From NCBI RefSeq assembly GCF_004359215.1, contig NC_090611.1, forward strand, positions 5,348,173 to 5,412,172: 64,000 bases of DNA. The letters run 5' to 3'. Position numbers and translations under genes: made by a program. Within the stretch, counting starts at the first letter, position 1, and the number at the start of each line of letters is the position of its first letter. The DNA comes from Bremia lactucae. Taxonomy: Eukaryota; Oomycota; Peronosporomycetes; Peronosporales; Peronosporaceae. Below are positions 1-64,000 of the stretch, in pieces. The notes beneath the pieces are model-generated. The model saw only the letters and a list, made by a program, of their open reading frames with translations. It did no database searches and was not told where the DNA came from.

Positions 1-305
1 TGAATTACCCCATGCATGACAAAGAGCTACTTTCAATAAAGTAGGCTCTTGTCAAATTTCGTGTGCACCTACAGGGCACCGAACCATTTGTGGTCTATAC
101 GGATCACGCATCACTGCGGACCGCAATAAACTCATCGCACCTCTCGCCTAGAATGGCAAGATGGCTTGTATTCTTCTCTGAATTTAATTTCAAAGTTAAA
201 TTCAAGCTGGGTAAGTCGAATGTCTTCGCTGACGCTTTATCGCGCAAACCAGACTTCGAAGAAAGAAACCAGGAAAGTGTATCTAGTGCTAAAGCCCAAA
301 TTTAG
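1..305 (+). pseudogene. Family A RNase H domain, C-terminal part
   Basis: The translation from about position 63 contains the end of a Ty3/gypsy RNase H: a YTDHASLR motif, then SPRMARWL, then FADALSRKPD, the usual junction to the integrase. RNase H degrades the RNA strand of the RNA/DNA hybrid during reverse transcription. The beginning lies outside the window or in another frame: positions 1-60 still read like the NYPMHDKELL segment but carry a stop. In family A copy 2 this same domain is largely deleted. Confidence 0.85.
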
Positions 306-314
306 CCGTCAACG

Positions 315-1314
315 TTGGCAGCCATGAAGGCATATCACGTGACGAGCTCATTAGCCTCTGAAATAAAAGAGAGCTACAGTCAGGACGACCATTGTCGCCT
401 GCTGTTTGATCACTTTGGTGGACGAAAGGTAACCCTTCCGTCGCACCTGAAAGCTAAGCTTAATCGCTTTAGCAACAGCGATAGCCTGTTATGGCATCAG
501 CTGTCACCTTGTGATCCCTTGAGAATCTATGTGCCTCGTGACACAGATCTTAAGCTGATGATCCTTCATGAGCTCCATGATGCACCATCTAGTGGGCATC
601 TGGGCCGTGAATAGACATCCTTACGAGTGTCAGAGGTATTTTGGTGGCCACATCTATATAGATGGGTGGCCAGCTATATTCGCTCTTGCGAACAGTGTCA
701 GCGCATTAAGCCTGCACCGTCCAGCAGTGCGCCACTGAAGCCGCTACCGATCCAACCAACTGTTGGAAGTCAGTAAGTCTGGTCGTCTTTGTAGATAGAC
801 TGAGCAAAATGGTGCATTTAGCACCATGTCAAACATCAATCACAGGCAAGGAGGCAGCTCTCTTGTTCCTGGATCATGTTAACCGACTACACGGGATGCC
901 CGAGTCCATAGTATCGGATCGGGATCCAAGTTTTACGTCTTATTTTTTGCGACATGTGTTCGAGCTGCTAGGTAGAAAGCTCTACATGTCGACCGCAGAT
1001 CATCCCCAGACCGATGGCCAAACAGAACGTGCCAATCAGGTCGCGGCGGATGTCTTACGCACTATAGCAACTCCCAAAGAGTGGAGCAATTGCCCTTTGT
1101 GGAGTTCGCTATATATAACAGTGTCCACGCCAGTACGGGTGAGACACCGTTTTATATTAACGGACTGCGCCATCCTCGGACGCCAGTCTCGTTTGTGCGC
1201 AGCCCGATTCTTAGTGGGGGAGGGCCTCTCACTATGCTTGGTGCGAAAGAGGGACATAGTTTCGTCAAAATGACAATGATTCATGAGGGTATCATCTCAA
1301 CGACAGAAACTTGA
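315..1314 (+). pseudogene. Family A integrase, zinc-binding and catalytic core
   Basis: Positions 315-614 encode the integrase N-terminal region with the HELHDAPSSGHLGRE segment of the HHCC zinc-binding domain. Its continuation has a stop where a lysine is expected (glycine-arginine-glutamate-stop at about 612). Positions 809-1070 encode the DDE core: the SDRDPSF motif carries the second catalytic aspartate, and DHPQTDGQTERANQ precedes the third acidic residue. A frameshift near 1080 moves the rest (FAIYNSVHASTGETPF, then GLRHPRTPVS) to another frame, ending near 1314. The order and motifs are those of gypsy integrase. Several stops and frameshifts make it non-functional. Confidence 0.85.
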
Positions 1315-1369
1315 CCTCGTGACCCTGCCAATTCAGCAGTGGTCAATAAAACTACGCCTTGTGACCGAC

Positions 1370-2329
1370 CTCTCGGCGGTATCATAAGCGAGTTTGATGC
1401 TAAAAGCGTGAGCAAGGCCCAACGCTTTGTGGATGAGCGATTAGCCATCAAACGTAAAGTCCGTGACGCAATGGCAAGCGCACAGGACAAGCAAAGATAA
1501 TATGCGGACCGAAATTGTCGCATAAATAATGAACGCTTTAGAATGGGTGAAAAAGTTCTATTAAGTACTGCTGCCCTACCTAAAAATGCAATTTCTGTAC
1601 TACCTGGAGGTATTACGAAGTTGTTGCCGCGTTTCATTAAGCCCTTTACGGTGGTAGAAGAGGCTTGAGACCTAAATTATAGGCTCACCCTTCCCCCGTA
1701 TATGTAGACGCACCCCTATTTTACGTGGGACGTCTGAAACGGTATGTAGATCCAAATGATGTCACATACCCCCATCCGTCTAAGGAGACCGATGGTGATG
1801 CCGACTGTGAGTCGAGCGTCGTTCGGGTGAGGGAGACAGAGAAGGCAAAAACTATTAGCCGACCGACTCTTCCCACCACGAAAGAGAATTGGAGAGCGAA
1901 AGTCATCACGCGAGTAACGCGGATCCCTCAGCATTATCCGCTCAAAAAGGTCCAAGCCAGTCTTCAGGCGTTCATAACCCTGACGAGCCTATGCGCGGAC
2001 ATCTTGAAGATCCGAAGTTGGTCGCGAGACTTGACCCTCGAGATCCGCAATACGTCGTTCGGCAGAGCTTAACGCCTGCGACTGAACTGACGAAGGTAAG
2101 GCAGCCGCGAGTAGGTGGGCGAGATCGCCACTCCTATCGGGCGCCGCCTGCACTGACGGATATGGGTGGGAATCAACGTTTCCTTGTTAGTAGGTTGCTT
2201 GCCCACCGCTCCGTGAGGCGAACGTATCAGATCCTCGTCCAATGGAAAGGTTACCCGAAGAGTTTTGACTCTTGGGAACCGATCGATACCCTACGTATTG
2301 ATGTGCCCGGTGAAAATGAGCACCAGTAG
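1370..2329 (+). pseudogene. Family A integrase C-terminus and chromodomain
   Basis: About 1600-1760 holds the integrase C-terminal segment (RFIKPFTVVEEA, then GRLKRYVDPNDV), interrupted by stops. After a variable linker, 2160-2329 encodes a chromodomain with NQRFLVSRLLAHR, ILVQWKGYP and FDSWEPIDTLRIDVPG, ending at a stop at 2327-2329. Such C-terminal chromodomains are known in chromoviral integrases, where they direct insertion to marked chromatin. The same order and wording recur in copy 2 at 16947-17699, which supports the reading. Confidence 0.8.
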
Positions 2330-2582
2330 AGGCCTCTTCGCTAGTCTCAAATGGACTGGCAGAAGTAGCGTTGTGAGAAGAAACAGGGGATACAGAACTG
2401 CCCATGATTTCTTTCACACGTAAGCGGGCGAAATTATTTCGTTGCGACCACTGTTTCATGGCATCGGAATGCGGATGAATGCGGCGCGTGAATTCCGCCT
2501 CGTACTGGTCGGGGGTTTCATTTGAACGCAACACGACAGGAATCGGAAAAAAACGCCCAAACAATTTCCCTGAGCCTTCCAT
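2187..2582 (-). pseudogene. Antisense ORF of family A, copy 1
   Basis: A minus-strand frame begins at an ATG (2580-2582) and runs back toward pol for 131 codons. The part beyond the chromodomain stop (2330-2582) is shared with copy 2 at protein level: PIPVVL, SNE, YEAEF, and FA-LRV-EIMG are conserved in the same frame on the minus strand of 17700-17960. The part overlapping the chromodomain is probably just its shadow. A one-base difference near 2560 relative to copy 2 shifts the N-terminal side. I do not recognise the protein family. It lies between pol and the missing 3' LTR, the same place as the antisense ORFs of families B and C. Confidence 0.5.
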
Positions 2583-3159
2583 GATTTAAAGACGCCATAA
2601 TAATTATGAGAGCGCGCTCTTGGAGCAACGCTATTGGCCCGTTTACACGAGGCTATTTAAATGGAGGGGGCATTAGTGATATGCCATCCGTCACATAGCC
2701 ACGTTTGATACGACTGGCTTGTGACACCGACTAAGCACGTTCACGTGTCGTCGGCGGAGCTTTAGGCTCAGAATTCTTTTTGTCAGAACTAGTATGGATA
2801 TGTTCTGAGCAATACTCGTTGTGGATTTGCCCAACGGAAGAGTGGCTGCGCCCCTTTATGGGCAACGCTTCCATAATAGTCGCTGCGCTATCCAGCGTAG
2901 AGGACGAGACAGCGTCAGTAAATGTTGCTGTCTCGATGTTACGAGCAATGAGGGGATTTTGAAAGGGCTATAATGCGCCATCATCCTTCTTCCTGAGCTC
3001 GTTGTCCGCATCACTACTATGAGGCGACGGCAACGGTGTTGAGCAACGGTGTTGACTCATTGTAGTCGACAATGAGGGACGGATCAATTCATCACTGTTA
3101 AAGAGTACACGGATTTGAAAGAAAAAAACTTTGGCATCTTAAATCTGAAAAAAACGGCC

Positions 3160-3536
3160 AATTTTTAGACTTTAGATACCAAAGTTTCTATTAATCTGAA
3201 GGTAATAAAGTATCTACTAATCATTAGGCTCCGGCTTACAATTTATTTAGAAGAGGGAAAAGAGAAATTAAATGTAACTTATTAACTTTCTACGTATCGA
3301 TCTTTTATACAATGACTTTAACATATTAACATTAAATAATGTAAGGCGCCTCCTTGCGCACCGCTCAATCGTGCCTAGTAACGATTGGCGGGATCACTAA
3401 GAGCTTAAATCAAACAATCAACAACACTGTTGTCTTTTTGCTTGGTAATATTATTAAAATTAAATGATAAAAATATACTTCTTCAGTTTTTTCCTCTTTT
3501 TGGAAATAAAATTTATGCAGCGGATACCCCAGTTCA
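3160..3536 (-). repeat. Family B LTR remnant, minus orientation
   Basis: Read on the minus strand, this stretch resembles the family B LTR at 11635-11955 and 22399-22894. It shares the central segment around the TTGG(C/T)GGG and GGCGCCTCCTTGCGCACCGC region and the AT-rich start. Its LTR start would lie near 3536. It is diverged and has no matching partner LTR nearby, so it is probably a solo or truncated LTR. Confidence 0.55.
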
Positions 3537-3554
3537 TTCCTGATTATTGAGAAA

Positions 3555-3655
3555 GATCAAGAACTTCAGCTCTCGCTGAAATCTGGGGTTTTTAATTTAT
3601 CAAGGTGCGCACTTGATAACATGGAATATGTCCTCGGTTCGATACTTGACAAAGT
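3555..3655 (+). repeat. Dispersed repeat shared with 49130-49235
   Basis: About 100 bases, starting at a CAGCTCTCGCTGA motif and ending at GATACTTGACAAAGTG, recur in the same orientation at 49130-49235 upstream of another family B LTR. Both copies sit next to LTR fragments. This suggests a piece of a further LTR type, but no ends can be defined. The bases from 3660 to 3780 hold nothing I recognise. Confidence 0.5.
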
Positions 3656-3784
3656 GTATAAGAAGCTGCTATGAGAAACTTGACATTAGGATTATGGTCC
3701 GCAAAATTGCTGCAATCTGGAGACATGATTACAATCTAATTTAATACTATAAATACTTTAAGAACTTGTCGTGTGACTTTAATT

Positions 3785-4018
3785 TTAGTTAGGGAAATGA
3801 TATTGCCACCCAACCGTTTTTACTGCTACCCGACCGTTAATACGTCTACCCCATTGGCTACTGTCTGGCATGCCCATTGGCACACGCAAACATTTGATCC
3901 GCATCGTGCCGAATTTAGGGATCAAGTCAAATTGTTCCATCTCTGCGTGCTCAAACATGGCCTGTTCTGCCGCCTTGATTGACGGGTACTTGAGCTCCTG
4001 AGGAGGTGCGAGAGGCAT
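3785..4018 (-). pseudogene. Possible N-terminus of a FAR1/MULE-like transposase
   Basis: A 77-codon minus-strand frame starts at an ATG at 4016-4018 with MPLAPPQELKYPSIKAAEQA. A short acidic/hydrophobic lead followed by a YPS-x-KAAEQA helix resembles the start of FAR1-type zinc-finger domains at the N-termini of oomycete MULE transposases. The later cysteine/histidine ligands are not convincingly present, and no transposase core follows. I cannot exclude that it is a chance frame. Confidence 0.25.
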
Positions 4019-4735
4019 GATGTTGACAAAGGGCAGTAGCGAAATTGTAAAGCAAGTTTTTAGAAGGGGGCAAATCTACGAAATATGAAGCATAACTTCG
4101 TGTTCTGCTTCAAATTCCTCGCTTGGTAAGGTGGGGGGGGGGTCATATTGCTCAAGCCAATTGAATTGGCCGTAAGTATATTTTGTGCTTATGGATCCCC
4201 CTGGGTACCTGTTGTAGACGGGACGCGAGACAGTAGGTCTTAAAGACTTGGCACGTCCGGCTAAATTGGACATCGTCTTTAGACCGCGCGAAGCGCTTGT
4301 TTCCAATAGTCCTTTTGAATTATCAGATGGGTCTAGTTTTACTGCTCTTAGACTTAGAACACTAATCAAAGCTGAGAGCGAGGATTCCAACTGGTGGATA
4401 CCCTGGCCATCTAATGAAAAACCTCGAAACCTCGTAGAACCCCCACGCTTCACGGCGGTTCAATAGCGCTCAACTAGAAAGCGAATTCAAGACCATCAAT
4501 GGATGAGGTGGAGGAAGATAAACCGTGTCTGACTCACTTGTGGGGGGCCGGCTGCTTCTCAACATAATCACAGTGCGTCCTTCGGTGATTGCGGAGGACG
4601 TGGATCATGAGAGTAACCGTCGCCATAACTCACAAACACCGGGGCCCGGTATTTGTGAGTTATGACGGAAGACCGAGTGAAGGTTGAGGTTCAGCATTTA
4701 TCAACCAAACCGGCGCTTTAAGCCCTTCGCAACAC
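4019..4735. other. Unassigned stretch with a long hairpin
   Basis: I recognise no gene here. A plus-strand frame at 4248-4466 and a minus-strand frame at 4076-4453 overlap and neither resembles a known family. A run of nine G residues lies at about 4134-4142. The clearest feature is a near-perfect hairpin at 4624-4664: arms of 20 bp with one mismatch around a single base, centred on GGGGCCC. The sequence probably derives from the 3' region of a family B element. Confidence 0.4.
4624..4664. repeat. 41-base hairpin
   Basis: Bases 4624-4643 pair with 4645-4664. Arms are 20 bp with a single G-T pair, the loop is one base, and the centre is GC-rich. It is not inside any gene I can name. Confidence 0.8.
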
Positions 4736-5650
4736 GCTGGATACAGCTCGGCACAAGATTCATCCTGTAAGGATGATGTGAAACGTTTGATCCGAGTCGA
4801 TCAGTCTCTGGCGGATGCTTTGGACCGTACGCAACCTCTGGTGCAACGTGGCACTTACATATGATGCGCATCGCAAATCATTGAGTGTAGAAATGACGAC
4901 TCGCCGACAATGGCTATATAGTACAGTAAGCGATTGCGTGTTGTATATCGATCTGATGACAATTAATACAATGTCGACACCCCTTTAAAAACATGTTGTG
5001 TTGGAATATTGATGTACATCATCAAACTTCAAGAGCCTTGTCTTTCTCATAGGTTTGTCTGACGTCGATAAGTAATGTCGACGACGAAGCACTTGAAATA
5101 AGTGTCGCAAAAGGGGGCTTATCCATACTGTTGGTTGGCGCAGCCGTCTCAAAAGCAGGCCGGCGCGAATGCGCGTCAGCGACGACATTAAGTTGTCATG
5201 ATGGAAATAACCCAAGGAGAGGTTCTAGTCCGCGAAGGAGGACAACCATCTCGCCATTAATTCGAAAACTGTGGGCTGTTTACGCCCCGGCGGAAGGACG
5301 CATGGTCCGTGTAAGCAATGAACAGTCTATCTCCTAGGAGATAAAGTCGAAACTTAGCCAGTGCATTTTCATGGCAGAAAGTTCATTTTCATGGCAGAAA
5401 GTTCATTTTCGTGCACTAGACATTTTTGTTCAGCTGGTTAAAGCACGCGCAACTGATAGTAGACGACGCGCTCTGCGCCGTCTGTATCGTTCTGTATCGT
5501 ACTGCATAAACTCTCAGCCGATGGCAAATTGCTGTTGTCATCACAGACCACATGAAATGTTCTATCTTTGTCTGCAATCGCCAAGATCGACGATTGGATC
5601 AAGCTTTGCTTGATACCTCAAGGACTGCTGGCAATCAGCGTTCCATGACT
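4735..5650 (-). pseudogene. Family B pol fragment (RNase H to integrase N-terminus), minus
   Basis: Read on the minus strand, 5640 down to 4840 is a degenerate copy of the family B RNase H and start of integrase. It is the reverse complement of 6590-7400 and aligns with 19925-20880 and 58500-59290. At its lower end (about 4760-4850) the plus strand reads like the coiled-coil part of the family B antisense ORF (DQSLADALDRTQPL, compare HQALADTLDRA at about 21830). So an internal deletion has joined integrase directly to the 3' region. Stops occur throughout. Confidence 0.65.
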
Positions 5651-7400
5651 ACATATCACTTTTGAGTAAACTTAAAATATGTATTGTCATTTCGGCATAG
5701 TTGCGCGAGTTCTTCTGCAAGCACCTGTTAGCAGGTTGATCCCATGTTGAGCGTCTTTTGGCAGCTCGCATGATATTCGATCAGGAAATGCACCTTAAAT
5801 CGATCAATTTCATTACAAAGGATTAAGGAGCTACTAAGAACCCGCTCGTCGCACGATGTCTATTTCTAATTCTTAACCTTGCTATCTGATGAGCGTCTGG
5901 GAGCGTCTGCAAGCGTGCGAATGTATAACAAGAGAGTGTAATGGCCACTCATCACACTGTGGAGTTAAAAACCAGAGTTGTTCGTAGAGGATATATTGGT
6001 GGTTGCGCAATCACAGCTCGAACAGTTGAGGAAATAATTTCTCAAGCACTTGGGGCGTAACTCTTTTAAGAACCCAAGGAGAAAAATCCCAGAAACCTTC
6101 ACAACAAGCTTCGGGAAGAAATCGAGACGCTTAGCGGCTTGGTTGACAAGGAAACTAGCTTGGGCGCTTACACGTAGCGCCTCCGTTGTTAACTTCCGAA
6201 ACATCTCAATTGCCAACGCTAGAACCGAAACAGTTTTTGCATGATCGGTGAAGTGGCCAAATCAAGCCGATCTGCGTACTAGTTACAGACGACGAGTACG
6301 TGACCAAATTTCGATAGGCAAATGTAAGTCCTGAGAACGAACGGGTCCTCAGCAGTTCCTCGGTGGGCGAAAGTATTCTCGATGAGAAGACTTGAGTAAC
6401 TTTAACGTCTCAATCATGAGATTCGTTAAAAGCAAACCTTTTGTATAAGGATTTGATTGAACAAAGGATGTTTTTCCTGATCTGATATCATGTTAGCTGA
6501 TAAAGGACAAAGGCACCCAACATGAGATTAACCTGATACCAGGTGCTTGCGAAGAACTCGCGCAACTATGCCAAAATGACAATACATATTTTTAAGTTTA
6601 CTCAAAAGTGATATGTAGTCATGGAACGCTGATTGCCAGCAGTCCTTAAGGTATCAAGCAAAGCTTGATCCAATCATCGATCTTGGCGATTGCAGACAAA
6701 GATAGAACATTTCATGTGGTCTGTGATGACAACAGCAATTTGCCATCAGCTGAGAGTTTATGCAGTACGATACAGAACGATACAGACGGCGCAGAGCGCG
6801 TCGTCTACTATCAGTTGCGCGTGCTTTAACCAGCTGAACAAAAATGTCTAGTGCATGAAAATGAACTTTCTGCCATGAAAAATGCACTGGCTAAGTTTCG
6901 ACTTTATCTCCTAGGAGATAGACTGTTCATTGCTTACACGGACCATGCGCCCTTCCGCCGGGGCGTAAACAGCCCACAGTTTTCGAATAAATGGCGTGAT
7001 GGGTATCCTCCTTGGCGGACTATAACCTCTCCTTGGGTTATTTACATCATGACAACTTAATGTCGTCGCTGATGCGCTTTCGCGTCGGCCTGATTTTCAG
7101 CCGGGTGCCAACCAACAGTATGTATAAGCCCCCTTTTGCGACACTTATTTCAAGTGCTTCATCGTCGACATTACTTAACGACGTCAGACAACTATGAGAA
7201 AGACAAAGCATTTGAAGTTTGATGATGTACAATAATATTCCAACACAACATGTTTTTATAGGGATGTCGACATTGTATCAATTCTCATCAGATCGACACA
7301 CAACACGCAATTGTTTACCGTATAATAAAGCCATTGTCGGCGAGTCGTCATTCTTGCACTCATCGATTTGCGATTGCGCATCATGTATGGTGCCACGTAG
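4840..7400. repeat. Large inverted repeat: arms 4840-5790 and about 6470-7400
   Basis: The left arm is the reverse complement of the right arm over more than 900 bp, with high identity but scattered differences and small indels (for example an extra copy of about 19 bp at 5371-5405). The spacer of about 680 bp continues the right-hand (plus) element. The match runs from TGCTTGCGAAGAACTCGCG and its complement near the centre to the GTGGCAC motif at the outer edges. Both arms are family B pol sequence. Confidence 0.85.
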
Positions 7401-8770
7401 TACCAACAAGTGAGCAGCGTGGACGCGAGAAGACTTACCTTACATTAAGTTGCGATTTCTACTGACTTCGCCAGCATGAATTCGTGCGCAAGTACATACG
7501 TGGTGTCGAGGTTTATCGTCGGGTGAAGCCTAGTTCTTCACCCCCTGCTTCGTTACAACATTCACATGTACAGAGAATAGGCAGAGTGTTGGCAGTTGTA
7601 GCTACGGAAATCGGATTTTCCGAAGACGCTCACAAGAGCTATGGTTCTTGAGCTTTTAAATCGTTTCAGCAAGATGGTACATCATGTTGCAGTTCCGGAG
7701 ACGATCGCAGCTGAAGGTTATGCTCGTGTCTTCGTCAACACGATGTATTATATCCATGAATTACCCCGAAAAACGAATTTAGATCGAAATCCTGGTTCAC
7801 GGTGGAGCGTTTAAATAACATAGAAAACATTGGAATGTCAACTTCTGACCATCCTGAATCAGATTGCCTTGCCATGGCAATACACGAAAAGAATTGATAT
7901 ACAAGGGCAATATTTATAACTTCCCACATTCGTCACAACATATCCGAGTTAATTTACCGTAGCCAGTTGGACTAGATCATTAATTTTAAATCAAATACCT
8001 TTTGCTCTTCCATTTTGATCAGCATTCCATTTCTGTTGGTCACCCGCATCAGCGATGGAATTCTGCACGAAGCGGACCTCTACTTCTTATGCCAAGAGAA
8101 ATTGTCCCGCTGACTCGGTTTCGTTTTTGTTTTTAGCGCGCCCGGTGCCCACTGCGGAATTATCATTCTCCTCTTTAGTGAGAGCTTCATTGCTCTCACT
8201 ATTACTATTACTGTTATTGTTGATGCTGATTTTATCAGCATCATTATTTCTAAAGTAGCAATAGCAATACTGCTAATGCTAAGCTTGACTTCTACATTGT
8301 TGGTTGAATCAGCAATGGTGTTTCGCATTGACTGTTTAGCCAATGCATGATGAGCAAGAGCGAGATTGATCTTTGCTCAAGCATTTCTCCCCCTACCCCT
8401 TAAATTAGGGTTTCTTTTAAATTAGTTGGGTATACGTGGATGGCGTAGGCTATTCACGAAAAGCGGTGCATGCTTTGTTATTGCATGCACTGTATTGTTG
8501 ACGACAAATTCAGCTATTGGCAAGAACTCACTCTAACTCATAAACGAATGGACGTATCCCTTTGAGGGCTCGATTTTGCATGTTCTGTATGACATACACG
8601 ATTAAGCTACCTCGTAGGATGCGCACGTATCCTACAATTTACGTCGGACTTCCCATCCGTACCACAAGTACGAGGCTTCTTCCAGTTCACACCTGGAACG
8701 GTCCAAGTCATCAGATAAAGCCTGATCGTCCCGGGATAGATACTGAACGTTTCGAACCAGACGTTTAATT
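5930..8770 (+). pseudogene. Family B pol, heavily degraded
   Basis: In order on the plus strand: the protease-RT linker near 5940 (a HHTVE segment also seen at 58195 as NHTVESAA), a mostly unreadable RT zone, RT thumb/RNase H at 6560-7060, integrase zinc domain at about 7230-7560, integrase core to about 7890 (STSDHPESD), and integrase C-terminus at 8562-8700 (RMRTYPTIYVG). Frames break every 100-200 bases. Between 7930 and 8560 I cannot assign sequence, but it holds perfect hairpins such as GTGAGAGC/GCTCTCAC near 8180 and GTGCATGC/GCATGCAC near 8465. It lies upstream of chromodomain and antisense ORF remains, so it is one plus-strand element running to the LTR at 11635. Confidence 0.7.
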
Positions 8771-8779
8771 TGTCCTCCA

Positions 8780-9060
8780 GGGACTAAAACTCGTGACGAG
8801 CTGTCGCCAGCTCATCCCAAAGGATTTGATGCACTCGTTCGTTCGACAACTGATCGACCGCAACTAGGGCTTGCATTTTATCAAATGATCGCGACAAACA
8901 TTGTGCTCCAACTTTAACTCACGACGACATTATAGTTCATGACCAATGTTATCCCCAAGTATCGGATAATACGACTTTGATCATGTTCGGGTCCAAAGAG
9001 TAAGTCAAACCCATCTATCCTTCTCCTCCATATTCATATATATGGACTTGAGTGATGAGA
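8780..9060 (-). pseudogene. Family B antisense ORF, C-terminal coiled-coil fragment
   Basis: The minus strand just beyond the integrase C-terminus encodes helical, charged sequence (ELATARHEF, LEDKLNV). Nearer the integrase end it carries WKKPRTCGTDGK, matching WKKPRTDGTGG in the equivalent places at 60436-60500 (minus) and NRKKPRTDGTGG at about 21890 (plus). Frames are broken. It overlaps the pol linker on the other strand. Confidence 0.5.
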
Positions 9061-9076
9061 GGTACATTCTAGTTAA

Positions 9077-9301
9077 ATGCTTCTTTTTGAGCCACCGCGA
9101 GGTAAAGGAGATCATATTGAGTTATCTAGTTCGATGGCGAGGGTTATACCACCGTCACATGATGGTTGCGAACATCGCTCCTCACTAATGACAGACGTTC
9201 TGGGTCTCGTCGATCAGTATTTCGAGATCCATCCTTTGGCTCAGATGGTACATCGGAAATCGAGCGCTTCGCGCGCTCGTAAAAAGATTGCAAGCTATTG
9301 A
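9077..9301 (+). pseudogene. Family B chromodomain remnant
   Basis: The two frames together read HREVKEII, SYLVRWRG, SHDGCEHRSSLMTDVLGLVDQY and EIHPL. This is a chromodomain closely like that on the minus strand at 51095-51290, with one frameshift around 9165. It marks the C-terminal end of pol of the plus-strand element. Confidence 0.7.
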
Positions 9302-9360
9302 TTCCTTCGCGCATCTCAGATGAGATGCACGTCGCTCAATGAGGGTCTTTCAGGAAGATC

Positions 9361-10430
9361 CTATCCTAGAAGCATGGACTTTACTTTATAAGAATCAGGT
9401 AAATGGATCTTCCACGAGAAGCAAGGTAAGCCTGTCTCTATAGACAAATGGTGCAGCTTGTAGCGTGCACCGACTACGGAGAGTTTTTCAACCGTCACGC
9501 AATGAAACGATTTTGTCAAGCCAGCCTTGCGGCCTGCGCTTTTCACACTTTGTGAGTGTTTTACAAGCACATTACATCCTTGGCACACTCGCTAGTGTAC
9601 CATCGATGCCAAAAAAAGTATAAGTAAGCATTCCGTGCCGTCCTCACTAGGCTTGTGAAGCCACGATGAGCTAAACAACGGAACTTTGTAATCAGTCTCT
9701 TATAAAGAGGACGGGCCTTCGAACGAGGTGTTTGAGGCCGTCAAAGACGAAATTGCGTTAATAATCACAAGGATAATTATTGCGTGCGATGGTAACGGAG
9801 GCGCTCCTGGTCGTTGTTGCTGTCTAAAACCTCGTGAAATTGATCACTACGATGGCTTTGGGATAAAAAGCTTTCTGTAGGTTTGAGCTCGCTAGAAATC
9901 GGCTCCTGACGGGGCTCCAGCCAAAAACACGCAGCGCCGGCAGCAAAAAAGATTTTCGAGAATCTAGGCCAGGGTTTCTTTTCGGGAGCGAGCCGCAACC
10001 TACTGCGGTCTCTCTTCTTTTTGACTAATAATAGCACTCGGCTAGCAATTCTCTCCAAGTAATCCTTACGATCACTTCGTTTCTAATGGCGCATTATAAT
10101 ATCCATCACCAGAGCTGCCATCATCAATGAATTTATTAAAGAATGACTCCACACCAAGAGGTGCATGCGAGTATGACAGCGTCGCGAATAACTCTTTATG
10201 CACGCCAGATTCCATATATTTGGCGGATTCGGTCGGGAGCAAGCCGGGACCTTTGCAGTGGCCACCGATCTGTACGATGACGCCGACTTGTGAAAATCAT
10301 CAACAATTGGAGTTGGGAGCGAGTTGCTCCCGCAGTAGAAGCCTGGGCGTCTACTGATGTGCTTGTAGCACTAGCAGCTACACTTAGTCGTGTAGTGCCA
10401 GATTTGCGGCCTTACAAGCTAAGCGCACGG
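9361..10430 (-). pseudogene. Family B antisense ORF, tandem copy 1
   Basis: On the minus strand, 10430 down to 9361 carries scattered pieces of the family B antisense protein: LAPEKKPWPRFSKI (around 9980) and VVGARYKLHHLS with TGLPCF (around 9430-9480). Both match the intact frame at 50346-51314 (ASEKKPWLLS, GAKYKLHRLS, AGLPCL). Near 10300-10430 it joins sequence equivalent to the N-terminal end next to the polypurine tract. Stops and frameshifts are frequent. It follows the plus-strand chromodomain, so orientation relative to pol is antisense. Confidence 0.65.
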
Positions 10431-10469
10431 GCCCTCGCATCACAGCTGAGAGCCTTGATCCCAAATGAT

Positions 10470-10571
10470 GATGGACGTTTCGAGTCTCCTTTACAGTACG
10501 ACGAGACTCATCCTCTTTCTCGAAAGATCCATCAAGAACAAGCGCTTCCCACGCTCGTAAAGAAAATGTAA
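10470..10571 (+). pseudogene. Second chromodomain tail (duplicated 3' region)
   Basis: The plus strand reads LQYDETHPLSRKIHQEQALP and a stop. This is the post-chromodomain tail of pol, a second occurrence after the one at 9220-9301. It marks the start of a second copy of the 3' part of the element. The junction from the first antisense ORF copy into this tail lies near 10430-10470. Confidence 0.6.
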
Positions 10572-10599
10572 TCTCTCGATCCCTTTGTGCATCTCAGAA

Positions 10600-11530
10600 G
10601 AGATGCATGTCCTTCAACGTGTGATCTTAAGGGAGCCTGCCTCCAAAGGGGCATGGCCTGGACCCTTAAAACAGCAGGAACATGCAATCGTCCCATTAGA
10701 GGCAAGGTAACCCTGCCTGTCTGGACAAACGGTGCAGCTTGTAGCGTGCACCGACTACCGTTCGTCTTTCGAACCGGTCACGGAAAGCATCCAGTTTGTC
10801 AAGCCAGGCCTGGTTGCATAGGCTTTGACAAAAGCTTCCCAAGCTTGAAGCAAAAGAGTGACATCCTTTGCACGCTTCTTTGTGTAGCATCGATGCCGGA
10901 AAAGGCATCGATGAAGGATTCCGTTTCGTACTTACCAGGCTTGTGTAGTATCGACGAGTCGAATAACAGATTTTTGTAGCGGTCGTTGGTTATACCAGAA
11001 CAACGAAGAAGGTTGCCCGAAGAGGGCAACCAGGGTTGCTTTCCCGGAGCGAACCGCAAAGTATTGCGGCCCCTCTCGCGTCGGTTTATGTTAACGTTCA
11101 CGCTGACATTACTCTCGGAGTGATCTTTCTTATGCTAACCGAAGTGACCTTACGTTCACTTCGTTCCTGGTGATGCATTCTGACATCACCAGAGTTATCA
11201 TAGTCCATGGAGTCATCACAAGACAACTCCACACCAAAATGGTCTGACGAGCAGTCAAACAATTTCGTCATCACCTCTTTGATTATTCCCTTAGGTTTAT
11301 CGGACATGGCCCCCGGCAAACTGGAGGTCTCCACAGTGGTGATCGAGTCGGGCGATGACGCTGACTCGTACCAGTCGCTTTCAATGTGAGTTGGAGTGAC
11401 GAACTCCCTACAGTAGACGCATTAGCGTCTACTGGAACATTGCATCACTAGCAGCTTCACTAAGCCGTCTAGCTGCCAGCTTTGCGGCTTCTCTGGCTAC
11501 GCGCACGGGTTTCGATATCATAAAAGTTGA
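10600..11530 (-). pseudogene. Family B antisense ORF, tandem copy 2
   Basis: Minus-strand pieces in order from the LTR side: an alanine-rich N-terminal part (REAAKLAARRLSEAA, about 11480), METSSLPGAMSDKPKG (11334), LRFAPGKQPWLPSSGN, then WLDKLDAFRDRFERRTVVG, ARYKLHRLSRQAGLPCL and a Cys-rich CSCC. About two thirds of the residues in the LDKLDAF-to-LPCL stretch match the copy at 50346-51314. The ORF is broken into at least four frames. Function is unknown. Confidence 0.7.
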
Positions 11531-11623
11531 AATTAAAATAAAACCAACAACTGCTAATTTACAAAGAGAGACATTATGGTATTCTCTATCACTCTAGATC
11601 AGTCACTTTAGTGACTGTTGTTT

Positions 11624-11634
11624 AAGGGAGGTGA
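11624..11634 (+). promoter_or_regulatory. Polypurine tract of family B
   Basis: AAGGGAGGTGA directly precedes the LTR start TGTAACGGGG. This is the usual position of the plus-strand primer for LTR reverse transcription. It fixes the element as plus-oriented. Confidence 0.75.
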
Positions 11635-11955
11635 TGTAACGGGGGTCCTTTACATAAATACTATCTTTTATAAAAGGAATAGCAAATATTATTTCTAATG
11701 TAGGAGAATAAATGAAGAAGTTAAAAATATTATATTTTATTAGATGAGACTTAATAGTTCTTTCATTTCCGACGTTTGTAATATTGACGCATTAAGACAT
11801 TAGTTGTGTTGATTGGTGAATTTAAGCTTAAATCAACCCCGCTAATTGTTGCAAAACACGATTAGGCGGTGCTCAAGGAGGCGCATTGCACAATTAGCTA
11901 TTTATACATAAATAGAAGATCGTTACGAAAGAACTTATTATATTAATACACCTTT
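11635..11955 (+). repeat. Family B 3' LTR, left part (split by family A)
   Basis: Begins TGTAACGGGGGTCC and matches the LTR at 22399-22894 for about 320 bases. At 11955 it is interrupted by the family A element, and the remaining LTR part resumes at about 19288 (ACTTTTACTTTTTCTCTATGCC, equivalent to about 22705 onward). The LTR belongs to the plus-strand family B element to the left. Confidence 0.8.
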
Positions 11956-12428
11956 TGTAACGGGCTAAAGCTGCCTTATGTTACACAAACCCGTAAAGTA
12001 GATTTGGTGTACTTAATGGAATGGTCAATTACTAAATGTGAAGGACTTAGACCTGCCACTGGGATGTGGTTCACATAGTGACCCACCCTTATGTATTTGA
12101 GGCACACAGGTCTATTCACATTGAAAGGATGACGGCTAGTGTCATCCATAATCCGAGGTATTTAGAATTTTACGCTCACAATGTAGAGGTGCACATCTAC
12201 AATGGTAGCATCCATTGGATGCATGAAAGGCTTTATATTAAATTCGATTAAATTCAAATGAGTCTTAAAACTACTTTTTAATTAAGAAAGGCGCACATGA
12301 AGCCGGGTTACCGCTTTTGTGACGACACTTATATCAAGTTTTTTTTCTGTTGGGTGAGGTCGCTTAGGCATCCACCAGATACCTCACTGTGCATAAAGGT
12401 GTGTGCTTAAGTAGAGCGTGGCTGCTGA
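11956..12428 (+). repeat. Family A 5' LTR
   Basis: Begins TGTAACGGGCTAAAG and matches 18789-19287 along its length, with diverged bases and a few indels, ending at about GCGTGGCTGC. The divergence between the two LTRs indicates an old insertion. The primer-binding site is not evident after it. The DNA from 12429 to 12800 is non-coding leader or unreadable gag. Confidence 0.8.
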
Positions 12429-12799
12429 TACATGTCGCGAGTATTTGTCTTCAAGATCGCCAATGTAGGGAACGCCTCACCGTCAAACATAAGCGCCGAG
12501 TATGCCCACTCTGAGGCATCACTCGCAAATAGGACATGGCGTACGACACGATCCGTGTGTAGTCCTCGATGAGCTACACCACACCGTGTTGCCTCACGCC
12601 TGACCGCCAGTGAACAATCGAGTGCGCTGCAGTTTTATCGATATTGAGAGGGTCCAACAATAGCGCGCGCCTATACTTTGTAGCACTAGTATTCCTTCCC
12701 ACGACTTGTTTCTTTGAGCATGTCAGTGATGATGAGCCTAAATATCGATTGGGCCTATTTCCCTCACCTCTCCGAACATCATCTGGAGGTGTCAGAGAA

Positions 12800-13260
12800 T
12801 TTGGCGCAGGGGACTTGGTGAACAAGCCCTGGCCAGGATCTTGAACAGTCCTCCTGAGCAACACCTTGCCCAGTTGAAGCAGGTTGAGTCGTTCGTGCTA
12901 GGGCCGTGTCCGAGGCATAGATCCATGCTGCGGCGGTGTCCGTCACAAAGACACAGAATGAGCTTATGCACGAGCAGGCTCGGAGCGAGGCTCTCAACAG
13001 GACTGTTGAGATGCTATCCGCCCGGCCGCCTCAGATGAAGCCTATTCGGACTCCCATGTAGTTAGGCAAGGCAGATGTTGTCTGCTACAAATGCGGCAAG
13101 CGCGGCCATATGATGTCTCGCTGCTATACCAGGGTCCCTGCTGGTGCTAAGGCGCCTAGCAAGAGGACTCTCTACCCGAAGAGTGATGGCAAGAACCAGC
13201 GTGCAAGATGCGTGAGCTCTGCATCAACCACAGAGGATTCGATAAATGCAGGAGCGCAGT
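12800..13260 (+). pseudogene. Family A gag C-terminal part with CCHC zinc knuckle
   Basis: Positions 13083-13124 encode CYKCGKRGHMMSRC, a perfect CX2CX4HX4C zinc knuckle of a retroviral-type nucleocapsid. It is preceded by a helical Gag segment (EQARSEALNRTVEMLSARPP) in the same frame, with a stop between. Gag binds element RNA and forms the particle. The N-terminal Gag cannot be read reliably. Confidence 0.75.
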
Positions 13261-13479
13261 AAGGGCGGGATGCCCTACAGGCGCGGACTCTGAAGCTAAG
13301 CCCTAAGTTCAGGGTTGTCGAACAAATGGGTAGCATAGTCTCTGAGGTCTCGAAATTTTGGACCTCAAGCCTGGTGGTCTATGACGCTTGAGTACGAGCT
13401 ATGACCATAAATTGGTCTTCCTTGTGATTTCGGGTACATTACAGGATTTTGTAAAAATCGCGGCTCTAAAACAGAGACC

Positions 13480-13854
13480 GACGATGTTTGAGTCGCTTTG
13501 CCAGGATGGCAAGAGAGAAGAGGTTTAGCGAACTGCGCCCTCGTAAAGTCTGAGGGAGCTCAAGTTGAACTCGCCTACAGTCTTAGTGACTTCTCTTGTA
13601 GAGAGGAGCTCCCAGTGCGAGGTATGAAGAGTCCATATGACCCCTTCCTAGGCATGCCATGGTTGGCAAAACACCAACCATGGATAGACTGGCGTACACG
13701 CACATTTGCTAACTCTACGCAGGACGCCGGAAATAATGTGCTCCTGCGAGAGGCCTATGCAACTGAAGTCGTTTACAACACGGTTGAGTGTGCGTTGATG
13801 GGATGTCAAACTTCAGCAAGTCCTACCCAGCTTGTCGAGTCTGGGGTACTATAA
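13480..13854 (+). pseudogene. Family A protease remnant
   Basis: Positions 13498-13854 form an open frame of 118 codons with DPFLGMPWLAKHQPWIDW. This is the second half of a gypsy retropepsin, where an (I/L)LGMPWL strand is followed by HxPWIDW. The catalytic D-S/T-G-A loop, expected near 13430-13470, is not intact. The following 13855-14440 is the protease-RT linker with broken frames. Confidence 0.7.
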
Positions 13855-14444
13855 AGGACGACGACAAGTAGTCATGCGTCCAATGGTCCTGCACAGAGCC
13901 TTAAGCCTGTGGTAGTAGACGGAGAGCTGACAGGAAGTCAAGCGTCGCAAGAACCGGCACAGAGTTCAGAGCCTGGTGCGATTGGAAGGGGTGCGTTAGC
14001 CACGAGATCAACGACACCCACTTCCCAGTCAAAGGTCTTGGTACTCGGAAAATGAGTACTCGACAAATAAGGACGATCACAGGCACGTCAAATCGAGTGA
14101 CGTTTGAATCAGTCCCGTTAAAAAGAGACAGGCCTTCGAACAAGGTGTTTGAGGTCGTCAAAGGCCATAATGGAAGAGGCGTCCTCAGTCGAGGTGCTCC
14201 AGCTTGTCTTGAAATCTGCCGAGGATATAATGAAAATCCCAGACATTTCGTGGAATCCGTTCCTGTCCGAACTGAAGGAAGAAAAGTTCCACGAAGTAGT
14301 CGCACCAGTTCCAGAAGTGGAAGTACTTATCGTCCACAATGCACGTGAGCGTCCTAGAAACGCACAAAAATGAGACTGTTCGCTGCTCAAGGCTGGGATT
14401 TTTTGAGAGACAGCCCGTCTTTGAGACTGTGAAAATATCGTGAT

Positions 14445-15353
14445 GTGTTCCCAGAAGAAGTACCGAGCCGCCTGCCTGCCGATAGGGGCATCGGGCGCAA
14501 AATTGATCTGAAACCTGGCACTAGGTATTACGTGACAAGGCAATGGCCGTTGTCAAAAGAACAAGTCGATTATATCGATGAGCTCTTCGACAAGCGAGCC
14601 AAGGCGGGACATATACGTGAGAGCAAATCGCCTCTCTGCAGCCCGACCTTTTGTGTGCGTAAAGCCACAGGCGGATGGCGCGTGGTTCACGCTTATAACA
14701 AGCTGAACACGGCCATTATTCCGGCGCAAACGCCAGTCTCGCGGACAGATGTCTTGTTGGTCTCCATGGGAAATTAAACTATCTTTTCCGCGTCGGATTC
14801 AAAAGATAGCTACTATCAGGTACTCATGAGAGAGTCTGATGAAGCTAAAACGGCAGTAACCACCCCAATGGTATGCGTTGGGAGTGGCTAGTGACGCCCC
14901 AAGATTTGAAAACGTACCCGCCATATTCAACCGAGTGGTGGCCCATGTGATGCGCCAACATTGTCTTTACGCACCCATTACTTTGACGAGTTCGGTATAA
15001 GTAGGGCCGAGGACGGGCTAAGCGAAATTAAGTCGCACAAGCGTCATTTAAACGCTGTGTTGCAGACTTTAAAGGACGCTTAATTGTACGTCAACTTGCA
15101 AAAGTGCGTCATAGGGGTCCCTGAGATACCTGTGCTGAGTTGCATCGTAGGTACACATGGTTTACGAGCAGACCTAGACAAGGTAAAATTAGTAAAGGAA
15201 TGGCCAATCTCACGGCATGTGAAGGATTTGCGCCAATTCCTAGGGCTCTCTAATTACTTGCATAAATACGCAACAATCATGCAGAGCGTATTAAGCCCTT
15301 GTCTGACCTCTTTGAAAGGGATGCAGAATGAGTTTGGGCAAAGGAACAACTAG
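14445..15353 (+). pseudogene. Family A reverse transcriptase
   Basis: 14445-14777 encodes the RT fingers: EVPSRLPADRGIGRKIDLKP, YYVTRQWPLSKEQVDYIDEL, SPLCSPTFCVRKATGGWRVV. Frames then break. The catalytic YxDD segment expected around 14960-14990 reads as a damaged stretch. 15084-15350 encodes the thumb (LRQFLGLSNYLHKYA). Order and motifs are those of Ty3/gypsy RT, and the active site is lost. Confidence 0.8.
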
Positions 15354-15367
15354 ATGCACTCATATCA

Positions 15368-17135
15368 GTGAAGCAAACTGTTGTAGGGGGACCGGTCTTG
15401 GTATTGGAACACGCGGATCAGCCCTTTAGCGGTGTCTGCGATGCAAGCAATTTGGCACGTGGCAGCGCGCTCATGCTGAAGGATGACAATGGTGTTGACC
15501 GTGCCATCTCTTATCAGTTTATCGCGCAGACCAGACTTCGAGGCAAGACACCAAGAAAGTATGTAACGGCTAAGGCACAAGTTGGGTCAAGACGTTGGCA
15601 ACCATGAAGGTCTACCACGTGACGAGCTTGTTGGTCTCCGAAATAAAGGAGAGCTACACTCAGGACAAACATTGTCACCTGCTATTGGATCAGTTCGGCG
15701 GACGAAAGGTCCCCCTTCCGTCGCGCATGAAGGCTAAGCTAAGTCGATTTAGCTACAGCGATGGCTGTCACATTGTGATCCCTTAAGAATTTATGTTATT
15801 CATGAAACGGATGTCAAGCTCAAGATAATTTGCGAGCTCCATAGCGCACCATCGGGTGGGCATCTGGTTCGTGAAAATCCATTCTTACGAGTGTCGGAGG
15901 AACTGTGGTGGCCACACCTATGTCGATAGGTAGCCAACTATATTTGCTCCTGCTAATAGTGTTAGTGTTGTCAGCGCATAAGGCCTGTAACGTCCAGCAG
16001 TGTGCCATTGAAGTCGCTGCCGATTCCAACGGATTGTTGAAAGTCGGTCAGTCTGGACTTCATGTTTGGCATGCCGCCTGATCATTAGGGTTGGACGGGA
16101 TTCGTCGTCTTTGTAAATAGACTGAGCAAAACGGTGCATTCAGCATCATGTAGCACCACGATCATATGCAAGGAGGCATCTTTCTTGTTCCTGGATCATC
16201 TGTGCCGACTACACGAGATGCCTGAATCCGTAGTATCGGATCGGGACCTACGTTTTACGTTGAATTTTTGTCGTCGTGTGTTTGAGCTGCTAAGAAGCAA
16301 GCTAAACATGTCAACAGCCGAACATCCCAGACCGATGACCAAACGGACAAGCCAATCGGGTCGTGGCGGATGTATTGTGCACGGTAGCGACTTCCAAGAA
16401 ATGGAGCAAACTATCGCCCTTCGTGGAGCTCGCTAAAAACAGTGTCCTTGCCAGTACGGAGACACCGTTTTATATAAACGGACTGCACCATCATCGGACG
16501 CCAGTCTCGCTTGTGCGCAGCCCGAGTCTTTAAGGGAGAGGGCCCCTCACTACGCTCGGTGCGAAAGAGGGACATAGTTTCGTCAACGTGACGATGACCC
16601 GCGAGGGTATCATATTAACCACAAAAACTTGCCCTTGGGACCCTGCCAGTTAAGCATTGGTCAGTATTGGGTCACGGCAAGAAATGTCTGTGCTTTTAAG
16701 CAATAACGATTTTTCGTTGGTGACAACTGCGTCCTATGGCCGACCTCTCCGCGGTGTGCCAAATGCGTTAGCGAGGCTCAACGCGTTGGGAATGAGCGAT
16801 TGGAAATCACAGGAAAAGCCCGTCACGCGATGTCAAGCGCACAGGACAAGTAAAATCACTTTTCGGACCAAATTGGTCCCAAAAAAAACAATGAAGACTT
16901 TCGAGTGGGGGACAAAGTACTAAAAAGTACTGCTTCTTAGCCTAAAATGCTGTTTCTGTACTACCTGAAGGTACAACAAAATTATTGGCGCGTTTATCGG
17001 ACCGTTTACGGTGGACTAGGAAATTGGAGCCTTAATTTTAGGTTCACACTCCCGCCGGTTATGAAGACGCAACCAGTCTTTTGCGTGTGTTGCCTAAAAC
17101 GGTATGTTGATCCCGAAAATATCACATTCGTCTGA
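15368..17135 (+). pseudogene. Family A RNase H remnant and integrase
   Basis: The RNase H starts (VLEHADQPFSGVCDASNLA) but its core is missing. At about 15520 the sequence jumps into the RNase H/integrase junction seen in copy 1 at 241, with TTTATCGCGCA at the joint. Integrase follows: zinc-binding region 15595-15900, core 16134-16500 (SDRDLRF and TAEHPRP, a damaged version of DHPQTDGQ), and C-terminus to 17135 (CCLKRYVDPENI). Multiple frameshifts are present. It is homologous throughout to 300-1760. Confidence 0.8.
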
Positions 17136-17441
17136 GTAGACCAATGGTGACGCTGACTGTGAGTCGAGCGTCGGTCGGGTGAGGGAGACGGGGAAGGTAA
17201 AATACTTGCAGCTAAATGATTCCTCTCATCGCGATATGGGCTTGGAGAGCGACGGATATCACGCGCGTAACAAGAATATCTCAGCATCAGCTCTTTAAAA
17301 GATCCAGCCGAAGTTTTAGCCTTTGGTAATCCTAGCAATCCTTCGAGCGAACGTCGTGGAGATCCGAACTCAGTTGCGAGACTTGATTTTCGAGATCCCC
17401 AATCCGTCGTTCAGCTGCCTGCGACTGAACGGCAGCGGGAT

Positions 17442-17699
17442 ATGCAGCCGCGAGCAGGTGGGCGAAATCGCCTCTCCTATCGGACGTCACCTGCACTGAT
17501 GGATACTTCTGGGAACCAACGCTTCCTTGTTGGAAGAATAATTGCCCACCGCTCCGTGCAGCAGAAGCTTAAAATCTTCGTCCGAAGGAGAGGATACCCG
17601 AAGGGTTTTGACTCTTGGGAACCGGTCAACGCCCTACGTGTCGACGTACCAGGCCTGGTGTTTGCCTATGAACAGAAGCACCAGTTGTCGCTCCACTAG
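17442..17699 (+). pseudogene. Family A chromodomain
   Basis: An 85-codon frame contains NQRFLVGRIIAHRSVQQKLK, RRRGYPKGFDSWEPVNALRV and DVPGLVFAYE, ending with a stop at 17697-17699. It is the chromodomain at the C-terminus of pol and is homologous to 2160-2329. The central tryptophan of the usual VRWRGYP is replaced (RRRGYP). Confidence 0.8.
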
Positions 17700-18330
17700 T
17701 TCCGATAGACTAGCAGGAGCGGCGTGATGATAATAAACAGAGGGTACAGTACCGCCCATGATTTCTCTCACACGCAAGCAAGCGAAGCTAAGTCGCTGCG
17801 ACCGTTGTTTTGCCACATCGGGATGCGGCTGAAAGTGGCGCAGGAACTCCGCTTCGTAATGGTTCGTTGATTCATTCGAATGCAACACGACAGGGATAGG
17901 GGAAACACGGCCAAGTGATTTTTCCTGAGCCTTCCATGAGCTGTAGATGCCATAATAATTATGTGCGTCTATAGTAGCGCGCTCTAGGAGCGACGCACTA
18001 GTTCCATTCGAATAAGGCCATTCGGATGGAGGTGGCATCGGAGAGTATGCCACTAGTCACATAGCCGCGTTCAATGCGACTACCATGCGACAGAAAGACT
18101 GGACACGTTCAGGTGCCGTCGGTGAGCTTAACGGTCAGGCTACCCTGCGTCAGGCCCATTGTGAATAATAGTCTGAACGACAGATGTTGAGGTTTACCCA
18201 AGTGAAAAGCAGCGGCACCTCTATAGGCAAGGCTCTCATGAATGGTCGCTCCACTAACTATCGCAGACGACGAGACAGTTGCGTTATTTACGTAAGGCAA
18301 ATTTGACTTCGCAAAGTTGAGCGTCTCCAT
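17700..18330 (-). pseudogene. Antisense ORF of family A, copy 2
   Basis: On the minus strand a first frame begins with ATG at 18328-18330 (METLNFAKSNLPY) and runs to a stop at 18109-18111. After a frame change a second stretch runs from about 18053 down through NYYGIYSSWKAQEKS, SPIPVVLHSNES, YEAEFLRHF and FACLRVREIMG to about 17700. The second stretch is conserved as protein with copy 1 (2330-2582). The frame points toward pol and lies between the chromodomain and the 3' LTR. I cannot name the protein. Confidence 0.55.
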
Positions 18331-18770
18331 GTTAGAATAATAGGTGAAGTTTGGAGGGCATTATAGCGCCATCACCTTCCCCATTCGCTCGCTGTGCTAT
18401 TCACTACTATGAGGTGATGGCAGCGGTGTCGACTCATTATAGTCGACAATGAGCGACGAATCTAAATCCTCACTGCGAAAGTGGGATTGATCATTAAGTC
18501 AAGTTAGAAGCGCGAGAGTAGCATCAGTAGCTGACGGCGTTGCAATTGAGGCACTACGCCACGGCGGCGTTTTATCGCTGCGCATGCGCTTCGGGCGTGG
18601 TTGTGTGGGTGTCTTCGCAGACGACCCATCAGCTTTGCCCCTCTTACAGTGGCATGTCAGGCGGCGGTTGATGACAACGATGTACGCACGCTGGTCGCTA
18701 AGAGTGGTTGAGAGGACTAAAAGCTGCGCGTAAAGCAGCTCGCTTTCCCCCGTTTCTCCCGTTAACGATT

Positions 18771-18788
18771 TTACAAAGAGGGGAATGG
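18771..18788 (+). promoter_or_regulatory. Polypurine tract of family A
   Basis: Purine-rich ACAAAGAGGGGAATGG immediately precedes the LTR start at 18789. Between the antisense ORF and this tract (18340-18770) I see no gene. A CTCATT/AATGAG hairpin lies near 18433. Confidence 0.6.
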
Positions 18789-19287
18789 TGTAACGGGCTA
18801 AAGTTGCCTTATGTCACACAAACTCATTGAGTAAACTTGGTGTACTTAACGGGATGGTCAATTACTTCATGTGAAGTACCTAGATCTGCCACTCGGATGT
18901 GGGTCACCCTTCTGTATTTGATGCACATAGGTGTATTCACATTGGAAGGATGACGGCTAGCGTCATCCGTGATCCGAGGTATTCAAAATTATACGCTCAC
19001 AATGTAGGGGTGCACATCTACAATGGTGACATCCATTAAATGCATGAAAGCTTTTATATTAAAATCGATTAAAATCTAAATCAGTCTTAAACTACTTCCT
19101 TTCCAACAAGTGCGCACGTGAAGCCGGGATCCCGCTTCCGTGACGACATTTGTACTAAGATACTTAGTTTGTTGGGTGAGGCAGCTTAGGCTCCCGCCAA
19201 CTATCTCACTGCACGCGAGAGAAGACGGTCAAAACCGCTTCCTCACTGTGCTTGAAGGTGTGTGCTAAGTAGCGCGTGGCTGCCTAA
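18789..19287 (+). repeat. Family A 3' LTR
   Basis: Begins TGTAACGGGCTAAAGTTGCC and matches 11956-12428, with an added segment of about 35 bases in the right part (GCACGCGAGAGAAGACGGTC). Followed directly by the second half of the interrupted family B LTR. Confidence 0.8.
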
Positions 19288-19423
19288 CTTTTACTTTTTC
19301 TCTATGCCTAAGCCTTTGTATTGACCTCTAGTAGCTAAGATTCTTAGCTACTTGTAATCTTCCTCTGCACGTCAGATTACGTGAAGTAATCGAGACACCT
19401 CACCTTCACTGTTATTAGTGTAG
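19288..19423 (+). repeat. Family B LTR, right part after family A insertion
   Basis: Resumes the LTR interrupted at 11955. It matches about 22705-22850 of the intact relative, including CCTCTGCACGTC and AAGTAATCGAG, and ends at the next LTR start at 19424. Confidence 0.7.
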
Positions 19424-19824
19424 TGTAACGGGGTATACAGATTTGTACTACTTCAGTACAAGTCCATTTCGCACTGCTTCAGTTGCGAGTGGTGCCTTAC
19501 GTTATTTCACGTACACTAGTACATGCAGAGGGAGACTTCTCTTTAAGGTAACTAGCTTAAAGAGGGTAAAATGAAAACTGTATTAATATAATTAAGTATC
19601 TCTTCTTTCTATCTGTTCACTCAAACTTAATTATAAACTAATACTAAACATGCAATTCAAATCTTATCTTGTATGTCTCTCACTTTTGCTTGCATCTATA
19701 GTTGATTAGTCTGCGGGATAAAGAGAAATAATGGCCTATACCTATTTATGGATAAGATTTCTGAACATTACTTTTTTAAGTAATATCCTCCAAATATTAT
19801 CTACCTTTTAGATAATATATTTAT
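19424..19824 (-). repeat. Family B LTR, minus orientation, running into the gap
   Basis: The reverse complement matches the LTR at 55980-56427. The stretch at 19424-19500 contains the conserved LTR hairpin (TTGTACT...AGTACAAG). It stops at the assembly gap, about 36 bases short of the LTR start. Confidence 0.8.
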
Positions 19825-19924
19825 NNNNNNNNNNNNNNNNNNNNNNNNNNNNNNNNNNNNNNNNNNNNNNNNNNNNNNNNNNNNNNNNNNNNNNNNNNNN
19901 NNNNNNNNNNNNNNNNNNNNNNNN
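19825..19924. other. Assembly gap of 100 N
   Basis: Exactly 100 undetermined bases, the usual size for a gap of unknown length. The LTR to the left and the pol fragment to the right belong to the same family in opposite orientations, so the join may be a misassembly. Confidence 0.99.
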
Positions 19925-21420
19925 TAGTCGATGTCAAGGGACTTAGAAAGTTCCTTGGTTCAGCAGCGTACTTGCACAAGTACTCTCGCAATTATGCATA
20001 GATGACAGTTCATCTCTCTCGTCTCTTGAAAAAAGACGAGAAATGGTTATGGAATGCTGATTGTCAGCGTTCGCTTGAAGGTATCAAGCAAAGCTTGATG
20101 CAATCGCCCATCTTGGCTATTGCAGATCAAGACAGACCATTCCATGTGGTCTATGACGCCAGCGATTTTGCAATCGGCTGTGCGTTAATGCAATATGACA
20201 CAGACGGCGCAGAGCGCGTCGTCTGCTAGCAGTCGCATCAGCTTCAACTAGCTGAACGCAATTACCCAGTGCATGAAAAGGAACTCCTTGCCACGAAATT
20301 TGCACTTAATTTAGGGCTACCTCTTGGGAGATAGAGCGTTCATCGTTTACGGAACATGCGTCCTTACACACGGCAGTAATCAGTCCACACCTCTCGCAAA
20401 GAATGCGAGAGGTGTGGACTGATAGCTGCCGTTCAAAAAATGGCGAGATGGTTTTCTTTCTTCGCGGAGAAAAAATTCTCCATGGAATATAAACCAGGAC
20501 GACTTAATGCCGTCGCAGATGCCTTTTCGCGCCGGCCCGATTCTCAGCCGGCCACGCAAAACAACTGTGAGGAGAAGCCCACTGTCGCAACAATTAACTG
20601 TTGGCATGAGCCTACTGTGGCAGCAATAAGTGTTCTGTCGTCAATATTACTTGACGACTTCAGAAGAGCTTATCAAGAAGATAAAGCTCTTAAGGGGTTG
20701 ATGGAATACCTAAAAAATCCATCCCGACAATTTTTAAGAGGATTGTCGAAATTGTATCGATCCTCAGCAGATCGATATACAACACGCAATAGTTTGATGT
20801 ATTATACAGCCATTGCTGGCGACACACCTCGTGTCGTCATCCCCAAACATAATAATTTGCGATTACGCATCATGTATGAGTGTCACGATGCACAAATAAG
20901 TGGTCATTGTGGACGTAAGAAGACATATTTCACGATAAGTCGCGACTTTTACTGGCCACTCCAGTATGAGTTCGTCCGCAATACATTGTTGTTTGCGAAG
21001 TTTACTAACGGATGAAACCCAGTGCTTCATCCCGTAATTCGTTACAACATCTGCCTGTTCCGGCAGAATGTCGGCAGTTCGTCTCAATGGACTTCGTCTC
21101 CGGACTTTCCGAAGATGACCACAAGAATAATGGTACTCTTGTGTTTCTTATCGTTTCAGCAAGATGGAACATCTTGCTGCAGTCTCGGAGTCGATCACAG
21201 CCAAAGGCTGAGCTCATGTATTTGTTGACATGATATTTCGACTTCATAGATTACCCCATGAAGTCAAAATACTATGTCTATCCCAAATTCACGGCGGAGT
21301 TTTGGCAATCTGGGTTCAAATCACTTGGAACACAATTAAAATCGTCAAAATCTGACTATCCTGAAATAGATGGCCAGACAGAACGTGCAAATCGTATTTG
21401 GCGACTTACGTTAACAGCCG
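19925..21420 (+). pseudogene. Family B pol: RT thumb, RNase H and integrase
   Basis: Starts in the RT thumb (LRKFLGSAAYLHKYS). RNase H is at 20060-20530 (PFHVVYDASDFAIGCALMQY, YKPGRLNAVADAFSRRPD), interrupted by a snap-back insertion at 20404-20440. The longest open stretch (20440-21015) runs into the integrase zinc domain (YECHDAQISGHCGRKKTYF). The core follows to about 21400 (SMDFVSGLSEDDH, then EIDGQTERANR) and ends abruptly. It lacks everything upstream of the RT thumb because of the gap. Confidence 0.8.
20370..20432. repeat. Snap-back hairpin inside RNase H
   Basis: Bases 20370-20398 pair with 20404-20432: 29-bp arms, two mismatches, loop AAGAA. The equivalent region of the related copy (about 58835-58885) has only the left arm followed by normal coding sequence. 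The right arm here is therefore an inserted inverted copy. Confidence 0.85.
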
Positions 21421-21429
21421 CACTCTCTA

Positions 21430-21957
21430 TTAACTGAGCTATAGAGGAAGCGCAGTGGATTTGGAGGAAGGAGAAAAATTCGGGTCCGCCTCATTCGCCA
21501 GACCCGAGTCAAGATCGTGACTTCGATTATAACCTCCATTAATTACGGGAAGACATTGATCACGAGCGATCCTGTCGTCGTGACTTAGTGACGACGGCCG
21601 ATTGTGTTTCCCGCGAACAGTTGAAATTTGTACGCAAGTTGCGGTTGATTAACTGGCGACCGAAAGGACACATCAGTCCCTTCAAAAAAACGAGCTGATG
21701 ACAGCTTGTCAAAAGATCTCTTCCTCGAAGAAAAGAGTAGATGGTCTCGTTCGTGAGAACCCGACTTGACCCGAGCCCATCTGGCTTTGGCTAAGGAGCA
21801 TCAGGCTTTGGCTCGGGGCCATCAGGCTTTGGCGGATACATTAGACCGTGCCAATTTAATTTGGAACCGGAAGAAGCCCCGTACTGATGGTACGGGCGGA
21901 AACGCCCAACATTAAACGTAGGATGCGAACGCATCGCCTTCGCGATGTAGTCTTTTT
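21430..21957 (+). pseudogene. Family B antisense ORF C-terminus, on an inverted segment
   Basis: Here the plus strand carries the C-terminal part of the antisense protein: EEAQWIWRKEKN, REDIDHERSCRRDLV, then LAKEHQALARGHQALADTL, DRANLIWNRKKPRTDGTGG. The minus strand of 21791-21957 reads the integrase C-terminus MRSHPTFNVGRFRPYHQY. Both strands are opposite to their expected direction in this plus-strand element, so the segment is inverted between integrase core (left) and the LTR-proximal part (right). The repeated HQALAxx units look like a coiled coil. Confidence 0.6.
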
Positions 21958-21975
21958 CCATGGAGTCATCACAAG

Positions 21976-22398
21976 ATGACTTCATCAGACCCTTTTCATT
22001 GTCACGTTAGAACCTGTAGGCTAACGAACGTGGTCCAGGATGATCTGGAGGCCTTAACAGTTTCCACCGAGTCGAACGATGACGTCGACTCGTGCCAGTC
22101 ACCGACAATGAGAGTAGCAGGTGAATTGTACCAGTCACCTCCAATTGAAGTAGGATGTACCGCACTCCCCACAGTAGACGTATTAGCCTTACTGGAACAT
22201 TTGCATCACCAGCAGCTGCACTGAGCCGCGCAGCTTCCTGTTTTGCGGCCTCGCAGGCTACGCGCACGGGCTTCGAAACCAAGCACAATACAAAGTTGGA
22301 ATTAAAGTAAAAACCAACAGGTGCTAATTTACATAGTTATAATTGTACTCTTTGTCACTCTACATCAGTCAATATGGTGACTGTTTTTAATGAGGTGA
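21976..22398 (-). pseudogene. Family B antisense ORF, N-terminal end
   Basis: A minus-strand frame from about 22288 reads PVRVACEAAKQEAARLSAAA and GDANVPVRLI, matching the alanine-rich N-terminal parts near 11480 (minus) and HAAAGDALLSLA at 49985 and 60925 (plus). It lies just inside the polypurine tract TGAGGTGA at 22391-22398. The frame breaks further in. Confidence 0.5.
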
Positions 22399-22894
22399 TG
22401 TAACTGAGTGGCCCGTTACATAGATATTATTACCTACACGAGGAATAAGAAATAATATTTCCTAATAGAGGAAATGAATAAAGAAGTACAAAATTATTAT
22501 CTTAATTTTGACTTAATAGTTCCAATGTTATTATACTGATAACATTGACACAATAAGACATAAGTTCTATTGATTGGTTGATTTAAGTTTAAAATTAACC
22601 CCCCGAATCGTGATTAGACGTTGTGCAAGGAGGTGCATTGCATAGTTAGTTATTAACATATCAAAGCCAGTCGATAAAAAATTGTAATGATAGAACTTAA
22701 ATATTAATACAGTTTACTTTTTTCCCTATTCTAAAGCCTAAGAATTTTCCTTTAGAAGCTAAAGACTTCAAAGCAACTTTAAATCTTCCCCTGCACGTCG
22801 TGTATGTAAAGTAATCGAGGCCCCCATTTTCACTGTAATCAGTGTGTGTTGACTATACTGCTGTCAGTACTAGCAAAAGCGCCCCGTTGCTCCA
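22399..22894 (+). repeat. Family B 3' LTR
   Basis: Begins TGTAACTGAGTGGCCCGTTACA and ends near GCCCCGTTGCTCCA. It matches the split LTR 11635-11955 plus 19288-19423 along its length. Plus orientation, preceded by a polypurine tract, so it closes the element to the left. Confidence 0.75.
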
Positions 22895-24261
22895 CACACA
22901 TCTCGTCTCGCGAAATTTTCTCGCTATTAGTCAATTTAAAAAAGATTTGCTGATCATAACTGTCCATAGGCTTGCTGTATATTCAGCAAAAGAATCATAG
23001 AAAGCGTCTCTTTAAATAAATATTTCATGTCACAACTAATTCATTGTCTGATTGGACATCAAAACAGTGAAGTCGACAAAAGCGAAAAAACACCCCAATA
23101 AGGTATCAAATGGTGTTGCTAACTATGAATCCGTAAGGCTTATAAAAGACGAGCGGACGATGTTGCAAACTTCAGAATTAACAACGTCAAAATATTTTTT
23201 TCTAGATCGAGAAAGAAGGGCCACTGAAGACATCTTTATTTAACTTTGATTGTTGACCGATTACATTGCTGCTTCAGGTTATGTAAAATAAGTGTCCTTA
23301 ACGGAGAAGTTGGCCTCTCGACGTGGCCTGGAAACCAATCATTATTAAGTGTATGGTCATAATTGTCGTGCCACATGCAAAAATCAGCATCGCTTTTCAA
23401 TTTGCTGTTGACGACAAGTGCGATTAGAAATCAGCTCAAGAAGCTTATCGATAATTTCGAATGAGTGGAAGAGGCGGCTCGGTGAGAGCCGTCCGTCTCC
23501 CGCAACCTCCTGATCCGCTGGGCGGATTTAAACCAATCTCTGCTATGACCATGTAAGTTCCAAGTAATCTGGAGCTGGAAGAAGCCAGAGACAGAAGTGG
23601 AAATGAGGTGGAATTTAGAACAGAAGGACAGGACTCGTTCCTGTCGCAAGCATTGGGTTCCCCAACACAACGCAAGCGATTAAACGGCGAGAGATTGCAG
23701 ATCAGTGTTGCGGGTAGACCTTGGTCAGCTAACGCGGTAACCTGCAGCAGACTGCAACCAGATGAGAGGCAGGAGATATCAGGTATCAGTAAGGTCGAAT
23801 TGTTACACTGGTATGCGGTAGCAACGAAGGATTATCCGCTGCACGCGGATGATTCGTTACGAATGATGCCGATAGAGGAGCGCGAGATACTAGATGCTTA
23901 TGTAAAGCGCAGACAAGAGCTCCCTTGCCCTTCGAATTTTCTAATATTTACGACACCAGGAAGATAACAGGCAGCTATGATGACTTATCATCAAAATTGT
24001 GTTAAAAGAACACTGACAGTGGATGTACCGGCACTGGCTAGGCTCGGCAAAACGCTAGCATGAATATCGCTGCTTTATGAGTGTGTCCACAGAGGGGAGA
24101 AAGAGGTTAATGAAGTGTTCTGTGTCGGTTGTACAGCGAATAGTATGTGATGGGCAATATACGCTGTCCGTAGTCTTCATGTCCAAGAGGGAGGCAGCCT
24201 TTTGGACCGATCAGGAGCTCAAATTACGGGGTGCACTGAATGCGGGCACGTCTTAATGCGG
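22895..24261. other. Unassigned DNA between elements
   Basis: No recognised coding domain. It is less AT-rich from about 23440 onward and contains one plus-strand ORF (23608-23967) and a smaller one (23052-23243). Near 24180 a short frame reads MSKREAAFWTDQELKLRGAL, also unrecognised. It may be a degraded internal region of a further transposon. Confidence 0.4.
23608..23967 (+). CDS. Orphan ORF, 119 codons, unknown
   Basis: An uninterrupted frame starting MEFRTEGQDSFLSQALG and ending FLIFTTPGR. It has an internal ISKVELLHWYAVATKDYPLH segment and an acidic IEEREILDAYVKRRQ helix. No signal peptide, membrane segment or known motif is apparent. It may be the remainder of a Gag or of a host-derived gene. 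Confidence 0.3.
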   Translation: MEFRTEGQDSFLSQALGSPTQRKRLNGERLQISVAGRPWSANAVTCSRLQPDERQEISGISKVELLHWYAVATKDYPLHADDSLRMMPIEEREILDAYVKRRQELPCPSNFLIFTTPGR

Positions 24262-24764
24262 CCACGCTCTACTTAAGCACCACCCTAGCACAGCGAGGAA
24301 GCGGTTTGACCGTCTACTCTTGCGTGCAGTGAGGAAGTTGTGGTGGGCGCCTTATTGACCTCACCCAACGCACTAAGTACTCTGGTATACCTGTCGTCAC
24401 GGGAGAGATGATCCGACTCCTCGTGCACTTACCAAGTAGGAAGCAGTTTTCAGACTGATTTAACTTTAATCCTTTTCAATAAAAATACCTATTTTTACAA
24501 TCATTAAATGTCATCTCTGTCGATAACACTAATATGTATTGCGAGTGTATCTTTCTAGATACCTCGCGTAACGGATGACGCTAGGCGTCAACCCTCCTAA
24601 TGTGAATGCACCGATGTGCATCGCATATACAAGGGGGGTGACAATGTGAAGCACACCCAACTGGTGGGTCTAATTACTTTATTTAAGTAATTGGCCATCC
24701 CGTTAAGTACACAAAGTGTAATAACGGGGACTGTAAGACTTTAGGGCAAATTTAGCCCGTTACA
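24262..24764 (-). repeat. Family A LTR with polypurine tract, minus
   Basis: The reverse complement starts TGTAACGGGCTAAATTTGCC at 24764 and matches the family A LTRs to about 24262 (GTGGCCGCA). On its inner side (24765-24780) is the minus-strand polypurine tract CTTAAAGGGGGGCTGG. The internal region is replaced after about 50 bases by copia sequence, so this is a truncated element. Confidence 0.75.
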
Positions 24765-24829
24765 CCAGCCCCCCTTTAAGAACGAATTTACATTTTGAAA
24801 TTCGTCAAAGAGAAAGGAGGAACTGCGAG

Positions 24830-26567
24830 CTTCTTTACGCGCCGCCTAGTTATGCCCTATGCCGCCATGCCGAGTCCCGTGATGAACTTGGTGCACTTTG
24901 TTTTTGAAAGAGCCTTGGCCAGCTCATCCCGCGATCATAATTTGTCGTTGGCTTGTACTCCAGTGTGCTTACCTCAGTTGCCACATTCTCACGCAAGAGG
25001 TGAAGCCTGTTGTCGATGTGTTTAGGCGCGTATGGGTAAAGAGGGTTACTGGCCAGCGCAATATATCCTTGTTTGTCTTGGAAAATTGTCGTCGCCGTAT
25101 CAATCTTGCATTCCAAATTATTTGTCAACTTTCGAAGATAGACTGCCTCTTGAGCTGCGCTGTGCAAAATCAGGAACTTTGCCTTCGTACTTGATGCCAC
25201 ACTGGTCGGCTGGCGCTTGGAATTACGACGCGACAACGTAATCCTCACGAAGCGCGAGGGCAAAGGCTTCTTCGAGGGTCATCGATTCATTTACAAAATC
25301 ATTATAAAAATGCGACTATATACGATCTTTTAACAAAATTAAATTTTAAAAATTCCATCGTGCCGCCGTTCGGGTAGACCACGTATTCTGTCGTTGATTG
25401 CCGCATTTCCAAGTCGCCTGCCCAGTTTGCACCCGCTAATAGAAAGAGCTCTCCCTTGTCATCGCCGCTAAACACGTCTTAAAGTCCTTGGCCGCCACCC
25501 AGTGTGGCTTTCTGTTGTGCTCACAGAACTTGGCATATTCGCTAACCACATGCGCGATGTCTGGTCGCGTACAAGCCGTTATGAACATCAATGCCCCATC
25601 CAGCTCGCGATACGGAATCTTTGGTAGAAACGCTACGTCTTCAAACACCTTTACTTGTTTCGAGTTGCTGTCCGCTGGTGTGCGCGTTCTTGCAATTCTC
25701 GATACCGGACTTTCCCGAGAGTCGCTTGCATATGCCTTTTTGGGTCATCTTGATCAAGTGTTCGTCACGCTTGCGGTGCAGCTCGATCCCCAAGCTCCTC
25801 TATGCTGATTTTTTGCTCTAGGCAACACTTAGTTTCTGGGATGCGCCCGTTAGACTTGCCGAGCAGCATTAGTCCTTACAGATGATAATGCACTCGCCGC
25901 TTGACACTCAGATAAACACCCACAAATTTGCTGCAGTGCTTTTGAATCGTTGGTCCTCCAGATACTGATTTAGCTTGGTGTTCCACTGCCGTGTTTCTTG
26001 CTTGATCATGCGCAGCACTTTTTGCAGCGAGCTCTTTTTCGTCTTATTATTTGAGGCCGCCGGGTTGGTCATGCAGATTTCCTCATCAGCATTATTATAC
26101 AGGAATGTGGTATCAACGGCGACGCTTTCAGCCTCCAAGTCTTCAGTTGCAGCAATTGTCAGCACCGCATGAATCGACTTTTTGCGAGCCACCGGTGCAA
26201 AAGTCTCGCCATAGTCGATTCTAGGTCGGTGCATGAATATTATGCGACTTTTCGCTCCTTGAACTTTGCAATGTTGCCTATTGAATCGTGCTTGACCCGA
26301 AACACCCGCATCTAACCTTCTTGTCCGGTGGCATGCTAACTAGCGTCCACGTGGTGTGTTCGTTGAGTGACGGCATCTCCCTCGATATCACATCTTGTCC
26401 CTGTTTTCTCTCATCATCCCTTCTACATGAGTTGGCGCTTGTTCTTCATCACTTGCAAAAAAATATCAGAATTAGTCGTCTTTTCCCTCAAAATTGTCCA
26501 AATTGAGTGTCCGCGGCGTAGATTTGGAAACTCTTGTTCGTAGCGCACCACAACGCGCTTCTTCAAA
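24830..26567 (-). pseudogene. Copia-2 reverse transcriptase and RNase H (3' half)
   Basis: Read on the minus strand from 26567 downward: pre-RT linker, RT with DYGETFAPVARKKSIHAVL and DTTFLYNNADEEI (about 26230-26080), the FPLKIPYREL/ACTRPDIAHVV segment (about 25610-25520), and RNase H with NSKRQPTSVASSTKAKFL and EYKPTTN, ending near a GLGMAA stop at about 24858. It is the continuation of the gag-integrase half at 31776-33964, separated by copia-1. Stops are frequent. Confidence 0.85.
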
Positions 26568-26572
26568 CAGTC

Positions 26573-27012
26573 TGTTGAAGATTGATGAGTTCATCGAAAG
26601 TGTTGCGCTTTATGCATATGCCTGTATAAGAAGATTATGGCAAGGGATCGTTTGACAAGAATAATACGGAGAATTTGTTTGTGGAAAATATCGCGATTGT
26701 GGCTCAGTTCGGGCATGGCATGGCGGTGCATCCCACAGGTCACCGGTTTGATACCCGGCAACGACAAAAAAGTAAAACCTTTGGGAACTGGTGTTTGGGG
26801 TTCACCAGCATTGTACCACCAGACAGTGACGTCCCACATTTTATGGTAGTCCACATATGTGCGAAAGGGGGCGCAGCAAACGATAGGAAAGAATTAATGG
26901 TAGGATAAAGTTAACGGTAGGATTGAGATAAACACAAAATATAACTTACTTTCCGGTTTGCAATCTCGACCGTAAACCCATCTTCAAGCTCATAGCGTAA
27001 CGTACTTCAACA
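26573..27012 (+). repeat. Copia-1 5' LTR
   Basis: 440 bases, TGTTGAAG...CTTCAACA, an 8-base perfect terminal inverted repeat. Followed at 27013 by GGTTATGA, the likely primer-binding site (copia-2 has GGTTATAAGCCC at the same place). The LTR contains a tRNA-like stretch at about 26696-26765, with GGTCACCGGTTTGATACCCGGC as a B-box-like element, that is also in the 3' LTR. Confidence 0.9.
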
Positions 27013-27016
27013 GGTT

Positions 27017-28242
27017 ATGACAAGCAACGACCCCGGCTTCAAGATTGAGCCTTTTGACGGCTCAAACTACGTGCTATGGAGCTACAAGATGAAGATGTAC
27101 CTCATGTCCAAGGGGATGTGGGGAGCTGTCTCCGGTGTAGACGCTCCGAATGCAGTAAAGGAGCAGCAAGCGCACGCCGCGATCGCGCTGAATCTGAGTG
27201 ACGCGCAGTTGATGCACATTATCGACGCGACGACGACGAGAAAGGCGTGGGGGAGGCTGGCGAAGTTTTATCGCACACAAGACATGGCGAATCGACTTTG
27301 GCCTAAAGAGAAGTTTGCGTCGTTTAAGTATACAGCTTCAAGCATCAGTGGTCACGTGACAGAGCTTGAAGACCTAGTCATGAAGATGAATAGCGCCAAC
27401 TGCGGGCCAAGTGAAGAGGACGTATGTGCGGTGATGCTGAGGAGTCTGCCTGCAAGCTACGAGAGCTTAGTGCAGGCGTTTCGCATGTTGGTGTCAAGTT
27501 TAATTTCAGCGACCTCGTGAGCAAGTTGATTGCTGAGAAAGTGCGGCACAAGGACACGGCACGGGTGGAAAAAGCAACGGCCCTTTACACAAGAAAGAGA
27601 AACGGCAAGCAGCACCCAAAGAAGCATCAAGAACGGCGTGCTAAGAGACCTTCAGGAGCGTGTTTTAACTGTGGCAAGGTCGGTCACTATGCTAGGGATT
27701 GCCGTTCAAGTCGTGGACCAAGAGAAACACGAGAAGGAGGACACGACCACGTAAGCGTCGCATTTAATGCTAGCGAAGGGTCCGTCAGCGACTGCTGTAT
27801 TATGGACAGTGGCGCATCTGCACACATGTGCAAGGACCGGGAAGCTTTTGTGGAGTATGAGGAAGTGTGCCAGGCGCGTAGTATATCAAGCGCGAAGAGT
27901 AATGTAAAGCTCAAGGTCATCGGTCACGGAACGGTGAAGCTGCGCGTTTGGACCGGACATGCTTGGATCGACGCTCGCCTCGAAAACAATCTCCATGTCG
28001 AAGATCTGTCAAAGAATTTATTCTCGCCTACGGCTGCATCAGCGCGAGAAATGACAGTAGAGATCACGCGCAACAAGTGCGTCATGAAGCGGGGCGGGAC
28101 ACCAGTTGCCACTGGAAGGAAGCAGGGCTTCCTGATGTACCTCAACGTTAAGGCTGGTGCGGAGTGTCACATAGCCGCGTACAAGAGAGAGCTATGGCAC
28201 AGAAGACTGGTCACGCATCGTACGCGACGATCAATGATATGA
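27017..28242 (+). pseudogene. Copia-1 gag and protease
   Basis: The start codon at 27017 lies in the sequence just after the LTR. Gag residues include FDGSNYVLWSYKMKMYL and KMNSANCGPSEEDVCAVMLR. A frameshift near 27500 moves translation to the second frame. There lie the zinc knuckle CFNCGKVGHYARDC (about 27663), the protease site CIMDSGASAHMC with catalytic Asp (about 27800), and the GAG-pre-integrase start (ELWHRRL) near 28190. Only the frameshift and a possible one near 28230 break it. Confidence 0.88.
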
Positions 28243-29006
28243 CCAGGGACGGAAGGATCAAAGGCGCGGAAACGAAGACCGACGTCGTGTGTGACGTATG
28301 CGCAACGTCCAAGCAAGTGCGCAAGTCATTTAAGGCAAGCGAGGAAGACAAGGGACTCAGGGAGAGTGCGCGTTTTGACAACATCGTGTGCTCCGACGTA
28401 CTTGGACCAATCACTCCAGCTTCAAGATCCGGCTTCAAGTACATTGTGAGTTTCATCATGATGAAGAGCCGGAACGTGACGGTTTTTCCGTTGCGAAAGA
28501 AAAGTGAAGTCATGAGCGCGTTCGCAAGGTTTTATCGGGAGATCAAGATAGCATCTAGGACTAAGATCAAGACAATTCGAAGTGACAACGGTAGCGAGTA
28601 CCGGAACACGGCAATGAACAACTTCTGCAAGGAGAAGTTCATCAAGCAAGAGTACACAGTTCCATACAATCCTGAACAGAACGGCATGTCAGAGCGCATG
28701 AATCGAACTCTGGTAGAGATGACGCGCTGCATGCTTAAGGACAGCGGTCTCGACAAGTCTTACTGGTGCGAAGCGTTAATGACAGCAGCAGACATTCGGA
28801 ACGTGGTTCTAAACTCGTCGAACAAGAAGTCAAGTCCGTACGAGATGTTTTTTAAGCGAAAGCCGCGCATCGGTCATATGCGCGTATTTGGTTCGCAATG
28901 CTACGCGCACGTAACAAAGGAGAATCGAAAGAAGCTGGACGATTCGGGCGAGAAGTGTTATTTTCTTTGTTACGCAAAGGATCACAAGGCGTACCGATTT
29001 ACTTAA
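28164..29006 (+). pseudogene. Copia-1 integrase
   Basis: An 280-codon frame covering the end of the GAG-pre-integrase domain with CDVCATSKQ, then the integrase core. Catalytic residues are visible: the first Asp in CSDVLGPI, the second in TIRSDNGSEY, and the Glu in PEQNGMSERMNRT. SYWCEAL, SPYEMFFKRKP and MRVFGSQCYAHV follow. It ends at a stop at 29004-29006. The upstream frame joins through a shift around 28230. Confidence 0.88.
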
Positions 29007-29399
29007 CGCGGATAATGGCTCGATCATGGTTTCAAGAAGCGTGACATTTGCTGAACATCCCATTTCGAAGGCAATGAAAAGGGATGACGATCGAATTATC
29101 AACATCATTGATGATGATGAAAATTTGGAGACGTCGACACTTAACGACAATGGTGTGGAGGTTCCAGCAAATGATGAAAGGCTTCGGACACCGCCACTTC
29201 GAGCTTGCCGTGATCCGATTCGTGGTAGCCAAAACGAGTCCAGTGTTCAAGGTCAGGTTCCACTCGAGCATCAAGCACGCCCAGAAGAGACGGCGAAGAA
29301 GAGTGGATGATGCGACCAATTCGAAAGAAGCGCGGTGTGGTACGCTACGAACAAGAGTTTCCCAACTTACGTCGCGGTCACTTTAACTTGGACGATTTT

Positions 29400-31022
29400 G
29401 AAGGAGAAGACTAGTTCTATTGCTTTGTTGCAGATTGTGATGGAGAACATGCTTCAAGCTACGAAGAAGTATTAAGGAGTAAGAACAAGAAGCAGTGGCT
29501 GGAAGCGATGAAGAGTGAGATGCAGTCACTCAACGAACATAGCACATGGGCGTTAGTGGACATGCCATCGAACAAGAAGGCTGTTGGCTGCAAGTGGGTA
29601 TTTCGGATCAAGCGCGATCCAAGTGGAAATAATGTCAAGTTCAAGGCACGATTAGTTGCAAAAAGATTCACGCAACGACTTGGGATCGACTTTGTCGAGA
29701 CTTTTGCGCCAGTGGCACGCAAAGAGTCAATCAATACGGTGTTGGCAATTGCAGCAGTTGAAGACTTGGAGGCAGAAAACGTCGACGTTGATACCGCATT
29801 CTTGTATGTAGAAGTTGATGAGGAAATCTACATGGACCAACCCGACGGTTTCGAAGATCAACAAAATCCGATGAAGAAGTGTTTGCTGCAGAAGCGCTGT
29901 ATGGAACCAAGCAAGCGGCGCGGCAGTGGAACAGCAACCTAAATCAGCATTTGAAAACCAAGGATTCAAAAGCACTTCAGCAGATCCGTGTGTGTTTATT
30001 CGAGTGTCAAGCGGCGAATACAGCATCATTGCATCTACGTGGACGACATAATGCTGTTCGGCAAGACTAAGGAGCACATTACGGACATTAAGAATGCGCT
30101 TAAGCAAGAGTTCAGCATCAAAGAGCTTGGGGATCTCAAGTACTGCTTAGGAATCGAGATTCACCGCACGCGCGATGAACACTTGATCAAGATGAATCAG
30201 AAGGTATACATCAGGCGACTCTCGGAATAGTATGGAATTGAGAATTGCAAGGACGTGCACACACCAGCGGACAACCACTCGAAACTGGTAAAGATGCCTG
30301 AAGAGGAAGCATTTGTACCGAGATTTCCGTATCGCGAACTGGTGGGTGCATTTATGTACATAGCGACTTGTACACGACCAGACATCGCGCATGCGGCTGG
30401 CGAAGTTGCCAAATTCTGTGAGCGCTACGGGAAATCACACTGGGTGGCGGCCAAGCGAATTCTCAAATACTTGAAGACAACTGAAGAGATCAGCATTGTG
30501 TTTTAGCGGCGTTAACAAGGGAGAGCTTATTGGATTTACAGACGCAAACTGGGCAGGCGACTTTGACACGCAGCGTTCAACGACAGGATACGTGTTCTTC
30601 CTGAACGGCGGCACGATCTCATGGAATTCCAAGCGACAGCCAACCGTTGCGACATCAAGCACGGAAGCAGAGTATATGAGTCTATACAGCGCAACTCAAG
30701 AGGCAGCCTGGCTTCGAAATCTGATAAGGAGTTGGAGTACAAGACTGATACGGCGACGACGATCTTTCAAGACAATCAAGGATGTATTGGGCTTGCCGAG
30801 AATCCTGTCTACCATTCGCGCACGAAGCACATCGACATCAAGTTTCATTTCTTGCGTGAGAAGGTGGCGAGTGAGGTAATTGCAGTAGAGTACAAGCCAA
30901 CTGAAGAAATGGTCGCGGACGACGGATTGACCAAGGCGCTTCCGGATTGGGACGGATTGACCAAGGCGCTTCCAAGAGACAAGCACACCAAGTTTATCAT
31001 GGGACTCGGTATGGCGGCATAA
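29400..31022 (+). pseudogene. Copia-1 reverse transcriptase and RNase H
   Basis: 29508-29880 encodes WALVDMPSNKKAVGCKWVFR, DFVETFAPVARKESINTVL and DVDTAFLYVEVDEEIYMDQP. After a frameshift the catalytic YVDDIMLFGKT lies at about 30038-30070. 30255-30500 has YRELVGAFMYIATCTRPD, and 30520-31022 has [40 protein letters not shown] and GLGMAA. Frameshifts near 29880, 29990, 30230, 30500 and 30720 break it. A 30-bp in-frame tandem duplication lies at 30921-30980. Confidence 0.88.
30921..30980 (+). repeat. 30-bp tandem duplication in RNase H tail
   Basis: GACGGATTGACCAAGGCGCT followed by TCC occurs at 30921 and again at 30951. It duplicates the DGLTKALP segment in frame. It is absent from copia-2, so it arose in this copy or its lineage. 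Confidence 0.85.
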
Positions 31023-31055
31023 GGGCATCACTTCGAGTGCACATCAAGGAAGAGT

Positions 31056-31775
31056 GTTGAAGATTGATGAGTTCATCGAAAGTGTTGCGCTTCATGCATA
31101 TGCGTGTAATATAGCAAGGGATCGTATGAAAAGAATAATACGGAGAATTTGTGTGTGGAAAATATCGTGTGTTGTGGCTCAGTTGAAAGTTGATTGTATA
31201 TTTATCGTTAACACAACCTATACCTACTCGGCTTTGGCTAAGATATTCTACAACTCATCCTTTTTAATCTGATTTTTCTTGACAGCTTTTTAATTCTGAT
31301 TTTTATTCTAGCCCGAGGGCTTATCTGTGCTTAACGATACCCGGGGTCCCAAGGGTATCGGAAAGTCTGTTCCATTTCAATTTTTGTGGTTGGTGCGGGA
31401 ATCGAACCCGTGTCCTTTGGGTCACCAAGTCGATGCTTAACCACTACACCAGGGTGGGACCCCCATGTGTTGTGGCTCAGTCAGGTATGGCATGGCGGTG
31501 CATCCCAAAGGTCACCGGTTCGATACCCGGCAACGACAAAAAGTAAAACCTTCGGGAACTGGTGTTTAGGGTTCAGCACTGTACTGCCAGACAGTGACGT
31601 CCCACATTTTATGGTAGTCTACATATGTGCGAAAGGGGGCGCAGCGAACGATAGGAAAGAATTGATGGTAGGATAAAGTTAGCGGTAGGATTGAGATAAA
31701 CACAAAAAATAATTTACTTTCCGGTTTGCAAACTCGACCGTAAGCCCATCTTCAAGCTCATAGCGTTACGTAACA
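31056..31775 (+). repeat. Copia-1 3' LTR, interrupted by a SINE
   Basis: Preceded by the purine tract AAGGAAGAG. Starts TGTTGAAGATTGATGAG and matches the 5' LTR except for the 283-base insertion 31183-31465 plus duplicated target, and a few missing bases at the extreme end (CGTAACA instead of CGTACTTCAACA). Confidence 0.9.
31168..31480 (-). mobile_element. tRNA-derived SINE with 15-bp target duplication
   Basis: The 283-base insert (31183-31465) is flanked by TGTGTTGTGGCTCAG at 31168-31182 and 31466-31480. On the minus strand it starts GGGGGTCCCACC and has an A-box TGGTGTAGTGG (31451-31441) and a B-box GGTTCGATTCC (31408-31398) at tRNA spacing. A 3' body follows, including a GATACCC/GGGTATC repeat (31340-31370) and A-rich TTAAAAAG segments. 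The head resembles a tRNA, but the acceptor arm does not pair, so it is a SINE and not a tRNA gene. It would be transcribed by RNA polymerase III and moved by a LINE. Confidence 0.85.
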
Positions 31776-33964
31776 CAGTCGACACCATCCAGTCTTCTTT
31801 GCCGTCTCTCTCTCGGGCGTGCTTGACGCTCAAATTGGGACGTGAATTTGAGCACTAGATTAGTTTTGGCTACCACGGGTTGTATCACGGCAAGCTCTTT
31901 GTGGTGGCTTCCTAACCTTTCCTCATTTGCTGAGAATCTACACCGCCGTTGTCGACAGGTGTCGGCGTCTCCAAATTTTCTCCTTGTTTTAATCATGTCG
32001 AATTATTCGCTCGTCTTTCTTTTTCCCTTGAGAAGATGCGTTTGACAAAATTCCCACTTCTCATTTGCGGTATGAATCTGGTACGCCTTGCGATTCTTTG
32101 CGTCGCCAAGAAGTAACACTCTACGCCTGAATCACCCAGCTTTTTTCGATTTTCCTTCGTTTCGTGCGCGTAGCATTGCGAGCCAAACACGCGCAAACGA
32201 TCGATGCGCAGCTTTTGCTCAAGTAACATCCCGTGCTGACTTGACTATTTGCTCGACGAATTCGGAACCACATTCCGAACGTCTGCCGCTGATATTAAGG
32301 CTTCGCATAAGTACGACTTGACGATACATTTGTGATTAAGCATGCAGCGTGTCATTTCCACATGAGTTCGATTCATGTGCTCTGTCGTTCCGTTCTTTTC
32401 AGGCTTGAATAGAACCGTGAAGTCTTGCTTGATAAACGCATCCTTGTAAAATAAGTCCGTTGAGGCGTTTCGTTTCTCGCCACCGCCTTCATTATCGAAA
32501 TACCTTGATCGAAGTATCAGATGCTATTTTTATCTCCCGATAAAACCTTGTGAGGGCACTCTTCATCAGGATGAGTTCACTATGTAATTGATGCCGGATT
32601 TTGAAGCACGTCGGAGCAAACGATACTATTGGAGCGCGGACTTATCTGAAGTCCCTCATCTTCCTCGCTTGCCTTGAATGACTTGCGCACTTGCTTGGAC
32701 GTGACGCATACGTCCACGCGACGTCGGTTTTCATTTACGCGCCATTGATCCTCCCGTCTTTGATTATAGCATTGATCCTTCTGTTCAATGCATGACCCAG
32801 TCTTCTGTGCCATAGCTCATTTTCGTACTCGGCTACGTGCCAACCTCAACGGTAAGGTACATCACGAAGCCCTGCTTTCTTCCTGTAGCTAATGATGTCC
32901 CTCCCAGCTCCACGACGCTTTCGTTGCGCGAGATATCTACTGAAAATTCTCGCGTGCTGCAGCCGTAAGCAAGAACAAATTCTTGGACAGACCTACAACA
33001 TGAAGAGCAAGCGGTAATCCATGCATGCCCGGTCCAAATGCATTGTCTATACGTTCTACGGCCGATGACCTTGAGCTTCACATGACTTTTCGCTCTTGAT
33101 ATACTGCGCGCCTGACATACTTCCTCGTACGTCTCAAACCTTGCACGTATAAGCAGATGCGCAAATGTCCATAATCCAGCAGCCGTGACGAACCCTTCGC
33201 TACATTAAATGCGACGTTGTACTGGTCGTGTCCCGCTTCTCGTTTTTTTCTTGGTCCACGACTTTAATGGCAATCTCTTGCAAAGTGGCCGACCTTACTA
33301 CAGTTAAAACACGCTCCTGACGGTTTGCTAGCACGCCGTTCCGGCTGCCTCCTCGGACGCTTCTTGTTGGTTTGATTGCTTGTGCAAAGAGCCGCTCCTT
33401 TTTGTACTCTTCGTGTCGTTTAGCCGCACCTAATCAGCAACCAGTTTGCTCACGAGGTCGCTATAATAAAAGCTTGATACAGACATGCGTAACGCCTGCG
33501 CTGAGCTCACGTAGCTTGCAGGCAGACTCCACAGCATAACCGCACACAAGTCCTCTCTATTAAGCTGCAGTTAGCGCTTTTCATCTTCATCACTAGATCT
33601 TCAAGATCATTCACGTGACCACAGAGGCTTGAAGCTGTATACTTGAACGAGGCATTTTTTTCCCTAAGCTTAAGTCGATGCTTCACGTCTTGCGTGTGGT
33701 ATAACTTCTCCAGCATTTTGTATGCGCCTCTCGCCGTCACCGCGTCGATAACATGCATCAACAGCAATTCACCCACATACAGCGCGATCGCTACATACAC
33801 TTGCTGTTCTTTAGTTGCATTCGGTGCGTCTTTACTGGAGACAACCCCCCCAATCCCTTGGACATGAGATAAATCTACATCTTTTAGCTCCATTGAACGT
33901 TCTCGAAAGTCACAGAAAGACTCAACCTTGAACCCGGAGTCGTTGCTTGGGCTTATAACCTGTA
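31776..33964 (-). pseudogene. Copia-2 gag, protease and integrase (5' half)
   Basis: Read on the minus strand from 33964: primer-binding site GGTTATAAGCCC, Gag (KSANCSLIERT near 33570), zinc-knuckle region (about 33300), protease region with IGRRTYRQCIWTGHAWI (about 33060), GAG-pre-integrase and CVTSKQVRKSFKASEED (about 32700), and integrase tail RLRVFGSQCYAH and CYFLA (about 32200). It ends at the copia-1 insertion. Diverged from copia-1 with many stops. Confidence 0.85.
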
Positions 33965-34200
33965 ATATTATCTTATTTTACGATCTTGACGATGAGCTTA
34001 GACCGGGATTACAAACCTAAAAAAGAGTTCTTTTTAAGTTTATCTCTTTCCTTTTGTTAGTGCTTTAATTGCTTACTGACCATTCAATCCAGCTAACCAA
34101 TCATTGGCTGTAGCAACGCGCTCCCATTCCCTCTAATGTAGAGCGCCATGAAAACGGGGAACGTTACAGACTAACAGGACAAAGCTGGTGTACTAACATT
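33965..34200 (-). repeat. Copia-2 5' LTR
   Basis: On the minus strand, sequence ending ATATTACA abuts the primer-binding site GGTTATAAGCCC at 33964. A TGTTAGTACACC start is possible near 34200. No second copy is present, because the 3' end of copia-2 is truncated near 24830, so the LTR length is a guess. Confidence 0.45.
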
Positions 34201-34279
34201 AGACCCGAACTTAACTTCTTTGTAGGATTGGCCTGGGGGGTTGGTACGGTCATACCTTTCCGACTGAGATAGTGCGCAC

Positions 34280-34690
34280 ATAGCGAATTGAATCGAGGTT
34301 CTATTTGGTCTTACCTCCCGGAGGTCTCAACAGAGTCGAGGTCTCCCCCAGTGGGGCGCCCCGTTCTACTGGGTGTCGACGTTTTCCCGCACCGTACCAG
34401 ATTTTTGGTAAGGTTCGGATTGTTGCCGCTTCGGGCTTTGCGTGAATTACGCAATGTACAAGCCAACGTAAATGTTATGTGCTTTCGCACATATAACATC
34501 TATGGATGTTTCTGTGCTGTCCCACAGCTTGTAGCTCTTCTTTCGCTGCGAGGCTGAGATCCGTGGGTTCCGGTCTATTATACGAACCCAAAGCGCTCAA
34601 AGAGCTACATAATGCCCATGTAGACCAATACGTGAGGACTTGAAGCCACTCAGCATTCAACGCAATATCATACGCCACTTAAAAAGTAGC
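34280..34690 (-). pseudogene. Family C-like gag fragment
   Basis: Positions 34300-34460 match 42060-42250 in the same orientation, including GTATCGACGTTTTCCCGC and CCAGATTT-TGGTA. In family C that region lies between Gag and protease. On the minus strand a further frame reads PEPTDLSLAAKEELQAVG, typical of the Pro/Glu-rich end of Gag. It is a detached fragment of a family C relative. Confidence 0.55.
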
Positions 34691-34699
34691 GTGATGAGA

Positions 34700-35640
34700 T
34701 CGGTAAACCTCCGTTCGGACAACGCCCGCGTTTAACCTTCCATGAAGATGGTTTAAGTAACCGATTCTTGTGATGGGCTTTCATGCATTGTAGGAATTAC
34801 AGCTCTCAACTCTTGAACATAGTCCCCTAGGGTACGTTTACCCTGACTAGCCGTAAAAAAATCGCGATCGCACGCGAAAAACCTAAATAGGCGGTGCTGT
34901 ATTAGCGGATCTCATGTGAGAAATGCATCGTCCATGGAGGAGCCGCATGTGAAAGCCCACTCACTAGATCTACCCTCGAACTTGAAGATGACTAAGGGCC
35001 ACCTTTTGTTGGTAGGTTTGGACCATGACCGATGTTATGGTCATGTCTATTTGCCTGAGATAAAGAAAGACGCTCTCCCTTCGTTGCCCTTATAGGTACG
35101 GACCTTAATCATAGGAGGGTGAGCCTTTGGCTCGGAGTCAGGTATATAAATGCAACTGGTTCGCATTAGTGCCGCCAAGTGGTCTTGAACCTTCCCTATG
35201 AGAGAAGCATCATATTGCATGAAAGCTTCCAGACTGGATTCGAGAACCTCTGGGCCCTAAGCTATAATGTGACCGATAGATCCGGCCCAAACACGATTCT
35301 AAGCTTGTCAAAAGCAACAAGTCGCGCCCCGATGTGGCAATGCTGTCAAGCGGCTGTGCAGATTGCTTGACCTACATGTTGAAGAGGTCAATTATGTCAA
35401 TAAGCTTCAGAGTGCACGATCCGGCTAGAACGCTAGAATCCTTCCGTTTCAATACAGCAATCGTGAGATGGGGCACACTTCGATTGAAGAACCGTTGTTG
35501 TGGTCTGGTCAAAGGGACTCCCATTCAAGAGTATATTGAACGTGCAATATGTGGCCATAGCGGATAAGCAATAATTACATTACAGCTTGGTTGCTGAGAA
35601 ATTCGACGACCACGCTTCTCAATTTCAGTTAGGTGACCTA
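34700..35640. other. Unassigned, probably decayed Gag region
   Basis: No frame longer than 80 codons resembles a known protein. Two short plus-strand frames (35179-35370 and 35334-35567) are unrecognised. Position next to a family C Gag fragment suggests more of the same element beyond recognition. Confidence 0.3.
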
Positions 35641-36169
35641 AATATTCGCTTGGACTCAAGACTCGATTCCTATAATGTTGACTTTTTGTAGCGAATCTAC
35701 CTCGCTCCTGAAGTCAGAAGAAGACTTATAGACTCAACGAGTCTCTTAGTTCTACAGAACGAATTGGTTTAAAAGCTCAGGGAGTCGTACAAGCTACTAA
35801 AGCTTAATGAACCCTAGTTCAAGGGATTCAATGGTTCGAAGGACGAAGTGGCAACTAGTGCCCAAGCGTATATTCTTTAGAAAGGCTTCTATCTCTTACA
35901 GATCAATGCGCAAGCCTTAGAAAGGCACTTAACGCTTTTAAGATCAATAGGAAACTGCACTTTATTTAATTATTTTAATCTAAAACCTTACCCTAGCTAA
36001 TTTAAAATAGATTTGGCTGCCAGATTTATATCTGGCGGCAACCACATTTGTTACCCATAATAAATGGGATTTAAGTAACTAACTATTTTAAAATTAGATA
36101 CAAGGAAATTTTACCCATAAAGTAAAGTACCACAACAACGGTTCTCCAACCGATGTGTGCCCCATTACA
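35640..36169 (-). repeat. Family C 3' LTR, minus
   Basis: The minus strand begins TGTAATGGGGCACACATCGG at 36169, directly after the purine tract GATGGGGGAGGG (36170-36181). It runs down into AT-rich DNA with no gene. No second copy is in the window, so the far end is approximate. Confidence 0.5.
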
Positions 36170-36280
36170 CCCTCCCCCATCAGACTGTTGACACCGAGTG
36201 ACAACATTCGCTTCATTTCCTCTTTGAGGTTGGAACCTAAACAGCTAGACGTTCGGTTGTGCTTTTCTTTCCTTTGTCAA

Positions 36281-37089
36281 ATGACAATCAAGCATGAGTC
36301 ACAGACTCTTAGCACCTTCCTCGACGATGAGGGAATGGTGGACTTTGAAAGCCACTCTCCATCAGAGGAGGAGCAAGAGCGTCGTTCTCTCACGCCTTCT
36401 CCTCCGGATGAACGTCGGCGGGCCCCAAATCCGTTCCCAGAATGTGGTGCCGTTGATGTCTTAACTGCATTGAGCAGGACACGGGACCCTGAGTCCAATA
36501 TCATTACGAATCCGCTCGATGAAGAGCAAGAGCGGATAATCCTCATAGAGGAAAGAGCTCGTCGTCGGGCTGCCGAGATAGCGTAAGCTAAAGCTCATAG
36601 TGAATATAGATTCACTCCGCTTAGTGCGGACGAGCGTCTCAAAGAGATAGCGGGTCACAGCTTGGGCACCTGGATCTCCGGTGACCCGGCGAGGACGCCG
36701 GGGAGATCACTGCCCGCGACGCTCTTCATGAGCAATACCTTACGCCAAAGGTATGACGCGAAGCCATCATCTGACGCGTTACGTGAACAAGCCCGTGGGG
36801 CTTCGGTGACCTCCATGAAGGAATTCCGATCGTTTTGTTTCCAAACGAAACAAGGAGTGAAAACGAAGTCTCATTTGAGAACTGGATCCACCGGGCCCGC
36901 AGACTTCGTAATATTTGCAATATCAGAGAGTCTGCGGATAGAGGTGATGTTCGTTTGGAACGGAAGCTTCGCCTCGATTTCGCTAAGCTGAAGGCCAAAA
37001 GCCAGTTACTTTCGGCATTTATGCCGCAAAACGAATATAGGCCTAGCCGATATTTCAGTGCTTCGTTTGACCGTACAACCATGGATTGA
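36281..37089 (+). pseudogene. Antisense ORF of family C
   Basis: A plus-strand frame opens at ATG 36281 (MTIKHESQTLSTFLDDEG) inside the minus-strand element, just past its polypurine tract, and runs toward the chromodomain. It continues through one in-frame stop (36584-36586) with RFTPLSADERLKEIAGHSLG and TLFMSNTLRQRYDAKPSS. After a single frameshift near 36830 it reads LFPNETRSENEVSFENWIH, RARRLRNICNIRESADRGD and RLDFAKLKAKSQLL, to a stop at 37087-37089, before the chromodomain. It would be about 270 residues with an acidic Pro/Ser-rich N-terminus. No family is recognised. Two lesions in 800 bases is fewer than in the surrounding pol. Confidence 0.6.
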
Positions 37090-37109
37090 AGCCGCACTGA
37101 GGCTATAGA

Positions 37110-38160
37110 TCCACCTAATCCCACTTCTAGTGGTGGGAAGCGTCGTTTGACGCGAGTTGACTCTAGGCTTGGCGTTCAAAACCTTCAACGGCGTACGGGC
37201 AATCATGCCAAAGAGTACCTCGAACTCCCAAGAGTTTTCAGAAGAGGGGTACTCTAGCCACTTCACCAGATACTGGTATTGGCCTTTACGACGACATCGC
37301 TTTATAAGTTTCTTTACGTGAAACTGAAGGTTCCCCCCGCGCATCAAGCAGCGCAGGAGGTGGACGAAATCTCGGCGGAGGCATTTGATGCTCAAAAGCA
37401 CGAAGTGTAACTGCTTCGTGAGGTCCTTGCTCGGATTGAGAGCTTCTTTGAGGCAGTTCAGGACCGTCTTTCGCTGCTGGAGCGTCAACAACTGTTTAAA
37501 GAGACAGCTGGACATCCTGGTGAGGATGCAGCAATCTGCGGCACGACCACCTGTCTCGACGCAAGCGCCTTCAAGTCCGCGTGGGAAGGGTCCCGATATG
37601 GCTTAAGCAAGCCAACATAAAACACTGGGTGTGTACGCAGCTTGCTAGGAAGGTTTAGCGTGTAAGCTACCTTTCTTGGCCAAGACCGTAAATGGTCCAA
37701 CAAAGCGCGGGCGCAATTTGGTCGTGAAGACCGCGGAAATCAAGTTGGTAGGTAGATTTTTAGCGTTTAGTAAAATTCGGTCTCCGACCATATATTAATA
37801 CACCTTCTACCTCTGGCATCTGCTTGTTATTTTTGTTTGTCTTGGCTATCAGTCATCGTATCCCTTACATGTCTTAAGACACTAAATCGCGTCGCGAGAA
37901 ACTCGCTTACTTGTTTCCAAACGGTAACAGGGCTGATATCAGCAAGCCTATCGACTATTCTCTCAACCAAGCCCTGAGCCACGCAGTAGAATCGTTAACG
38001 GAACGCGTGGGTGGGTAAGACCGTTGACATAGAACGTAGTGTAGCCTGTAGAGGCATTGACAGCGTTATTTAACGCAAATTCTCCCACTGAAAGCATTGA
38101 GCTCCAGTGCTTTGGTGTCATTGAAGACGTTTTATGCAGCGTGTGTATCTGAGCACACAC
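37110..38160 (-). pseudogene. Family C integrase C-terminus and chromodomain
   Basis: On the minus strand: integrase segment GEFALNNAVNASTGYTTFYV and GLTHPRVPL (about 38060), then LPSKLRTHPVFYVGLLKPYRD (about 37640), a linker, and a chromodomain (HVKKLIKRCRRKGQYQYLVK, WLEYPSSENSWEFE, about 37340-37210). It differs in wording from families A and B. A hairpin at 38117-38184 interrupts the integrase core, whose upstream part to 38700 is too broken to read. Confidence 0.75.
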
Positions 38161-38184
38161 ACTGCGTAATACGTCTTCAATGAC
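38117..38184. repeat. Long hairpin in family C integrase
   Basis: GTCATTGAAGACGT at 38117-38130 pairs perfectly with 38171-38184. The inner 16 bases pair with three mismatches, leaving a short loop around CTGAG. Total arm length is about 30. Confidence 0.85.
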
Positions 38185-38767
38185 GCAATTGACACGTTAA
38201 GTTTGACCATCGGTCTGCGGATGGTCCGCAGTGGACATATCCAATCTGGTGCCAATCACTCGGAAAATTGATTTCAAGCATTAACCCGTGAAACGGGGAT
38301 CCCGATCAGGGACAATTGCCACTGGCAAACCATTTTGTTGAAACACGCGATCGATAAACAGCCTAGCTGTACCTTCACCATCAATGGAAACCGACACGGC
38401 CGCTAAGTGAGCTATTTTGCTCAATCGATCAACAAAGACCACGATGCCGGAGTTACCGGCTGAATCTTACGGTAGACAGAAAACAAAATCCATTCTAATG
38501 GACTCCCAGCAATCTATGGGGACGAAAAGGCTCGCCAGTAGCGCAGCAGCATGCGCCTACCACTCGATATAAATGAGCCACCAATCAAGGTGTATGAACA
38601 AACAATATTAAATAATATTAGGCAGGCTGTTTTGACAGCTTCATAAAGTTCAGCTGGGGTGAAGGCTTTTTCATCATTCTGTACAGAGGCTATTTTCTTT
38701 ATGAAGTCTTGTTTTTCCTTTTTTTCTCTTTCCGCTTCTCTCTTTCTAAATCCTTCTTCAGCTTCCT

Positions 38768-39157
38768 TCAGAGCTTGTCTTTCATCATACTCCTTAGCCG
38801 CTTTTGTTGTACTATCCGTCTGTTGATGCTTTCCTGGAGGTAGCCACTCAATTTTAATTTGATGTTAGGCGCGAACGAGGGTTTAACCCGTTGGCAAGTT
38901 TCGCATGTGCGAACATATGTGCTGACCCATTTATGAAGTTTGGGCCACCAATAACTCTGGCTTACAGAGCCGTAGGTCTTTTCTCTACCGAGATGATCAC
39001 CAAGGACAGTATCGTGTGCCTCATAGAGGATTCGGTACTTCTTATCCTCATCATGAGGAGCAACGACACGCGGAGGGTCCGTGATGTCTGTGCAATAAAG
39101 CAACAGGTCGTTATCGAGAGATAATCGATGTAACCTTGCACGCAAACGTACCGGCAA
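38768..39157 (-). pseudogene. Family C integrase zinc-binding domain
   Basis: Contains LLYCTDITDPPRVVAPHDED, YRILYEAHDTVLGDHLGREK, and YWWPKLHKWVSTYVRTCETC. These are the His and Cys ligands of the HHCC domain followed by the linker to the core. After CQRVKPSFAPN the frame runs into non-homologous lysine-rich sequence (LRSMMKDKL), so the core is separated by a small insertion at about 38600-38840. Confidence 0.8.
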
Positions 39158-39235
39158 TTTGATACCTAAATCAGAGTTCTTTAAAGCTCGTAGCAGAGCT
39201 ACACACTGTTCATCCTTGGCGTAAGCCGAACGAAT

Positions 39236-40150
39236 TCATTCAGGAATAGGCGACAAGATAGTCGTTAAATGAGAAAGCTCATAATCCGGCTTGCGTGATA
39301 ACGCATCGGCCAAAGTATTCTGCTTGTCGGGCTTATACTTCACCTCGAAGTTGTATTCCGCGAAAAAGAATAGCCATCGGGCCATTCTCTGTGAGAGAAG
39401 GGGCGACTTAGTCGCCGTGCGTAGTGACGTGTGATCTGCATACATCACAAACGGCTTAGAGCTGAGCAGATGAACTCTGAATTTGACGAGAGCATACTTC
39501 ATGGCGAGTAACTCTTTGTCATGAACTGGGTAGTTCTTTTCCGCAGCTTTAAGCTGTCTAGACTCGAACGCACTAACACGTTCATGCCCATCAACATCTG
39601 TTTGTAACAAAGCACTGCCAATTGCACCATCTGATGCGTCACAGACGACACTGAAAGGCCAATTTGGGTTTGGCAGTGCCAGAATCGGGGCATGGATAAG
39701 ACTATCCTTAACTGCTCGAAAAGCATTATTTTCGGTGCTAGTCCAGCACCATTCTGTATCCTTTTTAAGGAGATTAGATAATGGCCTAATCAGCGTAATT
39801 TTCGCTATATTTGTGTAAATAATTGGCGAGACCCAACCACTTACGCAAATTCTTTTGGTTTTTAGGAACCGGCCAATCTACTATGGCTTTTACCTTAGCG
39901 GGATCCGCTTTAAGGCCTCGCTTTCCAATGAAGCATCCTAAAAAAGGAATTTCGTCTGCGCCAAAAATGCATTCAGATGCATTGGCATACAATTTATTTG
40001 TGCGCATACACTCGAGAACTGCTCGCAAATGGTCTAAATGGTTGTCCATATCCGCCGACCCTGCTCCGCACGACTATGGACAAAAATATCATCGAAATAA
40101 GTCTGTGCATAACCTCAACGAGGGCGAAGTAGTTGCGTCACTAGACGATT
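39236..40150 (-). pseudogene. Family C RT thumb and RNase H
   Basis: Minus-strand frames encode the RT thumb (HLDHLRAVLECMRTNKLYAN, ECIFGADEIPFLGCFIGKRG, LRKWLGLANYLHKYSENYAD; 40049-39786). RNase H follows (HERVSAFESRQLKAAEKNYP, VHDKELLAMKYALVKFRVHL, MYADHTSLRTATKSPLLSQR, DALSRKPDY; 39610-39236). The YxDD site is near 40080-40095, where the minus strand reads YFDDIFVHS. Frameshifts lie between the pieces. Confidence 0.85.
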
Positions 40151-40159
40151 AAATGTTAC

Positions 40160-40873
40160 CGGGACGTTGAAAAGCCTTTATGGCATAACCAGCCACTCCC
40201 ATAACATGCCGCTTTTGGGGGCTAACCGCTGTAAGCGAGATATCGCTAGCTCGCATGAGCAAAATGGTAGTAACCATCGCCTAAGCCCAACGCACTGTAC
40301 ATTGTATATCTCACCATATTGTTCTGAAGAACATCCTTTCTAGGAATGGGCGTTTGGGCTGGTATAGTGACAGCATTAAGCTATTATAAGCATGTACAAT
40401 GCGCCATTTACCATTTGGCTTTTTGACACAAAATGTCGGTGTCGAATGAGGAGATTTGCTCTTTCGTACCATTCGTTAGCAGGAAGCAGTGTTACGTCAT
40501 TGGCGATTTCTTCCGTGCTAACGGAAGAAATCGCCAATGACGTCACACTGCTCCCTTGGTAAAGGCCATTGTCTTGTGACACAGTATTTGGTTCCCGGAA
40601 CCAAGTCAATTTCATGACGAAAACTTCTATCCGGAGGTAAAGCAGATGGTGGATTATTACATACCACATCTTGAAATTCCTTAATCAAGGAATAAAAGGG
40701 ATCCGTTGGATCTTTAAGGATCGATGACCCATTTCACTAAGTGCAGCTTTTGTGTCATCTAGGACAGCTTCGTCTAGAAGTGACAATGAGTTTAACTCAA
40801 TTGTTGGTCGAATGACCACCATCTCACATAAGTCGCCAGCCTTTAAGGCTCGGCCGCACTCATCAATAGACAT
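40160..40873 (-). pseudogene. Family C RT N-terminal part and linker
   Basis: The minus strand carries the protease-RT linker (MSIDECGRALKAGDLCEMVV, LNSLSLLDEAVLDDTKAALS; 40873-40690). RT fingers then follow in damaged frames (about 40660-40180), including the KPNGKWRIVHAYN-like stretch near 40400. A snap-back hairpin at 40486-40551 sits in the fingers. Confidence 0.65.
40486..40551. repeat. Near-perfect hairpin in family C RT
   Basis: Arms 40486-40516 and 40521-40551 pair over 31 bases with one mismatch, loop GCTA. The inner 23 pairs are perfect. Confidence 0.9.
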
Positions 40874-41215
40874 TTCGTCTAGCTCTAAAAGAGCATGTAA
40901 CGAAGGGATTGCCGCAAGGCTAACTTCCCCCTCAATGTTACCCGTTACACCATTTACAAGCGTATGTAATTGCTCACTCGTATCACTTTGTAAGGGTATA
41001 CACGCTTCGTGTCCGTTCTGTCTTGAGTGGAGACAATACGCCTCTTAGAGGCCAGGACATTCACGTCCCCGGGTTTTCCAGCCTGTATTGGTTCCTTACA
41101 AGACATGGTGTCTAATTTGACATCCGACAAGGAGTTAGGTAACTAAACTTCCTTATCCAGCGAGCGTTTACGTGTCGCTTCACGTGCATTACAAGGGTTT
41201 GACCCAAAATGCCCT

Positions 41216-41405
41216 GGCGAACCGCCAATAGTGTCACTAGTGACACTCAGTATGGTGCCACCTCGGCCGACCATATTCGGTGGACTTAAACGTGTCACTC
41301 CACGTATCCCGGCGAACCGCCAACAGTGTCACTACTGACACTCAGTATGGTGCCACCTCGGCCGACCACACTCGGTGGACATCGACGTGCCAATCCACGT
41401 ATTTC
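41216..41405. repeat. 95-bp tandem duplication in family C
   Basis: The unit beginning GGCGAACCGCC at 41216 repeats at 41311 with a few changes. Each unit holds the AGTGTCACTA palindrome (perfect at 41232-41249) and a CCTCGGCCGACCA segment. It lies in the protease-RT linker of family C. Confidence 0.85.
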
Positions 41406-41970
41406 CGGGATATTACACCCTTGATGACTCGGCCTTAGGCCAACGATGCGTTCAGCATTCTGTGAATCGTTATTATAATGAGTGTCACTCGACGGATTAC
41501 GTGCCGTTCCACTTCCTTCTTCTGAGTCGGGCTCAGCATTGATGTTTTTAACATTGGAGTTCATAAACTCAGACATTCCAATTTCTAAAACACTGACAGC
41601 AAAGGTGGGTATATGACTCTCCAAACCTTTGCTAGGAACATTGCGCGTGGCGCCTAAGGTCTTAGAGGTCCAATCGATCCATGGCTCATGGCGTTCAAGC
41701 CAGGCCATACCAAGGATGAGATCATATCTCGAATCCAAATCAAGGACGAGACAGCGCTCCATATTATCAAACTCCAGAAACTTTATACCTAAGTTCAATG
41801 GAACTTTGGAAACAGTGACACGAGTCCCAGTCGCTAAGCGAACAGTGATTGTATCACTTTTGTACGCTTTAAGCGCCTCAACGTATTGTGACTTCCTATA
41901 AAGGAAAGACGTCGGGCTTAATTGCAAGATGCTCCTGAGTCAATTAAAATTGACCATGGCTTATCAAAGC
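41295..41970 (-). pseudogene. Family C protease
   Basis: On the minus strand, about 41965-41930 reads WSILIDSGASCN with the catalytic DSGAS, followed by a stop. The open frame of 210 codons from 41927 continues the fold (ITVRLATGTRVTVSKVPLNL, LVLDLDSRYDLILGMAWLER, HEPWIDW). This is a retropepsin of the gypsy type. The stop directly after the active site separates the two halves. Confidence 0.85.
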
Positions 41971-41999
41971 CCTTCACAGTCGCTTGAGCGACTAACCCG

Positions 42000-42990
42000 C
42001 CAGGCTTGTACTCACGCCCCGTGCCATTGCGCACCAAGCTAATTGGGGCTAGGTCCTGTGTTTACTTTCACCTCCTAGAGGTTCAACACAGCCTAGGTCT
42101 TCCACAGTAGGTCGCCCCGCACCTACTGGGTATCGACGTTTTCCCGCGCCGCACCAGATTTCTGGTATTGGTCGGAATTGGTGCTCTTTCGATCTTTACG
42201 CGTATTTCGTAGGCCCTTCTTCGGGTAGTTCCGAGTGTCGTTGAAGCGTTTGAAACCAACTTCCTATCGGTCGCTGAGAGCTCGGGTCACCCAGAAGTGG
42301 GATGAGTTACGACAAGGTCTCGGCGAGTGGAACCGTCTCTAAGTTCAGAATCCGATCTCCGCCTACGCGAGTGAGTCGCAAGGTCCTGTCGATGATCGAC
42401 GGAGTCGACGCGATCCGCACGAACAATGATGGCTTTTTCTCGCATCAAGAGTACGCTCGTACATGCCGACCAAAGCCTTTTTGATCTTGCTGAGCGGTCG
42501 CTCAGCGCTGTGGGTTCTTTTAGCTGCCCTAGTCAGTCTAAGGATGACGGAGCATGATAGACACCCCTCGACCACGCGAATGAAGCAGAGGTGGTACAAA
42601 TTCCGAGCGTCCTCATACAATCTGTTGCGTTAGGCGCTGAGAGAATGATTAGCGCGAAAATCTTTCCTGTCGGCCAGCCATCCAATAAAGCTGCGCGCGC
42701 TGGACATCATCCGGTTCCATTTCCGGATGAATTCGCACCACGATGACTGAAGCCCATCGTAACTAACGCCGTCAATCATCTTGCCGTGCAGGCTGCGAAG
42801 CGCCGAAAATGATCTCGCATGGAGTCAGAGTCCGGAGTTTCCCCTCTGGAAAAGTCGTATAGTGTCCACGGTCGAAAGTCGGTGTCCATTACGCGAACGT
42901 ACGCCATTAAACAGACCACGACGTGCTACCAGTTGTAAAGGGGGACCATTCACTAGAGCTTCTGTGCTATACAAACTGCACTGATAACTA
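42000..42990 (-). pseudogene. Family C gag remnant
   Basis: Upstream of the protease on the minus strand, weak Gag-like pieces occur: a Pro/Glu-rich LSATDRKLVSN segment (about 42260) and the 42363-42620 frame (YEDARNLYHLCF, ERPLSKIKKALVGMYE). No zinc knuckle can be recognised. The 42060-42250 part is shared with 34300-34460. Confidence 0.45.
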
Positions 42991-43124
42991 TGCTGCCGAT
43001 TACTACGCGTACACGACGGGCAGAGGAAGGTTATTAAGCTGCTAAAGAGGCTTAGCAACGAAAGGTCAATACCAAGAAGGCTTAATGTAGGGAATATGTA
43101 AAACTCTATATAATATATTAAGCT

Positions 43125-43432
43125 CCTAAGTAACAATGTTTTTTTCTAATGAATTTATTTTTATAGATACAGAGCTATGTAAATTGACTCATTGCGCTCC
43201 GCTCATTACTCCTCTTGCAGCGATTGGCGGGGTTGATTAAACTTAAATTAACCAGTGAACAGAACTGTCACATTGTTTGCTACAATATTACCATATACGG
43301 TAATTTTGAAAATTATAAGAGAAACTATTGAAAAATGAAAATATTAATCTCCTTTATACGTTTTCTTATAGGTAATAATATTAATTATCCTTCTTATAGG
43401 GAAAAATATTAATGTAACGAAACACCCCGTCA
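43125..43432 (-). repeat. LTR fragment related to family B, minus
   Basis: The minus strand starts TGACGGGGTGTTTCGTTACA at 43432, like the 49838 LTR, and further in shares the GATTGGCGGGGTTGATTAAA segment with family B LTRs. There is no polypurine tract on its inner side. It is the last transposon sequence before the ABC transporter. Confidence 0.55.
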
Positions 43433-44828
43433 CTATCGAAACTAACATTCAGGAACTAAACTATAGCTATGAAAAGTGTAACCTTTTTATCATTTTCTGA
43501 CAGATTTTGCGTGACGATCTCATTCGCAATGCGGTTTAGCATAAGACAAACGCGTCTTGTATGAGCTATGTATTATATTAACGAACACAAGTAAGAATAC
43601 ACAAAAAGGGTACTGGTGTATATTTTCATATTTGAACATCTTTCGGCTTCAGCTCCGATATGCCTTGAGTAAAACTTAAGAACTGTGGAAGCACTAAAAA
43701 TGTATAATTACGGCTATTGTGTATTTTCTCTGATAATCCTCAATCCTATCAATTTCTGCTTCGGCCTTTAAGCCCAACGTCTGTTATAGCCTAGAAGTCA
43801 TCGTAGCATACAACAAACCACAGTGTACCATCTTCAAATCATCTCGACCTTCGGAAACCTTGGCATAATGTGAAAATATTGCCATGTGTTAAGAAGCGAT
43901 TTCAGACAATTAAGACTCATTGACAATTTGCATTTATAAATTATTTAAATGGACCCGGCAAGCACACATTTCGCTGCGTACTTGATGATTGGATTATCAA
44001 CATTTTATCGAATATCCTTCGGATGATGACAAACACTATATTAATAACAATCGTTCAGTGCCATCATCATTGTGATAAGCGACAGTACGACCGAAGTATT
44101 ATTGTGCAATTGAAAGTTGTACCACATAAGCCAGATGTACTTTATAAGTTCAGACAATATTTTATTTTTGTTAAGTAAAAGGTCGCTTGCTGCAAATAAA
44201 CCAGTTTTACCTTTTTGATATTGTTCTATTTATTCATAGTTCGCAACTGTATTGCCTTATAAGAAAACTGCGCGATGGACGCGACATTGTGGGATGTAGT
44301 GCTATCGTCACGAAAGGATGCGTAGGAGCTGTTCACTCTACGCAGATTAAAGTTAAAGTCTCGCAAAAACCGGTCTTAAGCTATGTCCTCTACGGGAAAA
44401 TTCTTGTGACAGACACAGCTCGGAGCCCACGATGCCAACATTTTGGCAAGATTAAATCAAATTTGATTTCTCAGCCACTTATTCCCATTTATGTGCCTGA
44501 ATGGCATTAAGAAACGGTGATTGTAACCCTGGCAGCATCGCGTACTTAACCGAAGTTCGTAAACGCGAAAACACTCGCGAGCTCTGATTGGTCATGAAAT
44601 AAACATCTGTGAATAATCAGTCGTTCGCAATTCATACGTCATCATCATCGTCTATGTACAGCGAACGAGACATGTTTAGTACATCCCACAACATTTCACT
44701 CGACTGTGGCCATCATACAAGAATGATTGCCTGAAAGCCTGATCCCATGCCGTCTATCACTTTTCAATTAAAGCTTTAGCAGCAATTACAGACAGACGAG
44801 CAGCTACCACTGCATTCTTAGGGGTTTA
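43433..44828. other. Upstream region of the ABC transporter
   Basis: About 1.4 kb without a recognised gene. It is AT-rich, with no transposon match that I could see. A 107-codon frame at 44187-44510 starts MLQINQFYLFDIVLFIHSSQ but looks like no known protein, and it overlaps the likely promoter zone. A pyrimidine-rich CATTTCACTCG near 44692 could be an initiator, but this is not certain. Confidence 0.4.
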
Positions 44829-47800
44829 ATGCCCTCAACTGAAACGGACTCGTTAGACAAGCCCATACGGGCTGCCATCGAACACACAAATGGCAAGACG
44901 CTCATGGCCCAGGGACCGCTGGCAATGCATGAGCACGTCTCGTTTCGCATGGAACGGGCTCTAGGGAGAGCACTTCCGCAGATGGAAGTTCGCTTTAAGG
45001 ATATCTCCATCTCGGCCGACATCACTGTCAAGGACGAAGATGACATCAAGGTTGAGCTACCGACACTTCCGAATGTAATCATGAAGGGCATTCGAGGCCT
45101 TGGTGCTAAGAAACACACGGTTAAAAAACAAATTCTCAAGAACGTGAGCGGCATTTTTAAGCCTGGCACCATCACTCTCGTGCTTGGCCAACCTGGATCC
45201 GGCAAGTCTTCTCTTATGAAACTGCTCAGTGGTAGATTTCCCACCCAGGAAAACGTAACCATTGAGGGTGAAGTTACGTACAATGGCGCGCCAGCCAATC
45301 AGCTAATTCGTCGTCTGCCCCAATTTGTATCGTATGTCACGCAAAAAGATAAGCATTATCCATCCTTGACAGTCAAAGAGACACTAGAATTTGCGCATGC
45401 CTGTTGTGGTGGAGGCCTTCCTGAGCGCGAAGCCCAGCATTTCAGCAATGGAACTTCCGAGGAGAATCAGGCTGCCCTTGACGCCGCCAGAGCCATGTAC
45501 AAGCACTACCCTGACATCGTAATTCAGCAGCTCGGACTCGACAATTGCCAGAACACTGTCGTCGGCGACGCCATGACTCGTGGTGTGTCTGGAGGTGAGC
45601 GGAAGCGTGTAACCACAGGCGAAATGGCGTTTGGTAACAAGTATATTATGATGATGGACGAGATTAGCACGGGTCTCGACAGCGCCGCAACGTTTGATAT
45701 CATTACAACGCAGCGCAGTATCGCGAAAAAGTTTCGCAAGACAATTGTCATTTCGTTATTGCAGCCATCACCTGAAGTGTTTCAGCTGTTTGATGATATT
45801 GTGATCCTGAACGAAGGTCACATAATGTACCACGGTCCTCAAGCTGACGCACTAGCGTATTTTGAAAGCCTTGGCTTCAAGTGTCCACCACGTCGTGATG
45901 TAGCTGATTTCTTGCTGGACTTGGGCACTGACAAGCAGTCGCAGTACGAAGTCAGTACGATGCCATCAAGCACCATCCCGCGCTCTGCTAGTCAATACGC
46001 TGATGTGTTTACCCGCTCTCAAACTTACGGCCGAATGATGGATGAGCTCCATTCTCCGGTCGATGAAAAGCTTATTGAAGACAGAGTCAAGCACATCGAC
46101 TCGATTCCTGAGTTCCACCTCAATTTCTGGCAAAGCACCTTGGGCGTCGTGCGTCGTCAGATTACATTAACGAAGCGTGACACAGGATTTCTCGTCGGTC
46201 GCTCTATCATGGTGATACTGATGGGCTTGCTCTACTCGAGCGTGTTTTACCAATTCGATGAGACGAATGCACAGCTAGTGATGGGTCTCATTTTTAATGC
46301 TGTCATGTTCGTTTCGCTGGGGCAACAGGCGCAGATTCCAATGTTTATGGCAGCTCGTGCTGTGTTTTACAAGCAACGCCGATCCAACTTTTTCCGTACG
46401 TCGTCGTTCGTGCTTTCGAACTCGGTTAGTCAAATTCCGTTGGGCTTAGCTGAATGTTTAGTCTTTGGAACGATGCTGTACTGGATGTGCGGCTATGTCT
46501 CGACGGTAGAGGCTTTTCTCTTATTTGAGGTGATGCTGTTTGTGACCAACCTAGCAATGTCTGCGTGGTTTTTCTTCTTGTCTTGTGTTTCCCCTGATTT
46601 GAATGTGGCAAATCCAATCTCCTTGGTCTCCATTCTCTTCTTCATTCTCTATGCTGGTTTTGTCATTACGGAGGAGCAAATACCAAGCTTCCTGATTTGG
46701 TTGTACTGGATAAACCCCTTTGCGTGGAGTATTCGCGCCCTTGCTGTAAATCAGTACACAGACAGCAGTTTCGATACGTGTGTGTACAATGGTATCGACT
46801 ACTGCGCAGACTATGGAATGAATATGGGTGATTACTCCCTTTCGACGTTTAATGTGCCGACGGAGAAGTTCTGGCTTTGGTATGGTATCGTGTTCATGGG
46901 AGCGGCATATTTTTGTTTCATGTTTCTGTCATTTATTGTGCTGGAGTATCATCGCTATGAGAGTCCGGAAAATGTGACACTGGATAGCGACGATAGAGGC
47001 AATACGTCGGACTCGTACGGGCTCGTCCAAACACCCCGTAGTACGCCTATTATCGGGGACGCTGTTGTTTCGGTCACTCCTGATAGCCAGAAGAATTTTA
47101 TTCCGGTCACCCTCGCGTTTAAGGACCTCTGGTACACGGTGCCGAACCCGTCCAATCCAAATGAAACTATCGATCTGCTTAAAGGCATCAGTGGATATGC
47201 ATTACCTGGTACCATCACAGCCCTCATGGGATCTTCGGGTGCTGGTAAAACGACGCTGATGGACGTCATCGCTGGGCGCAAGACTGGAGGAAAGATCGGT
47301 GGCCAGATTTTACTTAATGGATACCCCGCGACCGACCTCGCTATCCGTCGATCCACTGGTTATTGCGAGCAGATGGACATTCACTCGGATTCTGCTACTT
47401 TTCGTGAGGCACTCACATTCAGTGCATTCCTTCGTCAAGGTGCCGACGTGTCCGATAATAACAAGTACGATTCGGTCAACGAATGTCTCGATCTGCTAGA
47501 TTTGCACCCAATCGCAAACCAGATCATCCGTGGCAGCTCTGTTGAGCAGATGAAGCGATTAACCATCGGCGTGGAGTTGGCTGCTCAACCGAGTGTACTG
47601 TTTCTTGATGAGCCGACAAGTGGCCTGGATGCGCGTTCTGCTAAACTTATTATGGATGGTGTTCGCAAGGTAGCAAACACAGGGCGTACAGTTGTATGCA
47701 CGATTCACCAGCCATCTACTGAAGTGTTTAATATTTTCGACAACTTGCTACTATTAAAGCGTGGTGGTGAGACGGTTTTTAATGGTGAGCTTGGAAAGAA

Positions 47801-48929
47801 AGCGAGTGCAATGATTGCGTACTTTGAGTCAATCGACGGCACGGCGAAGCTGGAAGACGATTACAACCCTGCGACGTGGATGTTGGAGGTAATCGGTGCC
47901 GGTGTGGGCAACAGCAACGGTGACAAAACAGACTTTGTGAAAGTTTTCCAGTCGAGCAGGAACTATGAAGTTGTGTTGTCAAATCTGAATCGGGAGGGTG
48001 TGACTAGTCCATCGAAAGAGTTTGCTGAATTGATTTATGGCGACAAGCGTGCTGCAACAGAGATGACCCAGGCTAAATTCCTGCTTCAGCGCTTCTTCCG
48101 CATGTATTGGCGCACAGCTTCGTACAACCTGACCCGATTTATTCTCTACCTCATTCTTGGACTTGTGTTCGGTATTACGTACATCAATGCAGAGTATACG
48201 TCGTTTGCCGGTATTAACTCAGGCATGGGCATGCTTTTTTGTTCGACGGCCTTCATTGGGTTCATCTCTTTCAGCAGTGTCATGCCAACTGCTTCAGAAG
48301 ATCGTCTTGCATTTTATCGCGAGCGTGCATCGCAAACATATAACACACTCTGGTATTTTGTTGCCGCGACGGTGGTGGAGATTCCATACGTGTTTTTTGC
48401 CACAATGCTTTTTGTCGGCCCCTACTTCCCAATGGTAGGGTTTACGGGAGCTGCCACGTTTTTCGCCTATTGGTTTCATCTTTCGCTGTTCAACCTGTGG
48501 CAGGCATATTTCGGTCAGATGTTGTCTTACCTCATGCCTACCGTGGAGGTTGCCACGATCTTTGGCGTGCTACTTCAATTGATTTTCTTCCTATTTGGCG
48601 GGTTCAACCCTCCTGGTAGCTCCATCCCTTCGGGCTACAAATGGCTGTATCACATTACTCCTCACAACTACGCGTTGGCTCTCTCTGCAGCCCTTGTCTT
48701 CGGAGACTGCCCGAATGATGGAGATGGCTCGGATACTGGATGTCAGATCGTGAGTGAAACACCTCCTCAACTTTCCGCTAATCAGACGGTGAAAGATTAC
48801 ATATCCGACAATTTCCTGATAAACCACAGCGAGATCTACAAGAATTTTGGCATCATGTGTGCCTTCATTGTTGGTTTCCGTATTCTTGCAGTGCTATCGC
48901 TCCGCTTTGTCAACCATCAGAAGAAGTAG
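44829..48929 (+). CDS. Full-size PDR/ABCG-type ABC transporter
   Basis: A single uninterrupted frame of 1366 residues encodes a plasma-membrane efflux pump of the pleiotropic drug resistance type: NBD-TMD-NBD-TMD in one chain. First NBD: Walker A GQPGSGKSS (120-128), signature VSGGERKR (253-260), Walker B MMMDE (Asp277-Glu278) followed by STGLDSA. Membrane domain 1 spans roughly 455-690. Second NBD: Walker A GSSGAGKTT (801-809), signature VEQMKRLT, Walker B LFLDE (Asp927-Glu928), His-loop TIHQPSTE. Membrane domain 2 spans roughly 1080-1340 and contains the NPPGSSIPSGYKW loop. The second signature lacks the SGG core, and the first H-loop has Gln (SLLQPSP) instead of His, as is usual in asymmetric PDR pumps. 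Length and lack of introns fit oomycete PDR genes. An AATAAA lies at 48996. Substrates cannot be inferred. Confidence 0.97.
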   Translation: MPSTETDSLDKPIRAAIEHTNGKTLMAQGPLAMHEHVSFRMERALGRALPQMEVRFKDISISADITVKDEDDIKVELPTLPNVIMKGIRGLGAKKHTVKKQILKNVSGIFKPGTITLVLGQPGSGKSSLMKLLSGRFPTQENVTIEGEVTYNGAPANQLIRRLPQFVSYVTQKDKHYPSLTVKETLEFAHACCGGGLPEREAQHFSNGTSEENQAALDAARAMYKHYPDIVIQQLGLDNCQNTVVGDAMTRGVSGGERKRVTTGEMAFGNKYIMMMDEISTGLDSAATFDIITTQRSIAKKFRKTIVISLLQPSPEVFQLFDDIVILNEGHIMYHGPQADALAYFESLGFKCPPRRDVADFLLDLGTDKQSQYEVSTMPSSTIPRSASQYADVFTRSQTYGRMMDELHSPVDEKLIEDRVKHIDSIPEFHLNFWQSTLGVVRRQITLTKRDTGFLVGRSIMVILMGLLYSSVFYQFDETNAQLVMGLIFNAVMFVSLGQQAQIPMFMAARAVFYKQRRSNFFRTSSFVLSNSVSQIPLGLAECLVFGTMLYWMCGYVSTVEAFLLFEVMLFVTNLAMSAWFFFLSCVSPDLNVANPISLVSILFFILYAGFVITEEQIPSFLIWLYWINPFAWSIRALAVNQYTDSSFDTCVYNGIDYCADYGMNMGDYSLSTFNVPTEKFWLWYGIVFMGAAYFCFMFLSFIVLEYHRYESPENVTLDSDDRGNTSDSYGLVQTPRSTPIIGDAVVSVTPDSQKNFIPVTLAFKDLWYTVPNPSNPNETIDLLKGISGYALPGTITALMGSSGAGKTTLMDVIAGRKTGGKIGGQILLNGYPATDLAIRRSTGYCEQMDIHSDSATFREALTFSAFLRQGADVSDNNKYDSVNECLDLLDLHPIANQIIRGSSVEQMKRLTIGVELAAQPSVLFLDEPTSGLDARSAKLIMDGVRKVANTGRTVVCTIHQPSTEVFNIFDNLLLLKRGGETVFNGELGKKASAMIAYFESIDGTAKLEDDYNPATWMLEVIGAGVGNSNGDKTDFVKVFQSSRNYEVVLSNLNREGVTSPSKEFAELIYGDKRAATEMTQAKFLLQRFFRMYWRTASYNLTRFILYLILGLVFGITYINAEYTSFAGINSGMGMLFCSTAFIGFISFSSVMPTASEDRLAFYRERASQTYNTLWYFVAATVVEIPYVFFATMLFVGPYFPMVGFTGAATFFAYWFHLSLFNLWQAYFGQMLSYLMPTVEVATIFGVLLQLIFFLFGGFNPPGSSIPSGYKWLYHITPHNYALALSAALVFGDCPNDGDGSDTGCQIVSETPPQLSANQTVKDYISDNFLINHSEIYKNFGIMCAFIVGFRILAVLSLRFVNHQKK

Positions 48930-49084
48930 ACCAAATTGATTGACAGCTTCAGAACGCATGTATAATCTCATTTTTACAATAGGAATGCATCAACAAATAA
49001 ATTTATCGTAGCACGACAAGTTTTTAAAGTATTTATATTATTGCATCGTTTGTAATCATCCAGAAAGCAGCAATCTTGCGGACC

Positions 49085-49403
49085 ATAACGCTTACCCCGT
49101 TTCAATTAGTCCTTTTTTAATTATGGAGTAGGATCAAACTTTCAGCTCTCGCTGAGAACTGGAGCTTCTCAATTTATTAAGGTGAGCACTTGATGACATG
49201 GAGTGGTCGTCGGATCGATACTTGACAAAGTGCTGTGACAACCCTCGACATTACGATTTGCATAAATTTTATTTCTAAAAAGAGGAAAACAATGAAGAAG
49301 TATAATTTTTTGTCATTTAATTTTGATAATATTACCAAGCAACGAGACAACTAGTTCTGTTGATTAGTTTATTCAAGTTTACATAAACCCCGTCAGCCGT
49401 TAC
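49085..49403 (+). repeat. LTR fragments downstream of the ABC gene
   Basis: 49130-49235 is the dispersed repeat also at 3555-3655. 49255-49390 is the reverse complement of 3395-3520, a family B LTR interior (ATTTTGATAATATTACCAAG). The two pieces are in the opposite relative order and orientation from the 3.5-kb locus, so one of the loci is rearranged. No gene. Confidence 0.6.
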
Positions 49404-49838
49404 TGTAATGGGGCACTGCTGACTTGTACTGTTTCAGTACAAGTCCACTTTGCACTGCTTCAGTGCGAATGGTGCCTCACGTCACTTCACGTGCACTAGT
49501 ACGTGCAGAGGAAGACTCTCTGTAAATCACGTGCTTTAAAGAAGGTTAAAAGTAAACTGTATCTAAACTAATTAAGTTCTTCTGTCTCTATCTATTTTCT
49601 ACTATTTGAGTTAAATACTAATACAAAATGTAATATAGTCTTATCTGTTTCTCTCTTTGCGCGCGTCCAGTGGTGACTGGACCGCGGAGGAAGTAGATAT
49701 CAAGGCTTATATCTACCAATGATAAAGCTTTCGAATGTTACTGTGTCAAGTAATATTCCCAAAATATTATTTAGCTTTTAGATAAAATATTGATTAACAA
49801 CCTTTAAGTGTAATTTAATGTAACGTTACACCCCGTCA
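49404..49838 (-). repeat. Family B 3' LTR, minus, with polypurine tract
   Basis: The reverse complement matches 55980-56427 from end to end. The LTR start reads TGACGGGGTGTAACGTTACA, having lost the TAAC of TGTAACGGGG. Immediately inside, 49841-49852 is the minus-strand polypurine tract AAGGGGGGATGA. The plus strand near the other end carries a hairpin GACTTGTACTG/CAGTACAAGTC. The element to the right is therefore minus-oriented. Confidence 0.85.
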
Positions 49839-49923
49839 CCTCATCCCCCCTTGAACGAAAATTACTCTGACTATCATTGAATAGAGTGGTCACTATAAAA
49901 TACTTAAGTGAAAATGATATTGA

Positions 49924-50178
49924 TTGGTCAGAACCATCATTTCCAATTTTATCGCATCGGTAACGAGTCCATGCGGTGTGGTACATGCAGCCGCGGGCGA
50001 CGCATTATTGTCTCTTGCGACAGACAGGGCGTCTGCCGCACTATCATCATCTCCCGCAACACTCACTGTTGCGGGTGCACGCGGTGAGTCATCACGTGAA
50101 TGCGACCCCTCTTTAGCAGTCGACTATGAATCCGAGTGGACAAGATGGCCGACTCGGGAGAGTGGAACAATCGCCTGA
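49924..50178 (+). pseudogene. Family B antisense ORF, N-terminal segment
   Basis: A plus-strand frame of 84 codons contains VVHAAAGDALLSLATDRA and SAALSSSPATLTVAG, matched at 60917-61010 (AAVHAAAGDALLSLAADVLS). This places it upstream of, and in another frame from, the main ORF at 50346. Either the true start is here with frameshifts, or it is a separate short ORF. Confidence 0.45.
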
Positions 50179-50345
50179 ATGTCGTCAGGCGACTGACTAT
50201 GAGCCCTTGAATGAGGGGACTCAATCGAATAGTCATGCTAACAGCGTTATGTTGATTTGAGTCCGCAAGCGAACCTTGCGCTGCGCTGTGACATACTATA
50301 CTACACGACAACAGGTATAATTCAGGCAGTGCGTGACTCTATAGC

Positions 50346-51314
50346 ATGTTTGGTTCCGACGATGAGAACGATTCCCCATCGCCAGAACCGTCTCCCTTTG
50401 CTTCATTCGCACTGGTTCCTGTGCGTGGTGATGACGATGGCGTAAGCCATCGTAATAAAAGTTCTTGTGGTACCCCTGCTCCAGTGGGTACCACTCAGGG
50501 GAGTGAAGACAGTAAAATGTATCATCTCGCCTCTGAAAAGAAGCCGTGGCTTTTGTCAGAACGGCTAATCAATAGCTTGTCTGGAGAGACGACTCCTCAC
50601 AATAAATACCCCTTATTTATTGCGACAAAGCTACATGGCCTTGATCCCAGCGCGAAGAACTTTCGCGCTGAGGAACATTTTTATCTCGATGCTTTTCTTA
50701 AGCATCGATGGTCTAGTGGCAACAATAAGCGAGATAAAGTCTCGCTTATGCAAGCCTTGAGCGCGTTCATTCGCAATGTCAAAGATATTGGACGCGAAGC
50801 CTGGCTTCAAAAACTTAACGCAATTCGCGTTAAGTTTAGGAAACGAACTCCAACCGGTGCAAAGTATAAATTGCATCGGTTGTCACGTGAGGCTGGGCTT
50901 CCATGCCTCACGTTGGGTGATCCCTGTCCGTGTTGTGTTGACAACTCGAAGAGGGTAAAAGGGGATGTTTATTTCCTTTCTTCGCCCTGGGGAAGGACTC
51001 GCATCTCTATTGAGATGCGGGATGCGATTGACGTTTTTTGCGATCGATTTACATGCGCCAGGGGCGCGTGTATTCCGATGGGCCTTCTGCTTCATCGGAT
51101 GGGTCTCATCCTACTGACGGACGAGGCTCTCAACGTCAACTACCAGCTGGGAACGAGGCTCCCAGCTGCCATGCGAAGGTGGATATCCGCGCCAGCGAAC
51201 AAGATAAGTCGTCAACTGCCCCTTAACATCACAGTGGTTTACGATACGTTCCACAAGAAAGCGTTGACCACCGTGGGAATCCACCAATGGTTGCGATGGG
51301 GGAGGGAAAATTAA
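50346..51314 (+). CDS. Family B antisense ORF, most intact copy (322 residues)
   Basis: The longest unbroken copy of the protein encoded opposite to pol in family B. It starts MFGSDDENDSPSPEPSPFAS, an acidic Ser/Pro-rich N-terminus. A basic/helical middle follows (ASEKKPWLLSERLINSLSGE, AWLQKLNAIRVKFRKRTPTG, AKYKLHRLSREAGLPCL), then a Cys cluster (GDPCPCCVDNSKR), SSPWGRTRISIEM and CARGACIPMG. From about residue 250 to the end it is antisense to the chromodomain on the other strand. No signal peptide or membrane segment is seen. Copies at 9361, 10600 and 60753 share the same motifs. Function is unknown: an RNA-binding or regulatory role for the basic and Cys-rich parts would be speculation. A pol-strand tail exists opposite but is less conserved. 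Confidence 0.65.
   Translation: MFGSDDENDSPSPEPSPFASFALVPVRGDDDGVSHRNKSSCGTPAPVGTTQGSEDSKMYHLASEKKPWLLSERLINSLSGETTPHNKYPLFIATKLHGLDPSAKNFRAEEHFYLDAFLKHRWSSGNNKRDKVSLMQALSAFIRNVKDIGREAWLQKLNAIRVKFRKRTPTGAKYKLHRLSREAGLPCLTLGDPCPCCVDNSKRVKGDVYFLSSPWGRTRISIEMRDAIDVFCDRFTCARGACIPMGLLLHRMGLILLTDEALNVNYQLGTRLPAAMRRWISAPANKISRQLPLNITVVYDTFHKKALTTVGIHQWLRWGREN
51095..51290 (-). pseudogene. Family B chromodomain on the opposite strand
   Basis: The minus strand reads GGQRFLVERIVNHCDVKGQL, TTYLVRWRGYPPSHGSWEPR, SQLVVDVESLVRQ, stop, DETHP. This is a well-preserved chromodomain, with a stop replacing Tyr before DETHP, belonging to the minus-oriented pol of this element. It overlaps the last 70 codons of the plus-strand ORF, so both strands are coding here. 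Confidence 0.8.
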
Positions 51315-51324
51315 TTCGACCTAA

Positions 51325-51515
51325 GTGTCGGATCTAGAGTCGAAGATCGACAATTTCGACCACTACCTCCATGTGTTGGCGGAGGGTCTTGACTACGAGC
51401 GCAGCAAGCGTCACTCTTGTTGGAACAGACGGTGCAGGCTCACCGTATCGAACGGTTGGAAGACCATTCAAGTGCGCTCTCGATGTTCGAGTACGAACGA
51501 AAGTATCACTTGGGG
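51325..51515 (+). pseudogene. Family B antisense ORF, coiled-coil part
   Basis: After the stop at 51314, the next frames read SDLESKIDNFDHYLHVLAEG, LDYERSKRHS and, after a shift, LLEQTVQAHRIERLEDHSSA, LSMFEYERKYH. The last part is also found on the minus strand at 60725-60620 (AHYIERLENRPKSAYSMLEY, ERKYHDLRDEL). Homology stops at about 51515, where the pogo-like sequence begins. Confidence 0.6.
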
Positions 51516-51590
51516 TTGGTGTTCTTTGTGAAGAACAAGGTGTGACAATTGTTTGCTGACTTTTATTCCCACTCTTTGCAACACAGAGAG

Positions 51591-53366
51591 ATGTCGCAAG
51601 CTCGCCTTACCAATGCTCAACGCCTGCAAATTTGGAAACACAAGGATACCAATCGCAGCATGAGCCAGCAGGCTTTGGCTGCCTGGGCGACAATGGAGTT
51701 CAACCTCACTAAGGGAGTGGCTCAGGCTTCTATCAGCAACATCATTAAGAAACGTGCTGAGCTGGAGGCAATGGACTCTAGCAGCGTTAGCGCCTTGTCC
51801 AGCACCCGGTGGTGAAAAGGATAGAAGCCATCTGGATTCTACAGTGCCAGCATCGTGGGGTTATCATCACCGGGGATCTGATCTGCGCAAAGGCTCAGAG
51901 ATTTGCCGAATCAGTGAAATCCCCGGATGACGCCATCAAGTTTTCTCACGGATGGCTCCAAAAGTTCCAGCAACGCCACAAACTCTGTGCTATCCGCATC
52001 CACGGCGAAAGCGGATTGATTGATGTGGAGGCTTTGAACGAGGCTCTACCTGAGCTGAAGACGGTTATTGCCGGGTGCTTTGTCCGTGATGTTTTGTACA
52101 ACATGGATGAGACTGATAAGCTTGGTTTTGCCTTTGTTTGAGATGGATTATTTTTGCTCAAGCAGCTTTCACAGGACTTTTTTACAGCATGACACCTGAG
52201 GAAAATCGCTTAAGCAGACGTTGACGGGCACAACAATGACATTAAATTGATCTTCATTTATGTTTGCACTTGAATTTAGAATTTGACACCTGTTATTCAG
52301 ACACGCATCACCATAGCTTACACAGCGAATGCTGATGGGTCTGATAAGCTCCAGCCATTCTTCATCGGACGAGCCAAAAAACCGCAGTGTTCAACAAGAA
52401 GACAGGAGAGCAATTGGAATTCTTTTACAGACACAACGTGAAAGCATGGATGACCGGACAATTTATCAGGAATGGCCTATCAATGTTGACAAAGCTATGA
52501 AGGTATGTTTGCAACCTTGTGCCTAGGGATTGACCTGTTAGTCTTGCAAACATCCGACAAGTGCTTTATGATCAAGGCAGATGGGTCCTCCTCTTGATCG
52601 ACATGCGCCATCTCACATTGTGGATGACCTGTAGCTGACCAACGTCAAGGGTCAGCCCCTTCCGCCCAACGCTACCTCGAATGTTCAACCAATGTATGCC
52701 AGCATAATTGCCGCTTTTAAGAGGCATTACCGGCGCTACCATCTTCAACACGCGCAGGATTGCGACGAATGAGGTGAGATTATTGGTAACATTTACAATG
52801 TTGACCAGCTTACAGCCATTACCTGGTCTCTTTTTGCCTGGACAGAGATTTTGGCAGCACGGTCAAGAGCTGCTTCAATCACACCGGGCTGTTTGCAAAG
52901 CCTGCCACGATTTCCATTCCCAGGAGGAAGTAGAGAGCATGGAGGGCGAGAAGGAAACTAAGAAGGAGGAGAGAGCTCTGGAGCAGGACCTGGAAACAAG
53001 CTCAAACAGCTGCCGCTCCGCAATTCGATGGCCATTGAGGAGCTTCTCAACCCTTTCGAAGAAGACAAAAGTGCTCAGCCAGAACTCAATGATCAAGAGA
53101 TTCTGGACGCAGTGCAGGAGGAGGCGGAAGGGAACGAAGAAGCTGAAGCAGAGAAGGAGGCAATTACAGACAGATTCACCAACTCCGAGACAATAACCAT
53201 CTTAGGTAGTGCCTCTACCTTGCTTGATCTGTCCCAGGAAACCCGCCGTTTTGCCTACAAGCTACTCCGCAGCTTTCAGGCTAATCACCTTCGATTTATG
53301 AAATATTACATTACGGCATTGATCGACTTTTGTCAACTTTGCGCAGCATTTTTAACTTTATTATAA
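51591..53366 (+). pseudogene. Pogo/Tigger-like DNA transposase, inactive
   Basis: ATG at 51591 starts an N-terminal helix-turn-helix (LTNAQRLQIWKHKDTNRSMS, QASISNIIKKRAELEAM). After a frameshift comes a CENP-B-type second HTH (SHGWLQKFQQRHKLCAIRIH) and the first catalytic Asp in YNMDET (about 52100). A decayed segment with a probable intron acceptor precedes TRITIAYTANADGSDKLQPF (about 52295). Another probable intron starts GTATGT at 52503 and ends near 52573. LLLID (about 52590) carries the second Asp. At the third site QPMYASIIAAFKRHYRRYHL has Tyr where QPMD is normal. An acidic tail (53028-53366) follows. The element interrupts family B sequence; I could not identify its terminal inverted repeats or TA duplication. 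Confidence 0.75.
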
Positions 53367-53389
53367 TCTGTGGACGAATGGAAGTCGAA

Positions 53390-53620
53390 GAAGACTCCCT
53401 TTTAAATGGTTCGTCGAGTTGGACGATGCCATATGGGCTCGTCACATGTTCAACGAGTAAATGCAAGTCGCATTTGCTCAATCAAATTTGGCAGGTCGTA
53501 CCAAAACTTGTGCACTAGGCCTTAAGATGCGTGACCCATATGTCTTTGGGTCGCTAGAATTTTTGAAGCCCGACTCAAACAGACGTTTGAACCACCTAGG
53601 TCTGAGTTGAGAGCTCTTGG
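53390..53620 (+). pseudogene. Family B gag fragment
   Basis: Matches 56830-57060 closely: FVELDDAIWARHMFNE, MQVAFAQSNLAGRTKTCALG, LKMRDPYVFGSLEFLKPDSN and RRLNHLGLS, with stops. This is the capsid region of the family B Gag. It follows the pogo-like sequence directly and is in plus orientation, whereas the family B 3' end to the left is minus-oriented. Confidence 0.75.
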
Positions 53621-55755
53621 CTTACACTGGGATCCTCCCCCTCATTTTTTTTAAAAAAAATCCCTCTACAAATATATATCTGGCTTCTCGGCTATTAGCT
53701 ATAAGTTATAAGTTAGCGACCACAGAACGACCACGGTGGAAGTCAAATCCTATAAGTTAGCGGGGTTATAAGTTTTTGAAGATAAGATATCAGAGGGAGG
53801 ACTGCATGTATATTTATCCACTAATGGGTAGAAACGCCTATTCCTCGGTCGAGTCCGGTTGTTGAACAGAGCTTGACACTGTCCGTGAAGGCTCTCGGGG
53901 ATGTCTTGCCAGCTGGCGTTGGCATTCTATCAGACGTGTGCCGTGAAGTTGGGAGTCCGCTCGCCAACTTTCCCGCTTCCGTATAGCTCTGAGTTGCCTC
54001 ATATTGGTTTCCCAAAACTTCGCAACGCTGCTGTTGATAGGCACGACCGCGTGCTGGAATGTCACTCGGATTTGTTGAACCCCCAGGGTGGTGATGCATA
54101 TGCTGCTCACGATGAATTAGATACGTTTCTATATTGATTCGTAGGCGGCCGCCTCATTCGGATGATCTCGGCGCAGCTGTTCCATTATTGGTCAAAGAAG
54201 CGTGGGCATGCCTTGATTCCCATTGCTCTCCAGTCCAGTGGCAGGTGAGTTTCTGCCAACAGGCTCGCGCGCAGGGGCACTTCTAGAAGTTTTGTTCCAG
54301 CGTCTCTTTCATCCCGCGACGCAGTGAAGCTTACGGCAACTACTGTCACGTTCCCGGCCTGCATGGTGCAGGTCGAGTTGCCCTATGCAACGCGATACGC
54401 GACCCACTCTTGGTACTCCGTAAGCATGTTGACATTATCTCTGACCGCTGGAGGCGGCTACTCGAGAGCCGCGGCCTGCCATGCACTTGCCCGCGCCGAG
54501 CTGTGGAGGGCCCGCAACGTCTCCGTCAGTGGAAGCTCCGATCCTTTATACCCATAAAACAGTTGTTTCTTCAGTACGAAAAGAACGCGTTTGCTTGCAG
54601 TGGAGTCAGGTACGCTCCACGGCAATCCATGTAGGAGCGGATGCGCCTGAAAAACGATGCATCCAGCCGCATGTGCCTTCCGGAGCTTTCGACAGTCAGC
54701 TGCCGTGCTAGGAACATCGGTGTTGGTTGTAGCGATGCGCCAGTGGATGCCATTACTCCCTTGCTCAGGTCAATCGTACTTCGCTTGGCGGAGTCTGGGG
54801 ATATGTTGTACGCCTGAGAAGTCGATGTGGGTGACGTGGCACTATGAGCCGCTGTGCTCTAAGGCGTTTACCGACTTTTAATCTCGAAGCGCTAAGGAGA
54901 ATCGCGATACCCCAGCGTCGCAGCTTAGATTGTCGATACATAGTCTCACCAGCCGCCGGAATGATAAGCGAGTATGTCCGATCCCTCCAACCCGTCGCAC
55001 CTGAAGATCTGCTACGCGCAGGGCCGACTTTTGTCGTATTTCTTGAGCAGTAAGACGTGTCCAGTCTGGTCACGCATCCAAGAATTGTTAGTCCGAAAAA
55101 AAAGTACGTGGACCAGAAGGCCGTATATTCTGGTTTCAGCGCAGGTGGCCAGGGAGCGGCCCTGAAAGCTCCACTAACCATTCCTCCGACGTGGTCCAGC
55201 TAGTAGCCCCTCCCGTCAGGTCAGTGAGCTCGCGCTTTTACTGCCGCTGCCCCTCAACCCGAGCAGGCAGTGTTGGCCGCAATTAGGGTCCGAGTAATTG
55301 ATGTATACGACAGCCGGAGATCCGTTGCCTTCGGGTCGTGTCTGGGCGCGATGAAACTCCTAGCTAATCACCCTGAGGTACTCCGCGAAAGGCCCAAGCC
55401 TGCCACGCTATCGAATAGATGTCTTGGCGTTAAGTTAGCCACAGGATGGCATGTTTGACTCACTGCGTCTTGCGCGCAATGAGAATGGACGCCAGACCTA
55501 CCCCGCCCGCTCGTTTAAGAGTGTACAACAGAGCTGGATCAACTTTGTGTCGGCTATCGTCCGTGATGGTTTTACTGTCGCTTATCAATATGATGATGGG
55601 ACCGTACGAGCGCTACCAATTTTGTGTTGTCATCATCTAAAACTAGTTGTCTAATCACGCTGGGTCCAATAGAATAACTATACAAATGCAAATTGTCAAT
55701 TAGTCTTGATTGGCTCTAATGTTATGGCAATGTATCCACGTTATGGCGTCGAGAT
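53621..55755. other. Degenerate DNA of unknown origin
   Basis: Starts AT-rich with two ATAAGTTAGCG repeats (about 53710 and 53755), then becomes GC-rich. Many short frames on both strands, none over 140 codons. A plus-strand segment RRLIRMISAQLFHYWSKKRG (about 54150), a KKYVDQKAVYSGFSAGGQGA stretch (about 55100) and NGRQTYPARSFKSVQQSWIN (about 55490) read like pieces of one decayed coding sequence. I do not recognise the family. Confidence 0.35.
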
Positions 55756-55940
55756 TGTAACGGGATATACTGTTACATAACTTATTTCCATCAAGAGGAA
55801 TTATACATCTTATTCCCTGTAAGAGGTAAATAAAAAGACGTATAAAATTGAGGAAATGCTTACGGCATTCCATTTCGGCTTACGGCACCCCACATAAATA
55901 ATGATCGATCAGAGTAGATATCTAACACCGTAACGGGGCA
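55756..55940 (+). repeat. Short LTR-like fragment
   Basis: Begins TGTAACGGGATATACTGTTACA, like a family B LTR start, and contains another TAACGGGGCACC near 55931. The intervening 170 bases (AAGAGGTAAATAAAAAGACG) resemble the 22399 LTR start region. Probably a deleted LTR. Confidence 0.5.
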
Positions 55941-55979
55941 CCTTTCGCTAGAACTGACAACAGTACTTATGAGCCAACA

Positions 55980-56427
55980 TGTAACGGGGTGTATCGTTAC
56001 ATGAAATTAACACTTAAAGGTTGTTAATTAATATATTATCTAAAAGGTAGATAATATTTGGAGGATATTACTTTAAATAGTAATGCTCAGAAATCTTATC
56101 CATAAATAGGTATAGGCCATTATATCTATTTATCCCGCAGACTAATCAACTGTAGATGTAAGCAAAAGTGAGAGACAGATAAGATAAGATTTCAATTGCG
56201 TGTTTAGTGTTAGTTTATAATTAAGTTAGAGTTAACAGATAGAAAGAAGAGATACTTAATTATATTAATACAATTTTCATTTTACCCTCTTTAAGCTAGT
56301 TACCTTAAAGAGAAGTCTTCCTCTGCACGCACAAGTGTACGTGAAATAACGTAGAGCACCACTCGCAACTGAAGCAGTGCGAAGTGGACTTGTACTGAAG
56401 CAGTACAAGTCGTAGTGCCCCGTTACA
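55980..56427 (+). repeat. Family B 5' LTR
   Basis: TGTAACGGGGTGTATCGTTA...GTGCCCCGTTACA, 448 bases, with inverted terminal sequence TGTAACGGGG/CCCCGTTACA. Internal perfect hairpins include GACTTGTACTG/CAGTACAAGTC (56387-56411) and CTCTTTAA/TTAAAGAG near 56290. Confidence 0.9.
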
Positions 56428-56429
56428 CC

Positions 56430-56438
56430 TGGTAGCAC
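56430..56438 (+). promoter_or_regulatory. Primer-binding site
   Basis: TGGTAGCAC begins two bases after the LTR end. It is complementary to a tRNA 3' end of the form GUGCUACCA; initiator-methionine tRNA is the common primer for TGGTAGC sites. The assignment to a specific tRNA is inferred. Confidence 0.6.
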
Positions 56439-56490
56439 TTTGTAGTCCGTCCAAGGACCACATTTCCTTCATCTAACATGGACATGTTAG

Positions 56491-57480
56491 ATGATAGTGG
56501 GAATACGCATCACGTTTTCCGTGAAAGCTACTCCTTTTTTAAGTGACATAGAAAGGAGTGCGGTCGAACGAATGAGTTTGACCGTAGGAAACGATGCAAT
56601 CTTGGCAATGCTGTCCAATTTGGACAGAGATGCCCTCCTTTCAGCCATCGCCAAGTTCATACAACATGAACTTGACGAGGCGAAGGAGAAGGTAGCCTTG
56701 CTGAATCAGCAAGGCTCTCAACAGGCAGAACTGTTAGGTTACAACAGGTACAGACCTCTGTACCTGGGACGACGCACACGCGTCGTCCCGAAGCCCTAAA
56801 GATTGACATCTCTATGTAAAGGGGACTCCCTCTTAAGATAGTTCGTCGAGTTGGGCGATGTCATAAATGCTCGTCACATCGTCGACGAGCAAATGCAAGT
56901 CGCATTTGCTCAATCAAATTTGGCAGGTCGTGCCAAAAAATTTGGGCACTAAGCCTTAAGTTGCGTGACCCATATGTCGTTGAGTAACTAGAGACTTTTA
57001 AATCCCGGCTCAAACAGACGTTTGAACTGCCTAGGGCTAAGTTCAGAGCTCGATCAGAGATTCTGGAACTCAAGCAAGGTAATCGTGATGAATGTTCTTG
57101 CTTATGCCCAGCACATACGTCTGTCAACGAGTTGTATTACGAACAACTTAGCTCATGAACACACGTTAATCACGGTGTTCCCGCAAGGTCTTACGGATGG
57201 TCCCGTAAAGACCCACCTGTTCCGCTTAGAACAGGATACGCTTGAAGAAGCAATATCCGCTGCGGAACAGGAGGACTTTAGCTTGAGACAGGCTCAAGCT
57301 AGTTCGTCATCATATCGTCCTCCAAGACGACACGAGCTTGGAGGTCCAGAACCTATGGACCTCTCTTATGTCGAAAGCGAGACCTCGCTTTTCGAACAGT
57401 AAGCGATTGCAGAAATGCAATCGCTGTCAAAAGTTAGGTCACTACGCTCATGCGTGAAGTGCCCCACACCCAGTACCGAT
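56491..57480 (+). pseudogene. Family B gag
   Basis: 56572-56799 encodes MSLTVGNDAILAMLSNLDRD and HELDEAKEKVALLNQQG. After a stop comes the capsid (about 56830-57060), then 57090-57402 with AYAQHIRLSTSCITNNLAHE, TVFPQGLTDGPVKTHLFRLE and PEPMDLSYVESE. A stop precedes a CNRCQKLGHYAHA zinc knuckle (about 57418) that ends in a stop where the last Cys is expected. The region holds many perfect hairpins, for example arms of 12 bp at 56469-56494 and 10 bp at 57402-57425. Confidence 0.85.
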
Positions 57481-57718
57481 AAGTACTGAACGTAATGATG
57501 GACTGAATGTCAAAAAGGGCAACGGTCGCGGGTCCAACGTTGTTACAAAATCGCAACAACGAGGCGGACCGCCAAAAAAACGGTCGGGGTCAGTAGGGGC
57601 GCAACGCCCTACTGATCCAGCAACCTCGAGAGAATTTGCAAACCTCTCGACTAAAGTCGCTACAGACACAGAATCATTATGTGTCTCTGCACCTGGCGAT
57701 GAGGTATCACTCATCACC

Positions 57719-58483
57719 TTGAAGTTAAAAGTGACAAATGATTTGTCACTTAGAGCCCTAGTGGACTGTGGGGCGTCGAATCACTTTATTCGTTGCCATT
57801 CGCTAGAGGGCCGTAGGCTTAAATATGTTGAGCGCGACATCCCTTCAACGAGGATGACGGTGCGTCTAGCGACAGGCGCATCGATAACAATACTGAAACG
57901 CGTAGTGAAATTTCACTACACGTTATAAGTATTACAGTACGCTGATGATTTCATCGTACTGGATTTGGATGACAAATTTGATGTCATCCTAGATTTACCC
58001 TGGCTCAGAAAATATGAGCCAAGAGTCAGCTGGCAGCATCGATCTGAAAAGATGCCTACCACTTGTTCATCAGATGGCCATCTGATAAACGTCTTGGAGC
58101 GTCCACAGGCGTTTAAATGTACTAAGAGTGAGTGCGATGGCCTCACTTGTGGTACAGTCGTTAGTGCGACTGCACAAGATCACAATGTGATGACTAATCA
58201 CACTGTGGAGTCAGCTGCCGGCGGCTGTGCGAATGCACAGGCAGCGCCGAAGATCCACCACTCGAAGAAGTCGAGCGGATTGAGACATGAATGTACGCCT
58301 AGCAGGCGACATTCAAGCAGAATACCGGTTGCCCCAAAGGGACAACACGATGATCCTAGGTCGAGTAGAGAGTCGACCGTAGAGGACCCGACTGTGATAG
58401 CGCAAGCACAGTCGGAAGACATTGAGGGAAAAAGACCCCACGTACTTGAGGCTGGCCAGTTTCAGTCGATTGATGGGACTTAG
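57719..58483 (+). pseudogene. Family B protease and linker
   Basis: 57719-57928 contains LRALVDCGASNHFIR with the catalytic Asp-Cys-Gly-Ala (usually Asp-Ser/Thr-Gly) and TVRLATGASITILKR, ending at a stop. 57965-58483 continues with DKFDVILDLPWLRKYEPRVS and a long low-complexity linker. The linker joins directly to the RT thumb near 58470, so fingers and palm (about 900 bases in relatives) are deleted. Confidence 0.8.
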
Positions 58484-58975
58484 ACAGTTCCTTGGAATAG
58501 TGGCGTACTTGCACAAGTACTCTCGCAATTATGCAGAGATGACAGTTCATCTCTCTTGTCTCTTGAAAAAAACGAGAAATGGCTATGGAACGCATGTTAT
58601 CAGCGTTCGTTTGAAGGTATGAAGCAAAGCTTGATGCAATCGCCCATCTTGGCGATTGCAGATCAATACAGACCATTCCATGTGTCTGTGAAGCCAGCAA
58701 TTTCGCAATCGGCTGTGCAAAATGCAATACGATACAGACGGCGCTTAGCGCGTCGTCTGTTATCAATCACGTCAGCTGAAACTTTGCACAGCCGATTGCA
58801 GATAGACCGTTCATCGTATATACGGACCATGCGTCATTACGTCAGGCCGTAAACAGCCCACACCTCTCGCAAAGAATGGCAGGGTGGCTGTCCTTCTTTG
58901 TGGAGTATGATTTTTCCATAGAATATAAACCAGGACGACCTAGTGTCGTCGCTGATGCGTTCTGACGTCGACCCG
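58470..58975 (+). pseudogene. Family B RT thumb and RNase H
   Basis: LRQFLGIVAYLHKYSRNYAE, a small frameshift, NEKWLWNACYQRSFEGMKQS, LMQSPILAIADQYRPFHV. An internal deletion then joins the RNase H start to IADRPFIVYTDHASL-like sequence. It ends YKPGRPSVVADAF near 58965, with a stop replacing Ser at the RRPD junction. Confidence 0.8.
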
Positions 58976-59108
58976 AATTCAAGCCGGCTGTGCACTCTAA
59001 CAATGAAAATAATCCCACTGCTGGAACATCCATTACAAGTGTTCCGTCGCTAACTTGTTTGATGACGTAAAGACAGCCTACATAGAAGATAAAGACCTTT
59101 TGCGTTGA

Positions 59109-60725
59109 ATGGATCATCTGATGAATCCATCCATTAAATCATTTAAAGATTTACCGGCTTTATATCGATCGTCATCCGATCGATACACAACACGCAACGA
59201 CTTACTGTACTACACAGCTGTTGCCGGCGACACTCCACGTGTCGTCGTCCGAACTCATAATGATTTGCGCTTGCGCATCATGTATGAGTGTCACGATGCA
59301 CCAAAAAGTGGGCATCGTGGACATGAAAAAACTTATCTCACAGTAAGTCGCGACTTTTACTGGCCCCGTTAGTATCACTTCGTGCGCAGGTACATTCGTG
59401 CTTGCGAGGTATGTCGACGGATGAAGCCTAGCCCTTCATCTTTTGCACCTTTAAGAACTTTCCCACTTCCGGCTGAATGTTGGCAGTCCATATCTATGGA
59501 CTTCGTCTTCGGATTTTCCAAAGACGTTCACAAAAACAATGGAATCCTTGTTTTTGTAAACAGATATAGCAAGATGGTACATCTTGTTGCAGTACCAGAG
59601 CTGATCCTGGCTCCGGATTGTGCCCGTTCTTTATCGACACGGTATTCAAACTGCACTGTTTAACCCGTGAACTGGTTTTGGATAGAGATTTACGGTTCAC
59701 GACGGAGTTTTAACAATCCGTGTTCCGATCTTGCGGAACTCGGCTGACTATGTCAACTTTTAATCATTCAGAGACAAATGGCCAGACGCAACGCGTAAAT
59801 CGCGACCTTGAAGAGATACTTCGAGGTTACGTCCAATCGTATCCGAATAAGAGCGAGTCTTTACCGATGGTCGAATTCGCCATCAACAATTCGGTGCATG
59901 CGTCTACAACGCATACACCGTTCTTCGTGAATGGCTTACGCCATCCACGCATACCCACCCATTTAGAGGGATCCTCTAGTTTGGGGGGGGGGCTCGCACG
60001 AGAAAGCCATTTCTGGCTCATGCTCACCACGCTTCGAAGTTAACAATGACACGAGTGATGTCGAAGCAATCGACATCGAAGATGAGAAAGATCTCATAGC
60101 AGTGCGCTTTGTGCGCACTGGAAAAGATAAAACAAATGAGTCAGCAGAAAAAAAAATTCTGCTGGCTCGAGAATCCGTAATCCGTTTCGTATAGGATTTC
60201 ATTGCTAACGCAAAGGACCGTTAGAAACGGGACGCAGACAAACATGGAAGAGCAAATGTTCTTTTATTGAAAATTAATGACCTAGAACTACTCTCTACGG
60301 TAAACTTACCTAAGCGTGTAGTTACTAATGTGGGTAGCAGTAAACTACTACCCAAGTTCATTGGGCCACTCCGTGTACTGCATCGCGGAGGCAATGCGTA
60401 CCCAATAGAATTACAACATAGGATGCGTTTGCATCCTACGTTTTACTTTGGTCGGCTCCGCCCGTACCATCAGTACGCGGTTTCTTCCAAGGACGGATCT
60501 GACCACCCTTGTCAAGAATCCCTAAAAGATTCTTGTGGTCACGAACCAGATTCTCATTCTGGATCTGGAGATTCTCATGTCGGGTCCGAATATCCTCGAA
60601 ACCGCGATGAGCTGACGACAGCTCATCACGAAGATCGTGATATTTCCGTTCGTACTCCAGCATTGAGTACGCGCTCTTCGGACGGTTTTCCAACCGTTCG
60701 ATATAGTGAGCTTGCTAAGTGTTAA
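59109..60725 (+). pseudogene. Family B integrase
   Basis: Zinc domain 59109-59440 (LRIMYECHDAPKSGHRGHEK, CEVCRRMKPSP). Core start SISMDFVFGFSKDVHKNNGI with the first Asp, then NRYSKMVHL. The second Asp region (59670-59760) is frameshifted. ETNGQTQRVNRDLEEIL and VEFAINNSVHASTTHTPFFV follow. C-terminal part 60267-60480: LPKFIGPLRVLHRGGNAYPI, MRLHPTFYFGRLRPYHQY. The sequence then enters the linker and is cut at 60716 by the inversion; the chromodomain lies in the inverted block. Confidence 0.85.
60436..60725 (-). pseudogene. Antisense coiled-coil region overlapping the pol linker
   Basis: The minus strand is open for about 95 codons: IERLENRPKSAYSMLEYERK, YHDLRDELSSAHRGFEDIRT, RHENLQIQNENLVRDHKNLL, then WKKPRTDGTGG and a stop. 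The heptad-like spacing of Leu, Ile and charged residues suggests a coiled coil. It is the C-terminal part of the antisense ORF, and its upstream part is in the inverted block to the right. Confidence 0.6.
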
Positions 60726-60752
60726 ATTCATTTAACGACACCCCCCGTTACA
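60717..60752 (-). repeat. First 36 bases of the 3' LTR, inverted
   Basis: The reverse complement reads TGTAACGGGGGGTGTCGTTA and ends AACACTT, exactly the LTR part missing from 62045. The minus-strand polypurine tract AAGGGAGGAATGA adjoins it at 60753-60765. Confidence 0.85.
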
Positions 60753-62044
60753 TCATTCCTCCCTTAAACGACAATCACTTTGAATGTTATTAAATAGAGT
60801 GGTCATTATAAGACCACTTAATTGAAAACGATGTTGATTGTCAGAACCATCATTTTCAATTATATTGCATGGTTAACGAGTCCATGCGGTGTGTGAATAG
60901 TGCGGCGCCTTCGGCTGCGGTACATGCAGCCGCGGGCGACGCATTATTGTCTCTTGCGGCAGATGTTTTGTCTGCCGTAGTATCATCTTCCCCCACAACA
61001 CAAACTGTTGCGGTCTCCAGTGCCGTCACCCGCACTTATTTCTGTGCGTGGTGATGACGATGGCGTAAGCCATCGTAATAACAGTTCTTGTGGTACCCCT
61101 GCTTCAGTGGGTCCCACTCAGGGGAGTGCAGACAATAAAATGTCTCGTCTTTCCCCTGAGAAAAAGCCGTGGCTTTTGCCGAACGGCTAGTCAGTAGCTT
61201 GTCTGGAGAGACAACTCCTCACAATAAATATCTTTTATTTATTGCGACAAAGCTACATGGTCTTGATCCAGCGCGAAGAACTTTTGCGATAAGGAAGATT
61301 TTATCTCGATGCTTTTCTTAAGCATCGATGGTATAGTGGCAACAACACGCGAGATAAAATCCCGTTAATGCAAGCCTGGAGCGCATTTTTTTCCCAATGT
61401 CAAAGACATTGGATGCGAAGCCTGGCTTCAAAGTCCTAACGCGATTTGCGTTAAGTTTGAGGAAAGAACTCCAACCGGTGCAAGGTTTAAAATTGCATCG
61501 GTCGTCTCGTGAGGCACGACTTCCATGCCTCACGTGGGGTGATCCGTGTCCATCTTGAGTCAACAATACGAAACGTGAAAGGGGATGTTTACTCCCTTTC
61601 ATCACCCTGGGGAAGGGCTCGCATCTCTATTGAGATGCCGATGCGATTGACGTTTTTTGCAATCGATTTACACGCGCCAGGGGCGCGCGTTTTTCAATGG
61701 ACCCTCTAATCCATCTGATGAGTCTCGTTATACTAACGGACGAGGCCCTCAACGTCAACAACCAGCTGGGAACGAGGCTCCCATCTGTCATGCAAAGCTG
61801 AAAAACCGCGCTTGTTAACCAGATAACTCGTTCGCTGCCCCTTCACATCACGGTGGCTTTGAATACGTTCCACAAGGAGCCGTTGGCCACCGCGGAACTC
61901 CACCAAAGGTTGTATTGGAGGAGGTAAAATTAGATCCGAACCCTGTGTCGGATCAAGAGTCGAAGATCAACAAATTCGACCGCTACCTCCATGTATTGGA
62001 GGATGGTCTTGAACACGCGCGGTAAGCGTCACTCATTGGAGTAA
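60753..62044 (+). pseudogene. Family B antisense ORF on an inverted segment
   Basis: Parallel to 49840-51410 in sequence and orientation. Pieces include AAVHAAAGDALLSLAADVLS (60917), VRGDDDGVSHRNNSSCGTPA (about 61045), SPEKKPWLLPNG and a stop (61190), then GARFK, SSPWGRARISIEMP and HAPGARVFQW in several frames, to VLEDGLEHAR near 62025. The chromodomain is on the minus strand at about 61715-61905 (GGQRLLVERIQSHRDVKGQR, SQLVVDVEGLVR). More decayed than the copy at 50346. Confidence 0.65.
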
Positions 62045-62448
62045 AGCTTGTTAATTAATATATTATCTAAAAGGTAGATAATATTTGAAAATATTACAAC
62101 CCATAGTAATATTCGGAATGCTTATCCATTGGTAGATACAGGCCATTATATCTACTTGCTCCGCGGTCCAGTCAGCACGGGACGCGCGCAAAGAGAGAGA
62201 CAGATTAGATTTTATTTCATGTTCTGTATTAGTTTATAATTAAGTTAGTAGTAAATAGATAGAAACAGAAGAGCTTAATTATATTGAATACAGTTTACTT
62301 TTAACCCTCTTTAAAGGAAGTGTATTAAAAAGAGTCTTCCTCTGCACGTATTAGTGCACGTAAAGTGACGTGAGGCAACCACTTGCATTGAAGCAGTGCG
62401 AAGTGGACTTGTACTGAAGCAGTACAAGTCGGCAGTGCCCGGTTAACA
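62045..62448 (+). repeat. Family B 3' LTR lacking its first 36 bases
   Basis: Starts AAAGCTTGTTAATTAATATA, exactly where the inverted fragment leaves off, and ends GTGCCCGGTTAACA. Contains the 11-bp-arm hairpin near 62407-62431. It ends 89 bases before the dynactin start codon, in the same orientation as that gene. Confidence 0.88.
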
Positions 62449-62537
62449 CACCCTTACTTTTGATTTTTTTTCCCTAAAATAAGCAATTAATAAGCTTAAC
62501 AAATAGGGCATGTCATAGTTGCGAGGTATTTCGTGCA

Positions 62538-63948
62538 ATGGCCGACGTTAGCGTTCGCTATGCTTGCAAATGTGGACACCTGGCGCCCGTAAGTTTACTC
62601 TTTTACAGTGAAACGCGTCAAAAACTGGTGTGTCGTCTACCACAATGCAGCGTGGAGGAGTTTGAATCTTTCTACTGTGGAAATTTACTGGTAAATATGC
62701 CATCAAAGGAAGCATCCATGTATCAGAACCGCTCAAGCCGATGCTTTAGTTGCCCCACGTGCCAGACAATACTTTCCACGGCATTTCACGAAAGCTGTCA
62801 GGGCTACTTTCTACTGTGTGCGCACTGCCGCTGGGACTCTTATGAGCTAGAATGGGTAGACGATGACCCGGACGCGTTGATTATGGCAGCTATCACTCGC
62901 GAGCGTCAAGCGGTTCACGAAGATGTATTTCAGGCATTGCAGTCGTATTACATAACTCCCTCGGTATCTTTGGCTAGTGGAGGCAACGCTGCAACGATGA
63001 CATCATCTTTTAAAAATGCCTTTGGGCGTGGTAGCTCACTTCAGGCGCTTGCGGACTCAATGAAAGAGCTTCAGCGTGAGAACCACATCAAAAAGTTTAA
63101 ATATAAAAGACTGGTTGCAATGGGAGGATGGAAGTACGATCAGGCGCTGAATAAGTTGCAGGAGAAGGAAATGAGGCTGATTGAGAACAGACTCGAACAT
63201 CAATGGCCCGAGTTAAAAAAGCAGCTTGCGGTACTTCAAAACGAAGGGGCTTCTTGGAAGGAAGACACACCAGAGATGACGCGTAAAATGTTGAAAGTTC
63301 TTTCGCAAAAATGTGAAATGGGCGAGGTGTCGACGCTGCACCAGCGGCTGCAGAACCCGTTAAATCAGTCACGGGACGTGAAGTTGCTTACCCCTTATCG
63401 GCCACTGCTGCGCGCAAAGCGCGCTTGGCGTTGTGCCGAGTCGATTAAACATGGCACGGCTGGTATTCTTGTAAAGCCCCAGATCAGTCCTATGAGTGGC
63501 GATAGCTCGTTACCCGTATCTGCGTCTTGGTTTAAGAAAGCTAATTTAGCCGCATATCACGTGCCCATTGTTACCTTCCAGCGACTACCATACCGTGTTG
63601 AAGGTACTGGAAATCTGGAATGCGTTCTTTTTGTGGAAAATCCACTTGATGATGCAATCCGCATCACTTTTCGCTCTGCTTCTGCAAATTTGGGAGCTGG
63701 TGGTGATATACGTGAGAATGGACAGGTATACTTTTTGTTGACATAAATAATTTGCTATTCTTTGGATTTCATTTGTGTTTGATTAGGTTTTACTGCAAGA
63801 TTTGACTCCAATTATTGTTGGCCCTTATGAAGACCCAACTCTTGCGGATGCTTTCATTCAAGAGGAGTTGCCATACGGTGCTAATGGTGATATTCCCAAC
63901 GCGATTCTGCTTCAAGCTGCCCGAAATTATATTAAGATAAAACTCTCG
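62538..63948 (+). CDS. DCTN4: Dynactin subunit 4 (p62), 5' part
   Basis: Dynactin p62 is part of the pointed-end complex of dynactin, the dynein activator that links cargo to microtubule transport. Exon 1 (62538-63725, 396 codons) starts MADVSVRYACKCGHLAPVSL. The N-terminal zinc-binding region shows Cys10, Cys12, Cys31, Cys36, then CFSCPTC (68-74) and CAHCRWDS (93-100), the pattern typical of p62. A basic/helical segment follows (MKELQREN, RLVAMGGWKYDQAL), then the conserved LLTPYRPLLRAKRAWRC (residues about 293-310) and the beta-rich FQRLPYRVEGTG. Intron 1 is 63726-63786 (GTATAC...GATTAG, 61 bp, phase 0). Exon 2 is 63787-63948 (VLLQDLTPIIVGPYEDP), with a second donor GTAAGC at 63949. The gene continues beyond the window. 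Start chosen as the first ATG in frame; the zinc region follows at once. Confidence 0.93.
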
Positions 63949-64000
63949 GTAAGCTTATTTCTTACGATGTTATGCGTAACTAATTGCTTTTACATTGTAT

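What the first reader, a model, noticed from the sequence alone, without database searches (positions are those of the whole stretch)
49404..62448. A retrotransposon family saturated with short perfect hairpins
Family B sequence is packed with perfect inverted repeats. Arms/loops I verified base by base: 50434-50453 (8 bp), 50648-50670 (9), 50686-50708 (9), 50725-50749 (10), 50812-50836 (10), 50886-50912 (8), 51000-51019 (8), 51144-51168 (9), 56387-56411 (11), 56469-56494 (12), 56766-56789 (9), 57279-57301 (9), 57319-57344 (8), 57402-57425 (10), 57729-57751 (11), 58069-58086 (9, perfect palindrome), 58388-58415 (9), 58635-58660 (10) and, in another copy, 21157-21179 (10). With equal base frequencies, about 0.1 hairpin with 8-bp arms and loops of 3-11 nt is expected in the 735 bases from 50434 to 51168, and at least eight are there. 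They run through LTR, gag, protease, RNase H and the antisense ORF, so no single gene function explains them. I did not notice such density in the ABC gene, the dynactin gene or copia-1. The RNA would fold into a string of small stems, and both DNA strands could do so. Possible meanings: a mutational process that perfects palindromes (template switching), or selection for a structured genome that affects packaging, RNase resistance or Dicer processing.
Basis: partly seen in the sequence, partly recalled or inferred. Interest (0 to 1): 0.92.

Follow-up and report, generated by a model that had tools for sequence, protein, structure and literature searches.

The report
Retrotransposons folded from end to end
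A family of jumping genes in what is probably a downy-mildew genome carries about fifty times more short perfect hairpins than shuffled sequence does, even inside its protein-coding parts, and this is likely a selected, genome-long folding like that of some RNA viruses rather than a string of accidents.

Summary
All 19 listed hairpins are perfect. The two family B stretches hold 54 hairpins (arms of at least 8 bp, loops 3-12 nt) against about 1.0 in dinucleotide shuffles; the ABC and dynactin genes hold 0 and the copia stretch 1. In open pol frames of two family B copies, 10 and 11 hairpins stand against 0.41 in codon-preserving shuffles. The effect is wider than hairpins and than family B. 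Predicted folding energy exceeds shuffles by about 35% over family B on both strands, by 0% over copia, by about 0% over two host genes, and by 8-27% over other Ty3-related stretches. A second Ty3 family (E) folds strongly with almost no perfect local hairpin of 7 bp. Between diverged families paired changes in stems exceed slid controls. I read it as a GORS-like ordered structure in LTR retrotransposons, probably kept by selection while elements replicate. Two features are odd for RNA selection: folding is equal on both strands, and wobble pairs are not favoured. Palindrome-making template switching stays a live rival. Only one genome could be read; no probing or small-RNA data were available.

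The parts
49404..49806 (-). LTR of family B copy 1 (element in minus orientation), contains the 11-bp hairpin 49421-49445
   Evidence: self-blast 84% to 62042-62440; hairpin list
49807..51416 (-). region between integrase and 3' LTR of copy 1, pol sense = minus; holds the densest hairpin run
50434..51168 (.). 735 bases with 10 perfect hairpins (arms 8-11, loops 4-11)
50337..51311 (+). 325-aa open frame antisense to pol; its first part belongs to a conserved antisense protein (full homologues about 460-564 aa)
   Evidence: 45 homologues listed, named ones from Hyaloperonospora arabidopsidis and Peronospora matthiolae
51114..51320 (-). chromodomain (PF00385, E 2.2e-13), pol sense
55981..56427 (+). 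5' LTR of family B copy 2
56491..57399 (+). presumed gag region (by position only; the one frame of it scanned has no Pfam match), 9 hairpins
57458..58480 (+). protease-like fragments (weak, below cut-off: Asp_protease_2 E 0.059, RVP_2 E 0.023)
58464..58962 (+). RNase H region (RT_RNaseH E 3.8e-5, 24.2 bits against a cut-off of 24.8)
59109..60442 (+). integrase region (Integrase_H2C2 E 4.9e-10; Tf2-1 SH3 E 5.5e-10 in 60225-60722)
60716..62041 (-). segment between integrase and 3' LTR, inverted in place in this copy relative to the five copies compared
62042..62445 (+). 3' LTR of family B copy 2, hairpin 62406-62430
55957..62448 (.). 40 hairpins of arm >=8 against 0.95 expected; predicted MFED 0.35/0.36 on the two strands (55981-62445)
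18400..22711 (.). related copy (C): 15 hairpins in 18400-22550 against 0.35; MFED 0.27/0.28 in 18700-22711
7500..13700 (.). stretch with partial matches to family B and copy C, 12 hairpins against 0.7
   Evidence: three frames scanned gave no Pfam match

Best explanation
Family B is a chromodomain Ty3/gypsy-type retrotransposon whose sequence is tiled with short perfect hairpins, and this genome-long folding was probably kept by selection while the elements replicated. Shown: the hairpins, their excess over dinucleotide and codon-preserving shuffles, their absence from the two host genes, the copia stretch and the one LINE piece read, their sharing by many copies, and an excess of paired changes between diverged families. 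Predicted: the folds themselves. Inferred: that selection maintains them, mostly through synonymous codon choice, as in the genome-scale ordered RNA structure (GORS) of some RNA viruses. The most likely benefit, untested, is that tightly self-folded transcripts with stems of at most 12 bp are poor partners for antisense RNA, Argonaute guides and Dicer-type enzymes, while each stem stays too short to be taken for long dsRNA. The equal folding of both strands suggests that sense and antisense transcripts, or the cDNA too, are under this pressure.
For: Codon-preserving shuffles: 10 and 11 hairpins against 0.41. Folding energy z -11.8 sense and -12.3 antisense for each of two family B pol frames, -14.3 and -7.3 (sense) for two family H RT pieces, -6.5 to -8.2 (sense) for three family E pieces; +1.4 ABC, +1.5 DCTN, +2.3 LINE. 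Mean MFED 0.35 over family B, 20 of 23 fragments above 0.2, against 0 of 20 copia and 0 of 15 host-gene fragments. Between families, double changes at stem pairs are 85 of 1722 (4.9%) against 2.8% for slid pairs, and 42 of the 85 restore Watson-Crick. Clearest case: in 9 hairpins of copy C compared with L034 the two arms change almost equally, asymmetry 0.09 against 0.38 in control placements. Over the nine comparisons, 8 of 51 strongly changed hairpins differ in one arm only, within the control range of 0.07-0.19, so one-arm conversion is not in general excess. Diversity among 30 copies is lower in stems (pi 0.065) than in loops (0.097; p 0.036). Arms of 8, 9, 10 and 11 bp occur 20, 19, 10 and 5 times among the 54; with loops of 0-12 there are 60, one of them with 12 bp. 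Family E folds with helices of 9 bp at most and few perfect local hairpins.
Against: GU is not favoured over AC: 96 against 118, 72 against 85, 21 against 59 events. Antisense folding equals sense folding (B 0.46/0.42, E 0.26/0.28, H 0.37/0.38), whereas 24 simulated sequences selected for sense folding gave 0.46/0.32. No excess of double changes among the close family B copies (1.1% against 1.0%; 3 against 4.1 expected). Arm asymmetry is below control in only 4 of 9 comparisons and above it in 5. Stem against remaining columns is not significant (p 0.08). No preference for the codon register that would ease synonymous pairing. Families F and G are barely folded (sense z -0.8 and -2.5), so the trait is not needed by all Ty3 elements here; F nevertheless has 3 hairpins against 0.14-0.25 in two copies. 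Against the shield idea: in Phytophthora infestans inverted and tandem repeats give the most small RNA per megabase (PMC3804510, passages). Many copies are broken, so decay dilutes every test.
Confidence: 0.5

Rival explanations
1. A mutational process makes the hairpins: the element's reverse transcriptase, or repair of its cDNA, switches template at quasi-palindromes and copies one arm from the other, so that palindromes are perfected without any benefit.
For: Watson-Crick pairing without wobble preference and equal folding of both strands are what DNA-level copying would give. In-place inversions in three copies (window 60716-62041 and L045 with joints exact to a few bases, L038 with one exact joint) and a 20-bp fold-back in copy C (20379-20423) show that strand switching or inversion happens. 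From L034 to family D, 5 of 14 strongly changed hairpins differ in one arm only, control 13%.
Against: Family E is strongly folded with almost no long perfect arms. Over all nine comparisons one-arm change is not in excess (8 of 51). Apart from the 20-bp fold-back, most hairpins align without indels to hairpin-less relatives (by eye). Folding holds inside open frames. In family H, amino-acid identity in stem codons equals that outside in two of three comparisons for each of two references and is lower in the third; codons half in stems are lower in all.
Confidence: 0.3
2. Selection acts on single-stranded cDNA or on extruded DNA hairpins rather than on RNA, for example to protect the cDNA or to guide integration or recombination.
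For: Poor in wobble pairs and strand-symmetric.
Against: I know of no Ty3/gypsy step that needs this (recalled); folding runs through the whole element rather than clustering at its ends.
Confidence: 0.1
3. Many separate protein- or Gag-binding stem-loops, as in RNA phages with dispersed packaging signals (recalled).
For: Hairpins of similar size spread through the element.
Against: No shared stem or loop sequence stands out (by eye); many positions differ between families; family E has few such hairpins.
Confidence: 0.05
4. Chance, base composition or amino-acid content.
For: None found.
Against: Dinucleotide and codon-preserving shuffles.
Confidence: 0.01

Closest known systems
Genome-scale ordered RNA structure (GORS) of positive-strand RNA viruses (PMC7642675, abstract part and passages seen)
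   Same: Series of short stem-loops through coding sequence, folding energy well beyond shuffles, duplexes kept short (that paper: often interrupted to avoid more than 14 bp; here at most 12 in family B), pairings that drift between relatives, paired sites less diverse (there clear, here weak).
   Different: Here in an LTR retrotransposon. Mean MFED 0.35 in family B against 0.075-0.107 for HCV and up to 0.234 for whole virus genomes in that paper (fragment size alike, shuffling not matched; that paper also reports a local peak above 0.5). Strand-symmetric and poor in GU pairs.
Plant Retand/Grande-type Gypsy elements with antisense ORFs between pol and 3' LTR (PMC11963269, passages seen)
   Same: Antisense protein gene between pol and 3' LTR, shared by related elements.
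   Different: Here it overlaps a chromodomain on the other strand and has no significant Pfam match; the plant report is of TRP28 proteins in non-chromoviruses, and the passages seen do not mention hairpin tiling.
miRNA-like structures in maize transposons (PMC10760457, passages and start of abstract seen)
   Same: Local secondary structure in LTR retrotransposons compared with small RNAs.
   Different: Local regions; the passages seen describe shuffling of nucleotides, not of codons.

Membership tests
GORS | Folding energy beyond shuffled controls across the genome | tested here: met
   20 of 23 family B fragments above 0.2; codon-preserving z -11.8
GORS | Series of short stem-loops in coding regions, long duplexes avoided | tested here: met
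   arms 8-12 bp in family B; family E helices of 9 bp at most in four pieces folded
GORS | Structure formed by the genomic RNA strand | tested here: inconclusive
   both strands equally foldable; no GU preference in family B
GORS | Paired sites less diverse than unpaired | tested here: inconclusive
   stem pi 0.065, loop 0.097 (p 0.036), rest 0.0875 (p 0.08)
GORS | Chemical probing agrees with prediction | not testable with these tools
   no RNA data
Ty3/gypsy chromovirus | LTRs, RNase H and integrase in pol order, chromodomain after integrase | tested here: met
   chromodomain in pol sense in the five copies compared
Ty3/gypsy chromovirus | Ty3-type reverse transcriptase | not testable with these tools
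   no RT was found in the window copies and parts of the family B loci read N; related families E, F and H have an RT whose best solved match is Ty3 RT, 4ol8
Template-switch palindromes | Inverted duplication or one-arm conversion relative to hairpin-less relatives | tested here: inconclusive
   one clear fold-back in copy C; one-arm changes 5 of 14 against D but 8 of 51 over nine comparisons

The most novel reading that the evidence does not exclude
Several Ty3/gypsy lineages of a downy mildew have turned their whole coding sequence into a strand-symmetric, Watson-Crick-rich folded genome, reached by two architectures (perfect 8-12 bp hairpins in B and H; branched stems with almost no 7-bp hairpin in E), as a general shield that keeps sense and antisense transcripts from pairing with each other and with small RNAs.
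Probability: 0.25. Interest if true: 0.88.

Novelty: new variant of a known kind. Interest (0 to 1): 0.72.

Why it matters
Genome-long folding is discussed for RNA viruses and linked there to persistence. Finding it, at greater predicted strength, in retrotransposons would extend it to mobile elements and give many natural copies in which its making and decay can be followed. The contrast between strongly folded (B, H, E) and nearly unfolded (F, G, copia) families in one genome makes the question of its purpose testable with small-RNA and probing data.

Tried and rejected
Wobble test for RNA selection: no GU excess in family B. In family E distinct GU singles exceed AC for each of the eight reference copies (for example 31 against 20, 26 against 16), but these counts share events. 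Compensation among close copies: none. Codon register: no clear bias, 7/7/5 in L046. Relatives in viral contigs: none confirmed. Antisense protein in Pfam: nothing above cut-off; the labels 'Core-binding (CB) domain' and 'RxLR effector candidate' on single homologues are a source's names; I found no support for the first and did not test the second.

Papers: ten searches showed no report of genome-scale folding in LTR retrotransposons of oomycetes in their listings; that is a statement about those capped listings only. Passages seen: PMC7642675, PMC6570648, PMC11963269, PMC3804510, PMC10760457; none was read whole.

Change after re-checking: confidence of the best explanation lowered from 0.52 to 0.50, because all nine comparisons taken together are mixed.
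Full report
What was checked. A full scan (arm >=8, loop 3-12) finds 92 in the window, 54 of them in the two family B stretches, where 20 dinucleotide shuffles give means of 0.05 and 0.95. ABC 0 (0.35), DCTN 0 (0.15), copia 1 (0.85), and the 51315-55956 stretch within the given range 0 (0.55). Innermost loops in four element stretches of the window peak at 5 nt and become rare beyond 10. Among the 54, arms of 8, 9, 10 and 11 bp occur 20, 19, 10 and 5 times.

What carries them. The window lies on a 6.07-Mb contig of a 115.9-Mb, 220-contig genome. Homologues of the antisense protein in Hyaloperonospora arabidopsidis and Peronospora matthiolae point to a downy mildew; Bremia lactucae is my inference from genome size and Gypsy content (Gypsy figures from passages of PMC6570648; its gapped assembly size recalled). 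Family B is a Ty3/gypsy-type element: LTRs, RNase H (just under cut-off), integrase zinc-binding and SH3 domains and a chromodomain. In other copies the stretch 50337-51311 runs antisense to integrase, between integrase and an LTR. So it is a 3' region with a chromodomain on one strand and, on the other, a conserved protein whose fuller homologues have about 460-564 aa.

Copies. 2,556 candidates exist, of which 40 were scored; all 40 gave a long match (at least 864 of 978 bases). The 30 loci fetched carry 14-26 hairpins in about 4 kb each. In the ~1 kb 3' region 15 hairpin sites (arm >=7) are each present in 16-25 of 30 copies and 7 further sites in fewer than 5; median pairwise identity is 92%.

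Coding controls. In the open RNase H-integrase frames of L046 and L034, 10 and 11 hairpins stand against 0.41 in 200 codon-preserving shuffles (maximum 3), with none in ABC (0.5) or DCTN (0.1). Folding energy against 40 codon-preserving shuffles: z -11.8 sense and -12.3 antisense in both; ABC +1.4, DCTN +1.5, LINE +2.3 sense.

The phenomenon is wider than hairpins. In 181 fragments of 350 nt, MFED averages 0.35/0.36 on the two strands of family B copy 2 and 0.35/0.37 in copy 1, 0.27 in copy C, 0.20 in the relic 236-3103 (integrase core and chromodomain), 0.08-0.14 in four other Ty3-related stretches, 0.04-0.05 in 51315-55956, 0.01 in 31773-34052, 0.00 in copia (20 fragments), -0.01 in ABC (12), 0.01 in DCTN (3). 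Single fragments elsewhere also rise, for example 0.45 near 24.5 kb and 0.52 near 40 kb. RT pieces of other families, 15 counted: family E (8 copies) MFED 0.15-0.30 with no perfect hairpin of 7 bp in the 695-nt pieces; the longer pieces hold one in L047 and one, of at least 8 bp, in L056. H (2) 0.42 and 0.33 with 6 and 7 such hairpins; F (4) 0.03-0.05 with 2-3; G (1) 0.08 with none. Best solved match of E, F and H is Ty3 RT (4ol8); G was not checked. Four other pieces were left out of this count: a LINE (L049) and three with N (L052, L054, L055). Of these L054 and L055 are hairpin-rich (3 and 2 of arm >=8), L049 and L052 are not.

Origin tests. Between diverged families many hairpins sit at homologous places with different letters. 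Double changes at stem pairs are 4.9% against 2.8% for slid pairs (arm >=7) and 4.2% against 3.1% (arm >=6); at arm >=7, 42 of 85 are Watson-Crick; within the close B-like group there is no excess, 1.1% against 1.0%. Arm asymmetry is below control in 4 of 9 comparisons (from C to L034 0.09 against 0.38) and above it in 5; one-arm changes are 8 of 51 in all, 5 of 14 from L034 to D. Stems are less diverse than loops among 30 copies, p 0.036, but not clearly less than the rest, p 0.08. GU singles do not exceed AC singles in family B. GU makes up 2.8-10.9% of predicted sense pairs in the B, C and E pieces and 10.0-13.8% in F, LINE, copia and the two genes. Simulated selection of random coding sequence for sense folding leaves antisense folding lower (0.46/0.32; antisense higher in 2 of 24), while B, E and H show 0.46/0.42, 0.26/0.28, 0.37/0.38.

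Reading. Selection for folding explains the codon-level excess, the excess of paired changes, the short stems and family E. It does not by itself explain strand symmetry and GU poverty. Those fit selection on both strands, or on DNA, or a mutational origin. Inversion or strand switching does occur in these elements: in-place inversions were seen in one of two window copies (60716-62041) and in L038 and L045 among 16 ten-kb loci; L041 also shows two LTRs in opposite orientation side by side. A 20-bp fold-back lies in copy C. I therefore give selection 0.5 and the mutational rival 0.3.

Limits.

Noticed in passing
window 50337-51311 (+) and 60439-60714 (-): Conserved protein (fuller homologues about 460-564 aa) encoded antisense to pol between integrase and 3' LTR, overlapping the chromodomain on the other strand; 45 homologues listed, named ones from downy mildews, no significant Pfam match. 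Possible coding on both strands.
   Followed up: partly
window 60716-62041; L038:6233-6851; L045:7241-7390: In-place inversions of internal element segments; joints exact to a few bases in the window copy and L045, one exact joint in L038; in the window copy one joint is the LTR edge.
   Followed up: partly
window 20379-20423 and 40494-40543: Two long perfect palindromes (arms 20 and 23 bp); the first is a fold-back insertion absent from the nine relatives aligned.
   Followed up: partly
window 41213-41402: Tandem duplication of 95 bp, 89% identical.
   Followed up: no
window 24501-24850 and 40251-40600: Single 350-nt fragments with MFED 0.45 and 0.52 outside family B; the second covers the 23-bp palindrome.
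   Followed up: no
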